Assembly: GCF_037392515.1 (NCBI RefSeq)
Contig: NC_090283.1
Coordinates: forward strand, 25,498,249-25,562,248
Length of the DNA stretch: 64,000 bases
Direction of reading: 5' to 3'
From: Haliotis asinina
Taxonomy: Eukaryota; Mollusca; Gastropoda; Lepetellida; Haliotidae
The notes beneath the pieces are model-generated. The model was not told the origin of the DNA and did no database searches. It worked only from the letters and a program-made list of their open reading frames with translations. Position numbers and translations under genes: made by a program. Of the stretch, positions 1-64,000 are shown one piece after another; within the stretch, counting starts at the first letter, position 1; each line of letters opens with the position of its first letter.

Positions 1-157
1 TGATGACACTTCACTGCTGTGTCCGTATCCGATGTAAACGAGTGCAGACACTAAAACCCCTTTGGTTTACTTTTGTGTTAACAATGTCGATAAACACCAT
101 GTGTTGGCCAATTTCCGGGTGTTATTGAGTATTTGAAGGAATATTTCATTTGAAACC
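1..157. other. Host flank, no gene seen
   Basis: Unique-looking AT-rich sequence before the first LINE copy. I see no coding signal. It should hold the left target-site duplication of copy A, but no convincing partner exists on the far side of the A/B nest. Confidence 0.5.
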
Positions 158-215
158 GGCACCCGTGGCGAGCCACCTCCTCGTGGTGGTTGCTGGGTAA
201 CGCCAAGAGCTCGCC
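158..215 (+). ncRNA. HDV-like self-cleaving ribozyme, copy A
   Basis: A 58-nt fold at the exact 5' end of the element. P1 is positions 1-7 with 31-37, P2 is GGCGAG (10-15) with CTCGCC (53-58), and P3 is CCAC/GTGG closing loop CTCCTC (20-25). GGGTAAC (38-44) and GCCAAGAG (45-52) supply the joining strands, with C46 as the likely catalytic cytosine. This copy has one P1 mismatch (GGTTGCT instead of GGGTGCT), so it may be impaired. Layout and loop match the HDV-type fold known at the 5' ends of R2 and some other non-LTR elements. Confidence 0.75.
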
Positions 216-723
216 AACACCCCCGTAGTGGACCCGGGGGATATTTGGTCCACCAACCCGTTTGCCGTGGGTTGAGGCCCTGTGTCGGAGGAGGAGGGGA
301 TCCTGGTGGTTGAGGGCAATAGGGGCCTACAATCGTGCTCCTGTTGCTCAATACACCACTTTGGCCCTGACTTCACCTAGACGGGTGGTTGAATGGGCCC
401 GGTTCAACCAATCGGCTGGTCATGCCAAGCCCATGTGCACTGTATTTGATATTGCACACTTTTGATTTAAATAAATGATCCTGATAAAGGTATTGATCAA
501 ATACTTCACTAAATTTCTATTGATTTAAAGCTTTAACAAATACATATTTTGCCTAGAGTCTAAAAGCCCAGAAGGCGGTGGCTCATGGGCCAATCTGGTA
601 GATCAATTATTTATAATTCTTCTGCTGGAGTATATCATCTGAGTATCCTTGGTGCTGCAAGTCGGAGGCCCACTTGTTTTTAGCATTGTCCTTGTGATAC
701 TCCGTGGTGGGTGGGGAGCTCAG

Positions 724-1673
724 ATGATGAACCATATTAAACTAACTATGGCGTATGAAACCCCAACCAAAAAAACAAAACGTCCACTTGATATTGACCC
801 TGTTGATACTGACCATAGACCGTCTGCATCGATTGAATATTGGCCGCGTTTCGTTGTTATTGAGACTCCTGACAAGACAGCGTTAAAGTTGAACCCCTTT
901 GCTGTATCCAAGGGTATTCAAGGTGTTGCTGGAGAGGTGAAAAACTTAGACGCTTGCGTTCGGGTGCCCTGCTAGTCGAATGCGGGAAAAAGCAGCAAGC
1001 AACGAACCTGATGAACATGAAATCTTTCGTGGGCATTCCGGTCACGGTCTCTGCTCACAAGACCTTGAATACTAGTAAAGGTATCATCAGAGATCGTGAT
1101 CGATTGTTTGCTGATATGTCCGAAATTGACATAGGATCAGAAATGAAAGATCAAGGTGTGCTGTATGTGAAGCGCTTTTCAACCCGAAAAAGCAATGAAA
1201 CATTCCAAACTAATACCTATCTGTTTACTTTTTCATGTCCAAATGCTCCTAAATCAGTGAAGGCAGGCTATTGTAACATACATGTTGATACCTACATCCC
1301 CAACCCGCTCAGGTGTTTTAAATGCCAGAAATATGGACGTGGCGTGAATACTTGCACATTGTCTGTGATTGTGACAGTGATTATAAAAAATGCACCAATT
1401 GCTCAGGCGACCATTCTTCATTTTCTAAGCATTGTCCTATTTGGAAAGAGCAAATGGAAATCAATAAAATAAAATTTACTCAAAATATCTCTTTTTCCGA
1501 GGCCAAAAAACTGGTAAAGACATCTGATCTTCCACAAACTTATGCTACAGTAGCAAAAACATCATCGAGATCTAAATCTAACACTACATCAACCACAGGC
1601 TGCCAAACTACCTTGACTTGGGTAAATTGCGATTCTCCACAGCTTTTGTACCCTGCTATATCATCACAGACTG
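724..1673 (+). pseudogene. LINE copy A ORF1 (gag-like), broken and truncated
   Basis: ORF1 would encode the nucleic-acid-binding gag-like protein of the LINE. It begins at tandem ATGs (724/727) after the conserved 'gtggtgggtggggagctc' leader. A Lys/Arg-rich N-terminus leads to an RRM-like region ('WPRFVVIET...LNPFAVSKGIQG') and then a CCHC knuckle CFKCQKYGRGVNTC. There is a frameshift near 945. A deletion near 1365 removes the middle knuckle and shifts frame again, and the third knuckle follows in the new frame. The ORF is cut off at 1673 by the 5' end of copy B. Not functional. Confidence 0.85.
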
Positions 1674-1731
1674 GGCACCCATGAAGAGCCACCTCCTCGT
1701 GGTGGGTGCTCGGTAACGCTAAGTGCTCTTC
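1674..1731 (+). ncRNA. HDV-like self-cleaving ribozyme, copy B
   Basis: Same 58-nt layout as the other copies. P1 is GGCACCC/GGGTGCT. P2 is GAAGAG/CTCTTC where the others have GGCGAG/CTCGCC, so two base pairs changed on both sides and pairing is kept. P3 is CCAC/GTGG with loop CTCCTC, and the joining strands are CGGTAAC and GCTAAGTG. This covariation is the strongest evidence that the fold is real. Confidence 0.8.
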
Positions 1732-2268
1732 TCCCGTGTGGACCCAGGACAGAATGTGTCCACAGCACCCCATTGCTTGTCGTAAGAGGCGACTAAATTG
1801 GGCAACCTGTTTGCCGTGGGTTGCGTCCCGTGTCGGTGGAGGACGGGATCCTGGTGGTTGAGGGCAGTTGGGCTTTTAACTGTGTTCCATTTGCCCAACA
1901 CACCACTTCGGCCCTTACTCCACCTAGACAGGTGGTTGAATGGGCCCGATTCAACCAATCGGCTGGTCATGCCAAGCCCTGTGCATAGACTACATATGTG
2001 TCATTGCAGAAATCTGATTTGGAATTATTCTGAAGTTTGGTCTTGGCCCTATTGTTAATCTGTAAATTTCAGTATTGTATATTATGATCATATTAACTTT
2101 GCCTAGAGTCTTGTGCCAGAAGGCGGTGGCTCAAGGGCCAATCTGGTAGATTAATTTCCTAATTCTTCTACTAGAGTATATCATCCGAGTATCCTTGGTG
2201 CTGCAGGCTGGAGGTCCGCTTGCTTTAGCATTGTCCTTGTGATACTCCGTGGTGGGTGGGGAGCTCGG

Positions 2269-3565
2269 ATGATGAACCAAATTAAACTCACCATGGCTTA
2301 TGAAATTCCACCCAAGAAAACAAAACGTTGACTTGAAACTGACTCTTATGATACTGACCATAGACCGTCTGCATTGATTGAGTATTGGCCACGTTTCGTT
2401 GTGATTGAGACTCCTGACAAGACACCTTTAAAGCTTAACCCCTTTGCTGTCTCCAAAGGTATTCAAGGTATTGCTGGAGAAAAACATTAGACGATTACGT
2501 TCGGGTGCACTGTTAGTTGAATGTAGTAAAAAACAACAATCCACCAACCTGATGAACATCAAATCTTTCGTGGGCATTACCGTCACAGTGTCTGCTCACA
2601 AAACACTGAACACAAGCAAAGGTATCGTTAGGGATCGAGACCGATTGTTTGACGATATGTCGGAACTTGATATAGGATCAGAAATGAAGGATCAAGGTGT
2701 ACTCTACGTCAAGCGCTTTTCAACCCGGAGAAACAACGAAACCATCAAAACGAATACGTATCTGTTTACTTTTTCCTCTCCAAATGCACCCAAATCAGTG
2801 AAGGCAGACTACTGTAATATTCAGGTTGATATATACATCCCCAACCCGCTCAGGTGTTTTAAATGCCAGAAATATGGACACGGTGTATCTACCTGCACAT
2901 TGTCTGTTGTATGTGCTCACTGTGGTGAGAAGACACACACAACAGAAGATTGTGACAGTGACTTTAGAAAATGCACCAACTCCTCAGGCGACCATTCATC
3001 TTCGTCAAAACAGTGCCCAATATGGAAAGAGCAAATGGAAATAAACAGAATAAATTATACCCAAAACATCTCTTTTTCTGAAGCAAAAAAAATGGTAAAG
3101 AGATCTGACCTTACAGAAAGTTATGCTACAGCCCCAAAACCACCATCTGAGTCCAGATCTAAAATAACAAAATCATCTACAGGCTGCCAAACTACCTTGA
3201 CTTGGGTAAATTGCGACTCTCCACAGCTTTTATCTCCTACTATGTCATCTCAGACTGAGGAATCACTTCCTAGTACCTCAAAGTCTTCTTCTGATAACAA
3301 ATCATCATCTCAGTCAAACTCAAAGTCTCAGTCGACAGCTGATAGTCAGCAAACGGTAAAAAGTAAACCGAAGCCAAAGCCTGATGCTTCAAAACAACAA
3401 AGTGGCAGAGCTCCTAAAGGGTCACAGAACAAAATTCAATTGTTCAATAAATACGGGTCTCTTGAAGACATGGACGTTTCTGAAAACGTCCATTCTAGGG
3501 CACATAGCTTGTCGCCCTCCAAAAGAGTACGGGGTAGATCCCCAATAAATCCCCCCAAACGATAG
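2269..3565 (+). pseudogene. LINE copy B ORF1 (gag-like), disabled at the 5' end
   Basis: Begins at tandem ATGs at 2269/2272. A TGA at 2329-2331 and a small deletion near 2481 break the first quarter. From 2444 the frame is open for 373 codons. It shows the RRM-like region, three zinc knuckles (2851-3023: CFKCQKYGHGVSTC, then CAHCGEKTHTTEDC, then CTNSSGDHSSSSKQC with the first Cys pair damaged to CTNS), a Ser/Lys-rich linker and a conserved end NPPKR. The stop TAG overlaps the ORF2 frame as ATAG (3562-3565). Confidence 0.85.
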
Positions 3566-6500
3566 TTAATTCCAGTAATATTGTACAGTGGAACTGCAGA
3601 GGATTAAGGACTAATTTAAATGAATTACAGCTATTAGTCCAAGATTTCACACATTCAGTGATATGTCTCCAGGAAACATATTTAAAACAAACAGATACAT
3701 TTGACCTTCGTCATTTTAATGCATATCATTCTTTTTCACCTCCGGGTGACAGGGCCACTGGCGGATCATCCATTCTAGTCAGACAAAACGTTATTCAAAG
3801 CCCTGTTTCACTTAATACTAACATGCAGGCTGTTGCTGTGAGAATTACTTTACATGTAGCGTTTACGCTATGCTCTCTTTATATTTCACCGTCTTCAATG
3901 TTTGCCAAAACTGATCTTCAAACTCTATATGATCAGCTCCCGAAACCCTGTATTATAATGGGAGACTTAAATGGGCACAACCCACTCTGGGGTAGTGTAA
4001 ATATAAACACTAAAGGTAAATTGTTGGAGGACTTTTGTTCTGACAATGATTTATGTATTTATAATGATGGTTCGAGCACATATTTACACCCTGGTACAGG
4101 GACTTATTCTGCTCTCGACTTGTCATTGACAAATTCAGAACTACTAAATGAATTCGAATGGTCAGTCCACGATGACCTCTGTGGAAGTGACCATTTTCCT
4201 ACTGTATTAAAATCTGTAACTCCATCCGATGTTCCTCCATCATCAAGACGGAATTTTAAAAAGGCTTACTGGGCATTATATGAAACACTGTGTGCTGAAA
4301 AACTTAAACCCGAACGTTTTATTGACGTTCCTGATGCTATTAAATCTTTTTCTGAGGAACTGAATTCCATAGCTGATGAGTGTATACCAAAGTCCTCTGC
4401 AGTTCCACACATAAGAAAACCATGGTTCAACGATGAGTGTAAACAAGCTAGGAAGGCAAGGAAAAAAGCAGAACATTATTTCCGTCGCCATCCCATGGTG
4501 CATAATTTCAATAAATTAAAAATTTTAAATGCTAAAGCACGGCGTACTTTTAAACAGAACAAACGCCAATCTTGGCAAAATTATGTATCCAAAATAAATT
4601 CTCGGACACCCATGTCCAAGGTATGGAACATGGTCCAGAAAATTAAAGGCAAGGGTACTAAATCTACTGTCCATCATCTTAAACATGGAGATCAGTTACT
4701 AACAGATAAATTAGATATTGCGAATAAACTGGGTGAAACCCTCGCTAAACACTCTTCCTCTTCTAATTATGTACCTAAATTCCAGCAGTATCAAAAACAA
4801 CAAGAAAAGAAAAGTATTAATTTCAATTCTGATAATGGGGAAGATTATAATGAAACATTTTCTATTCATGAACTCCATACTGCTCTTGATCAAGCTCATG
4901 ACACTGCAACTGGAGCTGATAACATACATTATCAACTCCTGAAGCATTTACCAGAATCCTGTTTAGAGACGCTCTTATCAATATTTGATGATATTTCGAC
5001 ATCCGGGAAATTTCCTTCTTCATGGCGTGATGCTATACTGGTACCAATACTTAAACCTGGACGTGATCATACGGATCCATCCAGTTATCGTCCGATTTCA
5101 TTAACTAGCTGTGTTTGCAAGACCATGGAACGCATGATAAATAATCGACTTGTTTGGTACTTGGAAAGAAATAACCTTATCACAGATATACAATGTGGTT
5201 TCCGTAAAAACAGAAGTACTGTCGATCACTTAGTGCGTTTAGAGTCTTTTGTGAAAAACGCGCTGGTTAATAAGCAACATGCTGTGGCTATCTTTTTTTA
5301 TCTTGAGAAGGCATATGACACAACCTGGAAGTATGGCATTCTGAGAGATCTACATGATTTCGGTTTGCGTGGTCGTTTGCCTCAATTCATAGGCAAATTT
5401 TTATATAACAGGCAATTTCAATTCCGTGTGGGTTCTACCCTGTCTGATCATTACAATCAGGATCAGGGTGTTCCACAAGGCAGTATTTTGTCAGTCACAC
5501 ATTTTAGTATAAAGATAAATAGTTTATCTAAAGTTTTAAATGATTCCATTGATAGATCCTTATTTGTGGATGATTTTAATATTCTTGTCGTGGTAAAAAT
5601 ATGCATACCATAGAGCGGCAGTTGCAGTTGTGTTTAAACAAAATAAATAAATGGTGTCTTGAAAACGGCTTTAAATTTTCTAAATCGAAAACTAGTTGCA
5701 TACATTTTTGTCGTAAGTACAAACCACATAAAGACCCTGAACTATCTCTAGATGGCACTCCCATTAAAGTTGTCAAGGAAGCCAAGTTCTTGGGATTAAT
5801 TTTTGACTCACACCTTACGTTTCTGCCTCATATTAAATCTCTTAAAACTAAATGCCTGAAAGCACTTGATTTGTTGAAAGTGGTATCAAATTCTAAATGG
5901 GGAGGGGATCAAACTACCCTCCTCCATTTATATCGATCACTTGTCCGTTGTAAACTTGATTATGGATCCATCGTATATGGTGGAGCCTGCAAAAGCAATC
6001 TTAAACTTCTTGATCCTGTCCATCATCAAGGTCTGAGACTTTGTCTTGGGTCCTTTAGAACTTCACCTATTGACAGTCTCTATGTTGAGGCTGATGAACC
6101 TTCTCTTGAGCAGCGCCGTATAAAGTTAGCTTTACAGTACATTACTAAATTATACTCTAATCATTCTAACCCTGCATATAACTGTGTTTTCAATCCCCTT
6201 CATGAGGATTTATACAACAAAAAGTCTTCTCTTGTCCCGCCTCTCGGACGTAGAAATAAACCCTTTCTTTCTGCTGCTGGCATTCATTTGGAAAACATAG
6301 CTCCCTCCCGTCTTCTTTCTTCTCCTCCCTGGCAGTTGGTTAGGCCCCAAGTGGACCTAACACTGACCACATTTAAAAAATCAGAAACTAATGAATTACA
6401 GTATAAACAAGAATATAATGAATTGAAACATAAATATAGCAGTTATAAATCCTTATTTACAGATGGGTCCAAGGACGGTGGCGCAGTAGCTTGTGCCACT

Positions 6501-6901
6501 GTCATTGGATCCAGAACAATATCTTCTAGATTACCAGACAACAGTTCTATTTTACCGCTGAGGTTAATGCCATATTAACAGCTCTTAAATATATTCAAAG
6601 ACGCCATAAACATAAACAATATATCATCTATTCCGACTCTCTTTCTTGCCTTCAGGCTATTAAAAAGCTTTCTTGTAAACATCCACTTTTGATAGAAATT
6701 ATTGAATTATATAATGATCTTGCTACTGGCCAATACGACATCGTCTTCTGTTGGTTACCCAGTCACGTTGGCATTTCCGGTAACGCAATGGCCGATCTTG
6801 CTGCTAAGGCAGCACTTAACAAATCTGTGACACCACTTCGTATTCCTTATTCTGACTACAAAGCTAGCATTAGAGCTTACACTCGTGATCTGATGCAGAA
6901 G
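3562..6901 (+). pseudogene. LINE copy B ORF2 (endonuclease-RT-RNase H), first part
   Basis: This is the retrotransposition enzyme. Domains in order: an APE-type endonuclease from the VQWNCRGL motif (about 3583), with 'ICLQETYLK', 'MGDLNGHNPLWG' and 'CGSDHFPT'; a Lys/Arg-rich linker; RT with 'IPILKPGRDHTDPSSYRPISLTS', 'YLEKAYDTTW' (one D changed to Y), 'QGVPQGSILS' and an FVDD catalytic box (about 5565-5578); and RNase H with 'LFTDGSKDGG', 'YSDSLSC' and 'WLPSHVGISGN'. A frameshift near 5590 splits RT from the thumb, and another near 6560 disrupts RNase H. There is no ATG at the start: the stop-start overlap has ATA. It is cut by copy C and resumes at 13035. Confidence 0.9.
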
Positions 6902-7455
6902 TGAGTGAGTAAGTGAGTGAGTGAGTGAGTTAATGTTCAACGTCACATCGGCAATATCTCAGCCATATCGTGACGAGAACATTTAAATTAAATATATGCA
7001 TATGGAAAAATCTGTCAACAGACAGTAAAACAACTAGCATATCACAATTTTAATTAAAACTAGTATGGAAAGTTAAAACTAATAGCACTATTTAGACAAT
7101 ACATAATAAAAAAGGACTACAGGTCGCCAACAAGTGAAGGTAGATCACCACATTAGGGACCATGGGGACTTAAAGTACCTTTGCTACCTACATGGACCCT
7201 AGTTGGATTTACATCATCCCCTCAGCTGCTGGCGATTGTACGAAAGGTTAGCCAAAATTAAAACAACATGAATACTACGATTAAAACCTGGTAGACTTAA
7301 ATTTACTGTGAATGTTTGTGGACTTACGTACCCTCTCAGGAGGACAATAATTTTACAATACTTCAACCCCCTTTGAGGGTACAGCCACCAACAATTCTAG
7401 TTACTAATTCAAACTACCAATCATTAAAATACATCTATTTACAGAAACATACTAT
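6902..7455 (-). other. 3'UTR and (ACTC)n tail of LINE copy C
   Basis: Non-coding. It contains the conserved long stem (7328-7382): a GTACCCTC arm pairing with GAGGGTAC, extended inward by an AGGNGG/CCTCCT arm. The conserved terminal block 'atatggctgagatattgcc' (read on the minus strand) leads into the short-repeat tail. Confidence 0.8.
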
Positions 7456-10400
7456 TCAAAATTCACCCAAAATATCAATTTCTTTTAAAAAACCTATAAT
7501 AAAATGAGAATTAACGTTGGTAAAAAGATCCTTCATTGTTTTAGCTGTAAAATATTTATCCCTTGTGATAGAGAATTCAACACAGTCAAGCAGAATATGC
7601 TTGACCGTGACTCTCTCATCACAAGGGATGCAAAATCGAGGATCCTCACCTTTCAACAGGTATGCATGAGTATATCTAGTGTGGCCAATACGACATCGTC
7701 GTAGTATGACCTCTTCAAATCTGGACTGACAACCCAAATGGGTATAACCAATGTAAGGTTTTATCTCATGTAATTTATTTATACCCACTTGGGTGTCCCA
7801 CTTCTTTTGCATCAGATCACGGATATAAGATCTAATGGTGGCTTTGTAATCACTGTAGGGAATAAGAAGCGGTGTCACAGATTTGTTTACTGCTGCCTTG
7901 GCAGCAAGATCGGCCATTGTGTTCCCTGAAATGCCTACATGGCTGGGTAACCAACAGAAGACGATGTCGTATTGGCCAGTAGCAAGATTATTATACAATT
8001 CAATAATGTCAATTAAAAGTGGATGTTTACAAGAGAAATTTTTAATCGCCTTGTGACAAGAAAGAGAGTCTGAATAGATTATATATTGTTTACGTTTAGG
8101 GTGTCTTTGAATATATTTAAGAGCTGTTAATATGGCGTTAGCTTCTGCTGTAAAAATAGAACTACTATCTGGTAATCTAGAAGATATTGTTCTGGATCCA
8201 ATGACAGTGGCACAAGCCACAGCGCCACCATCCTTGGACCCATCTGTAAATAAGGATTTATAATTGCTATATTTATGTTTTAATTGATTATATTTTTCCT
8301 TATATTGTAATTCATTAATCTCTGATTTTTTAAATGTGGTCAATGTTAGGTCTACTTGAGACCTGACCAACTGCCAGGGAGGAGAAGAAAGAAGACGGGA
8401 GGGAGCTATGTTTTCCAGCTGAATCCCAGCAGCAGAAAGACAAGGTTTAATTCCATGTCCCAGAGGGGGGACAAGAGAAGACTTATTGTTGTATAAATCC
8501 TCATAAAGGGGATTGAAAACACAGTTATATGCAGGGTTAGAATGATTAGAGTATAATTTAGTAATGTATTGTAAAGCTAACCTTATACGGCGCTGCTCAG
8601 AAGAAGGTTCATCAGCCTCAACATAGAGACTGTCAATAGGTGAACTTCTAAAAGATCCAAGACAAAGTCTCAGACCTTGATGATGGACAGGATCAAGAAG
8701 TTTAAGATTGCTTTTGCAGGCTCCACCGTAAACGATTGAGCCATAATCAAGTTTAGAACGAACTAGTGATCGATAGAGATGGAGAAGGGTAGCTTGATCC
8801 CCTCCCCATTTTGAATTTGAAACCACTTTCAACAAGTCAAGTTCTTTCAGGCATTTAGTTTTAAGTGATTTAATATGTGGTAAAAAAGTTAAATGTGAAT
8901 CAAAGATTAGACCCAAGAACTTGGCCTCCTTCACAACTTTAATGGGCGTCCCATCTAGAGACAGTTCAGGGTCTTTATGTGGTTTATATTTACGACAAAA
9001 ATGTATGCAGTTAGTTTTCGATTTAGAAAATTTAAAGCCGTTTTCAAGACACCATTTATTTATTTTGTTTAAACAAAGCTGCAGTTGCCGTTCAATTGTA
9101 TGCATATTTTTACCACGACAAGAAATATTAAAATCATCCACAAATAACGATCCATCATTTGAAACGATTAAAACTTTTGATAAACTATTTATCTTTATGC
9201 TAAAATGTGTGACAGACAGAATACTGCCTTGTGGAACACCCTGATCCTGATTGTAATGATCAGACAGGGTAGAACCCACTCGAACTTGAAACTGTCTGTT
9301 ATTTAAAAAGTTGGCAATAAATTGAGGTAAACGACCTCGCAATCCGAAGTCATGTAAGTCTTTTAAAATACCATATTTCCAGGTTGTGTTATATGCTTTT
9401 TCGAGATCAAAAAAGATAGCCACAGCATGTTGTTTATTAATTAGTGCGTTTTTAACAAATGATTCTAAACGCACTAAGTGATCGACAGTACTTCTGTTTT
9501 TACGGAAACCACACTGTATATCAGTTATAAGGTTATTTGTTTCCAAGTACCAAACAAGTCGATTATTTATCATGCGTTCCATGGTCTTGCAAACACAGCT
9601 AGTTCACGAAATCGGCCGATAATTGGATGGATCGGTGTGATCACGTCCAGGTTTAGGTATGGGTACTACTATGGCGTCACGCCATGATGAAGGAGAGTTA
9701 CCCGATGTCCAAATATCATCAAAAATATTGAGAAGAGTTTCTAGGCAGGATTCTGGTAAATGCTTCAGGAGTTGATAATGTATGTTATCAGCTCCTGTAG
9801 CAGTATCATGAGCTTGATCAAGAGCAGTATGGAGCTCATGAATAGAAAATATTTCATTATAATCTTCCCCATTATCTGAGTGGAAATTAATACTTTTCTT
9901 TTCTTGTTGTTTTTGATACTGTTGGAATTTAGGTACATAATTAGAAGAGGAAGAGTGTTTAGCAAGGGTTTCACCCAGTTTATTTGCGATATCTGACTTA
10001 TCAGTAAGTACTTGATCTCCATGTTTAAGATGATTGACACTAGATTTAGTACCCTTACCTTTAATTTTCTGGACCATATTCCATACCTTGGACATAGGTG
10101 TCCGAGAATTTATTTTGGATACATAATTTTGCCAAGATTGGCGTTTGTTCTGTTTAAAAGTACGCCGTGCTTTAGCATTTAAAATTTTTAATTTATTTAA
10201 ATTATGCACCATGGGATGGCGACGGAAATAATGTTCTGCTTTTTTCCTTGCCTTCCTAGCTTGTTTGCACTCATCGTTGAACCATGGTTTTCTTACGTGT
10301 GGAACTACAGAAGAATTTGGTATACACTCATCAGCTATGGAGTTCAGTTGATCAGAAAAAGATTTAATAGCATCTGGAACGTCAATATAAAAAGTTCAGG

Positions 10401-11147
10401 TTTAAGTTTTTCAGCACACAGTGTTTCATATAAAGTCCAGTTAGCCTTTTTAAAATTTCGTCTTGAAGATGGAGGAACATCAGATGGAGTTATAGGTTTT
10501 AATACAGTAGGAAAATGGTCACTTCCACACAGGTCATCGTGGACTGACCATTCAAATTCATTTAGTAGTTCTGAATTTGTCAATGACAAGTCAAGAGCAG
10601 AATAGGTCCCCGTACCAGGGTGTAAATACGTGTTGGAACCATCATTATAAATACATAAATCATTATCAGAACAAAAGTCCTCCAACAATTTACCTTTAGT
10701 GTTTGTAGTTACACTAGCCCAGAGTGGGTTGTGCCCATTTAAATCTCCCATTATAATACAGGGCTTCGGGAGCTGATCATATAGAGCTTGAAGATCGGTT
10801 TTGGCAAACGCCAAAGACGGTGAAATATAAAGAGAACACAATGTAAACGCTATATGTAAAGTAATTCTCACAGCAATAGCCTGCAAATTAGTAATAAGTG
10901 GAACAGGGCTTTGAATAACGTTTTGTCTGGCTAGAATGGATGATCCGCCAGTGGCCCTGTCACCCAGAGGTGAAAAACAATGATATGCATTAAAATGACG
11001 AAGGTCAAATGTATCTGCTTGTTTTCAATATGTCTCTTGGAGACATAACGCTGAAGGTGTAAAATCTTGGACTAATAGCTGTAATTCATGTAAATTAGTC
11101 CTCAATCCTCTACAGTTCCACTGTACAATATTATTGGAATAAACTAT
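7456..11147 (-). pseudogene. LINE copy C ORF2 (endonuclease-RT-RNase H)
   Basis: The longest surviving ORF2 segment is 708 codons (9582 to 7456), covering the RT palm from 'MERMINNRLVWYLE' through FVDD (about 9130-9150), thumb, complete RNase H ('LFTDGSKDGG', 'TAEANAILTAL', 'YSDSLSC', 'WLPSHVGISGN') and the terminal zinc-like motif 'CIPCDERVTVKHILLDC'. Upstream, an in-frame TGA (9604-9606) replaces the Leu codon after RPIS. A frame break near 10340 and stops near 11010-11035 disable the endonuclease. The start is again ATA in an ATAG overlap with the ORF1 stop. Confidence 0.9.
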
Positions 11148-12472
11148 CTTTTTGGTGGGTTAATAGGGGATCTACCCCTCACCTTTTTCGAGGGCGACAA
11201 GCTATGTGCCCTGGGATGGAAGTTTTCTGACACTTCCATGGCCTCAAGCGATCCGTATTTATTGAATAATTTTACAGGATTTTCTGAACCCTTCTGAGGT
11301 CTGCCACCCTTTTTTGAAGATTCTGTTCTTGAGTCAGTTTTACTTTGAACAATATTCTTCGAGCTTGTTTTTGATCGTGATTTGTGAGTTTCTTGAGATA
11401 AAGATTGTTCTCCGGATACAGATGAAGTCTGACTACAGGACTGTGACCCGGCTTTAAATACCACCTGAGTGTTGACAGAAGATGTCAAGGTTTGCGTAGA
11501 CTGTTCGGGTGCAACGAACTGAGCATTATTTGTTTTAACCCACGTCAAATCTGTCTGCCAATGTATCGACGAGGTAGTTACTTTTGAGGTATATTCAGGA
11601 GTTCTGACAACGGATGCAAATGATTCAGTATGTGCTGCAGATTCCACAAGTTTTTTGGCGTCAGAAAAGCTGACGTTCTGGGTGAATTTAATTTTATTGA
11701 TTTCCATTTGTTTTTTCCAGACTGGACACTCTTTGGCGAAAGACGAATGATTTCCCGAACAATTTGTACACTTTTTATGGTCACTGTTACAGTCTTCTGT
11801 AACATGAGTATTCTAACTACAGTGGGCGCATGTTATGGGCTTGGTACAAGTGTTAACACCGTGTCCATACCTTTGACATCTAAAACATCTCAAATGATTT
11901 GGGATGTACACGTCAACTGAAATACTACAGTAACCTGCTTTAACGGACTTTGGAGGATTTGGCGATGAGAAGGAGAACAGATAAGTATTTGTTTGGACCG
12001 TTTCATTGTTTCTGCGGATCGTGAATCTTTTAACACAAATCACTCCCTGACCTTTCATCTCAGAAGCAATATCCAACTCAGACATATCAGCAAATAATCC
12101 ATCTCTGTCTCTGATTATGCCTTTACTGGTATTCAGAGTCCTGTGGGCAGTGATAGAGACGGGAATTCCAACAAATACTTCTGTTGACATGAGGTTCTTT
12201 GCTTGCTGTTTTCTGTTGCATTCAACCAACAGAGAGCCTGAATGCAAGCGTCTAACGTTTTTAACCTCACCTGCAATGTCATGTATACCCTTGGAAATGG
12301 CAAAAGGGTTAAGTTTCAGTGGCGTCTTGTCTACAGTTTCTATAACTAAAAATCGTGGCCAATAGTCGATTGAGTTGGAAGGTCGTTGGTCGTCATCATC
12401 GTTGTCAAGTTGACGTTTATTGCGTTTTTGGGGGGTTTGGTATTCCATAGGTATGTCTATATGTTTCATCAT
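11144..12472 (-). pseudogene. LINE copy C ORF1 (gag-like), one in-frame stop
   Basis: ORF1 reads in one frame from tandem ATGs at 12472/12469 to the NPPKR terminus. A single TAG (11813-11815) interrupts it inside the second zinc knuckle, just after 'CAHCS'. It contains the RRM-like core, a first knuckle CFRCQRYGHGVNTC, and a third knuckle CTNCSGNHSSFAKEC beyond the stop. This is the least damaged NPPKR-type ORF1 in the window. Confidence 0.87.
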
Positions 12473-12976
12473 CCGAGCTCCCCACCCACCACGGAGTATC
12501 ACAAAGGACAATGCTAAACACAAGCGGGTCTCCAACTTGCAGCACCAAGGATAGTCAGATGATATACTCCAGCAGAAAAACCAAAAGATTAATTCTTCCA
12601 CCAGATTGGCCCATGAGCCACCGCTTTCTGGGCATAAGACTCTAGGCAGAATTCATGTAAACAAAATTCAAGTCAAATAATATTCTGAGCAAAGGGTGCC
12701 AAGACTAAAGTTTAAACAATTCCAAAACAAATTTGTGCAATTACATATTATCTATGCACAGGGCTTGGCATGACCAGCCGATTGGTTGAACCGGGCCCAT
12801 TCAACCACCCGTCTAGGTGAAGTCAGGGCCAAAGTGGTGTATTGGGCATTAGGAACACTGGTCCTGCTCCCATGCCCTCAACCACCAGGATCCCCTCCTC
12901 CACCGACACAGGGCCGCAACCCACGGCAAACGGGTTGGTGGACCAAATATCCCCCCGGGTCCACTACTGGGGTGTT

Positions 12977-13034
12977 GGCGAGCTCTTGGCGTTACCCAGC
13001 ACCCACCACGAGGAGGTGGCTCGCCACGGGTGCC
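12977..13034 (-). ncRNA. HDV-like self-cleaving ribozyme, copy C
   Basis: On the minus strand, all helices are intact: P1 GGCACCC/GGGTGCT, P2 GGCGAG/CTCGCC, P3 CCAC/GTGG with loop CTCCTC, joining strands GGGTAAC and GCCAAGAG. The first ribozyme base directly abuts the target duplication of copy C, as expected if self-cleavage sets the 5' end of the RNA. Confidence 0.8.
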
Positions 13035-13376
13035 CTGATGCAAAAGAAGTGGGACACCCAAGTAGGTATAAATAAACTACATGAAATAAAACCCTACATT
13101 GGTTATACATACTTGGGTTGTCAGTCCAGATTTGAAGAAGTCATTTTGCGACGATGTCGTATTGGCCATACAAGATACACTCATGCATACCTTTTAAAAG
13201 GTGAGGATCCTCCGTTTTGTATCCCTTGTGATGAGAGAGTCACGGTCAAGCATATTCTGCTTGACTGTGTTGAATTCTCCATCACAAGGGATAAATTTTT
13301 CAATGTCAAAACTATCAAGGACCTTTTTAGCACTGTTAGTTCTCATTTAATCATTGTTTTTTTTAAAAGAAATTGA
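13035..13376 (+). pseudogene. LINE copy B ORF2, C-terminal part after copy C
   Basis: Continues the ORF2 of B with 'LMQKKWDTQVGINKLHEIKP', 'CQSRFEEVILRRCRIGHTRYTHAY' and the Cys/His motif 'FCIPCDERVTVKHILLDC', which resembles a CCHC finger and is conserved in all copies. It ends at TGA 13374-13376. The 12 bases at the start are the second copy of the target duplication. Confidence 0.88.
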
Positions 13377-13948
13377 TTTTTTTGTGGAATTTTGAAAATT
13401 ATGTTGTGTAAATAGATGCATTTTAATGATTGGTAGTTTGAATCAGTAACTTGAATCGTTGGTGGCTGTACCCTCAAAGGGGGTTGAAGTATTGTAAAAT
13501 TATTGTCCTCCTGAGAGGGTACGTAACTCCACAAACATTCACAGTAAATTTGAGTCTACCAGGATTTTAATCGTAGCATTCATGTTCTTTTGATTTCGGC
13601 TAACTTTTCATACAATCGCCGGCACCTGAAGGGATGGTGTGGATCCAACTAGGGACCATGCAGGTAGCAAAGGTGCTGTGGGTCCTTATGGTTCCTGGTG
13701 TGGTGGTCTACCTTCTGTTGTTGGCGATCTATAGTCTGTTTTTATGTTGTATTGTCTAAATAGTGCTATTAGTTTTAACTTTCCATGCTGGTTTTGATTG
13801 AAATTGTGATATTCTAGTTGTTTTGCTGCCCTTCGTTGACGGGTTTTTATGATTTATATATGCTCTTTTTCATTGTTGAATGTTCTCGTCACGATATGGC
13901 TGAGATATTGCCGATGTGACGTTAAGTATTAACTCACTCACTCACTCA
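13377..13948 (+). other. 3'UTR and (ACTC)n tail of LINE copy B
   Basis: Non-coding. The conserved long stem spans 13468-13522 (GTACCCTC with GAGAGGGTAC, plus inner AGGGGG with CCTCCT). The terminal block 'atatggctgagatattgcc' and 'gatgtgacgtta' precede 'actcactcactcac'. Confidence 0.8.
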
Positions 13949-15120
13949 TTTATAATGTATAATTAGTATATGACTGATTTTGGATGGATTCTTACAGACG
14001 TAAAACGTTCTCTTTTATGTTTTAAGAGATAGGTTTCATCAAAAAGAACAATGACGGAGGAATACAGATTAATCCTAGTATTCATGCATATACGTATTTT
14101 GGGTTCCCATGTCACACGGTATTATATGGATGGAATAGTGACTTTAATAGATATATCCCTTTCAAATTTAACACAAATATATTTTAAAAACTAAATTGAT
14201 TGTTTATTTCTTTGTAAATGTTTGTAACGTTTTCAGACAAGATATTCTTATACGATGTTGTATTAGCATCGACTTTATTTAAGACTTTAGTTGTAATACC
14301 TGCTAGTCATTTTGTTAGGTTTTTCAAAATACTAATTGCATTTTTCCCATGAATTTAGGGCAGAGGCAGGCTCTACAGAATGCTGAGTCTGTAAATCCAC
14401 AACAGACGTAAGAATATACTTTAATATGATTTAAATACAGTAACTGCAAGAGTTTCAATGCATTAAACCATTCATCAAGTAACACTTCAGGTGTTTCTAC
14501 AATAACCTAGACATGAATTTATCTTCACTGTGCTGACAATAAATTTAGAATTGTATTTTTTTCAGGTAGGAAACAGGACAGAATAAGGACGATAAGGCAG
14601 CTCTCCCTGTTATCCCGCACGCTGAGTTTCAAGGTATTGCGGTTCTGCTTAATGCTCTGTCCTATATGCATCAGTGTACAATAAAAAAATGAGCACAACC
14701 CACTGTCATATAAATAACAATGCTCATTTCTTGAGCTCCAAACGTGACTTTTGTTGCACAGTAAAATTATGCAACAAAATGTGATGTTCATGGGCGATTT
14801 TGTTCAACCGTTTGAATCGGGTGCATGTGTTTGGTGACGACTTCTTGTTATAATTCTGTAATCACTCTATAATATAGATATAATATTTATTGAAACATAA
14901 AGTTTCTGTCAGGGTATTGTATTTTGTTTGTTGCAGTGGCTATGTTTTCAGACAAAAAAGGAAACCGTCTCAAGAAAGAAAAACAACCAAAACAACACAC
15001 AATCATGTTCCAGAAAAACTACACTAAGTAAAACATGAAAACCAATTTAACTAGATTTCGGGAATCAAGAATTAGATGAAACTGTTTTAAGAGGATGCAC
15101 TACGTAACTTGGCTTACCCT

Positions 15121-15270
15121 CAATTAACAAGGAAGAAGGCATGTTAATTGATGAATCTTAACTGAGATGATATCAATTAACAAGGCATTAGGCCTTGTTA
15201 ATTTATGAACCCTTACTGACATGACTTGCTCATCAGTGAACAACGGATTAGGCCTTGTTACGTGTTGAGG
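15121..15270. repeat. Three diverged ~50-bp direct repeats, each with a palindrome
   Basis: Each unit carries an AACAAGG-type arm and an inverted GCCTTGTT arm around a short AT loop, followed by 'atgaa/ttgag' and 'cttaactga'-like sequence. The best palindrome is 'aacaaggcattaggccttgtt' minus its last base, at 15179-15198. Function unknown; it may be a small host satellite or a MITE remnant. Confidence 0.5.
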
Positions 15271-18200
15271 CTTTGTTCAAGGCTGGGAGATACAGTAACA
15301 ATCACCCCACAGTATTAATCCGTGTGATCTTTCAAAGGAGAAAAAAGGTTGTACCATACAACACCTGTGTTCTAATGCACTAAATACACAAGTATCAATA
15401 ATACTTGCTATGAGATTATGAGAATAACCATTGATTCTATTTTCACATTGGTTTACCATTCACTTAATGCAAGTATAATCATATTAACTGTTTTCTTCAG
15501 AAATCGAGTCGAAGGGATGCACCAGGCAGACCTCCCCAGCCATAAGAAAGCAAAATATGAACAAGTATTAAAGAATGCACAGCTACAATGCTACCGCATT
15601 GTTTTTGATTGTATATTTGATAATAATGTGTAACATATTTTCCGTAAATTTGTAAATGGAATGTTTTGGTAGGATATTTAATCTTCCTCTTTCTTGTTGT
15701 AATCTGTAAATAAAGATCTAGTGTAAGCCTGACACTGTCTATTTGCTTTGGGGTAATTTAATTCGCATGAAAGACGGTAGTATTATAAAAATGAAACAAG
15801 TTCAGCATTATAGAATACCATTTCCATGAACAGTGCAGTATTGACCATGGAGCACTATCAAGCGAACATCAAATTTATTTCAATGTTAGGATATGCTAAA
15901 TTCCTTGTTCACGCGTCATAAACCAAATTCAGCACATTACAACTTTCACCACCTAAACAACCCATTCCTCGGCGCGATGATGACACTGCCAGATGTCAAA
16001 CCAGCCTACAACTCATCAGAAACAATTTCAAAATGTTTTTTTATCCAATTTTCTATCCAATAAAGATGCAGCAGAGTAGCGAGGGAAATGGAAGCAGTGT
16101 GACTCGCCACACCTCAAATATAGTTCCTATGCCATGTGAATAAAACGACAATGCACAAAGTCGAACGTAGGCCATTCTGTGTTTTTACAGGGACAAGGTG
16201 CATAAGAACTTACTAGTATTTGGCGTTACCACTATTGATCACGAGATAACCCCCCACCCAAACATATGAAATATCAACATGTCAAATATTCCACCACTAT
16301 AAGTACTAGTAACATATATTTCATTATATCAGTTCTGCTGTTTGTAAGAAAATAAATAAACTTACAAGCGTACAGAAGTGCAATATGTTGTACCAGGGAG
16401 CCTATATAGAGTATTGCAAGAGTATCCCTGACTGTACTTGTACTTTCGTCCCTCGTAACGAAGCCCACGGTAGACCAAACCCTGTCATAGCTGGTGGATG
16501 TGCACTCAAGTGTAACGACGGCTTCCGATTGTCTGCTTCATTTGCTGATACGCCGAGGGCTCATAGTGTGGGGCCCGTAGTGTGTTTAGAAAGATGATGT
16601 GTTTGATGGGCATTTTAGAAGTATGGCGAGTCACAAGAAAGTAAGATTCTTTATGGATAACAACTTTTTGTATTGTATATGATGCGTCGTTTCAGCATGG
16701 ATTCATATACCGTTGTCAAACAAAATCATAAACACTATGTTGTTATCCATAAAGAATGTATGTAGAGATGTTGGGTTTTGAAAACCCATGTCTGAATTTG
16801 CGTTCAATTCAATCAAAAATCATCTCAGTAGAGGTTGTGAACTACTGGAAACTGTCATTCGTCCAAGTACAAAGCAGGACTTGAAACTGACAAGCGTTTG
16901 CACCAGTTTCCGTGAGATCCAGTCATCTGAGAATAAAGGATGTAGTTTGTTTGCAACCCATAGACATAAAACATAGCATATGTACAAGTATCACACCTGC
17001 TTAATTACATAATGTGGCTGAGACAGGACTCGGGTGCATGAGTCATGAATCAATTTATTTTGTTTATGGCGTATAGCCTGATAGGTGTTAAGTTTAAATT
17101 ACATGTGTTCAATGATTGAAGCTGTGTATTGCATATTGTCTTTAGCAGACAGGCAGCCACACATATAGGTCTCAATAAAACAGACATTAAGCTTTGTCTG
17201 TGATAGAGGTTGCTTCTTACAATCAACAAGTCTTTTTTATGTAACGAGTAGATTATTTACTTGTTTTAGACTACTGCTCACGACCTCATACTCTGGGCAT
17301 GCATATTGTTTCAAGCTCCGCAAACCTATTCACTGCGCATGCGTTATGGGGGCAGCGCAGCACAACAGTTGAAACAACTTCTTCCCCCCACCGCTGGGGG
17401 AAATTTAGTGAATCGCTTGAACTCCGAATTCGCGGGTTTTTTTCCATCACATTTTTTTTTCTTTATAGGTTGAATTGGCATTTTTATGATTTGTTTCGGT
17501 AACTGCATACCGAAAGGTATCAGAATCTGCAAAGTTGTGTTTTCCTTTTTTATGTGACCTTTTAGAAAGTTTCGTTCCATGAGATAACCTGTCAAAATAA
17601 TACAACATATCAATAATGCCCTATGTTCCATGGTGGGCAGTTCTCTCTGGAGGTCTTGATGTTTCTTCTTCTTTGGGAACAGTGTCTGGCCAGCACTATG
17701 TTGCACCATGTTCAGTTTATTAATTTGCGTCTCCAGGTCAACATGAAATTTATCATCTCGGAAACGTTGGGATGGGCTTTTTCAACAAGTTACTTTAACC
17801 TCTCATGCCAACCTCCAACCTGTTATTTGTCCAGGGCACATTTCTGTCACGGGGTTCCATTCCTGAAGGTTATTGTTTAGTTATGTTAAATATAGCAGTA
17901 TGTGTTAACTGCAACTAGCCCGTGTACAACAGGTGTAGTCCCACGAAGTCTAAAATTATTCAGTCAGGTACAGTTCACTCGGCTTATGGGACTTCATGCC
18001 TCAATGATTTTATGGGATTATGGTGGACTGTTGCTTGGCTGACCACAGAAAGGAAGAATCAACAGAAACAACAAAAATCAAATATGATTGTGAAATATTT
18101 CAGAAGGTGACCTATCCCATCTGTATCACTGGTACTACTGATAAAGGTTGGATAGACCACATGATTCATAGCAATATATACTGTCATGTGTTATGTTATC

Positions 18201-18591
18201 ACAACACAATCTCTATCATTTAGCATATTATCACAAGTGACAAGGTGATATTGTTTATGGTTGTTGTTATTCACTGTTCCCAAACACAAAATAAGTGGGA
18301 TAATGAGTCGGACTTCTTTTCTAAACAGATTGCGCATAGTGAAAGAAACACCCATGCATCTTCACTCCACCGACCACTGTAGTAAGAGCATCAGCATAAT
18401 ACCCCTAACAGAGTGACCCCTGTCCACTGAACAGTAGTGTGTCCCACTCTTATTTCACGCCCCAATTACCTCATTAATTATGTCGTGGGGTCAAACTGTA
18501 AGTAGCCTTTGGGATTTATTAGGTGTGAATTTGAGGCCTTGCGGACCGTTTTACCATCACCCACCAGTTATCTCCCCTTGTGGATCTTTAC

Positions 18592-18681
18592 AAATTGTAA
18601 ATGTCTTGTAAACATCATCTTTCCAAAATTGTAAATGTCTTGTAAACATCATCTTTACAAGACATTTACAAGCTTGTAAAA
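18592..18681. repeat. 33-bp tandem duplication followed by an inverted copy
   Basis: Two 33-bp units around 'gtaaatgtcttgtaaa' (18592-18624 and 18625-18657) are followed at 18654-18669 by the exact reverse complement of that 16-mer, giving a perfect 16-bp stem with a 7-nt loop. No coding frame is associated. Confidence 0.7.
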
Positions 18682-21600
18682 GTGAACTTTTTTTCTAGTG
18701 TAATATGCGAAAAGGTGACACGTCGTTTGTGAATTTTTCACGCTGGTGTATACATAATCTCACTGGTCACCCAGGACAGCACAGCTGGCAACTAACTGTA
18801 TGATGTCCGCAATGAGTTAGCCAAAAATGAGTAACAATCAATCAATCAATCAAGGCAATGGCGGTTAATTCTTTTTAGGAAGGATGTTGTTTTTGCACTC
18901 CTACTTTACAACAGGGTGTATTCAGTATAGCTTACGTAAATCTACACTCATAAACACTGCCTTTGTGACAAATCCGTTGTGGAAGTAATTAATCAATCAG
19001 TGTGTTATCGGTTAATCCTTTGATTGATGTTTGTTTTTGTAACTCAGCTGATAACCCCTCCTGCACCACTTACATGCACATATTAGAGACCTTAATTTAT
19101 AATGTTGAGTATTTACTCCATAATACATTCATTAACTGACCATCAAGTGAATGATGACAAATAACACGTGTAGGTGTATACCATCAAACACGAGTTACAG
19201 CAAGGTAGATGTAATCTCTGTGTCGCATGCAGCCTGAAAACACTTATGGGCCAAAACTATTTTGAGGATACCTACGGAACTTCGTTGTTACATAAGAAAT
19301 GCAAATAGGTATTTGCTGTGTGCTGGGTAAATGTGTATAATCAGTTTTTTACGTAAGAAAATTTTCAGATTTCTCTACCATTGGCAAAGTCGATGTTATT
19401 AGCTTATGAATTCAGATAAATCAACTGTGTGTTGGTATTATCATAGATAATAAACCAGGGTCGAAGCTACCAAAATTAAAGTATGATCTTTGTTATGACA
19501 GCTGGGCCAACCCTCAAAAGTATCTAAATATAAAACTTTGCAATCTTTCGGACTTACATTAAACAAATGGCTTGCTACGTGTATGTAGATACCATACTTT
19601 CACATGACATGATTAAATATAGAGGTAAAAAACACAGAAATAGGATCAAATTGGATCTGTTACTATACCATCCAGGTACCAGAAAAAACTTCGCTGCTGG
19701 TATAGTTTGTCACAATAAGATAAGGAATACCATGGATATTTTTAAATAACGGCATGTGAGATCCGGCCTCCTCACTTTTTAGGGTGAAAACATTCTGCTA
19801 ATGTGGACAGAAGCCTAGTCCCTTTGTCCGTCACGGTCGAGGGAGCGGGTGCTGACCAATGTGCAGTTTGGTTTCGTAATTAGACCGTTGATGAGAAACG
19901 TTATTCGCTCCGCATACGTGCCTGGTTCCGAATCGATTACACATGTGGTCCTGTAGATTTCAAGTGTCAAACAATTAAAGCAACTCTAGTGATTCAGCAA
20001 AAGCCGAAGTATAATCACCAGGATATCTATTTTCCCGAACTTTTCTTCCCGAATTTATTGACCTATTGCCTGTAAGCTGCTCGTGCTGTGTACCAGCCTG
20101 AGAAGATCCGATCACTTGCCTTTCGGTAGATCTAAGAATTCATATGTACGTCTTGTATTATGAGATTTGTTAATTTATGTGATATATGTAATGACATTAA
20201 ATTCCAATGTCCAGATTCATGCACCATTCAGTATCTTGGTAAATTCTGATTACATGCCCTGAGATGAATAACTTAAAACGAATGACCGATAACAACACCA
20301 TACTACTGAAATATTGTTAAGGCAATTGCCCAGCAAATAAGTACCTTGGAATATGGTTTTCTAAAATATGCACCTACGGTTTACCGCATCGTGTCCTAGG
20401 GAATGACGGTGCACACCCAAAATGAGTCAGTTGTCACAGGCAATCTATTTCATCCCCACAAACGGTCTGAGGAATAGAATAAGGACATCAAACAAGACCA
20501 GTTTCTAGACAAACATCATCATTCGCTAAAGGAATTCCGCATTAGCGAAGCCAAAAATATCTCTACGAACATCAATACCACCGCGCACAGCAGCAAGTTC
20601 AGTATCCATTAGGGATAACTGTGGACATATGAGCACACTTGTTTGGACTATTGACTTAACAGTCTCACCTGTAATCTTAGCAACTTTTCCTCGCAACGCC
20701 ATCTCAGCAGCAGGTAACTTATGAACAGGTCTTGAGAAACAAAGCCCTGTATGTTATGTAATATCTTTCACGGGAAGAGTGTAATTGCATTCAACGTATG
20801 GGTAGATGCATACTAATCTCCTACGTCACATGTGTTTTGTGACAATATGACCTGTATCGTAACGACTTGACCTGAGATTCTAAAGCTTTGACTGGATAAC
20901 CGGTGACGTCTCAGTTAGGTAATTTTATAAAGGAACAACTTTTTCATTCATGTTCACTCATACTACAATTTATCTGTATTGTGGGAATATAAACATCGCG
21001 AACGTTATTGTGTTGATGTTGTGAGTCGAAATAAGACATTACATGCGCGGAAAAACATAAACGCAATGTTTCCACCAGCTATGTTAGCCTAATGAAGTAT
21101 CTGCAAACCAAGAAACGGGGTGCTAAAGAGTAGTTTACTGTAGGAGGCTGTAAGAGACCATAACCACTGACATGCATCGTGATGACGAGAAAATGGGTAG
21201 CGACGCAACCTCTTTATGAAATCGATTTCGGTTTGAAACCATCAAAATAACACAAATACGGTTTTCGTCAATTCAGTGCATATACGACGTGTGTAATAAA
21301 TAGAATACACGTGGTCTCATTACATACACATTATATGAGACTTCTGACCTTCCTATCGTATCTGACCTCAGCTTTCGTATAATTCGCATGAAATGAGACC
21401 CCGTGTAGCATTCTCTAGTTAAGTCTAGTTAACTTAAGTAAGGGTGCAATACTGCTGACTGTGTTATGAGTATAAACAGTCTCACCTGTAATGATCTTAA
21501 AGTGTTCACAATGGAGGATGAAGTCTTTATGTTATATTTATGGAGAAAACGAGTCCTAGTGCTCACATAATTGAAGGTCGTGTTTACTGTTGTTGCTCAG

Positions 21601-21800
21601 AAACACCGAATTAATTTTGAAAGACGACTTTTATGAGTACGCAGTCACAGAGCAAACTATTAGTTCTTTGACTGGCATTCCAGAGGTTTACGAGATCAAG
21701 AATGAGAACTATCTTTATGGTTATACAACTTCTTTATTTTGTATAGGCGACGTTTCAGTATATTTCCTAATCTCATTGTCAAGCAAGTGATACATGAAAA

Positions 21801-21858
21801 GGCACCCGTGGCGAGCCACCTCCTCGTGGTGGGTGCTGGGTAGCGCCAAGAGCTCGCC
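21801..21858 (+). ncRNA. HDV-like self-cleaving ribozyme, copy D
   Basis: All helices are intact: P1 GGCACCC/GGGTGCT, P2 GGCGAG/CTCGCC, P3 CCAC/GTGG with loop CTCCTC, and joining strand GCCAAGAG. The other joining strand is GGGTAGC, one base different from other copies. G1 is immediately after the target duplication. Confidence 0.8.
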
Positions 21859-22436
21859 GACACCCCCGTTGTGGACCCGGGGTATATTTGGTCCACCAAC
21901 CCGTTTGCCGTGGGTTGCGGCCCTGTGTCGGTGGAGGAGGGGATCCTGGTGGTTGAGGGCAACAGGGGCCTGCAACCGTGTTCCTGTTGCCTAACACACC
22001 ACTTTGGCCCTGACTTCACCTAGACGGGTGGTAGAACTGGCCCGGTTCTATCAATCGGCTGGTCACGCCATGCCCTGGGCATAGAATTTATTTTTGCACA
22101 TTGAACTTGTTGGGTATTGGTACTTTTGATTTGAAATGTAAAGATTATGTATATGTGAAATTGCCTAGAGTCCTATGCCAGAAGGCGGTGGCTCATGGGC
22201 CAATCCGGTGATGTCGACCTCTAAATTCTGTATGTCTCCAAGTTTTTGTTAAAGCCGAACCAGCATAACATTATATTTGGTAGACGAATATGGCTATTTA
22301 TGTCGTCTTTATCGGAGTATAACACCGCTGTATCCCTAGCGTTTGCATGCCGGATATCCACTGCAATAAAGCATTGTCCTTGTTGACACTCGGTGGCGGG
22401 TGGGGAGCAGTGGTGTTGAACTTTACTATATCCATC

Positions 22437-23208
22437 ATGTCTCTTACGAATTCTGGTTCAAGTAGAAATGACAAAAAGAGACGTCTAGAGGCTGATCATC
22501 TTTCAAGTCATGAAGGTGTTCCAGTTTCACAGCAGCAAGAACCATGGTCTAAGTTTATAGTCATTGCATCTGCAAATGGAGAACCACTTAAACTCAATCC
22601 GTTTGTGATATCAAAAACAATTCAGGCTATATGTGGCGAAGTAAAGAACGTTTCACATCTCCGTGGTGGTTTGCTTCTTGTGGAGTGTTTGCGTCGGCAG
22701 CAGTCAATTAATTTGCTACAACAGCACAAGTTTGCAAATATTAATGTTGTCGTCTCGCCGCACAAAACGCTGAATTCTAGCAGAGGTATTGTTAGAGACA
22801 GAGCTCGGTGCTTAGCGGACATGTCTGAAGAGGAAATAGTTTCTGAACTGAAAAGTCAAAATGTTACTTCAGTCAAACGCTTTTCTGTAAAGAAACAGAA
22901 TGGTACCACAGAACCAAGCAACACCTATCTGTTTACATTTGCACTAAGTACTGTGCCTAAATCCATAAAAGCTGTTTATTTCAATATCGGAGTGGAGGTA
23001 TATATCCCAAATCCACTCCGATGTTATAACTGTCAAAAGTTTGGACACGGTTCTACATCCTGTCGTAATGCTCAACGTTGTCAACGGTGCTGTGAAGATC
23101 ACCATGATCCTGCCTGCGATAAAGATCCTAAATGTGAAAATTGCAGTGGTAACCATGTATCGTCGTCAAAATCTTGCCCTGAGTGGCAGATACAAACAAA
23201 AATCCTCA
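22437..23208 (+). pseudogene. LINE copy D ORF1, N-terminal part, split by the Polinton
   Basis: 257 uninterrupted codons: a short basic N-terminus, the RRM-like core ('WSKFIVIAS...LNPFVISKTIQAICGEVKNV'), then three Cys/His knuckles: CYNCQKFGHGSTSC, CQRCCEDHHDPAC and CENCSGNHVSSSKSC. The frame runs straight into the Polinton terminus at 23209 and resumes in the same frame at 37763, so this ORF1 was open when the Polinton landed. I chose ATG 22437 by comparison with the other copies; an in-frame ATG at 22347 lies in the leader. Confidence 0.88.
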
Positions 23209-23368
23209 AGTAGTATAGGGAATGGGGGTTCTGGACCACTTTCAAGAAATGTCTCTACAACGCCTTATTTACTAAATAAGACGTTGGTGGGCCCCTTAGC
23301 TCTTGCTACTATTACCCCTACTACAAAAAAGTTGGCGGTAATTACTGTGCCGTACGGTACGATCAATA
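23209..23368 (+). repeat. Polinton left terminal inverted repeat (160 bp)
   Basis: Near-perfect inverse of 37575-37757, with one substitution and a 23-bp gap. It includes a palindrome CTTATTT-ACT-AAATAAG. The missing 23 bp lie between two ACTGTGCC repeats that are both present in the right repeat, so the left repeat has lost one unit by slippage or recombination. Confidence 0.95.
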
Positions 23369-24010
23369 CACGTTTATATCAATGAAGCAGTTTAACGTGA
23401 ACCGCCTACGATCTCTTTGGTGTTCATAATAAAGGCTTGCTGGGCTTTTTGTATTCCCTGTGCTATGTACTTTTTTTTTCTCGTCCTCGCTGATAGCAGA
23501 CTTACGAGACTTAGATCGAATATCTTGTTTCATTCCGTTATATTTTTTGAGTTCAGAGAGGATTGAACTAAACTCCTCTTCTGAGATCTTACTATCAGAG
23601 AGTGCCGTGGAAATACGCTCACTCACTGTGTTCAGCTTTGCTTCAGCCAGAACCCTGATCTCGTCGTGTTTCAATGCCTTACGATGCAGTCTGCGTGATA
23701 CTAACTTAAGCGCCAACCCTAACACCCCCGCTATCCCAGCTGTTATTTCAAAACCTAGCACTATAGGTGCAGCCACGATGGTGGTTAACAACCCAACACC
23801 TGCCGCCCCTAGTCCCATGCTGGTTGCCATAAGGGCAGTGTCAGCCCCATCCACGATATTGAAAGCTCTATTGTACTTCTTACATAGTGCTTTCCGCGTG
23901 TCACGGTCTTGTTCTAGTTGACGTTTCACATCACATAACTGCCTCAAGCGGAACCCATCTACGGTTTCCAACGTCTTCGCTACTTCCTCTACGACTGGGT
24001 ACAGACCCAT
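23363..24010 (-). CDS. Polinton membrane protein, 215 aa
   Basis: A Polinton-associated protein of unknown function. After an amphipathic N-terminus with a Gln/Arg-rich helix (residues 20-50), two adjacent Gly/Ala-rich hydrophobic segments (about 60-82 and 83-103) look like a transmembrane hairpin. They are followed by a basic 'KLVSRRLHRKALKHDEIRVL' region and a helical, charged C-terminal half. The stop codon lies inside the left inverted repeat, so the gene reaches the very end of the element. It is the last gene of a minus-strand block and starts 2 bp after the stop of its upstream neighbour. A virion-membrane or minor structural role is inference. Confidence 0.75.
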   Translation of the reverse strand: MGLYPVVEEVAKTLETVDGFRLRQLCDVKRQLEQDRDTRKALCKKYNRAFNIVDGADTALMATSMGLGAAGVGLLTTIVAAPIVLGFEITAGIAGVLGLALKLVSRRLHRKALKHDEIRVLAEAKLNTVSERISTALSDSKISEEEFSSILSELKKYNGMKQDIRSKSRKSAISEDEKKKVHSTGNTKSPASLYYEHQRDRRRFTLNCFIDINVY

Positions 24011-24011
24011 C

Positions 24012-24719
24012 CTATAATATATATTTTGAAAGATATTTTAATTGGGTTTCAGTTAATACTCTATCAATGTATTTGAAACCTACAAGTTCTAGACTACTAC
24101 TCAGGGTAATAGGTGAGAGGCTAATAGACTTTCCTGTTGAAAAAAAAGCCCCACTGAGGCTTATTAAGCTGGTTATAGGACCCGTGGGGGTATCCTGTTG
24201 TATAACAATACGGCAATATTGATCTAAGTGATCGATAAACCAGTGTATAAACACCCCGGGTAATAATTGGTGTAAGCTTGAGAGTTTTAACTGATCAGCA
24301 TACATAAAGATAACTTCTATGATGAGTGTGTAGGGGGAGGATATTTTATAATCTTGATCCGGGATTAAATAATTACTGATAAATGTTAATTTATTGTTTG
24401 GCACAGCACTTAACCCATTTGTTTCGGGGTCCAAACCTATCGGAGATTCTAAGTAATTCTCCGGGGGGATGAAATCCCCGGCCCAGATGCCATTATTACT
24501 AATCTTAGTGACAACCCCAGTTTTGTCCATTGTGACATAAGGTGAGGCGAATGTTAAGTTGATCAACCATTTGGGCTCTTTTAAATCTGATAACGACACC
24601 AGCCTGTACACGTTGTCTTTGAAGTGCAGGATGTATAATTCATCTTCCTCACCAGGCTGATCGAATCCCTCCGTATCTCCCAGGTCGTTAAGCGTAGTGT
24701 TGGGATGATGACTGGTCAT
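24012..24719 (-). CDS. Polinton paralogue pair, shorter member (235 aa, unknown)
   Basis: Not a family I recognise. Its N-terminus (residues 10-40, 'LNDLGDTEGFDQPG') matches that of its neighbour ('ISDLGDTRGFDAPG'). Both continue with a hydrophobic-alternating segment, a middle 'NLTFASPYVTMDKTG'-like strand that matches 'NIRLVSPYVFTDNKD' in the neighbour, and a similar C-terminal 'LVGFKYIDRVLTETQLKYLS'. The pair therefore arose by tandem duplication. Predicted mostly beta-rich with no signal peptide or membrane span. A position next to the penton-like gene suggests a capsid accessory or fibre-like role, which is inference. Confidence 0.7.
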   Translation of the reverse strand: MTSHHPNTTLNDLGDTEGFDQPGEEDELYILHFKDNVYRLVSLSDLKEPKWLINLTFASPYVTMDKTGVVTKISNNGIWAGDFIPPENYLESPIGLDPETNGLSAVPNNKLTFISNYLIPDQDYKISSPYTLIIEVIFMYADQLKLSSLHQLLPGVFIHWFIDHLDQYCRIVIQQDTPTGPITSLISLSGAFFSTGKSISLSPITLSSSLELVGFKYIDRVLTETQLKYLSKYIL

Positions 24720-24729
24720 TATTATACTA

Positions 24730-25644
24730 TTACGATATAATTTCCAACTGGTTTTTTGATAATAATTCAGGGGTGAACTTCATACCCATGAAGTGTATGT
24801 TGGCAGGCAGGAAGATATTGGTTAGTGATATCTTGTTTTCCACGATCACGTTGACCCCCTGCAGACTGGTGTTGGAGTCAGAACCCACCCGCACGTAAAC
24901 GTTACAAACTTGATACTGGTGTCGTTTCACCCACCCGAGTTTGATCCCCTTCACTATCTCAATATTATTCCCCGATGGTTCCCCTAGGTAGACTTTGATG
25001 ATCAGTGTTGAGTTTGCCAGCAGACTCTCTAGTATACTGACCACGCCTTCGAATTCAGACACCAACTGCAATTTCACGTTTTGTATGGTCGGTTTACTCG
25101 ATAGCATATGAGCTGCCATAGTGTCGAGTGGGCTGATGACTATGCTACGTCTCTGAGTTGGGACGTAAGCCACGAGTATGGTTCCATTGTTCACGACTTT
25201 GTTTAGGTGGTTGTCTTTGTTATCCGTGAACACGTAGGGAGAGACGAGTCTAATATTGAGAAACCAGTCGTCGTTATCGGGTAACAACACCCACTTGTCA
25301 TCTTCGGTGAAGACGAGCATATATGGCTTGTTTCGGGCGACGGTAGTGCTCTCAACATCGTCTAAGTCGAACAGTTTACCCCCGAACGATGGGTATATTA
25401 TCCAATTATTATCACCGGTGTTGACAAGGGAGTACTTAGTGTTGACTGTTGCTCTTGTGGTATCTATCATATCACTTAAGGCTCCACCGGAGGTGACTTC
25501 AACGCGTTTGTAAATGTTGTTTTTCAGTTGAAATGCGTACGATGTACCATCTACTCCGGGGGCGTCGAAACCGCGCGTGTCTCCGAGGTCGGAGATCCCG
25601 ATATTGACGCATTTTTTCACTCCGGGCCCTTGTGCGCTGGTCAT
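24730..25644 (-). CDS. Polinton paralogue pair, longer member (304 aa, unknown)
   Basis: Tandem paralogue of the downstream 235-aa gene, sharing the GDTxGFDxPG N-terminal motif, the central SPYV strand and a 'MGMKFTPELLSKNQL' C-terminus. An extra 70 residues fall in the middle. Beta-rich, no membrane span. Its ATG overlaps the TGA of the upstream penton-like gene as ATGA (25641-25644), which points to coupled translation or a shared transcript with that gene. Confidence 0.72.
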   Translation of the reverse strand: MTSAQGPGVKKCVNIGISDLGDTRGFDAPGVDGTSYAFQLKNNIYKRVEVTSGGALSDMIDTTRATVNTKYSLVNTGDNNWIIYPSFGGKLFDLDDVESTTVARNKPYMLVFTEDDKWVLLPDNDDWFLNIRLVSPYVFTDNKDNHLNKVVNNGTILVAYVPTQRRSIVISPLDTMAAHMLSSKPTIQNVKLQLVSEFEGVVSILESLLANSTLIIKVYLGEPSGNNIEIVKGIKLGWVKRHQYQVCNVYVRVGSDSNTSLQGVNVIVENKISLTNIFLPANIHFMGMKFTPELLSKNQLEIIS

Positions 25645-26294
25645 TTTACATGAAGCGTTAAACTGAGGTATCCTATATTTACAGGATTATGATTTATATC
25701 TAACACCGATATTGTCAGCTCAGGTATGTTGCCCTGGGTTAATTTTTTATACTGCCGTGGTGAAAACGACTCGGTTCTACCGTCGTTGTATTTCTCAGTT
25801 TTCACCGGCACTGCTCTCAGTATAGTGGAAGGGTGACCTCCTTGAATGTTGTACGTTGTGCTCACCTGACCGAGATGAATGTACAGCTCTCGGTACGGTA
25901 CTAGGTCGGGTAACTTCGTGCCTGTGACGGTTGTTGTTGGTTTTATCTCGTCAGGAGACATACCGAGTATCCTCGCTAATGGTCGGCCTAGCCTCAAGGG
26001 GTTTCTTCCATTGTTGATTAACACCACTGTGCCGTTTGAGTCGTTCATCTTGAGTTCGGCTCCCAGGGGTTTGAAGACCTCGTCGTTTAGAGAGCACACG
26101 CTGTAGTAGCCGTCAGTTATCTGGCTGCGAGTTCCACTGACGAACAGCTTATTGTTGCTGATATTGATGTTAGTCCATTGCGGTAGGTAGGTGATATCGC
26201 AGAGTGCGACCTCGAGTTGGCCTGACGTGTTATCGATCGCGTGCGTCAGCTGAACGGCCTCACCGCTCGTTATTCCTGGAAGTGTTATGTACAT
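25641..26294 (-). CDS. Penton-like minor capsid protein (217 aa)
   Basis: Probable single-jelly-roll minor capsid (penton) protein of the Polinton virion. The opening 'MYITLPG', the 'LEVALCDITYLPQWTNI' strand (residues 27-43) and the closing 'IPELTISVLDINHNPVN...LSLTLHV' fit the pattern of Polinton penton proteins and their copies in invertebrate genomes. About 217 residues suits one jelly roll. First gene of the leftward block, divergent from the next gene across a 37-bp TATA-rich gap. The assignment rests on motif resemblance and position; a structure comparison would settle it. Confidence 0.65.
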   Translation of the reverse strand: MYITLPGITSGEAVQLTHAIDNTSGQLEVALCDITYLPQWTNINISNNKLFVSGTRSQITDGYYSVCSLNDEVFKPLGAELKMNDSNGTVVLINNGRNPLRLGRPLARILGMSPDEIKPTTTVTGTKLPDLVPYRELYIHLGQVSTTYNIQGGHPSTILRAVPVKTEKYNDGRTESFSPRQYKKLTQGNIPELTISVLDINHNPVNIGYLSLTLHVK

Positions 26295-26331
26295 GTTAGA
26301 GTATATATACTCATTATATAAGAGTTTTAAA
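26295..26331. promoter_or_regulatory. Divergent TATA-rich gap
   Basis: The 37 bp between two divergent genes contains the palindrome 'agagtatatatactc' (26298-26312) and a second TATATA (26315-26320). A bidirectional core promoter is the simplest reading. Confidence 0.5.
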
Positions 26332-27660
26332 ATGTTGTTTTACCCTAAACTGGACGTAGATTTCTCCCCGATGAAGATCGTGGTTGCTCCTGAGTTGTAT
26401 TTCAATGCCCAGCTTTTAGATGTGTTCGATAAGTATAAGCTTTCGGTGACTAACATCAAGGCAGTCCACGCTTGGTTCAACAACCCTATGCAGTTCTGGC
26501 AGAATCAATAAAACTTTGCTGTGTGGTGCGCTACAACAGGGTGTGGTGTGACATTGGCCGACACTCGACGTGGACCGCTGAGTCAGTCTGTGTTCAAGTT
26601 CCACGTGTACTACCAGGTCAGACGTATCCTTAAAGAGATCAGCGCCCCCCTCCCACAGGACAAAGCGTGGGACGCAACAAACAACCCGTATGATAGACGG
26701 GTCTACGAACGTATTTGCAATGAATTCGAAATAAACCCTAAGACGGATTGGCGTTTGCCGGGGCTGAACCACGGGTTGGGTATTCCTTACAGCGATGGGC
26801 TCTCAGTAAAAGCATTTAAGAAAGATTTACTAACAAACTTTATGAAACGAAAAATGTTTAGTACTGAGAATTTTTTCCATGCATTAGATGATATTGTTCC
26901 TAAACCTACCAAATATGGACCGAAACCAGTGAAAGATGCAAGTGAGGATTTAATGAAACGAGGTATACTTAGGCAGGACTTTGCTTTATCGAGTAATGAA
27001 TGGAGGGATGATCGTATGGACTTTGAAGGTGGTGTTGCTTTCACAATCCAGAAAGTGGAGCAGTCAACCGCAGACGGGTGGAAAATGTTTATGTTGGACA
27101 AGTCGAAAGGATTCACTCGTGCCGGGGTAGTCAGGTTGAACGACTCGATTCGAACGTACGTGTGGGCGCTGTTGGGTGCGCAGTCTATGACGCGTTCCAA
27201 CATCCTCGGTAAGGGAACTGCTTACGACGCTCAGAAACAGTTCGTTTCCAACGTTGAGGATGCTATCAATTCTCCAGTTGATCTCCCGCGGGCCATCGAA
27301 CGCTACCAAAACGTGTTAGAATACGCCAGATCGAAAGTCAATTACGTGTTCGGCGTGGGGTTGTACATGGCTCCGAGTGATATGCAACTGAGAGTAAAAA
27401 AAGTGGTGGGTTATAACAACAAAATAGTCATAGCCACGAAGGATCAAAAGTTGGGTATCAACCCCGATATTAACACCACCTATATCCCACACATCCCACC
27501 ACGTGAAACGGGTATAGTGACGTCACCCCCGGAGTCTAAAGTTCATGTGGAGGTACCCCCCACACACTCTCATATTCAGGCTCAGCAGCATATTGATAGT
27601 AAAACAGCCCTGGTGGTTGGTGGGGTAGCTTTGGGACTTATTTGGTTAAAGATTTTTTAG
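26332..27660 (+). pseudogene. Polinton conserved protein, C-terminal anchor; one nonsense codon
   Basis: One frame of 443 codons broken by TAA at 26509-26511 (codon 60). The downstream part opens with 'WCATTGCGVTL', has a conserved 'GFTRAGVVRLNDSIRTYVWALLGAQ' type core, and ends with Pro/His-rich sequence and a C-terminal hydrophobic anchor (27604-27657, 'ALVVGGVALGLIWL'). I associate this family with Polintons of aquatic invertebrates but know no function. The membrane anchor and size suggest a structural or virion protein. It overlaps the end of the opposite-strand gene by 23 bp, tail to tail. Confidence 0.7.
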
Positions 27661-28795
27661 CCGCTACGTACACCAGACCCGCCACGGCGACGATGGCTGC
27701 CCACAGGTTTTGACTGAGCCACATGGCAGTTTTAGATAGAGCGCTCAACAACCATGAGACGATGCTACCCAGGATGCCGGGAAGGGCTTCGGCGGCTTTA
27801 CCAGCCAGTTTAGCTAGGCCTTCCCCGAGTTTTTTTATCCAGTCTTTAACACCACCGCCTGTGGGAGTTCCCCCGCCGGTAGGTGTGGGGGTTCCCCCTG
27901 TTAGTGACACCACCAGGGTTGATATGATGAAACCCAATGCAGTCAGAATGCTGGCGATGGTGATCCCTTGCTCCCGGAACAATATCCGAATCCTGTTGGC
28001 TAAAGTTGTATCCTCGTTCAGTATTCTATCGATTGTTTCCCGAATGCGACTGATCTGTGATCGAAGCTGTTCACGATTCGAGGAAGCGGATTCCAATCGT
28101 GTACGTCTCTCGTCTTCTAAATCACGTAGTCATTCATTGATACGACGCTTCATATCATCGTTTTCAGTTTCGTTGAGTTTGGTTTTTTCCCTAGCGATGT
28201 GCTCGTCGATTTCGTTCAGTTTCCCCATGTTGTTCACGAGTTCTCCACGCACGCGTTTCACGGCTTCGTCTAAGCCGCGCAGTTCCCTTACCGGAAAGTC
28301 AAACCCCGGTAACGGTTTGTCCCAGTAGGTGCTCAACAGTTTTTCTATGCTGTCCGAGGCTTCTGTAGCACGCTGTGGTGTCATTTCATCTCTAGTGGTG
28401 AGGTGGGATCTGGTAGCTTGCAGATCTTCAACAACGGCCTTAGGTATTGCACCACCGTAATTATGCATGTTTAGATTTTCACGGATAAATTTGACACCAT
28501 AGCATCTGGCTAGAGTTGACAAGGCCAGTGGTTCTTTAGTGCGCGTGTTAAAGATGTAAATCTTTTTGTTAGACTTAAGGCGTAGAACACCCTTTTTATC
28601 AATCAAAAAATTATTATAGTCTCGACCCTGTGGTTCAACGTAGTTTTTATCTCTTCTTAAACTTTCGTAATAATCATTTACCGTTGTTTCCAAAAGTTCT
28701 TGGCTCAATGGCGAACTAGTAAATGAGGTCTCCTGCACATCGGATGCCTGGGCACTATCGTCCCACATCTCATCCATAGGTATGTCTTCATCCAT
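27638..28795 (-). pseudogene. Polinton coiled-coil/membrane protein; one nonsense codon
   Basis: One frame of 385 codons split by TGA at 28130-28132. The N-terminal 221 residues are acidic and then a globular region, ending in a charged coiled coil (from about residue 150). After the stop the coil continues ('LRSQISRIRETIDRIL'), followed by hydrophobic 'TIASILTALGFIISTLVVSL', a Gly/Pro/Thr-rich hinge built from the G5-C5 palindrome, and two C-terminal hydrophobic helices. The C-terminal half resembles a protein widespread in Polinton-bearing invertebrates; function unknown. CGA to TGA is a plausible origin of the stop. Confidence 0.7.
27861..27898 (-). repeat. G5-C5 palindrome, two adjacent copies
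   Basis: Read on the minus strand: GGGGGAACCCCCACACC (27882-27898) and a degenerate GGCGGGGGAACTCCCAC. They encode the Gly/Thr/Pro-rich hinge of the coiled-coil/membrane gene. Spacer is 2 nt instead of 3. Confidence 0.7.
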
Positions 28796-28832
28796 TATTT
28801 AGTATTAAAATATATTTTATTTATATATAACA
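28796..28832. promoter_or_regulatory. Divergent TATA-rich gap before the capsid gene
   Basis: 37 bp of almost pure A/T between divergent starts, including 'tatatttt' and 'tttatatataac', the latter ending 4 bp before the capsid ATG. It matches the other divergent gap in length and composition, so a shared bidirectional promoter design is likely. Confidence 0.5.
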
Positions 28833-30089
28833 ATGTACGGCAGAAAATTAGATCCTTTCAGAAGATTGAGAGAGCCATTAGGAGCCAGAGCCGTGCGTCA
28901 GTCGGTGACCATCACCAATAATCCCAGCAAGATAGACCAGAATCAAACTCTGCTGGTTAGATTTCCAAACCTTGGTGAGAATGACCTCATTGTACCAGGC
29001 ACTGTTCGACTGGCGTTCAATATCACGTTGACCTCCGACAACGACAAACGCGAGCTAGTGCGGAACGTGGGGCGAGCCATCATCAAGAAAACGACCGTCA
29101 AGATCAGCGGTAACGAGGTGCTGAGCATCGACGACAGCGACGTGTTTCACTGCTACAAGGATCTCTGGAAAAACGAGAGAGAACGAGTCAATGATGTGTA
29201 CCAGGGCATCAGCAAATCAACCCGGGCGCGCATAGGATACGTCTTCACGCAAGACCAGCAAGACAAGCTATCGGACGGTGAAAAGGCCATCGCTCTAGCA
29301 TACGGGAATCGATTCTGCGTGCCGCTAGACTTCGAGTTGCTCACGGGACACGCGCCGTTTTACCAGGCCGCGCTGGGTAATAGGCTCGAATACGAGCTCA
29401 CGTTTAACGACTATAGCAAAGTAGTGCGTACACCGAACGGTGATGAGGCCAGTTATGCCATAGACAACATCTCTCTGGAGTTCGACATGGTCACTAGCCC
29501 GGAGCTGGCCAGGCAGGTTCGAAGTCAGTACTCTGGGAAGATGGCTATACTGTACGATCGCGTACTGAGACATAGATCAGTCGTGCGAGATAAGAGCGAC
29601 ACTGTGTGGAATATCAACCTGAACGTGCCGGCGCGATCGATGAAAGGTATCCTGGTCGTACCCGTGGAGGATTACGATCCATTCCGGAGGGACAGCGAGA
29701 AGATTTTCAACCCCGAGATTGAAAAGGTGGAAGTGACCATCGAGGGCGTGCCCAACCAGCTGTTCAGTCATGGTATGAGACCACACCAGCAGTGGGATGA
29801 GATAAAAAAACTACCAGTGGGGGATTATATAACAAAGGACCTGGACCTCGGCTCCGTGCAGATTGGTGAATACCTGACCACCAAGTACGCCCTATGGTTG
29901 GACATGCGATCCACGGATGATGATAAACTGCACGGCAGCGGGCGCCGTATAGATAACGGCAGCGAAGGGATAACCATCCAGATTACTAAGAAGGCTCAAA
30001 CCGCTGGTAAGTTGAAATTATATCTGTACGTTATTATGGACGCGCAACTTAATATAGACAATGGGAGATTCGTGCAAGCCATCTACTAG
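28833..30089 (+). CDS. MCP: Major capsid protein, double jelly roll (418 aa)
   Basis: Encodes the Polinton hexon-like capsid protein. It opens with a basic segment (residues 3-22), then 'TLLVRFPNLGENDLIVPGT' and 'RNVGRAIIKKTTVKISGNEV', both typical of Polinton/adintovirus major capsid proteins. Alternating beta strands run to the end, and the C-terminus 'LKLYLYVIMDAQLNIDNGRFVQ' fits the second jelly roll. The length is in the usual Polinton range and the frame is intact. It is the best preserved gene, with higher GC than the small genes downstream. The 3' end overlaps the ATPase start by 29 bp. Confidence 0.9.
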   Translation: MYGRKLDPFRRLREPLGARAVRQSVTITNNPSKIDQNQTLLVRFPNLGENDLIVPGTVRLAFNITLTSDNDKRELVRNVGRAIIKKTTVKISGNEVLSIDDSDVFHCYKDLWKNERERVNDVYQGISKSTRARIGYVFTQDQQDKLSDGEKAIALAYGNRFCVPLDFELLTGHAPFYQAALGNRLEYELTFNDYSKVVRTPNGDEASYAIDNISLEFDMVTSPELARQVRSQYSGKMAILYDRVLRHRSVVRDKSDTVWNINLNVPARSMKGILVVPVEDYDPFRRDSEKIFNPEIEKVEVTIEGVPNQLFSHGMRPHQQWDEIKKLPVGDYITKDLDLGSVQIGEYLTTKYALWLDMRSTDDDKLHGSGRRIDNGSEGITIQITKKAQTAGKLKLYLYVIMDAQLNIDNGRFVQAIY

Positions 30090-30705
30090 TGGGGGAGACC
30101 CCCACACCCCCCTGGGGTTACCCACTGACCCACACTGCGCTATCATATGCGGGCAGACTGGCTGTGGGAAGACCGTTTTCGTGTTGGATATGTTGGAGGG
30201 TTACTACAAGGATGTGTTCGATAACATCGTTATCATGTGCCCTACTCTGAGCATGAATAAAACGTACGCGCGACCTTGGGTGATGACGGACCCGGACGTA
30301 CACAAAATCGACCCTGGAACACGCCTGCAGGACTGGTTGAAAGCTCTTCACGAGAAATTTAAAGGGGAACCGACGCTGTTTATACTGGACGACTGCAGCG
30401 CTAATCGCGAGATAACAAAAAAGAGAGACATGCTATCGTACCTGGCCTTCTCCGGCCGGCATGCAAATCACAGCGTCTGGGTGCTAACGCAGAAGTTCAA
30501 CTCGGTGTTGAAAGACCTCAGGGAGCAGACGCGATGGGTGGCCTTATTTCACTGCAAGGACAGGGATTCGTTCGAGGAGTGTTTGAGAGAGAACGATGTG
30601 ATGAGTAAATTAGAACGGGAACGGGTGAAGAAACAGCTCGCTGAAACTAAACACGCTAAGCTCGTGCTCAAGACCGACCAACCAGTAGCATATATAGTAT
30701 GCTAA
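30061..30705 (+). CDS. Genome-packaging ATPase, A32/FtsK-HerA type (214 aa)
   Basis: P-loop ATPase that drives DNA into the capsid. Walker A is GQTGCGKT (residues 31-38) and Walker B is LFILDDC (106-112), followed by a 'SGRHANHSVWVLTQ' sensor-like strand. Short C-terminus, intact. The start inside the capsid gene keeps both in one transcription unit. The N-terminal 'SGGDPHTPLG' comes from a copy of the G5-C5 palindrome at 30091-30110, which lengthens the leader before the ATPase fold. Confidence 0.92.
   Translation: MGDSCKPSTSGGDPHTPLGLPTDPHCAIICGQTGCGKTVFVLDMLEGYYKDVFDNIVIMCPTLSMNKTYARPWVMTDPDVHKIDPGTRLQDWLKALHEKFKGEPTLFILDDCSANREITKKRDMLSYLAFSGRHANHSVWVLTQKFNSVLKDLREQTRWVALFHCKDRDSFEECLRENDVMSKLERERVKKQLAETKHAKLVLKTDQPVAYIVC
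30091..30110 (+). repeat. G5-C5 palindrome in the ATPase gene
   Basis: GGGGGAGACCCCCACACCCC: a 5-bp inverted repeat with 3-nt spacer followed by ACACC. Lies in the ATPase leader just after the capsid stop codon. Confidence 0.7.
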
Positions 30706-30766
30706 AGCTAAGCAAAGCTAAGCAAAGCTAAGCAAAGCTAAGCTAAAGCTAAGCAAAGCTAAGCAT
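30701..30766 (+). repeat. 10-bp tandem repeat AAGCTAAGCA, about six units
   Basis: Starts inside the ATPase stop codon region and fills the gap to the next gene, with one 11-bp unit. A TATA-like 'catatag' follows. It could be a regulatory array or replication slippage. Confidence 0.85.
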
Positions 30767-30880
30767 ATAGCTATGATATTTGAAGTATTTGTCGTGTGCA
30801 ACTTAACCTTCATTTCTCTGTGTTTTGTCTGCATCGGGTATTATATAGTTAAAACTAAATCTTACTTATTATATTATAAG

Positions 30881-31453
30881 ATGGAGTGTGAGGAATTGCT
30901 CGAACAGTTGGGGGAATCCCCCACACCCACTGATGACAAGCGAGAGAAACTGGTGGCGTTGGCTGTTGGCGGCAAAGCCAAACATTACTTTGGAGACTAC
31001 ACTCCAGATAAAATTCACAAAATGTCAGCCGAAGAAATCGATAAGCTGTACGCTAGATACGAGTCCCGGCTCGGAGCAGAAATGACAAAGACAATAGGAT
31101 CGGCTATGACCCAGATATACACCGGTATTGTGTCATACTTCTTTCCCATTCCACCAGAGCGCCGACTTTACCTGTGGGAAGACCTCGAGAAAGACCCTTT
31201 TATCGAACACGCCGTGAGCTCTATCAGCTGCGGGCTGTACCACAAATATGGCATGTTGTTGGCTCCAGTGACGGCGGCGATTATCACAGCAAAACATTGT
31301 CAATTTGAGAGAAAGAATAATAATAATAGTATAAATGGATGCTGCACAGGAAACCCCAGTGGACACAGTGAGTCCCGAGGTGACGGTGGAGACCCCACCC
31401 CCAACAGTGACGGTGGAAACCCCTTCAACAGTAACCAGACAGAAGAATCCTAA
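30881..31453 (+). CDS. Polinton conserved protein of unknown role (190 aa)
   Basis: Helical protein: an acidic start, 'GKAKHYFGDYTPDKIHKMSAEEIDKLYARYESRLGAEM', a hydrophobic patch 'IYTGIVSYFFPI' and 'YGMLLAPVTAAIITAKHC' near the end. I know this family only as a Polinton-associated protein. I prefer ATG 30881, which follows a TATA-like run (30868-30878). An in-frame ATG at 30773 would add a 36-residue hydrophobic leader. The last 40 codons overlap the next gene in another frame and are low complexity. A G5-C5 palindrome encodes residues 10-16. Confidence 0.72.
   Translation: MECEELLEQLGESPTPTDDKREKLVALAVGGKAKHYFGDYTPDKIHKMSAEEIDKLYARYESRLGAEMTKTIGSAMTQIYTGIVSYFFPIPPERRLYLWEDLEKDPFIEHAVSSISCGLYHKYGMLLAPVTAAIITAKHCQFERKNNNNSINGCCTGNPSGHSESRGDGGDPTPNSDGGNPFNSNQTEES
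30910..30928 (+). repeat. G5-C5 palindrome in the 190-aa gene
   Basis: GGGGGAATCCCCCACACCC near the N-terminus, encoding 'GESPTP'. Confidence 0.7.
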
Positions 31454-31646
31454 GAGAGTAGCTGCCGGTAAAAAACGGTGGTGTAACCAACATAAAGTGA
31501 CCAACCCAACCCGACTGTTGTTGGCTGTAGGCGTAACTGCTGCCTTGGCTATCTCGTGGTTATACGTAGGGGTACCCTCCCACAGTGAGCCACCACCCAA
31601 CAGTGAGCCCCCCACCCCCACGGTAGACCCGCATATCATGTTATAA
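31335..31646 (+). CDS. Small basic single-pass membrane protein (103 aa)
   Basis: Residues 1-34 are Pro/Thr/Val/Glu-rich and repetitive. A basic stretch 'RQKNPKRVAAGKKRWCNQHK' follows, then one transmembrane segment 'RLLLAVGVTAALAISWLYVG' (about 62-81) and a Pro/Ser-rich tail. The first 119 bp overlap the end of the upstream gene in another frame. The basic motif before a membrane span recalls virion proteins that bridge DNA and membrane, but that is speculation. Confidence 0.65.
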   Translation: MDAAQETPVDTVSPEVTVETPPPTVTVETPSTVTRQKNPKRVAAGKKRWCNQHKVTNPTRLLLAVGVTAALAISWLYVGVPSHSEPPPNSEPPTPTVDPHIML

Positions 31647-31673
31647 TTTAAATATTTTTATATCATATACATA

Positions 31674-31901
31674 ATGTCTGAGGGGAAAACGTTCGTCAAC
31701 GACGCATACCACGCCACAGTGGTCGCCAGTCTAGCCGTAGGGTATGCTCGGTTGACTAAAATGGTGCTTAAACAACCAACTATCAAGCTAGATTTCAACC
31801 TGCAGGATATGGGTATGCTCATAATGAACCTTGGTATGGCGATGGCCACAAAAGACATCCTAGTAAAACAAGGAATAATACCTGATAATATAATGAAATA
31901 A
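31674..31901 (+). CDS. Small conserved Polinton protein (75 aa)
   Basis: Compact, mostly helical, with a weakly hydrophobic segment 'YHATVVASLAVGYARLTKMV' and a C-terminal 'LGMAMATKDILVKQGIIP'. An AT-rich gap with 'ttatatcata' precedes it. The pattern is one I associate with Polintons, without a known function. Intact. Confidence 0.7.
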   Translation: MSEGKTFVNDAYHATVVASLAVGYARLTKMVLKQPTIKLDFNLQDMGMLIMNLGMAMATKDILVKQGIIPDNIMK

Positions 31902-31909
31902 ATATAGGG

Positions 31910-32329
31910 ATGGCCACGATAGCTGTGATGGCCGGTGGGGCGTTAGTGAATGCCCTGGCATTTTCCGGGAGTAATTTCCTCTTCTCGAAACTACGAGATG
32001 ATCACGCAATATAGGAAGAAAGGAAGCGGCACGATCTCGCTACTGAGAAATTACAAAGAGCACAGGCCGAGTACGCTAAAAAACGTCTCCAGAGGATCGA
32101 TTTTATTAATGAACAACTCACGCGTGAAAACCATGCCGTTCAAACATTCAACGATGTCGATGAAGCAATGAAAGAATACTACCTACTAACTGGTAAACGA
32201 TTGGAACCGCTTAATAAACCAACACTCGCTCAGTACTACACACCATCCAAGGGACAAATGAATCGTGAACTGGTCTTCATAGTGTTGGGTATAGCAGCTA
32301 CTGCGTTGGTTGCGAAGCAATTAAACTAA
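31910..32329 (+). pseudogene. Small Polinton protein with two hydrophobic ends; one nonsense codon
   Basis: A 139-codon frame starting 8 bp after the previous stop and broken by TAG at 32012-32014 (codon 35). The N-terminus is a hydrophobic Ala/Gly segment, the middle is a charged helix rich in Arg/Glu, and the C-terminus is a hydrophobic anchor ('LVFIVLGIAATALVA') followed by a Lys. The gene is easy to miss because of the stop. Same single-substitution damage pattern as three other genes in the element. Confidence 0.7.
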
Positions 32330-32348
32330 AATACCTATATAAGTAAAC

Positions 32349-32573
32349 ATGAGACCCGCTCCATACCGATGCGAATACATACTTATGGGGAAGACCGAGG
32401 CCTGTGGTAGGAAATGCAGGAATCAGGGGTTCTGTTGTGGTATCGGGGTTAAAGGGCACTACTGTCTATGTAAAGCTCACGGAGCGAACGTAGTCAGACA
32501 TCAACTCATCTACGAGAATAAAAAAGGCTACATAAAAGAACGTAGGCGACTGCTCAAGATAAAATCCAATTAG
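32349..32573 (+). CDS. Small Cys/His-rich protein, possible zinc binder (74 aa)
   Basis: Eight cysteines and two histidines fall between residues 8 and 50 ('CEYILMGKTEACGRKC', 'FCC', 'HYCLCKAH'), followed by a basic C-terminus ('KKGYIKERRRLLKIK'). Zinc and nucleic-acid binding is a reasonable inference. No family recognised. A TATA-like 'ctatataag' lies 14 bp before the ATG. Confidence 0.6.
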   Translation: MRPAPYRCEYILMGKTEACGRKCRNQGFCCGIGVKGHYCLCKAHGANVVRHQLIYENKKGYIKERRRLLKIKSN

Positions 32574-32598
32574 AGATTATACACACCTACGTATAGCT

Positions 32599-32922
32599 AT
32601 GTCTGCGGAAAGTGTGATCGCATCTCTAGTTAAAAACATATTCAAATATGAACTGGCCTTATGGGGAAGCTTCAGATTTAAGATAATATTGGACGTGGTA
32701 TGGATTAAAGAGGGTTTTAAGTATACTCGCCCCTTCGAATGGGAGTGGGATATCGCGACTCAATACCATATAGAACGTTTTTCAAGTCTAAGTGAATACT
32801 ATAACCAAGGCGAGTGCTGGATTGAAACAGCCACACTATATATTTTACCAGGTACGTGGGACGATTTGACAGAATTACTAGAATTGGACCCGGCTGCCCG
32901 AGTTTGGCCTCTTCTGGATTGA
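32599..32922 (+). CDS. Uncharacterised Polinton gene (107 aa)
   Basis: No recognisable family. The protein is acidic and unusually rich in Trp and Tyr, with 'FEWEWDIATQYHIERFSSLSEYYNQGECWIETATLYILPG' in the centre. It is intact, on the same strand as and between small genes, with base composition like its neighbours, so it is probably real. Confidence 0.5.
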   Translation: MSAESVIASLVKNIFKYELALWGSFRFKIILDVVWIKEGFKYTRPFEWEWDIATQYHIERFSSLSEYYNQGECWIETATLYILPGTWDDLTELLELDPAARVWPLLD

Positions 32923-32985
32923 AATATTTTTTTAATAAGGTTACTGTGAACCAATTAGACATTAGTTCTCTTAGGTGTAAACACA

Positions 32986-35900
32986 ATGACTACTGTACGC
33001 GAGCTGAAGAGGGTCGCAAAACAGAGAGGTGTCATCGGGTATTCTCGAATGCGGAAGTCAGCATTGTTGAGATTACTAGGTTTAGAAGCCCCTCCTACGG
33101 TAAAACAATTAAAAGCTCAAGCAAAACAGCTTGGATACACGGGTTATTCAAACCTGGGGATAGCCGGGTTAACCGCATTGTTATCACATGCCCCCGTAGC
33201 ACGTCCCACTGTAAAACAATTGAAAGCCGAGGCACACGATTTGGGTTTAGGCGGGTATTCCCGTATGAGGAAACCACAGCTTTTAGAATTATTACGACAG
33301 AATAGAGCTATTGACCTACAGTTCGTGCGCACTGAGCACGCCGTAGGCAATTATTTGAGAGGTTGGCGCATGCGCGTTGATAGAAACATAGACATTACAG
33401 ATATCAAGCCTCTGATAGCTGATAAGGTCAACCAGGAACTAAATAACCTAGGAAGTATCAAGTTTCAGATCACAGTGAAAATGTCGCTCGATAAGCAGGT
33501 TGGGAGTACCACTGAGTATGTTCAGCCTTACTTCCGAGGTCAACAAGAGGTAGTCACACATACAGAGACCATTGGCGCATCAATCGATACCAGTTTTCAG
33601 CAGATACGAGAATACCTAGAACGCTACACACACTTGGGGTCCGGGTGGGCTGTAGATAAAATCGATAATGTCTATCTAGACATAGCTAACTACGTGCCGT
33701 TCAGAGGCGGGTCATACCTAGCCTTGCCTCCCTACTAAAGGAACAAACATGCCATAGTAAACGTTAAGAATAGAGGAAACGATTGCCTGAGGTTAGCTAT
33801 CAGGTCAGCCTTATTTCCAGCTGACACTCATTCAGATAGGCTTTCTAGCTATCCCCAAGACGATGGGCTCAACTGGGATGGTATAGATGAACCCACCCCC
33901 ATATCCCAGATCACTAAAGTAGAAAAACAGAATAATCTGGCTATAAATGTCTTTGGGCATGAAGGTAACACAACAATAGTACACAGGGTCAGCCCGGTGA
34001 AGGATTGCCAAGTTATCAATATATTCATGATCCAGCGAGGTGATAAGTATCACTACACGTGGATAAAACACTTTAGCAGGCTGTTGTATGACCAATCGGC
34101 ACACAGAGAAAAGACCCACTTCTGTGAACGATGCCTACATGGCTTCACCCGAGCTGATTTATTAGAATCCCACCGGGATGATTGTCAAGGTGTGGGGCAG
34201 ACGGCCATACGAGTCGACATGCCTAAGGAAGGTGAAAATATCCTAAAATTCAGTAACCACAAGAACCAAATGTCTGTGCCTTATATCATATACGCCGACT
34301 TCGAAGCCTTAGTTGTGGGGGAATCCCCCACACCCCCTAGTGGTGAGAGCTTCACCCACAAGACACAAGAGCATAAAGCCTGTTCGTTTGGATACATTGT
34401 CGTCCGTTGTGACGGGGAAACGAAAGCTCCGGTAGTGTATAGGGGCCCTGACGCGGCTGAAAGGTTTCTAAAGTGTTTGCAGGAGGAAGAAAAAATTATT
34501 AGGAATACATTGTATAGAATCGCTCCCATACGTATGACCCGAGTCGACAGGCTAGCTCACGCTAGTAGCACTAACTGTCACGTGTGCGACTCACCACTTA
34601 ACGGTGATTCGGTGAGAGATCACTGCCACATAACTGGTAAGTATAGAGGCGCCGCTCACAGCGCGTGCAACCTCAAGCTTAAAATCAACCCTAGGACAAT
34701 AAACATCCCCGTTGTCTTTCACAACTTGAGAGGGTACGACTCACACTTGATCATGCAGGCCATCGCGAAAATCGATGGTAATATAACGTGCATCCCCAAC
34801 AATATGGAGAGATACATCTCCTTCAGCTTAAACGGACTTAGGTTCATTGACTCGTTTCAGTTCCTCCTATCATCACTCGACAGTCTGGTCAAGGCCAACA
34901 ATACCTTCCCTATCACCGATCGATACACAGACGCCGAGACTAGACCCCTGCTTATGAGGAAGGGTGTGTACCCCTATGAGTACATGGATAGTTGGGCCAA
35001 GTTCACCGAGACCAGACTACCCCCTATTGACTGCTTTTATAGCAAGCTGAATGAGGCGTCCGTCTCACGAGATGATTACTCACACGCGACTAACGTATGG
35101 AATAAACTGGGTTGTAAGAACCTGGGTGATTATCACGACCTGTACTTGAGGACAGATGTACTGCTGTTAGCCGACGTGTTTGAGACGTTTAGGCGGACGT
35201 GTTTAAAGCAGTATAAACTCGACCCCGCATGGTATTACACCAGCCCAGGTCTGTCGTGGGACGCCTTGCTTAAAAAGACCGGAGTTAATTTGGAATTGCT
35301 CACAGATTACGACATGCACCTATTCATTGAGAAAGGCTTGCGAGGTGGGATTTCCATGGCATCCAAACGATACGCGAAAGCAAATAATCAATACGTGAAA
35401 GGTTACGATCCTAACAAACCAACCAATCACATTCTATACCTCGACGCAAACAACCTGTACGGCTGGGCCATGAGTCAGTATCTACCTACAGGGGGATTCG
35501 AATGGGTACCCCACGTTGATGTTATGGAGGTTGCACCAGATTCGAACAAAGGGTATATCCTCGAAGTTGAGTATCCCAAGGAATTACACACATCGCACAA
35601 CAGCTATCCCCTTGCACCCGAACGTATGAGGGTTAACACAGACTGGATGTCTGAGTACCAACATAACTTGTCAGGTGGTCGTGTGACAGACGTTGAAAAA
35701 CTCGTGCCTAACTTAATGAATAAGACCAAGTACATCGTTCACTATCGCAACCTACAGCTGTACCTGTCGTTGGGTATGAGGCTGACCAAAATACACAGGG
35801 TGCTCATGTTCGACCAGAGCCCATGGATGGAGCCCTACATCAGAATGAACACAGACCTACGAAAAAAAGCCACCAGTGATTTTGAGAAAAATCTCTACAA

Positions 35901-36675
35901 GCTCATGAACAACTCGGTGTTTGGTAAGACTATGGAGAACCTGAGGAAACGCGTGACCGTGAAGCTGGTTAGATCTAGTGAGGAAGACAAGCTCAGGAAA
36001 TTGATAGCCAGTCCGGCATTCAACCGTAATAAAATATTTACAGACAACCTGGTTGCCATACACATGAAGAAAAGCCACATAAAATTCAACCGGCCTGTTT
36101 ACGTGGGGATGAGCATCCTCGATTTATCCAAACACCTGATGTACGACTTTTACTACAACGAGCTCAAGAAACAGTACGGCGACAGGTGTGAAGTACTGTA
36201 CACTGACACGGATTCCCTGCTGATGGAGATTCGAACCGAGGACGTGTACGAGGACATGAAAAAACACCTCGATTTATACGACACCAGCGACTACCCTAAG
36301 ACCCATACCCTACACAGTACGGTAAATAAAAAGGTCCTAGGTAAGATGAAGGACGAGTGTGCTGGCACGCCCATAGCCGAGTACATAGGTTTGAGACCTA
36401 AGATGTACTCCATACTGAAAGCCGACAATAGTGAGATCCGGAAGGCTAAGGGGGTTAAGAAGTATGTGGTGAAACAACACATCAAACACGCCAGATTCAA
36501 GGAAGCCCTGTTCAAGACCCGTACCTTTAGACATAAAATGAACACACTTAGAAGTGATGGGCATAAGATATACGGACTGACTATAAACAAGACGTCCCTG
36601 TCGCCTATGGACACGAAACGTTGGATAGCTATTGATGGGATAAACACATACGCGTATGGACATGAAAAAATTTGA
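32986..36675 (+). pseudogene. polB: SAP-repeat/protein-primed DNA polymerase B fusion; one nonsense codon
   Basis: Replicative polymerase of the element. One 1230-codon frame is split by TAA at 33736-33738. Before the stop come three tandem SAP/Rho-N-like repeats (residues 3-32, 38-67, 75-104) and a beta-rich region. After it come a C2H2-like segment 'CERCLHGFTRADLLESHRDDC', exonuclease motifs YADFEA (34291-34308) and HNLRGYDSH, a Cys/His cluster 'CHVCDSPLNGDSVRDHCH', and polymerase motifs DANNLYG, KLMNNSVFGK and YTDTDS (36199-36216). Catalytic residues are all present. An inserted G5-C5 palindrome adds 'GESPTPP' after the first exonuclease motif. The 3' end overlaps the integrase by 20 bp. 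Confidence 0.92.
34317..34336 (+). repeat. G5-C5 palindrome in the polymerase gene
   Basis: GGGGGAATCCCCCACACCCC, identical over 19 bp to the copy at 30910. Sits in frame just after the first exonuclease motif and encodes 'GESPTPP'. Confidence 0.75.
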
Positions 36676-37624
36676 GGCTATTTACTACAGCCCGCGTGGG
36701 TACTGGAAAGGAGCTAACGCAGTAGATAAGCTAGCTAAACTAGCGCGAGTACCCCCGGAGGAAGCCAAAGCGTGGCTTGAAAAACAAGCCCTGTGGCAGA
36801 TCTATTTACCGGCACCACGCTACGTGCCTAGAAGGAGGTTCGGTATTAACATACCTAATAGCATTCACCAGGCAGACCTACTGTTCCTACCCCACGACAA
36901 GAGGTACAAGTATGCCTTAACCGTAGTGGATGTAGCCAGTCGTTACAAGGAAGCCGAACCCTTGACCACGAAAGATTCGGCCCAGGTAGCCAGAGGATTT
37001 GAACGCATATACAAACGCAGCCCACTGACGTGGCCAACAGAGCTGCAAGTTGACCCCGGACGGGAGTTCATGGGTGCCATGTCACAACTGCTAGCCAAAC
37101 ACGATACAAAGGTCAGGCGTGGCACGGCCGGAGCCCATCGCAGCCAAGCCATAGTTGAGAGATTTAATAGGACTTTGGCTGAGCGCTTGTTCGGCTATCA
37201 GTATGCTAGGGAGATGGTCACCCCTGGAAAACGATCGACTGAATGGGTCACGAGGTTACCCAAGGTGGTGTCGGCAATCAACCATGAAGTCACCCGTCTC
37301 ACCAGTAAGAAACCGGCAGACGCTATCAAACTAAAATCAATAGTTGCAGAGTCGGCCGCTCCATTGCGTGGGAAGGAGAAACAGATACCAGATAGGGCCC
37401 TAGTGAGGTATCTATACCAGCCGGGGGAACACGAGGGTGATAGCCGTAAGCGAGCCACCGATCCTATATGGTCAGTCAAAACTTACAACATAGATAAAGT
37501 GGATATGAAAGCCGACGAACCTAACTTATACTACTTGAGGGATGGGCCGGGTAGGGGGTTTGTAAGAGAAGAATTATTGATCGTACCGTACGGCACAGTG
37601 TTACCTCCTACCAAGGCACAGTAA
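36656..37624 (+). CDS. Polinton integrase, DD35E retroviral type (322 aa)
   Basis: Inserts the element into host DNA. The catalytic core has D74 ('HQADLLFL'), D133 ('LQVDPGREF') and E168 ('SQAIVERFN'), giving the DD35E spacing. The N-terminal segment is helical; the C-terminal 100 residues are basic with a beta-rich 'WSVKTYNIDKVD...YYLRD' module and are uninterrupted. The start may be ATG 36656 or 36662. The last 16 or so codons lie inside the right terminal inverted repeat, so the left repeat carries an inverted scrap of this gene. Confidence 0.93.
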   Translation: MDMKKFEAIYYSPRGYWKGANAVDKLAKLARVPPEEAKAWLEKQALWQIYLPAPRYVPRRRFGINIPNSIHQADLLFLPHDKRYKYALTVVDVASRYKEAEPLTTKDSAQVARGFERIYKRSPLTWPTELQVDPGREFMGAMSQLLAKHDTKVRRGTAGAHRSQAIVERFNRTLAERLFGYQYAREMVTPGKRSTEWVTRLPKVVSAINHEVTRLTSKKPADAIKLKSIVAESAAPLRGKEKQIPDRALVRYLYQPGEHEGDSRKRATDPIWSVKTYNIDKVDMKADEPNLYYLRDGPGRGFVREELLIVPYGTVLPPTKAQ

Positions 37625-37757
37625 TTACCGCCAACATTTTTGTAGTAGGGGTAATAGTAGCAAGAGCTAAGGGGCCCACCAACGTCTTATTTAGTAAATA
37701 AGGCGTTGTAGAGACATTTCTTGAAAGTGGTCCAGAACCCCCATTCCCTATACTACT
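37575..37757 (-). repeat. Polinton right terminal inverted repeat (183 bp)
   Basis: Inverse partner of 23209-23368. It retains 23 bp, flanked by two copies of GGCACAGT, that are absent on the left. Contains the integrase stop codon. Confidence 0.95.
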
Positions 37758-37762
37758 CCTCA

Positions 37763-38277
37763 AATTGAAACATCAGAGCAATATTTCCTTTGTTGAAGCT
37801 AAAAAGCAAGTTACAAGCCAGATCCGATCTGAAATATCGCCGATTGTTAGCTACTCAGCTGTTGTCTCTGGAAAATCCAAAACAGTCTCTATTGCATGCC
37901 AGACTGAACTGACTTGGATAAAATCTGTTAAACCAGTAAAAGCTGTTTCTTCTTGTACTCCTGACTGCCACTCTGCTGTAACAACATCTGCCTCTCAAAC
38001 TGTGAGTCAGTCAGAACCTGAGCTTACGCACACAAATGTTGACGCTCAGGAACATACTGGAATGTCAAAAGCACAGCGAAAACGCCTTAACCGTATGAAA
38101 TCTTCTAAAACCCCTTCCACTGGAGAGAAACTCGTACCTGTTGAAGAACAGGTCACTGTGCAGGTTCATAACTCGTTTGAACCCCTTGAGATGGAGATGT
38201 CTCCATCTTCACAGCACAAAGATATGGGTTCTTCCTCAACACGTCCGCGGGAGAGATCACACATAGAACCGCCATGA
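37763..38277 (+). pseudogene. LINE copy D ORF1, C-terminal part
   Basis: Resumes the copy D frame after the Polinton with 'LKHQSNISFVEAKK', a motif conserved in all copies just after the third knuckle. A Ser/Thr/Gln-rich linker and a basic 'AQRKRLNRMKSSK' follow, then the end 'RSHIEPP'. The TGA overlaps the ORF2 ATG as ATGA (38274-38277). Both halves together give 428 open codons. Confidence 0.88.
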
Positions 38278-40810
38278 GTCAAAATCGTAATCTCATACAA
38301 TGGAATTGCAGAGGACTGAAGAATAACTTAAACGAGATCCAGTTATTACTACAGGACTTAAAACCGTCAGCACTATGTCTTCAAGAGACCTATCTTAAAC
38401 AATGGTGAAGATTATAATGAATTATTTTCACTACATGAGTTACATACTGCCCTTGAGCAAGCTCATGATACAGCAGCAGGGGCTGATGACATACACTATC
38501 AGCTCCTGAAGCATTTGCCCAAATCATGTCTGGAAACGTTGCTAAATATTTTTGATTCAATATGGACTTCAGGGAACTTCCCAGCTTCCTGGCGTAAAGC
38601 CATTGTAGTACCCATTCCAAAACCTGGCCGGGATCATACTGATCCTTCAAATTACAGACCAATCTCTTTAACGAGTTGTGTCTGCAAAACCATGGAAAGA
38701 ATTGTAAATAATAGATTAACATGGTATCTTGAAACCAATAATCTTATAACAAATATTCAATGTGGTTTCAGGAAAAATCGCAGTACCATTGATCATTTGG
38801 TACGTTTAGAATCCTTTGTTAAAAATGCTATAATCAATAAACAACATGCTGTCACAATTTTCTTTGATCTTGAGAAAGCATATGATACGACGTGGAAGCA
38901 TGGCATTTTGAAAGATCTACATGATTTTGGTTTGACAGGCCGTTTACCTCTTTTTATATCACAGTTTTTGAGCGACAGGCAATTCCAAGTCCGAGTGGGA
39001 TCAACACTGTCTGATCATTACAATCAGGATCAGGGTGTTCCACAAGGCAGTATTTTGTCTGTCACACTTTTTAGTATAAAGATAAATAGTTTATCAAAAG
39101 TCTGAAACGATTCAATTAATGGATCGTTATTTGTGGATGATTTTAATATTTCTTGTCGTGGTAAAAATATGCATACCATTGAACGGCAACTGCAGTTGTG
39201 TTTAAACAAGATTAATAAATGGTGTCTTGAAAACGGCTTTAAATTTTCTAAGTCGAAAACTAATTGCATACATTTTTGTCGTAAATACAGACCACATAAT
39301 GACCCTGATCTATATCTAGATGGCACTCCCATCGAAGTAGTGAAGGAGGCCAAGTTCTTGGGATTAATTTTTAACGTTAAATTTAACGTTTCTGCCTCAT
39401 ATTAAATCCCTTAAAACTAAATGTCTGAAGGCACTTGATTTGTTAAAGGTTGTTTCCAATTCAAAGTGGGGAGGAGACCAAACTACCCTACTCCACTTAT
39501 ACAGATCTCTCATCCGTTCGAAACTTGATTACGGTTCCATCGTTTATGGTGGAGCCTGTAAAAGCAACCTCAAAATACTTGATTCTGTCCATCACCAAGG
39601 CTTAAGACTTTGTCTAGGGTCTTTTAGAACTGCACCTATTGAAAGTCTTTACGTTGAACCATCTCTGGAGCAGCGCCGTATAAAATTAGCTTTACAGTAC
39701 GCTACTAAGTTATACTCTAATCAAACAAACCCTGCATATAACTGTGTTTTCAATCCCCTTTATGAGGATTTATACAAGAAAAAGTCTTCCCTTGTTCCGC
39801 CTTTAGGACAAAGAATTAAACCCTTTCTTTCTTCGACCGGCATTGATCTGGAAAACATAGCTCCCTCCCGTCTTCTTTCTTCTCCTCCTTGGCAGTTGGT
39901 CAGGCCCCAAGTAGACCTGACATTGACCACATTTAAAAAATCAGAAACTAATGAATTACAATACAAACAAGAATATAACCAATTAAAACATAAATATAGC
40001 AATTACAAACCCTTATTTACAGATGGGTCCAAGGCAGGTGGCGCAGTGGCCTGTGCAACTGTCACTGGATCCAGAACAATATCTTGTAGATTACCAGATA
40101 ATAGTTCTATTTTTACAGCTGAAGCTAACGCCATACTAACGGCTCTTAAATATATCCAAAGACACCCTAAACAGAAACAGTATATAATCTATTCCGACTC
40201 TCTTTCTTGCCTTCAGGCTATTAAAAATATTTCTTGCAAACATCCACTTTTAATTGAAATTATTGAATTGCATAATGATCTCGCTACTGGCCAATACAAC
40301 ATCGTCTTCTGTTGGTTACCCAGCCACGTTGGCATTTCTGGTAACACAATGGCCGATCTAGCTGCTAAAGCAGAACTCAACAAATCTGTGACACCACTTC
40401 TTATTCCTTACAACGATTACAAAGCCACCATTAGATCTTATATCCGTTATCTGATGCAAAAGAAGTGGGACACCCAAGTAGGTATAAACAAATTACATGC
40501 GATAAAACCCTCTATAGGTTACACCTACTTGGGTTGTCAGACGAGATTTGAAGAGGTCATTATGCGACGATGTCGCATTGGCCACACGAGATACACGCAC
40601 GAATATATACTAAAAGATGAGGATCCTCCGTTTTGTATCCCTTGTGATGAAAGAATCACAGTCAAGCATATCTTGCTTGACTGTGTTGAGTATTCCATCA
40701 CAAGGGACACTAATTTCAATTCAAGAACAATGAAGGATCTTTTTAACAATACTAGTGCTCATTTAATCATAGGATTTTTACAAGAATTAGATTTGTTAAC
40801 TGATTTGTAA
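38274..40810 (+). pseudogene. LINE copy D ORF2, endonuclease deleted
   Basis: Starts with a true ATG and 'IQWNCRGLKNNLNEIQLL', but after 'CLQETYLKQ' (38400) it jumps directly to the segment before the RT, losing most of the endonuclease and the linker and changing frame. RT motifs 'IPKPGRDHTDPSNYRPISLTS', 'FDLEKAYDTTW' and FVDD are present, with an in-frame TGA at 39103-39105 and a small rearrangement near 39380. From 39440 an open 456-codon segment carries thumb, RNase H and the terminal Cys/His motif. Confidence 0.9.
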
Positions 40811-41348
40811 ATAGATATATATCTTATAATTGGAAGTTTAAATTAGTAACTCAATATGTTAGTGGCTGTACCCTCAAAGGGGGTTAAAGTACTGTAAAAT
40901 TATTGTCCTCCTAAGAGGGTACGTAAGTCCCGAAACATTTGATGTAAATTTAAGGTTTCCAGGTTTTTAATCGCAGTATTTTTGTCATTTTAATGTATGG
41001 CCAATTCTCCGCATAAATGCCACTGACTGAAGGGATGGTGTAAATCCAGCTAGGGTCCATGTAGGTAGCAAAAGTAATGTAAGTCCCCATGGTCCCTAGT
41101 ATGGTGATCTACCTTCAGTTGTTGGCAACCCATTGCCCATTTTTATATTGCATTGTCCTCTTATAGTTAAACTGTTTTAGATCTAATGACTAGTTTTACA
41201 TTCTCTGTGATATTCTAGTTGTTTTACTGTCCTTTGTTGACAGGTTTTTATGATATAAATGTATTTCATTTCCTGTTTAATGTTCTCGTCACGATATGGC
41301 TGAAATATTGCCGATGTGACGTTCAATATTAACTCACTCACTCACTCA
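40811..41348 (+). other. 3'UTR and (ACTC)n tail of LINE copy D
   Basis: Non-coding, with the conserved stem at 40868-40922 and the terminal block 'atatggctgaaatattgcc' before the tail. The tail ends where the target duplication begins. Confidence 0.8.
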
Positions 41349-41559
41349 TGATACATGAAAAATAATTTGCAGCATATCTCTAATGGAAATTTAGACAAAG
41401 TGCTTGAGCTTGTGACGGAGGAGGTAAACAACAGTCCACTTTTGGTTTGGTCTGGTTGTTGGTGGACGCCGCATTCGGCAATACAAAGCTATATGTTAGA
41501 CTGCAAACTGGCTAATCAGTCCAAAGGTCGGTTAGCGTTGATCTTCACTTACCCATGAT

Positions 41560-41742
41560 TGTAGTAAGAGGCGATTAACGTGATCGGCTGGTCAAGCTCA
41601 AATGGTTGGCATACGTCATTGTTTCCCAGATGTGTAGACTGATGCTGATGGTGTTCATTATCTGATCCAGATATACAGACCGCCAGACTTCCATCTGGAA
41701 TATTGCTCAGTGTGGGGTTAAGCAATAACCAAACAAACTTAA
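41560..41742 (+). mobile_element. Diverged SINE copy
   Basis: Shows the same order of blocks as the cleaner copy at 43148: 'gtagtaagaggcgattaacg', 'gatcggctggtcaagc', 'cagaccgccagact', 'ctggaatattgctcagtg'. The tail is degraded. No coding capacity. Confidence 0.7.
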
Positions 41743-41849
41743 AATGGGACCGCTTGCAGTCTAATTCAACATCCTCAAGGATAATTCAAACTCGACTTTC
41801 TGTCCTGTGCAGTATGTGGATGGTCCGCGTAGGCCTCAAGCGTCCCTCA

Positions 41850-42300
41850 ACATGTTCAGGCAAGGGCTGGTGTGGCCATTTAGAACCCACCATCGGCCCT
41901 CCAGTTACAAAGGATGCTTTATCGGAAGCTAGAAAGACCACAAGATGACCAGTTTCTTCAGGGGTAGCCGCTTGACCCACTGGCGTTGCATTTTCAAGAC
42001 TGCGAGGCAACTGAAAATGAGACCATGAATGAATGAGAGAAATATATATTGGCTGGTATATAGCATGTATACTGTTATCAGTGAGTACAATATGGTCACC
42101 AGTCGCTACACGATCCCACTTGGGAAGGCTGGGACTTAAATCATGGGAAGTAGTTCTCCTTGTAGTAAGCGACTGAGTAGGATTGGAAGGTGAGGCTGAG
42201 TGTTGTTTTATGGCAACGTCACTCAACCGCTCATGCTTTCAATGCACCTACCTCATCAGTCATCACCTCTGAACCCAACTGGCTGAATAAATATCCAGGA
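41850..42300 (-). pseudogene. SDR family gene, last two exons, decayed
   Basis: Minus-strand exons at 42252-42300 (49 bp, donor GTAGGT) and about 41850-42010 (acceptor CAG) encode the end of a classical short-chain dehydrogenase: 'ATPVGQAATPEETGHLVVFLASDKASFVTGG'. Compared with the copy at 63406-63835, a 10-bp deletion after 'FVTG' shifts frame and removes the conserved terminal DGG segment. The upstream exon is 12 bp shorter in frame. Upstream exons are not in the segment I can assign. Probably a pseudogene. Confidence 0.75.
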
Positions 42301-43133
42301 CTAAAACACTGAAACAACAGCTAATACAGATTTCAGACTGAACGCACCATAAGGAAATACACTTAAACTGAATACAGTTGTCTCAATGTGTCACAAATTA
42401 TAGACAGGACAGGTAAGAGAGTACAGAATGATAGCGAAAAGCCATGTATAACCTAATCAGTAACAACCCCAAATGAAAAAAACACAACTTTGAAAGACAG
42501 GTGTTCAACTGATTTGCAGAACTGATTTGCCCACGTGTCATGAAGCTACTTTTATACCAATTTCATCTTCCTAAGTTGTATTATATACAATGTATATTTA
42601 TGAAGTAATTGCCTTGATACATTTGTAAAACTTGTGAGATACCTCAACAAAAGATTATATAGCTGTATAATTAGTGACAACCGTCAAACCAGAGGGAAAG
42701 AAATTTTAAAAAATGTGTTACAACACATGGTAGCCATAATTAAAGTTAATCTATCTTATATTCAACCAAAGTATAACACATCTACATGAAACAATCGGTA
42801 TTGAAATATGTTTGTTTTTCAGGGTGTTCTTCACTGCAGTGATAGCACTGACACGTTTCCGTGCAAAACCTTTTCTGTGGGTGCCTATTTCTAGGGTTAA
42901 TGCTACCGAACACAACTGAAGTCAAACAGATCCACACCATTTTTCGGGTGTACTTATTTAATTGCTTTGACACGTACCCCATGGGACACAAGTTCTGTAG
43001 AAGGAATTGTTGTCCATTGTTTTACAAAGCTTAGTAAAGTGTTCGAAGCATTAATTATAAAAGGATTATGCTTCACAGATGAATATACCTATTCATGAGT
43101 AGTTCGGTTCACTGCGTTATCTATCATTGGGTT
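42301..43133. other. Host sequence, likely SDR intron or upstream region
   Basis: AT-rich. I see no further SDR exon, RNA gene or transposon in it. Confidence 0.4.
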
Positions 43134-43147
43134 CTCCTACGACAAAA

Positions 43148-43421
43148 GACCCATGAAGGTCCCGGGGTAGAATAGGCCTTCAGCAACCCATGCTTGCCAT
43201 AAAAGGTGACTCAGCTTGTCGTAAGAGGCGATTAACGGGATCGGGTGGTCAGGCTCGCTGACTTGGTTGACACATGTCATTGGTTCCCAATTGCGCAGAT
43301 CGATTAGTTGGCTCATGTTGTTGATCTCTGGATTGTCTGGTCCAGATTCGATTATTTACAGACCGCCGCCATATAGCTGGAATATTGGTGAGTGCGGCGT
43401 AAAACTAAACTCACTCACTCA
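43148..43421 (+). mobile_element. SINE, complete, with 14-bp target duplication
   Basis: Flanked by CTCCTACGACAAAA at 43134-43147 and 43422-43435. 274 bp: head 'acccatgaaggtcccggggt', block 'cttgtcgtaagaggcgatta', body 'cagaccgccgccatatagct', and a tail 'gcggcgtaaaactaa' plus (ACTC)n. The head is not a clear tRNA; possible A- and B-box-like stretches are weak. The 3' end matches the LINE 3' end, and the (ACTC)n tail replaces poly(A). Typical of abalone-type genomes in my judgement. Confidence 0.85.
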
Positions 43422-43435
43422 CTCCTACGACAAAA

Positions 43436-43731
43436 TGCTCCACAGAAAAATGCAGCAGCCTACAGGAGTTAGCCATATTAAGATTTGGAAAAGGTTTAAA
43501 AACTAATCGTGAGCATGGTATCTTGTAAATGTGTCTAGAGCCGCTTTTGAAGAGGCGTGAAGACCAACATCCGACATCTGCACCGCGAGGAAGATTGAAA
43601 AGTTGGTCAAAGACATTTACATAATATACGAAAATAGCAGAAGCAGAGTGTTAACCTACATTAAATACATAATTATCAAATTACATTTTAAAGGATGAAT
43701 CTGATGTTGCCACCTCGGATACTAAATTAGT
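43436..43731. other. Host spacer
   Basis: No gene seen. Its last 11 bases (ACTAAATTAGT, 43721-43731) are the left target duplication of copy E. Confidence 0.6.
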
Positions 43732-44268
43732 TCCCGTGTGGACCCGGGACAGAATGGACAGCACCCCATTGCTTGTCGTAAGAGGCGACTAAATTGGGCA
43801 ACCTGTTTGCCGTGGGTTGCGTCCCGTGTCGGTGGAGGACGGGATCCTGGTGGTTGAGGGCAGATGGGCTTTAAACTGCGTTCCATTTGCCCAACACACC
43901 ACTTTGGCCCTTACTTCACCTAGACGGGTGGTAGAATCGGCCCGATTCTATCAATCGGTTGGTCACGCCAAGCCCTGTGTATGGACTTAATTTTTTGTCA
44001 ATACACTAATCTGTTTGGAAAATGTGTTACTTGTGGTCTTGGCAGAATTGTTCTCTAAACATGTTTATGATTTTGATGTGTGATGTTTTACACTTTGCCT
44101 AGAGTCGTATGCCCAGAAGGCGGTGGCTCATGGGCCAATCCGGTAGATGTGTTATTAATAACTCTTCTGCTGGAGTATATCATCCGAGTATCCTTGGTGC
44201 TGCAAGTTGGAGACCCACTTGTTTTTAGCATTGTCCTTGTGATACTCCGTGGTGGGTGGGGAGCTCGG

Positions 44269-45558
44269 ATGACGAACTATTGGAAATTAACCATGGCTTA
44301 TGAAAACCCTCCTAAAAACGAAACGACAACTAGACACTGATCCAATTGATACTGATCAAAGACTGCCCACGTCAATTGAATACTGGCCACGATTTCTTAT
44401 AATTGAAACTGTTGACAAGACTCCATTAAAGTTGAACCCTTTGCCATATCCAAGGGTATACAGGGCCTTGCAGGTGGTGTCAAGATTATTAGACGTTTGC
44501 GTTCCGGTGCTTTGTTGGTTGAATGCGGGAAAAGGCAACAAGCCACAAACCTTATGAGCACAGAATTGTTTGTCGGCGTTCCAGTGACGGTTACAGCTCA
44601 TAAAACACTCAATACGAGCAAGGGAATCATCAGAGATCGTGACCGATTGTTTGCGGATATGACAGAGCTTGACATCATCTCTGAGATGAAAGATCAGGGT
44701 GTACTCAATTTAAAACGTTTCAAAATCCGGAAGAATGATGTTGTAACTAACACCAATACTTACCTGTTCTCCTTTTCCTCACCAACTGCTCCAAAATCTC
44801 TTAAAGCAGGTTATTGTAACATCAATGTGGACATGTACATTCCAAACCCTTTGCGGTGTTTTAAATGTCAAAAGTTAGGTCATGGCGTCAATACTTGCAC
44901 ATTGTCTGTTGTATGTGCTCACTGTGGCGAAAAAACACATACAACAGAAGATTGTGACAGTAATGTTAAAAAATGTACAAACTGTTCAGGTGACCACTCC
45001 TCCTACTCTAAAAGTTGTCCTGTTTGCAAACATCAAATGGAGATAAATAGGATAAAATTCACTCAAAACGTTAGTTTTGCGGAAGCTAAAAAGCTAGTTC
45101 AAAGCTCAGAACATAAGGAGAGCTATGCTTCTATCATCAGAACATCGTCAGAAGCAGTAACCGCTAAAACAACAACGTCATCTGTATGCTGTCAGACAAA
45201 CCTGACCTGGGTTAAAACGGAATCTCCTCTGATATTCTCACATGCAATATCTACCCAAACAACAGAATCAGTTCCTTGTACATCTCAAAGCCAATGTGAA
45301 ACATCCTCTGATCTTAACGCATCATCTCAGCCTACAAAGTCTAAACAACTCTCTAAAGGCAAAGGTACAAAGCCAGATTCTTTGAAAAAACTTAGTGGTA
45401 GAGCCCCCAAAGGGTCAGACAATAAAATCAATTTATACAACAAATATGGATCCGTTGAGGACATGGACGTGACGGAAAACGTCCGCTCCAGGGCACACAG
45501 CTTGTCGCCCGCCAAAAAGGTACGGGGAAGATCTCCAATAAATCCTCCCAAACGATAG
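44269..45558 (+). pseudogene. LINE copy E ORF1 (gag-like), frameshifted near the start
   Basis: Begins at ATG 44269 and changes frame near 44315 and again near 44440-44490. From 44497 it is open for 353 codons with three intact knuckles: CFKCQKLGHGVNTC, CAHCGEKTHTTEDC and CTNCSGDHSSYSKSC. The 'KFTQNVSFAEAKKLV' motif, a Ser/Thr-rich linker and the NPPKR end follow. The stop overlaps ORF2 as ATAG (45555-45558). Confidence 0.87.
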
Positions 45559-45998
45559 ATTATCATAATCCTATTATACAATGGAACTGTAGGGGACTAA
45601 GGAATAATTTCCATGAATTACAACTTTTAATCCAAGATTTATCACCCTCAGCGTTTTGTCTGCAGGAGACATATTTGAAAGAGACAGATGTTCTTAACCT
45701 ACGTTCGTTCAGTGCATACCATTGTTTTTCGCCTAAGGGTGACAGGGCCACTGGAGGGTCTTCCATTCTAGTTAAACAGAACGTTATCCATAGCCCAGTT
45801 ACACTTACTACTAATCTTCAGGCTGTTGCAGTGCGACTAACTTTGCACGTTGCGTTTACATTATGTTCTCTGTATGTTTCTCCGTCTTCAACGTTTCACA
45901 AACTCGATCTTCAAGCTCTATATGATCAACTCCCAAAGCCCTGCATTATTATGGGAGATTTAAATGGACACAACCCACTCTGGGGTAGTGCAATAAGT
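45555..45998 (+). pseudogene. LINE copy E ORF2, endonuclease N-terminal part
   Basis: Open in the ORF2 frame with 'IIQWNCRGLRNNFHELQLL', 'FCLQETYLKETD', 'GDRATGGSSILV' and 'IIMGDLNGHNPLWGS', that is, the first two-thirds of an APE-type endonuclease. It then runs into the Crypton insertion. The start codon position is ATA. Confidence 0.88.
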
Positions 45999-46002
45999 AT
46001 AG

Positions 46003-46141
46003 GAGAAAAAACGCCTCCGAAGTTTTGGTAGAGAATGTAAACCTGAGGGGTAGGGAAATCCCGAGGGGCGTAGCCCCGAGGGATTTCCCGACCCCCGAAG
46101 GTTTACATTCTCTACCAAAACTGAGGAGAAGTTTTTTCTCT
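46003..46141. repeat. Left-end giant palindrome of the Crypton
   Basis: A near-perfect inverted repeat. The outer arms are GAGAAAAAAC and its complement. A perfect 24-bp stem pairs 46021-46044 with 46099-46122. An inner GC-rich stem (GGGT.GGGAAATCCC) closes on GGGGC-GTA-GCCCC. It could be the recombination or control end of the element. Confidence 0.85.
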
Positions 46142-46340
46142 TGCTTATAAACCGTCATTTTAAATATTGCGTTATAAGGAATTAGGACCTCACTATACCG
46201 CGAACATTCGGAATGACAGCAATGTCGCAACTCTAATGCACAAGTTAGAAAACGCACGGGATTTTCACGCAGTGCACGTGTTTTTTGTGAGTGAGTCAGT
46301 TATATACCACGTGGTTACTTGAATCCGCTCATTGCTAACC

Positions 46341-48364
46341 ATGGCAAACCAGAGCGAAGACGAAATGTTTTTAACACAGTCGCAGTTTAAGAAAGATGAT
46401 GACAATGCTGCTGCTGCTGCTGCTGATGATGATGATGATTTTCTGTTCCGTTTCGCGGCACCTTTGACTGAGGAAGATATTGAAAGGAAATTATCTCGAT
46501 GTGTTCCAAGAACGACAAGGTACAAAAATGATTGGGCGAAAGGAGTATTCAGGCGATGGCAAGAAGAGCGTCGGACGAGGTCAATGGATGCAAACATCGC
46601 GCTGTCGTCGTCCGTCTTGACTGAAGACTTGCTGGATATGACTGCTAAAGATATAAATACAGCCCTAAAGTATTTCCTATTCGAGGCGAGGAAAGTGGAC
46701 GGGACTTGCTACCCAGCTGTTACTGTGTATGGGCTATTCACGGCAATAGCGTCACACTTGAAAGCTAACAAATCTCCTTACAATCTGATGGAAGGCGAAG
46801 AGTTCCAGGACAGCAGACAGGCACTGGACGCATGCATGCGTGAGAGGTCCACAGCTGGTCTTGGAGCAGACGTGAGAAAACCTACAGAGGTGATAACTCG
46901 AGACGAGGAGGACACTCTGTGGGAGAAGGGGGCTCTTGGAGAAGGCACGCCGCAAAAACTCCTGGACACAGTCCTCTACTTAACTGGTGAGTTGCATTTT
47001 GCATTTGATTTCCCTGTCGAAAAGTCGGATATTAGCAATTTTGGCATTTACAATCAAACCTTCACATCGAAAATAAATGTGATTAACTGGAACAAAATGC
47101 CCGACTTCACTTTGAGGCAAACCAAACCAAACAAAGTTTGGATGGATATTTTGAATCCCGTGTTAAGACCAAAATAGATAAACATTATATAATTGTGTAC
47201 GGAATTTTATTTTCCAGGACTTAACTTCGCCTTGAGAGGTGGAAAGGAACATCGGAGTTTAAGACTACACCAACAACCTCAGATTACAGGCCCACATACA
47301 GACCAGAACGGCCGCAGGTACCTGCAGTATGTGGAAGACGTCTCTAAGACAAATGCCGGGGGAGTGAAAGACAGGAAACTGCAGAAGAAAAAGGTGCGAG
47401 CGTATGAAAATACCAAGAACCCGGAACGATGTTATGTGCGCCTTTTCATGAAGTACAAGTCACTTTGGTATGTATTAGATGTTTTCTGATACATTTCTGA
47501 TACATGTTATACATTCTTTAGATATACCACTCATTTAATCACATCATGCGGGTGACTTGACCCATACTGCATGTAAATTGTCTTATAATTTTACTCCCTG
47601 ATGATGATTGCACGCATTGGTTTAGGGGCATATAAATGACAAATGCAAACATTTCATACTTAATTGATTCTATGTCAACACAATTTAACTTTCCAGCCTA
47701 CCATCTTCAACTCGAGCAAATGCGTTTTACTTCACCCCGATGAAGAAACCTAAGGATGGAAAATGGTACCTAGAGTCGCCCATGGGCCACAACACAATCC
47801 AGACAACGGTGAAGAGAATATGTGCTGAAGCCGGAATTGAAGGAAGGAAAACGAACCACTTGCTCAGATGCACTGCTGCTACCCGTCTCTACGAGGCAAA
47901 CATAAGCGAGCAACAGATTTGTGAACAAACTGGTATGTAACTCAATGAATATCTGCAAAACACGAATGAAACTTGAAGTGACTGGGCCAAATTTTAAATG
48001 CTAGAACTTGTGATGTCAACATGTGTTATGGTTAACATGCCAAGATCCGGGTTCGAATCCCAATGATGGCCCCAAGCAAAGCGATTACAATATCATATAA
48101 ATTGCTTTTCAAACGGTTATGTACAATTTCAAATGACTTATCAAGATGAATTCTTTTATTGTAGGTCACAAAAGCGAGGCAGTGAGGGTTTACAAGAGAA
48201 CCAGTGATCAACAACAAGCAATGGCGTCAGATGTTCTCTCATGTTCAGCTCCAAAGAAAACTCAGACGTCTGCGACAGTGTCGGTTCCTACTTCAGAGGG
48301 AGATTCCGGTACAACACAAACTGTCGCTCACGGAAGTGTTACAATGACGTTCAATTTCAATTAA
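46341..48364 (+). CDS. Crypton tyrosine recombinase, four exons
   Basis: Exons 46341-46986, 47218-47467, 47697-47932 and 48165-48364, with GT-AG introns of 229-232 bp. ATG 46341 sits in a good Kozak context (ACCATGG). The N-terminus has Ala and Asp runs. The catalytic half is of the eukaryotic Crypton/DUF3504 type related to ZMYM and KCTD1-like host genes: Arg in 'FALRGGKEH', Lys in 'VEDVSKTN', His-Leu-Leu-Arg in exon 3, His of 'GHKSEAV' across the last junction, and nucleophile Tyr in 'VRVYKR'. All exons are open and joined frames agree. Likely to cut and rejoin DNA for the element. A recent host gene capture is the alternative. Confidence 0.85.
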
Positions 48365-48449
48365 AACACTGTTGTCAGAGTTTTTGTTTTTCCTTTCCTG
48401 TGAATGCAGATTTCGGTGGCTGATCGCTCCAAACCGGTACTTTCGGGAC

Positions 48450-48539
48450 GAGGGTTTACTCCTAGTAAAACCTGGGAATAGGTTTTACTTAAATCTAGTT
48501 AAACCTATTCCCAGGTTTTACATTGGGAGTAAAACCTCT
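48450..48539. repeat. Right-end palindrome of the Crypton
   Basis: Inverted repeat with arms GAGGGTTTACTCC (imperfect) and GTAAAACCTGGGAATAGG (near-perfect), separated by a short AT loop. It echoes the arm motif of the left palindrome. Confidence 0.8.
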
Positions 48540-48602
48540 TACCGGGTATTGGTGCAAGTAGAAAGGATAATGACCATTAAAGGCAGTGATCAGAATTAGG
48601 TT

Positions 48603-51600
48603 TATAATAAATGGTAAAGGTAAAGTACTGGAGGAATTTGTTCAGATAATGATTTATGTATTTATAATGATGGCTCCAATACATATTTACATCCTGGTAC
48701 AGGAACTTATTCTGCTCTCGACTTGTCAGTCACAAATTCAGAACTACTAAATGAATTCGAATGGTCAGTCCACGATGACCTCTGTGGAAGTGACCATTTT
48801 CCTACTATACTAAAATCTGTAACTCCATCTGATGTTCCTCCGTCATCAAGGTGGAATTTTAGAAAGGCTAACTGGGCTTTATATGAAACACTGTGTGCTG
48901 AAAAACTTAAACCTGAACTTTTTATTGACGTTCCAGATGCTATTAAATGCTTTTCCGATGAATTAGCTGATGAATGTATACTAAAGTCCTCTGCAGTTCC
49001 ACATATCCGCAAACCATGGTTCAGTGATGAATGCAAACAAGCTAGGAAGGCAAGGAAAAAGCAGAACATTATTTCCGTCGCCATCCTATGGTTCATAATT
49101 TAAATAAATTTAAAATTGTAAATGCTAAAGCACAGCGTACTTTTAAACAGAACAAACAGCAATCTTGGCAAAATTATGTATCTAAAATATATTCTCGGAC
49201 ACCCATGTCCAAGGTTTTTAACATGGTCCAGAAAATTAAGGGTAAAGGTACTAAATCTAGTGTCCATCATCTTAGACATGGAAACCAATTGCTTACTGAT
49301 AAATCAGATATTGCTAATAAACTGGGTGAAACCCTCGCTAAACACTCTTCCTCCTCTAATCATGTAACTAAATTCCAACAGTATCAAAGACAAGAAAAAA
49401 GAAATATTAATTTCAACTCAGATAATGGGGAAGATTATAATGAAACATTTTCTATTCATGAACTCCATACTGCTCTTGATCAAGCTCATGACACTGCTAC
49501 TGGAGCTGATAACACCCATTATCAGCTCCTAAAGCACTTACCAGAGTCCTGTTTGGAGGCACTCTTATCTATTTTTGATGATATTTGGACTTCAGGTAAA
49601 TTTCCGTCTTCATGGCGTGACGCTATAGTAGTACCAATACCTAAACCTGGACGTGATCATACCGATCCGTCCAATTATCGACCTATTTCACTAACTAGCT
49701 GTGTTTGCAAGACCATGGAACGCATGATAAATAATCAACTTGTTTGGTACTTCGAAACTAATAACCTTATCACTGACATACAATGTGGTTTCCGTAAAAA
49801 TACAAGTACTGTCGATCACCTAGTGCGTTTGGAATCATTTGTTAAAAACGCACTAATTAAAAAAAACAACACGCTGTGTCTATCTTTTTTGATTTAGAAA
49901 AAGCATATGACACAACCTGGAAATATGGTATTTTAAAAGACTTACATGACTTCGGTTTACGAGGTCGTTTGCCGCAATTCATAGCCAACTTTTTAAATGA
50001 TAGACAATTTCAAGTCCGCGTGGGTTCTACCCTGTCTGATCATTACAATCAGGATCAGGGTGTTCCATAAGGCAGTAGTTTGTCTGTCACACTTTTTAGT
50101 ATAAAGATAAATAGTTCATCGAAAGTTTTAAATGATTCTATTGATGGTTCGTTATTTGTGGATGATTTTAATATTTCTTGTCGTGGTAAAAAATATGAAT
50201 ACCATAGAGCGGCAGTTGCAGTTGTGTTTAAACAAAATACATAAATGGTGTCTTGAAAACGGCTTTAAATCTTCTAAATCAAAAACTAATTGCATACATT
50301 TTTGTCGTAAATATAAACCACATAAAGACCCTGAACTATCTCTAGATGGCACTCCCATTAAAGTTGTCAAGGAGGCCAAGTTCTTGGGATTAATTTTTGA
50401 CTCACACCTAACGTTTCTGCCTCATATGCAATCTCAGAAAACTAAATGCCTGAAAGCACTTGATTTGTTGAAAGTGGTATCAAATTCTAAATGGGGAGGT
50501 GATCAAGCTACCCTGCTCCATCTATATCGACCACTTGTCCGTTCTAAACTTGATTATGGCTCCATCGTATATGGTGGAGCCTGCAACAGCAACATAAAAT
50601 TATTAGATTCTGTTCATCATCAAGGTCTAAGACTTTGTCTTGGGTCCTTTAGAACCTCTCCAGTTGACAGTCTGTATGTTGAAGCCGATGAACCATCTCT
50701 TACACAACGCCGTATAAAATTATCTTTACAATATATAACAAAGCTATACTCTAACGAATCTAACCCTGCATATAATTGTGTTTTCAATCCTCTCTACGAG
50801 GACTTGTACAACAAAAACTCTTCTCTTGTTCCACCTCTCGGACTCAGAATTAAACCCTTTCTTTCTTCGGCTGGCATTGAGCTGGAAAACATAGCTCCCT
50901 CCCGTCTTCTTTCTTCTCCTCCTTGGCAGTTGGTTAGGCCACATGTCGACCTAACATTAAGTACATTTAAAAAATCAGAAACTAATGAATTACAATACAA
51001 ACAAGAATATCATCAATTGAAACATAAATATAGCAATTATAAATCCTTATTTACAGATGGGTCCAAGGACGGTGGCGCAGTGGCTTGTGCCACTGTCATT
51101 GGATCCAGAACAATATCTTCTAGATTACCAGACAATAGTTCTATTTTTACAGCAGAAGCTAACGCCATATTAACAGCTCTTAAATATATTCAAAGACATC
51201 CTAAACATAAACAGTACATAATCTATTCAGACTCTCTTTCTTGCCTTCAGGCTATTAATCACCTAGCATGTAAACATCCACTTTTAATTGAAATTATTGA
51301 ACTTTATAACTGTCTTGCGACTGGCCAATACGACATCGCCTTCTGTTGGTTACCCAGCCATGTTGGAATCTCTGGTAACACTTTGGCTGACCTTGCTGCT
51401 AAGGCAGCGCTAAAGAAATCTGTGACACCACTTCATATTCCCTATACTGATTATAAAGCTACAATTAGATCTTACATCCGTGATCTGATGCAGAAGCAGT
51501 GGGACACATGCAATAAAACCATATGTTGGTTACACCTACTTGGGTTGTCTTTCCAGATTTGAAGAGGGCATACTACGACAATGTCGTATTGGCCACACTA

Positions 51601-51761
51601 GGTATACGCATGAATATCTTTTGAAAGGTCAGGCTCCTCCGTTCTGCATCCCTTGTGATGAAATCATCACGGTCAAGCATGTCTTACTTGACTGTGTTGA
51701 GTATTCCATCACAAGGGACAATTATTTTAAATCAAGAACTATGAAGGACGTTCTCATTTAA
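48603..51761 (+). pseudogene. LINE copy E ORF2, remainder
   Basis: Resumes with the endonuclease end ('EWSVHDDLCGSDHFPT'), linker, RT ('IPKPGRDHTDPSNYRPISLTS', 'FDLEKAYDTTW', FVDD), thumb, RNase H ('LFTDGSKDGG', 'YSDSLSC', 'WLPSHVGISGN') and terminal Cys/His motif. Frameshifts near 49060, 49865, 50190 and 51520, and a CAA-to-TAA change at 50068-50070 in the 'QGVPQG' motif, inactivate it. Confidence 0.88.
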
Positions 51762-52349
51762 TTATTGCATTTTTAAAAGAATTGAATTTATTGACTGACA
51801 TGTAAATAAATAAGTATTTTATGATTGGAAGTTGAATTAGCAGCTAAGATTGTTAGTGGCTGTATCCTTGAAGGGGGTTGAAGTACCGTAAAATTATTGT
51901 CCTCCTGAGAGGGTACGTAAGTCCCAAAACGGTTTAAGTCAGATTGAATCTTCCACTTTTTTAATCGTCGAATATGTGTCATTTTAATTTGGGGCTAATC
52001 TTGCATACAGTCGCCAACAGCTGAGGGGATGGTGTAAATCCAGCTAGGGACCATGCAGATAGCAGAGGTACTGTAAGTCCCCATGGTCCCTGGTATGGTG
52101 ATCTACCCTTTGTTGTTGGCGATCCATAGTCTGTTTTTATATTGTACTGTCCAAATAGTGATACTATCATTTTTTTAAGTTTCCACGCTAGTTTTAATAC
52201 TAACTGTGATAATCTAGTGGCTTTACTGTCCTTCGTAGACAGGTTCTTCATAATATCCATATGTATTCTTTTTTGTCATATATGTTCCCGTCACGATCTG
52301 GCTGCGATATTGCCGATGTGACGTTAAATGTTAACTCACTAACTCACTC
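51762..52349 (+). other. 3'UTR and (ACTC)n tail of LINE copy E
   Basis: Contains the conserved stem at 51862-51916 (first arm mutated to GTATCCTT) and the terminal 'atattgccgatgtgacgtta' block before the tail, which includes one 'actaactc' variant. Confidence 0.8.
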
Positions 52350-52360
52350 ACTAAATTAGT

Positions 52361-52615
52361 GGGTAAAAGATAGTAACCACCCTTATTAATGATCGATAAA
52401 ATCAAAGCAAAACATACAGTGTTTTCAAGTTATAGTACATTTGGTGAAGCCAGCATTTGGGACAATGCACCAACTCTGTCTATGAGAAACTCATCACAGA
52501 TGAAGAGCACGTGCCATCTGCTGGAGGGATAGGAATAGCAGAGTTCATAGATACAACAAGAGCCATCATGTCTCAGCCATTTCAAGTCTCTGGTGATGCA
52601 TACACATCCCTAGTA
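52361..52615. other. Host spacer
   Basis: No gene recognised. Confidence 0.4.
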
Positions 52616-52672
52616 GTGAGTGAGTGAGTTGGTATTTAATATCACATCGGCAATATTTCAGCCATATTATGA
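52616..52672 (-). repeat. Orphan LINE 3' terminus
   Basis: 57 bp matching only the last bases of the LINE on the minus strand: the (GTGA)n complement of the tail and the 'atcggcaatatttcagccat' block. An extremely 5'-truncated insertion or a deletion remnant. Confidence 0.7.
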
Positions 52673-52685
52673 CACATCTTCAGTA

Positions 52686-53340
52686 TCAGGTGTGACCACG
52701 TCTAGCAGCAATGAATGCCCAGACTCGCCGTCTCATCGATGTCGTCAGCCGACGAATAATGACTTTCGGAATGCTATTCCACTCGTTCCTAAGGGCGTCT
52801 GCAAGGTCTTGTCGTTTCGCTGGTGATTCAGGTGACCACAAGTGCTCTATGGGGTATAAGTCAGGTGATCGTGCTGGCCATGCAAGAATTCGGATACTCT
52901 CGGCAGTCAAGAAGTTGTGGACAATTCCCGTTGTGTAGTGCTTGGCGTTCCCGTGCTGCAGAAGTGTTCCCTGTTGTTGCTGGCGATGAAATGGTACTGC
53001 TATATGAATCCTGTGTCTCTGAGCGTTCAGATTAAGTGAGGGTTGATTTCCACAAATAGTCTTTGCTCCCTGCAACGGTATACTTGCACCCGGCCATCAT
53101 TATGGAATAAACACTCGTTGCCAACGACGTATGTAAATGTAACTGTAACTGTAACCCACTGTAACCTACGACGACATTTCTGGTCATTGCCAAGTCCTAG
53201 CACGGTACGTGACATGTCATATAGCCGTTGCCGTGGCCGTCGCCGTTGCCGTTGCCGTTGCCGTTGCCGTGATGACCCGAGTGCGCAGATGAAGAGGCGG
53301 TCTTCCTGTGGAGTCGTCACACATGGTCTGCCTCATCATG
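52686..53340 (-). pseudogene. Tc1/mariner transposase remnant
   Basis: Two overlapping minus-strand frames together resemble the C-terminal two-thirds of a Tc1-type transposase: 'MTTPQEDRLF' (DNA-binding linker region), then 'LFHNDGRVQVYRCREQ' near the first catalytic region, then 'ESIRILAWPARSPDLYPIEHLW' around the second Asp and the Asp/Glu region, and 'IRRLTTSMRRRVWAFIAARRGHT' at the end. A frameshift near 53050 and a GTTGCC-type expansion disable it. Inverted repeats were not identified. Confidence 0.75.
53221..53272. repeat. GTTGCC hexanucleotide expansion
   Basis: About seven units with two variant units at the start. It lies within the transposase remnant and adds an Arg/Gln-rich run to that frame. 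Confidence 0.85.
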
Positions 53341-54102
53341 GCCCTCATCAGATGCTGTCAGTTTGCATGTAACGCTGGAGCAGCCTGATGGTGGTACCAC
53401 GTGTACAGGTCAAGGCCCTTGGAATATGGCTCTTGTTGGTGCCCAGCTGCCTCATACCTATGGCCCTCTCTCTCCCTTGTGCTGTTAGCCGTGGCAAAAT
53501 GTCGGTGGTTTTCTGTCAGCTGAGATGTATGACCACCGCTTCGCTACCTTATCTTATACCAGCATTTGACAAGCAATTAGCAAAATCACCGAAACGCCAT
53601 TTTTCGCTAATTCACATGCTCCTACACAGCCAACATGCTGCGTTTGAGCGCATGGTTAGTGAGAGTATTCGAGAACCGTTTCATCCTAAAATGATTTTAC
53701 TCACTTGAACAACTTTGCCAAAAGTACAAAATATAGAGCGTTCACTTTCTTTTTGCCGATGACTTTAGCTTCAACCACCCACCACTAATATTCTTACATA
53801 TCATCTTAGCTTAATGCGAAAACATGAAGAACTGCGTGTGGTTTAATGCTTCAATGTACAGAATTGTGACATTCTTTATTGATTTCCACTGACACCCAGC
53901 TTTCTTGCAGTTCTTGACTACTTGTTCCAAATTGTTTTCGTTCCTGCCACTAGTCAGTGACTGTTTTGTTCCTTCTCTCGCAAACACTGCTGCAATTCCT
54001 GCCCAGCACCTGAAATCACTCTGTGTGGGATTATGTGTGTGTGTGTGTATCTGTGTGTCCCTCTGTGTATGCGCATGCGTGTGACTCTCTCTCTCTCTCT
54101 CT
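53341..54102. other. Host sequence plus further transposon flank
   Basis: The first part may be more of the Tc1 5' region. A (TG)n stretch (54028-54050) and a (CT)n run (54083-54102) precede copy F. No gene assigned. Confidence 0.45.
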
Positions 54103-54741
54103 ATTGAACGGCAACTGCAGTTATGTTTAAACAAAATAAATAATTGTTGTCTTGAAAACGTTTCTAAATCAAAAACGAATTGTATACGTTTTGTAGAAAA
54201 TATAAGCTCCAACAGAACCCAGAACTATCTTTAAATGGCGCTCCCATCAAAGTTATAAAGTCCTTGTGCCTAATTTTCGATTCCCATCTAACTTTTTTGC
54301 CGCATATCAAATCCCTGAAAGCCAAATGCCTGGAATCACTCGATTTGTTGTTTCCAACTCAAAGTGGGGAGGGGATCAAACGACCCTCCTACACCTATAT
54401 CAATGGCTGGACCGTTCAAAACTTGATTATGACTCCCTCGTTTATGGTGGAACCTGCAAAATCAACCTTAAACTATTAGTTTCTTTCCACCACCGAGGTC
54501 TACGACTTGGCATGGGTCTTTCAGAACTTCACCTGTTGATAGTCTCTACGCTGAGGCCGATGAACCAACACGTGCACAACGACGTAGAAAGTTGTGTTTT
54601 GCAATACATTACCAAATTATACTCTAATGAATCTAACCCTGCATTTAATTGTGTCTTCAATCCGCTTTAATCAGATTTATACAACAAGAAATCTTCTCTG
54701 GTTCCACCACTAGGGCACAGAATTAAACCCTTTCTTTCTTC
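54103..54741 (+). pseudogene. LINE copy F ORF2, thumb region
   Basis: Matches the segment between FVDD and RNase H, with several frameshifts. The TAA at 54668-54670, followed by 'tcagatttatacaacaag', is shared with copy G, so the stop was present in their common source. Confidence 0.8.
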
Positions 54742-55045
54742 GAGGTAGCAGAGGTATTGTAAGTCCCCATGGTCCCTATTATGGTGATCTACCCTCTGTT
54801 GTTTGCGATCTATGGAATGGTTTTATATTGTAGTGTCCAAATAATGATACTGTTATATTTTTTTTTAAGTTTCCACACTAGTTTTAATATGAACTGTGAT
54901 AGTCTAGTGGTTTTACTGTCCTTCGTCGACAGGTTCTACATAATATGCACATATATATATATATATTTTTATGCCACGTATGTTCTCGTCACGATGTCGC
55001 TGCAACATTGCCGATGTGACGTTAAATCGTAACTCACTCACTCAC
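54742..55045 (+). mobile_element. LINE 3'UTR-only insertion
   Basis: 304 bp with only the distal 3'UTR and tail of the LINE. It starts in 'aggtagcagaggtattgtaag', downstream of the conserved stem, and ends in (ACTC)n. An 11-bp target duplication confirms it as a separate, severely 5'-truncated insertion. Confidence 0.88.
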
Positions 55046-55056
55046 TTTCTTTCTTC

Positions 55057-55969
55057 TACCGGTATATAGCTAGAAAACAGCTCCCTCCCGTTTTCTTTCT
55101 TCTCCTCCTTGGCAGTTGGTTTGGCCACATGTCGACCTAACATTAACATCAAACAAGAATATCATCAATTAAAACATAAATATAGAAATTATAAATCCTT
55201 ATTTACAGATGGGTCCAAGGATGGTGGCGCAGTGGCCTGTGCCACTATCATTAGATCCAGAACAATATCTTCTAGATTACCAGACAACAGTTATACTTTT
55301 ACAGCAGAAGCTAACGCCATACTAACTGCTCTTAAATATATTCAGAGACACCCTAAACATAAACAGTATATAATCGATTCTGATTCTCTTTCTTGCCTTC
55401 AAGCTATTAAACCATTTCTTGTAAACATCCACGTTTAATTGCAGTTATTGAATTGTGTAACAATTTTGCTACTGGCCAATGCGACATCGTCTTCTGTTGG
55501 TTACCCAGCCACGTTGGCATTTCCGTTAACGCAATGGCCGATCTTGCTGCTAATTCGGCACTCAACAAATCTGTGACCCAACTTCTTATTCCACACTCTG
55601 ATTACAAAGCTAGCATTAGAACTTACATCCGTGATCTGATGCAAAAGAAGTGAGACACCCAAGTAGGCATAAATAAATTACATGAAATAAAACCGTATAT
55701 TGGTTACACCTACTTGGGCTGTCAGTCCAGATTTGAGGAGGTTATTTTACGACGATGTCGAACTGGCCATACACGACATACTCATGCATACCTATTGAAA
55801 GGTGAGGATTCTCCGTTTTGCATCCCTTGTGATGAAAGAATCACAGTCAAGCATATCCTGCTTGACTGTGTTGAGTATTTCATCACAAGGTATCAGTATT
55901 TTAATTCACGAGCTATGAAGAATCTTTTTAATAACACAAGTTCTCACGTTAGTGGCTGTATCCTCAAGG
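55057..55969 (+). pseudogene. LINE copy F ORF2, RNase H region
   Basis: Continues with 'LFTDGSKDGG', 'TAEANAILTAL', 'SDSLSCLQAI', 'WLPSHVGISVN' and 'FCIPCDERITVKHILLDC', with frameshifts near 55440 and a TGG-to-TGA change near 55651. It then enters the 3'UTR, where copy G landed in the 5' arm of the conserved stem. Confidence 0.82.
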
Positions 55970-56609
55970 TGAGTGAGTGAGTTAATATTTATCGTCACAT
56001 CGGCAATCTTGCAGCCATATCGTGACGAGAACAAGTAATACTGACATTGTAGAATGAATGAATATAAGAAAATAAAACCCTGTTGAGAACGAACAGTAAA
56101 AACACTAGTATATATCACAGATATACATTTAAGACTAGTGATTAGATCTAAAACAGTTTAACTATAGTGAACAAGACAATATAAAAATGGGCTATGGATT
56201 GCTAACAACTGAAGGTAGATCACCATACAAGGGACCATGGGGACTTACATTACTTTTGCTACCTGCATGGACCCCAGCTGGATTTACACCATCCCCTCAG
56301 TCGCTAGCAATTTAGGCACATATAGCCATAGATTTAAAAGAACACATATACTACGATTAAAAGAGCGGAGTGTTTGAATATACTTTGAACGTTTGTGGAC
56401 TTACGTACCCTCTCAGGAGGACAATAATTTTACAGTACTTTAACCCCCCTCGAGGATAAAGCCACGAACAATCTTAGTTACTAATTCAAAATTCCAATCA
56501 TAAAATATTTATATATTTACAATTCATTTAACAAATCTAATTCTTTTAAAAATGCAATAACTAAATGACCACTGTTATTGTTAAAAAGATCCTTCATAGT
56601 TTAAGGGAT
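55970..56609 (-). other. 3'UTR and tail of LINE copy G
   Basis: Non-coding. Conserved stem at 56405-56459, with one arm altered to GAGGATA. Ends with the (GTGA)n complement of the tail. Confidence 0.78.
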
Positions 56610-59600
56610 TCATAGGGATTTAAAATAGCTATCCCTTGTGATGGAATATTCAACACAGTCAAGCAAAACATGCTTGACCGTGATTATTTCATCACAAGGG
56701 ATGCAGAACGGAGGATCCTCACCTTTCAATAAGTATTCATGAATATATCTCGTATGGCCAATACGACATCGTCGCAAGATGACCTCTTCAAACCTGGACT
56801 GACAACCCAAGTAGGTATAACCAATATAGGGTTTTATTGCATGTAATTTATTGATACCCACTTATGTGTCCCACTTCCTCTGCATCAGATCACGGATATA
56901 CGCTCTAATTGCAGCTTTATAATCAGAGTATGGAATATGGAGTGGTGTCACAGATTTGTTGAGTGCTGCCTTGGCAGCAAGATCGGCCATTGTGTTGCCA
57001 GAAATGCCCACGTGGCTGGGTAACCAACAGAAGACGATGTCGTATTGGCCAGTAGCAAGATCATTATACAATTCAATAACTTCAATTAAAAGTGGATGTT
57101 TACAAGAAATAGTTTTAATCGCCTGAAGACAAGAAAGGGAGTCTGAGTAGATTATATATTGTTTATGTTTAGGGTGTCTTCGAATATATTTAAGAGCTGT
57201 TAATATGGCGTTAGCTTCAGCTGTAAAAATAGAACTATTGTCTGGTAATCTAGAAGATGTTGTTCTGGATCCAATGACAGTGGCACAAGCTACTGCGCTA
57301 CCGTCCTTGGACCCATCTGTAAAAAAGGATGTATAATTGCTATATTTATGCTTCATTTGATTATATTCCTGTTTATATTGTAATTCATTAGTTTCTGATT
57401 TTTTAAATGTAGTTAATGTTAGGTCAACTTGTGGCCTAACCAACTGCCAAGGAGGAGAAGAAAGAAGACGGGAGGGGGCTATGTTTTCCAGCTGAATGCC
57501 AGCTGAAGAAAGAAAGGGTTTCACTCTATGCCCTAGAGGTGGAACCAGAGAAGATTTCTTGTTGTATAAATCTGATTAAAGGGGATTGAAGACACAATTA
57601 AATGCAGGGTTAGATTCATTAGAGTATAATTTGGTAATGTACTGTAAAGTTAATTTTATACGGCGCTGCTCAAGAGATGGTTCATCAGCCTCAGCGTAGA
57701 GACTGTCGATAGGCGATGTTCTAAAAGACCCAAGACAAAGTCTTAGACCTTGGTGATGGACAGAATCAAGAAGTTTAAGGTTGCTTTTGCAAGCTCCACC
57801 ATATACGATGGAGCCATAATCGAGTTTTGAACGGACAAGTGATCTGTATAAATGTAGGAGAGTTGCTTGATCCCCCCCCCCCCCCCACTTTGAGTTGGAT
57901 ACCACTTTTAATACATCGAGTGCTTTCAAGCATTTTGTTTTTAGTGATTTGATATGCGGCAAAAAGGTTAAGTGGGAATCGAAAATTAGACCCAAGAACT
58001 TGGCCTCCTTTACAACTTTGATGGGAGAACCATTTAAAAATAGTTCTGGGTCCTTATGCGGCTTATGTTCTCTACAAAAGTGTATACAATTAGTTTTTGA
58101 TTTAGAAAATTTAAAGCCATTTTCTAGACACCATTTATTTATGTTGTTTAAACACAACTGCAATTGCCGTTCGATAGTATGCATATTTTTACCTCGACAA
58201 GAAATATTAAAATCATCCACAAATAATGATCCATCAATTGAATCATTTAAAACCTTGGATAAACTGTTTATCTTGATGCTAAAAAGTGTTACAGACAAAA
58301 TGCTGCCTTGTGGAACACCCTGATCCTGATTATAATGGTCAGACAGGGTTGATCTCACTCGGACTTGAAACTGCCTGTCTTTTAAAAATTGTGAGATAAA
58401 AAGAGGCAAACGACCCCTTAAACCGAAGTCATGTAAATCCTTTAAAATGCCATGCTTCCAAGTGGTGTCGTATGCTTTCTCCAAATCAAAGAATATCGAT
58501 ACTGCATGTTGTTTATTGACTAAAGCGTTTTTGACAAAGGATTCAAGACGTACCAAATGGTCAATGGTACTACGATTTTTCCTGAAACCACATTGAATAT
58601 TTGTTATTAAATTATTGGTTTCAAGATACCAAGTCAATCTATTGTTTACCATTCGTTCCATGGTTTTACAGACACAACTCGTTAAAGAGATTGGCCTGTA
58701 ATTCGAAGGATCAGTATGATCCCTGCCAGGTTTTGGTATGGGAACTACAATGGCATTACGCCATGAATCTGGGAAGGTCCCTGTAGAGGAGGACTTAGGT
58801 ATAGTTTCATTGGCTATATTCTTCAGTTTATCAGAGAATACCTGAATCGGATCCAGACTATTGACAAAAACATCATTATTCAAGTTTTCAGTGCAGCGTG
58901 TCCGAAATAATGGCCAGTTGGCCTTACTAAAATTCCACCTAGTTGCAGGTGGGTTATCAGCAGGATTTATAGCTGTGAGAATTGTTGGAAAATGGTCACT
59001 TCCACAAAGGTCATCATTGACTGACCATTCAAACTCATTGTATATATCGGGATCTGAGAGTGACAAATCAAGTGCAGAATACGTTCCTGTACCAGGATGT
59101 AAATAAGTAGCTGATCCATCATTAAATATGCATACGTTGTTATTAGATATGAAGTCTTCAAGTATTTTCCCTTTATTGTTAGTATTAGTACTTCCCCATA
59201 AAGGGTTATGTCCATTAACATCACCCATGATAATACAGGGTTTGGGAAGTTGGTCGTATAGCTCCTGAAGATCAGACGGCTGAACAGTTGAAGATGGTGA
59301 AATGTACAGGGAACGAAGCGTGAACGTTATTTGTAAAGAAAGCCGTATAGCAACAGCCTGAAGATTGCTTTTAAGTGGAACAGGGCTATGAAGAACATCT
59401 TGCCTCACCAAAATAGAAGCACCACCAGTGGCTTTATCACCTGGAGGTGAAAATGAATGAAATGAGTTATACTGGCGCAAGTCAAATCTATCTGTACTTT
59501 TCAGGTACGTCTCTTGTAAACTAAAAGCTGATGGTTTAAAATCTTGTGACAATAGTTGAAGATCATTAAAATTGTTTCTAAGGCCTCTGCAATTCCACTG

Positions 59601-59624
59601 GATAACATTATGAGAGCAACTCAT
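56610..59624 (-). pseudogene. LINE copy G ORF2, linker deleted
   Basis: Begins with a genuine ATG in an ATGA overlap (59621-59624) and an open 682-codon stretch: endonuclease ('IQWNCRGLRNNFNDLQLL', 'IIMGDVNGHNPLWGS', 'CGSDHFPT'), then after 'NETIPKSSS' a direct join to 'TGTFPDSWRNAIVVPIPK' of the RT. This keeps frame but removes the basic linker. RT motifs include 'FDLEKAYDTTW' and FVDD. TAA 57576-57578 precedes RNase H (open 57524-56862); a CAA-to-TAA at 56859-56861 splits off the terminal Cys/His segment. A C13 run near 57875 adds Gly residues. Confidence 0.9.
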
Positions 59625-60855
59625 GGGGGCTCAATAGGAGAGCGTGAACGAGACGAAGTCCCTTTATGCTGGGATGACTGTGAAGGGCTTGTCTCCATAT
59701 CTAGTGGTTCATAGGTGTTATGAACCTCTACAGGCACTTGTAATGGTAAAGGCACCTCAATATGTTTAAGGGCCCTGGCTTCCTTTCGTCTTAGTTGTTT
59801 CTGTTCTTTACTGGACATTGTTGTTTTCCTTTCAGGTCCATGGTGATTTTTTGGTTCAGGCATCATGTCAGTCTGGGTGGATGTTCCTGTATCCTCATCA
59901 GAAATTGCATACAGAATGTTCTGTTTTCTGAGACCCAGGAAATGGAGGTCTGGCACTCGTGATCAACCTTTGGACGGGAGGTAGATACAACAGCAGAGTA
60001 AGTTTTTTGTGTGGAGATTCTATCAGTGACTGGTAACAGTTTCTTTGCCTCAGCAAAAGATATATTATTGGTATGTTTAAGTTTGAGAATTTGAGCTTGT
60101 TGTTCAAAGACTGGACAGGATCGTGATGAGGACATGTGATCTCCATGACAGTTTGCACATTTGATGGCATTTGTGCAGTCGGCATTCTCATGTTTCTCAC
60201 CACAACGAGAACATTTTGGGGAGTTTTTGCACGTGTTAGCACCGTGTCCGAACAACTGACATTTAAAGCACCGGAGTGGATTAGGGATGTAGACTTCTAC
60301 CTCAATATTAAAGTACCCAGCTTTAATTGATTTTGGTACTCTAGCAAGACAAAACGTCAACAGATACGTGTTTGTTTTGACAGTGTTATCGCCATCTTGT
60401 CTTGTAAATCTTTTCAAAGAGGTGACACCTTGAGACTTAAGTTCTGCTGCGATATCAACTTCCGACATGTCAGAGAGACATTTTGCCCGATCACGAACAA
60501 TGCCTCTACACGAATTCAACGTTCTGTGTGGTGACACAGCAATCCTTGTATTTGCAAACTGACGAGCTTTAAGCAAATTAACAGCCTGTTGTTTTCTGGC
60601 ACATTCCACCAGCAAGGAACCTGTTCTAAGCCGAGTAACGTTTTTCACTTCGCCGCATATTCCTGCAATTGCTTTTGATATTGCAAAAGGGTTCAGTTTT
60701 AATGGTTGTCCATCAATTCCCTGGACAACCAGGAAACGGGGCCAAGAATCTAAATTTGTTGTTTCTGATTCATCATCAGAAGACGAGACAGTTTCTAGGT
60801 CTACATGCTTTCTCTTGGATTTAGATCGAGAACCAGAGAGTTGTTGGGAAGCCAT
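59621..60855 (-). pseudogene. LINE copy G ORF1 (gag-like), one frameshift
   Basis: From ATG 60855: a basic N-terminus 'SRSKSKRKH', an acidic patch, the RRM-like core ('WPRFLVVQGIDGQPLKLNPFAISKAIAGICGEVKNV'), knuckles CFKCQLFGHGANTC, CSRCGEKHENADC and CANCHGDHMSSSRSC, and the 'LKHTNNISFAEAKKLL' motif. A frameshift near 59950 separates the tail, which ends 'RSRSPIEPP'. Otherwise well preserved. Confidence 0.87.
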
Positions 60856-61227
60856 AATGAATCCCTGCTCCCCACCCACCATGGAGTGTCAACAAGGACG
60901 GCGTTAAAGTGGAAACCAACGATGAAACACCAGGATTACAGGGATGTTATACTCAAGCAATACAGACACAGGTAGCCAATACTGTCAAAAAGAATAAATG
61001 TCAGGTTGGTTCCATCCATGACAATTTCTAAAGACAATTAGAACCTGGAGGTCAGTAATGCCAGATTGGCCCATGAGCCACCGCCTTCTGGCATAGTGCT
61101 CTAGGCAAAACAATGTCATGAATAATTTGAATTTAGAATAGCCAAAACCAGAAAAATAGATATGTGCAATACCCACGGCCAACAGGTTGGTGGACCAAAT
61201 ATGCCCCCGGGTCCACAACGGGGGATT

Positions 61228-61285
61228 GGCGAGCACTTAGCGTTACCCAGCACCCACCACGAGGAGGTGGCTCGCCACGGGTGCC
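61228..61285 (-). ncRNA. HDV-like self-cleaving ribozyme, copy G
   Basis: Intact helices: P1 GGCACCC/GGGTGCT, P2 GGCGAG/CTCGCC, P3 CCAC/GTGG with loop CTCCTC. Joining strands are GGGTAAC and GCTAAGTG, the latter like copy B. G1 abuts the target duplication. Confidence 0.8.
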
Positions 61286-61297
61286 GTATCCTCAAGG

Positions 61298-61768
61298 GGG
61301 GTTACTGTAAAACTATTTTCCTCCTGAGAGGGTACGTAAGTCCACAAACATTCAAAGTAAATTCTAAATTTCCAAGTTTTTAGTCGTAGAATAAGTGTAT
61401 TTTTATTGTATGGCTAGATTTCACAAATTGCTGACGGCTGAGGGGATGATGTACATCCAGCTAGGGTCCATGCAGGTAGCAAAGGTACTGTAAGTCCCCA
61501 TGGTCCCTAGTATGGTGATCTACCTTCAGTTGTTAGCAATCTATATCCCGTTTTTATATTGTATTGTCCTCTATAGATACATTGTTTCAGGTATAGTTAC
61601 TAGTTTTACATTCTTTTCTGTGATATTCTATTTGTTTTACTGTCCTTTGTTGATAGGTTTTAAAAATACACATGTATTGCATTTCAGTGTTTTGTTCCCG
61701 TTACAATATGGCTGAAATATTGCCGATGTGACGTTAAATATTAAATCACTCACTCACTCTTTCTCTCT
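61298..61768 (+). other. 3'UTR and tail of LINE copy F, after copy G
   Basis: Completes the conserved stem interrupted by copy G (second arm at 61325-61335), the distal 3'UTR and the (ACTC)n tail. (CT)n and a short SINE-tail-like piece 'gtaaaattaaactcactc' follow at 61778-61804. Confidence 0.78.
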
Positions 61769-61889
61769 CTCTCTCTGTAAAATTAAACTCACTCACTCAC
61801 TCAACGAATCCCTAATAACGCCACTAAACTATTGAGATTTGCCATACTGGGAGCATATTTGCCCACTTATTACTTCCAGTAAGGAGGCG

Positions 61890-62068
61890 AGTGAGTGAGT
61901 TTAGTTGTACGCCGCAATCAGCAATATTCCGGCTATATGGCGGCGGTCTGTAAATAATAGAGTCTAGATCAGACAATCCAAGGATCAACAACATGAACAT
62001 TGATCTACCCGATCTTGCGACAAGCATTGGCTACTGCAGACAGAGTCCAACTCGGACCTTCACGGGTT
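61890..62068 (-). mobile_element. SINE copy, minus strand
   Basis: Same family as 43148-43421: the tail complement (GTGA)n at 61890, 'cagaccgccgccatatagc' on the minus strand, an internal deletion in the middle, and the head 'acccgtgaaggtcc' at its far end. Confidence 0.8.
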
Positions 62069-62109
62069 TCCACTAAGTACAGTTGGTAATAATTATCTTT
62101 TTCCTCATC

Positions 62110-62353
62110 GGTCGATACTGGAAAGGCTGGATTATTTGAGGTTTTGGATCTATGCGCCGCCTTTAATACCACTGATCATCAGAGACTTTCATTGATCCTG
62201 AGGAAAGCCACAGGTATCAAGGGTACAGTGGTCAAGTGGTTTATTTCATGCTTGACAGGCCGGGTCCAGACAGATGGCATCAGACACTCTAGTTCTGAAG
62301 TCACAGTACTCAAGTACCGGGTACCACAAAGATCTGTGTGGATACCAAATTGA
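62110..62353 (+). pseudogene. Fragment of a second non-LTR reverse transcriptase family
   Basis: Open frame with 'LFEVLDLCAAFNTTDHQRL' (RT catalytic motif A region with Asp; one normally conserved Asp replaced by Asn), 'VVKWFISCLTGRVQ' and 'VLKYRVPQRSVWIPN' (degraded PQGS motif). The motif order fits a CR1/L2/Rex-like RT and is unlike the dominant LINE family here. 5' and 3' parts are missing. Confidence 0.75.
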
Positions 62354-62359
62354 ATGAGA

Positions 62360-63400
62360 GTGGCGATATGATACGTATCACGATACGAAAACTATATAAC
62401 ACCTGAAGATAAAAACGAAACCATTTTATAAGTATTCTGCCAGCGTTATTTTTTTAATGTTCTTTCAGAAAGAAAAAGCTATAACGCTTAACCAAACAGA
62501 ACAGTGGAAATTAAGATTTACATTGCAACAGCTGTATTGGTGTAAATTCATTTGGAGGTTCCCAGTAATGTGTATCTATATATTTCACTATGTTTGAATG
62601 GTGATTTGAACACATAAATAAGAAATGGTATTCGTCCACTGTCACATTTGTACCATATCTCAAATCGATGTTTTAGTAAAGTCCTTTTTTTAATCTGTAG
62701 CCGATCACATGATATTCTAATCTTTATGAGATAGCATCGTAGATTCTGTGGAATGAAGTAAATAACAGTCATATCCAAATGCTTGTTTACTGAAAACAAT
62801 ACAAGTTTACTACTCATCTCTAACTCACTTTGCCATTGCTGCATGTAATTAGCACTCATGCGTTGTTTAAGAAAGGCTGTAAATGACATGCAATCAACAG
62901 AATAAGGATCTAGACAAACATGCATACCCAAATTACACAACAACAACGTCGTTAACACCTATTTGTTCACTGTTTTCGCAACAAAGTAGTGACAGTTTAC
63001 ATGCAGCTTTCAAGATCACGTTAACAGTGTATAACGATTTAAACCAGTGACGTAAAACTGACATTGATTTATGTACGATGGTATTTTACCAGGTTCAATA
63101 TAAACTCCTGCATTTGATGCTTTAAGATGGACATGTAGTCTTTTTGTACAAAATCTACGATGCAGTTTTGCTTATTTCCAGCGCACCATTTAAATGCCAT
63201 ATCTCACAACCATAGCTAAGAGCAGTCGTTGTGAAAGAGACGGGGAGTACACAACATGTTTTAGGTGAGGAAACTCCACAATTAAAGTGAGAAGAGAAGA
63301 CATTCACAAACTTCAGAATGTAAAATATCCAGAGTAAGAACCGAGAATGTTAAAATAATCCGCTAATGGTGGATCCGCGTAGGCCTCATGCGTCCCTCAA
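62360..63400. other. Host sequence, no gene seen
   Basis: AT-rich. No transposon, RNA gene or exon recognised. It is downstream of the SDR gene end on the minus strand. Confidence 0.4.
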
Positions 63401-63405
63401 CATAT

Positions 63406-63835
63406 TCAGGCAAGGGCTGGTGTGGTCATTGAGAACCCACCATCGGCCCTGAAACACTCCCCGGTTACAAAGGCTGCTTTATCCGAGGCTAGGAAGGCCA
63501 CAATGTGACCAATTTCTTCCGGGCTACTCGCTCGACCTATTGGCGTCGCATTTACCACACGTCTGTGAAACTGAAAAAGAGACCGTGAATGAACATGTGA
63601 AAGTGTTCAGCATCTATTCTGCAATCAGAGAGTATTGTAAACTCTGGCAATATGTAACCACCGGTCGTTTCTAATCCCACATGTTACTTATATAATGGGG
63701 TGTGATGTTCGTTGTAGGCTCATGCTATCAATCACATGTTTCCACACATAATGTGGTGGGTTAAACGTACTTGCCTCATCAATTTCCTCTTTAGTCATCA
63801 ACTCCGACATGTTTTGAGTGGGCACGTAGCCTGGA
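63406..63835 (-). CDS. SDR (short-chain dehydrogenase/reductase) gene, last two exons
   Basis: Exon 63775-63835 (61 bp) and last exon 63406-63570 (165 bp with TGA) join in frame. They encode '...[20 protein letters not shown]' and '[30 protein letters not shown]...ADGG', the conserved C-terminal part of classical SDR (FabG-like) oxidoreductases that use NAD(P)H. The Rossmann fold and YxxxK active site would be in upstream exons beyond the window. The donor after GAG is GCAAGT, a non-canonical GC-AG intron; the paralogue at 42252 has GTAGGT. Substrate unknown. Confidence 0.8.
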
Positions 63836-64000
63836 CTAAAACGATGAAAACAGGACAGTGAAAATTGCAATCCGCAATCCAAATAACACACCAGTAAAAG
63901 CAAATATAAATTAAACGGTATGCAATATTCATAATGTATCACAATAAAACAATAGTACTGGAAGGAGTGTATGGAATGATAACAGGAAACCACATATAAT
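63836..64000 (-). other. Intron of the SDR gene, upstream part
   Basis: Begins at the TTTTAG acceptor of the 61-bp exon (minus strand). No further exon before the window ends. Confidence 0.5.

Follow-up and report, generated by a model that had tools for sequence, protein, structure and literature searches.

An abundant LINE of the mollusc Haliotis asinina begins with a predicted P4-less HDV-like ribozyme

In the main lineages of a LINE from Haliotis asinina, nt 1-58 very probably encode a minimal HDV-like ribozyme of the theta type, which lacks P4. This reading is based on the sequence of a 64,000-nt stretch of the genome (hereafter, the window), which contains several copies of one LINE type, and on searches of the genome and of other contig collections. 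It agrees with the HDV-like ribozyme proposed in a first-pass annotation of the window, and it is supported by an element boundary at the first base of the fold (G1) at 62 of 70 loci, by a cytosine (C46) that is the same in 62 of 62 copies, by three paired versions of helix P2 and by a core that recurs in viral contigs.

LINE copies in the window and their 5' ends

The annotation had placed the 5' start of five LINE copies (A, B, C, D and G) at the first base of one 58-nt HDV-like fold, at 158 (+), 1674 (+), 13034 (-), 21801 (+) and 61285 (-), and all five starts proved correct (Table 1). Its wider statement that every 5'-complete copy begins in this way holds for these five but not for the copy at 43732 (+), which starts at nt 59, without the ribozyme, and has an 11-nt target-site duplication.

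As the annotation had also claimed, G1 adjoins a target-site duplication in copies C (8 nt), D (13 nt) and G (12 nt). In copy D, a nested Polinton-like element separates the 3' copy of the duplication from the 5' one by 19.5 kb. No target-site duplication was found at G1 of copy B, and copy A showed only a 10-nt repeat that does not lie behind a tail, and no duplication at G1 like those of C, D and G. The duplications adjoining G1 in three of the five copies argue that the reverse-transcribed RNA most likely begins at G1, as it would after HDV-like cleavage.

A Pfam scan of ORF1 of copy B gave no match at E 0.001. ORF2 of this copy consists of two overlapping ORFs (3538-5613 and 5580-6578), and APE-like endonuclease and reverse transcriptase domains were found in the first, the sole part of ORF2 scanned in copy B. 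Copy C (7456-9603, -) showed reverse transcriptase and RNase H domains. Among the named relatives of the LINE protein are a Patella caerulea protein and contigs assigned to bivalve symbionts. Copy C (-) appears to be inserted in copy B, the 3' part of which resumes at 13035 in an arrangement that presumably spans 158-13947. Copy B adjoins copy A and may have entered it.

Table 1. Coordinates in the window of the predicted ribozymes, target-site duplications and other features of the LINE copies
Feature	Position	Strand	Remarks
Copy A, predicted HDV-like ribozyme	158..215	+	Descriptor match; P1 with one mismatch
Copy B, predicted HDV-like ribozyme	1674..1731	+	Descriptor and RF02682 matches; P2 type II, GAAGAGC/GCTCTTC
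Copy C, predicted HDV-like ribozyme	12977..13034	-	Descriptor and RF02682 matches; P2 type I, GGCGAGC/GCTCGCC
Copy D, predicted HDV-like ribozyme	21801..21858	+	Descriptor match; P2 type I
Copy G, predicted HDV-like ribozyme	61228..61285	-	Descriptor and RF02682 matches; P2 type I
Copy C, 8-nt target-site duplication	13035..13042	-	Abuts G1; partner 6890-6897 behind tetranucleotide tail
Copy D, 13-nt target-site duplication	21788..21800	+	Abuts G1; partner 41349-41361 behind (ACTC)n tail
Copy G, 12-nt target-site duplication	61286..61297	-	Abuts G1; partner 55958-55969 behind tail
Sister copy starting at nt 59, 5' end	43732..43806	+	Starts directly after the place of the 3' strand of P2
11-nt target-site duplication of the 43732 copy	43721..43731	+	Abuts nt 59; partner 52350-52360
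Copy B, position of the likely second H-type pseudoknot	1732..1764 (nt 59-91)	+	First stem with a substitution; not recovered by the script
Copy B, ORF1	2432..3565	+	CCHC knuckles by eye
Copy B, ORF2	3538..6578	+	Two overlapping ORFs

Predicted fold of the 58-nt block

We apply the HDV names of the parts, P1.1 included, to the 58-nt block and assume that their roles hold here as well; we take C46 to be the general acid. P1 pairs nt 1-7 with nt 31-37 and contains a G1-U37 wobble, J1/2 comprises nt 8-9, and P2 has seven pairs (10-16/52-58). According to the alignment with the Rfam family RF02682, P3 is formed by A18C19C20/G28G29U30, and L3 (nt 21-27) reads UCCUCGU. The nested helices P1, P2 and P3 described in the annotation stand, P2 with seven pairs and P3 with three, but its P3 register, CCAC/GTGG, has to be replaced by ACC/GGU, and its CTCCTC loop was not borne out. 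Because P3 occupies 18-20/28-30 in the corrected register, it stacks directly on P1.

In the same alignment, J1/4 (NGGUAAC) runs into J4/2 (G-C46-YAAG) within one base and there is no P4; this fusion confirms the suspicion that P4 is minimal or absent. The cytosine that had been noted in the GCYAAG joining strand is in place as C46. Possible P1.1 partners are present, CC in L3 and GG at 39-40, and a P1.1 pairing between L3 and J1/4 is a putative part of the fold. Nested-only minimum-energy folding of the five copies gave ordinary values (z of -0.49 to -1.00 versus shuffles), as a fold that relies on a pseudoknot should do, but this lends it no support either.

A descriptor demanding a P1 of at least six of seven pairs from G, a P3 of three pairs, a P2 of at least five pairs, and the letters TNCTNG in L3, GG in J1/4 and CNRA near the end of J4/2 matched, on both strands of the window, the five claimed starts only, and gave 0 matches in 40 dinucleotide shuffles. 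Since the descriptor was written after the sequence had been seen, independent tests weigh more.

Conservation and base pairing among genomic copies

The genome searched comprises 1.14 Gb in 159 contigs. A pattern of the ribozyme core with free P1' positions gave 3124 matches (1561 + 1563), and its reversed control gave 0. In order to avoid choosing copies by the ribozyme itself, an anchor about 100-130 nt downstream of G1 was used, which had 4887 matches; 70 loci were taken among the matches listed (100). The core is present in 63 of these 70 loci, and the whole 58-nt block is in register in 62. The remaining eight are L095, with an internal deletion, L094, with a deletion, L109, which starts inside the block, L092, with no element upstream of the anchor, and L079, L099, L104 and L113, which start at nt 59 or 60. 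Identity between the 62 copies is 92% in the ribozyme and 28% in the 20 nt before G1. C46 never varies among them, C44, which lies in a CpG, differs in 15, and 28 of the 58 positions never deviate from the type consensus. Because the copies are mostly young and so many positions are unchanged, conservation alone is modest evidence, and its value as proof is limited by the decay of single copies.

P2 occurs among the 62 copies in three types, namely type I (GGCGAGC/GCTCGCC, 47 copies), type II (GAAGAGC/GCTCTTC, 10) and type III (GAACGGC/GCCGTTC, 5), and copy B differs from the GGCGAG type in both strands of P2, as claimed. The pairing was scored in a table of 41 distinct rows drawn from the 62 anchor copies and the 5 window copies. 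In these rows, 274 of 287 cells are paired in P1, 279 of 287 (97%) in P2 and 121 of 123 in P3. When the 3' partners were slid by 1-3 columns, the paired share dropped to 33-49% of cells, and to 31-49% for P2. Four of the seven P2 pairs are changed on both sides; the slid controls gave two-sided changes in up to 2 pairs of P2 and in up to 3 over all helices, and the share of paired cells is therefore the stronger measure. Compensatory changes across copies, expected from the annotation, were thus present in P2, but no two-sided change was found in P1 within the genome (41 rows). A search for P2' variants gave 197 matches, mainly of type III among the matches listed (100), and no new two-sided compensation was seen in 20 isolated variants picked by hand among them, as expected of decaying copies.

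If the fold were a product of chance, or the block a selfish conserved repeat without RNA function, recent amplification alone would conserve its sequence, as it would any other. The 40 shuffles without a descriptor match, the two-sided paired changes between the three P2 types and the independent viral examples described below make this explanation extremely improbable.

Viral contigs, Rfam and distant relatives

A core-only pattern, which fixed the letters of the L3/P3 side and of J1/4-J4/2 and left the strands of P1 and P2 free, matched two contigs in a viral contig collection, L044 and L045; a looser pattern found the same two. The helices of L044 (P1 GGAGGAC/GTCCTCT, P2 TGAAAC/GTTTCA) and of L045 (P1 GACTCAC/GTGAGTT, P2 GATAATA/TATTATC) all differ from those of the LINE and are fully paired. 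Three pairs of P1 are changed on both sides in L045 versus the LINE. L045 was entered in the pairing table, and the pairing of L044 was read from a separate alignment. Since the pattern demanded nothing of P1 and P2, the viral pairing is the strongest evidence for the double pseudoknot core. L045 lies among five tRNA genes, none of which G1 adjoins, and no tRNA gene was found in the stretch of L044 examined. No relatives of the LINE protein were found in the viral contig collection.

In a covariance-model search, of the kind suggested in the annotation, RF02682 (HDV-F-prausnitzii) aligned end to end from G1, the claimed first base, in three of the five window copies (B, 28.2 bits; G, 26.3; C, 22.7), but no Rfam match reached the gathering score of 44 bits, and copies A and D were not listed for RF02682 even at E 10. 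The viral contigs L044 and L045 scored 29.3 and 26.9 bits, likewise below the gathering score, and the LINE loci L023 and L019 scored 30.7 and 27.0 bits; the type I locus L009 had no match at E 1. The likeness to RF02682 thus lies in P1, P3, the L3 region, GCUAAG and the end-to-end alignment, with viral and LINE copies scoring alike, whereas a stretch of 15 nt in the model is reduced to one base in the LINE ribozyme and the score stays below gathering.

Relatives of the LINE were found at five loci of a genome contig collection (L039-L043). L040, L041 and L042 are without the 5' region of the element and L043 begins within the 5' UTR. In L039, which has both ORFs (51% identity) and is the one relative that could be read upstream of the 5' UTR, no HDV-like motif was found upstream of the shared UTR block, and its 5' end may be truncated. 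The missing motif counts against the ribozyme reading. Downstream of the ribozyme, a 5' UTR block, GTCGTAAGAGGCGAC...CCTGTTTGCCGTGGGTTG, is strongly conserved between the window (1780-1860) and L039 (6490-6570). Such strong conservation in a relative whose ORF2 is about 51% identical suggests a functional RNA. The LINE of L039 lies in a 537-kb scaffold filed as a genome of the Solemya velum gill symbiont, which is probably host DNA or chimeric.

Copies that start at nt 59

There were 186 type II matches in the genome without the expected base at nt 49. Among the matches listed (100 of the 186), 5 were full-length and 95 truncated at or just before nt 59. In the 90 distinct flanks of these truncated copies, the number of element bases shared before nt 59 was 0 in 61, 1 in 19 and 2-5 in 10. 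The base preceding nt 59 is least often G (9 of 90 flanks), which gives no sign of bases copied from a cap. In a control ten bases further in, 29 matches were obtained, of which 10 break at nt 62-69; each of the remaining 19 either has a different base at nt 59 or starts within nt 60-62. Because the control anchor is a different 25-mer, the two sets of counts can be compared only roughly. Four more copies with an nt-59 start were searched for flanking repeats. L154 has a 13-nt repeat that abuts nt 59 and lies behind a tail, L153 has a 14-nt repeat with one base between repeat and nt 59, and L155 has a 16-nt repeat that abuts nt 59 and has its partner beyond the tail, with 12 nt also just behind the tail. 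For L152, no such repeat was found in 7 kb.

These starts could be reverse-transcription stops at the folded ribozyme, a footprint that P2 has left in the genome. The 3' strand of P2 ends right before nt 59, and the 95 truncated copies among the matches listed, the 61 of 90 flanks that share no base and the 10 of 29 control matches that break at nt 62-69 fit this explanation, as does the nt-59 copy L146, which is 97.6% identical to the ribozyme-bearing L023. Against it, in the 70-locus sample, type I, with the P2 richer in G+C, has 0 ends at nt 59 versus 47 full copies, and type II has 4 ends at nt 59-60 versus 10 full copies. The lineage of L136 is also difficult to reconcile with it. The best 40 of 4998 candidates were scored for this lineage, and flanks were read for 35 starting at or near nt 59. 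Among these, 30 are ribozyme-less with a start at nt 59 (23 distinct flanks), 28 of them at 94-100% identity to L136; one starts five bases further in and four carry the ribozyme, at 85-89% identity. As all 28 flank-read hits at 94-100% that start at nt 59 are ribozyme-less among the best 40 of 4998, the spread of the lineage is not easily explained by a series of stops. Stops as the main explanation were dropped for this reason, and we consider them unlikely. Nt 59 thus seems to be the genuine 5' end of a lineage that lacks the ribozyme, and not just a stop at it.

The spread of ribozyme-less sister copies is a point against the ribozyme model, and their precise ends indicate that this LINE can define 5' ends without the ribozyme. 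The 58-nt block might then be a structured 5' UTR or promoter with G1 as the transcription start, in which the fold is real but cleavage does not set the 5' end. A precise 5' end in copies without the ribozyme speaks in favour of this, and in the available text of PMC4035085 and PMC8256844 one stretch of L1Tc is both promoter and ribozyme. However, a conserved core with different yet paired P1 and P2 in unrelated viral contigs fits a ribozyme, and we regard a promoter without such a role as quite improbable.

Fifteen nt-59 copies and the 43732 copy of the window form several divergent lineages; L151 was left out of the tree and of the neighbour lists. In L136-L150 and the 43732 copy, the first 25 nt after nt 58 are near-identical and the next 780 nt differ by up to about 30%, which suggests a mosaic make-up of the 5' UTR and ORF1 regions among lineages. 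Seven nt-59 copies (L173-L176, L180, L182 and L183) share a near-identical flank over about 1.2 Mb of contig C13 (23.4-24.7 Mb) and are a segmental duplication series carrying the LINE.

A likely second pseudoknot after nt 58

A script for H-type pseudoknots was applied to 86 stretches, nearly all of them the sequence following nt 58. It returned CCCCCG/CGGGGG with GTGGACC/GGTCCAC in 29 (type I) and TCCCG/CGGGA with TGTGGAC/GTCCACA in 17 (type II and nt-59 copies). In another 36, among which are two type III copies and L039 (CCCCG/CGGGG with CGGTG/CGCCG), the pairings are shorter, variant or altogether different. The script found none in 4 of the 86, which include copy B and L151, the latter being too short. 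The second stem is damaged in the 43732 copy. The first stem of the type II version starts with nt 59.

A second H-type pseudoknot at nt 59 is likely from these pairings, and we present it as a lead. The LINE group might even possess two RNA-encoded devices for its 5' end, the P4-less HDV-like ribozyme or, in ribozyme-less lineages, the nt-59 pseudoknot, a reading that we hold to be doubtful. The pseudoknot would in that case be an undescribed self-cleaving RNA, a block to a 5' exonuclease or a start-site element.

Proposed role and comparison with known systems

From the boundary, the core, the P2 pairing with its two-sided changes, the duplications at G1 and the abundance of the copies, we infer a role of the ribozyme in the LINE cycle. 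The LINE would be transcribed within a longer read-through RNA, in which the ribozyme would fold co-transcriptionally and cut immediately before G1. The cut RNA would have the first base of the element as its 5' end and retain the intact ribozyme, and its target-primed reverse transcription would restore the ribozyme, and with it the 5' boundary, wherever the element inserts anew.

Theta ribozymes, as described in the available part of Kienbeck et al. 2024 (PMC10879173), lack P4 and are nearly confined to Caudoviricetes, where the 3' end of a tRNA often lies no more than 5 nt from G1. According to the same text, four phage theta ribozymes cleave in vitro, a C-to-U change kills activity, and the eukaryotic search covered human, mouse and protists. 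The LINE block resembles them in the nested double pseudoknot without P4 and in having the position of the catalytic C first in J4/2 (PMC10879173), and it has the patterned core letters in common with the two viral contigs, in which P1 and P2 were free. Unlike the phage examples of that text, it opens the sequence of an animal LINE and is present in thousands of copies, with mutually unrelated flanks before G1.

R2 LINEs have an HDV-like ribozyme at the exact 5' junction, which frees the LINE from a co-transcript, as stated in the accessible portion of PMC3774820, and a ribozyme predicted at the exact 5' end is what the present LINE has in common with them. R2 is specific to rDNA, whereas no fixed site is seen here, the flanks being 28% identical to each other. 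The present LINE also differs in its APE-like endonuclease, the endonuclease of R2 being of a different type, in the presence of RNase H and in the absence of P4. In L1Tc/ingi, an HDV-like ribozyme is contained in the Pr77 hallmark, which is also a promoter (PMC4035085 and PMC8256844, available text). These elements share with our LINE the 5' HDV-like ribozyme and, in domain content alone, the combination of endonuclease, reverse transcriptase and RNase H, but they are trypanosomatid and their Pr77 doubles as a promoter. No HDV-like ribozyme in a molluscan LINE with RNase H was found in the open-licence literature searched, as represented by the text available from it, in line with the annotation, which knew of no earlier example. 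SART, Baggins and RTE are reportedly listed in Ruminski 2011, and Riccitelli 2014 is said to deal with minimal variants of a sea-urchin ribozyme.

A P4-less HDV-like form, almost phage-only in the available text of one survey, is now predicted at the start of a very abundant LINE that has RNase H and resides in an animal. Minimal HDV-like ribozymes would thereby have a wider host range, and more LINEs would be among their users. Thousands of natural variants are at hand for the study of ribozyme evolution and decay. The spread of sister copies without the ribozyme indicates that its loss is survivable, and with their precise nt-59 ends, the fixing of the 5' end by a ribozyme-less LINE becomes a directly testable question.

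Other mobile elements in the window

Two inverted repeats, 23209-23351 and 37615-37757, are 99% identical over 143 bp. The stretch that they enclose has an integrase core domain (36644-37624, +), and inspection by eye showed a DNA-polymerase-like ORF in it as well; this is a Polinton/Maverick-like element nested in LINE copy D. Long near-perfect inverted repeats with weak miRNA-like Rfam matches were observed at 48447-48541 and 18586-18699, and these are probably hairpins of short mobile elements.
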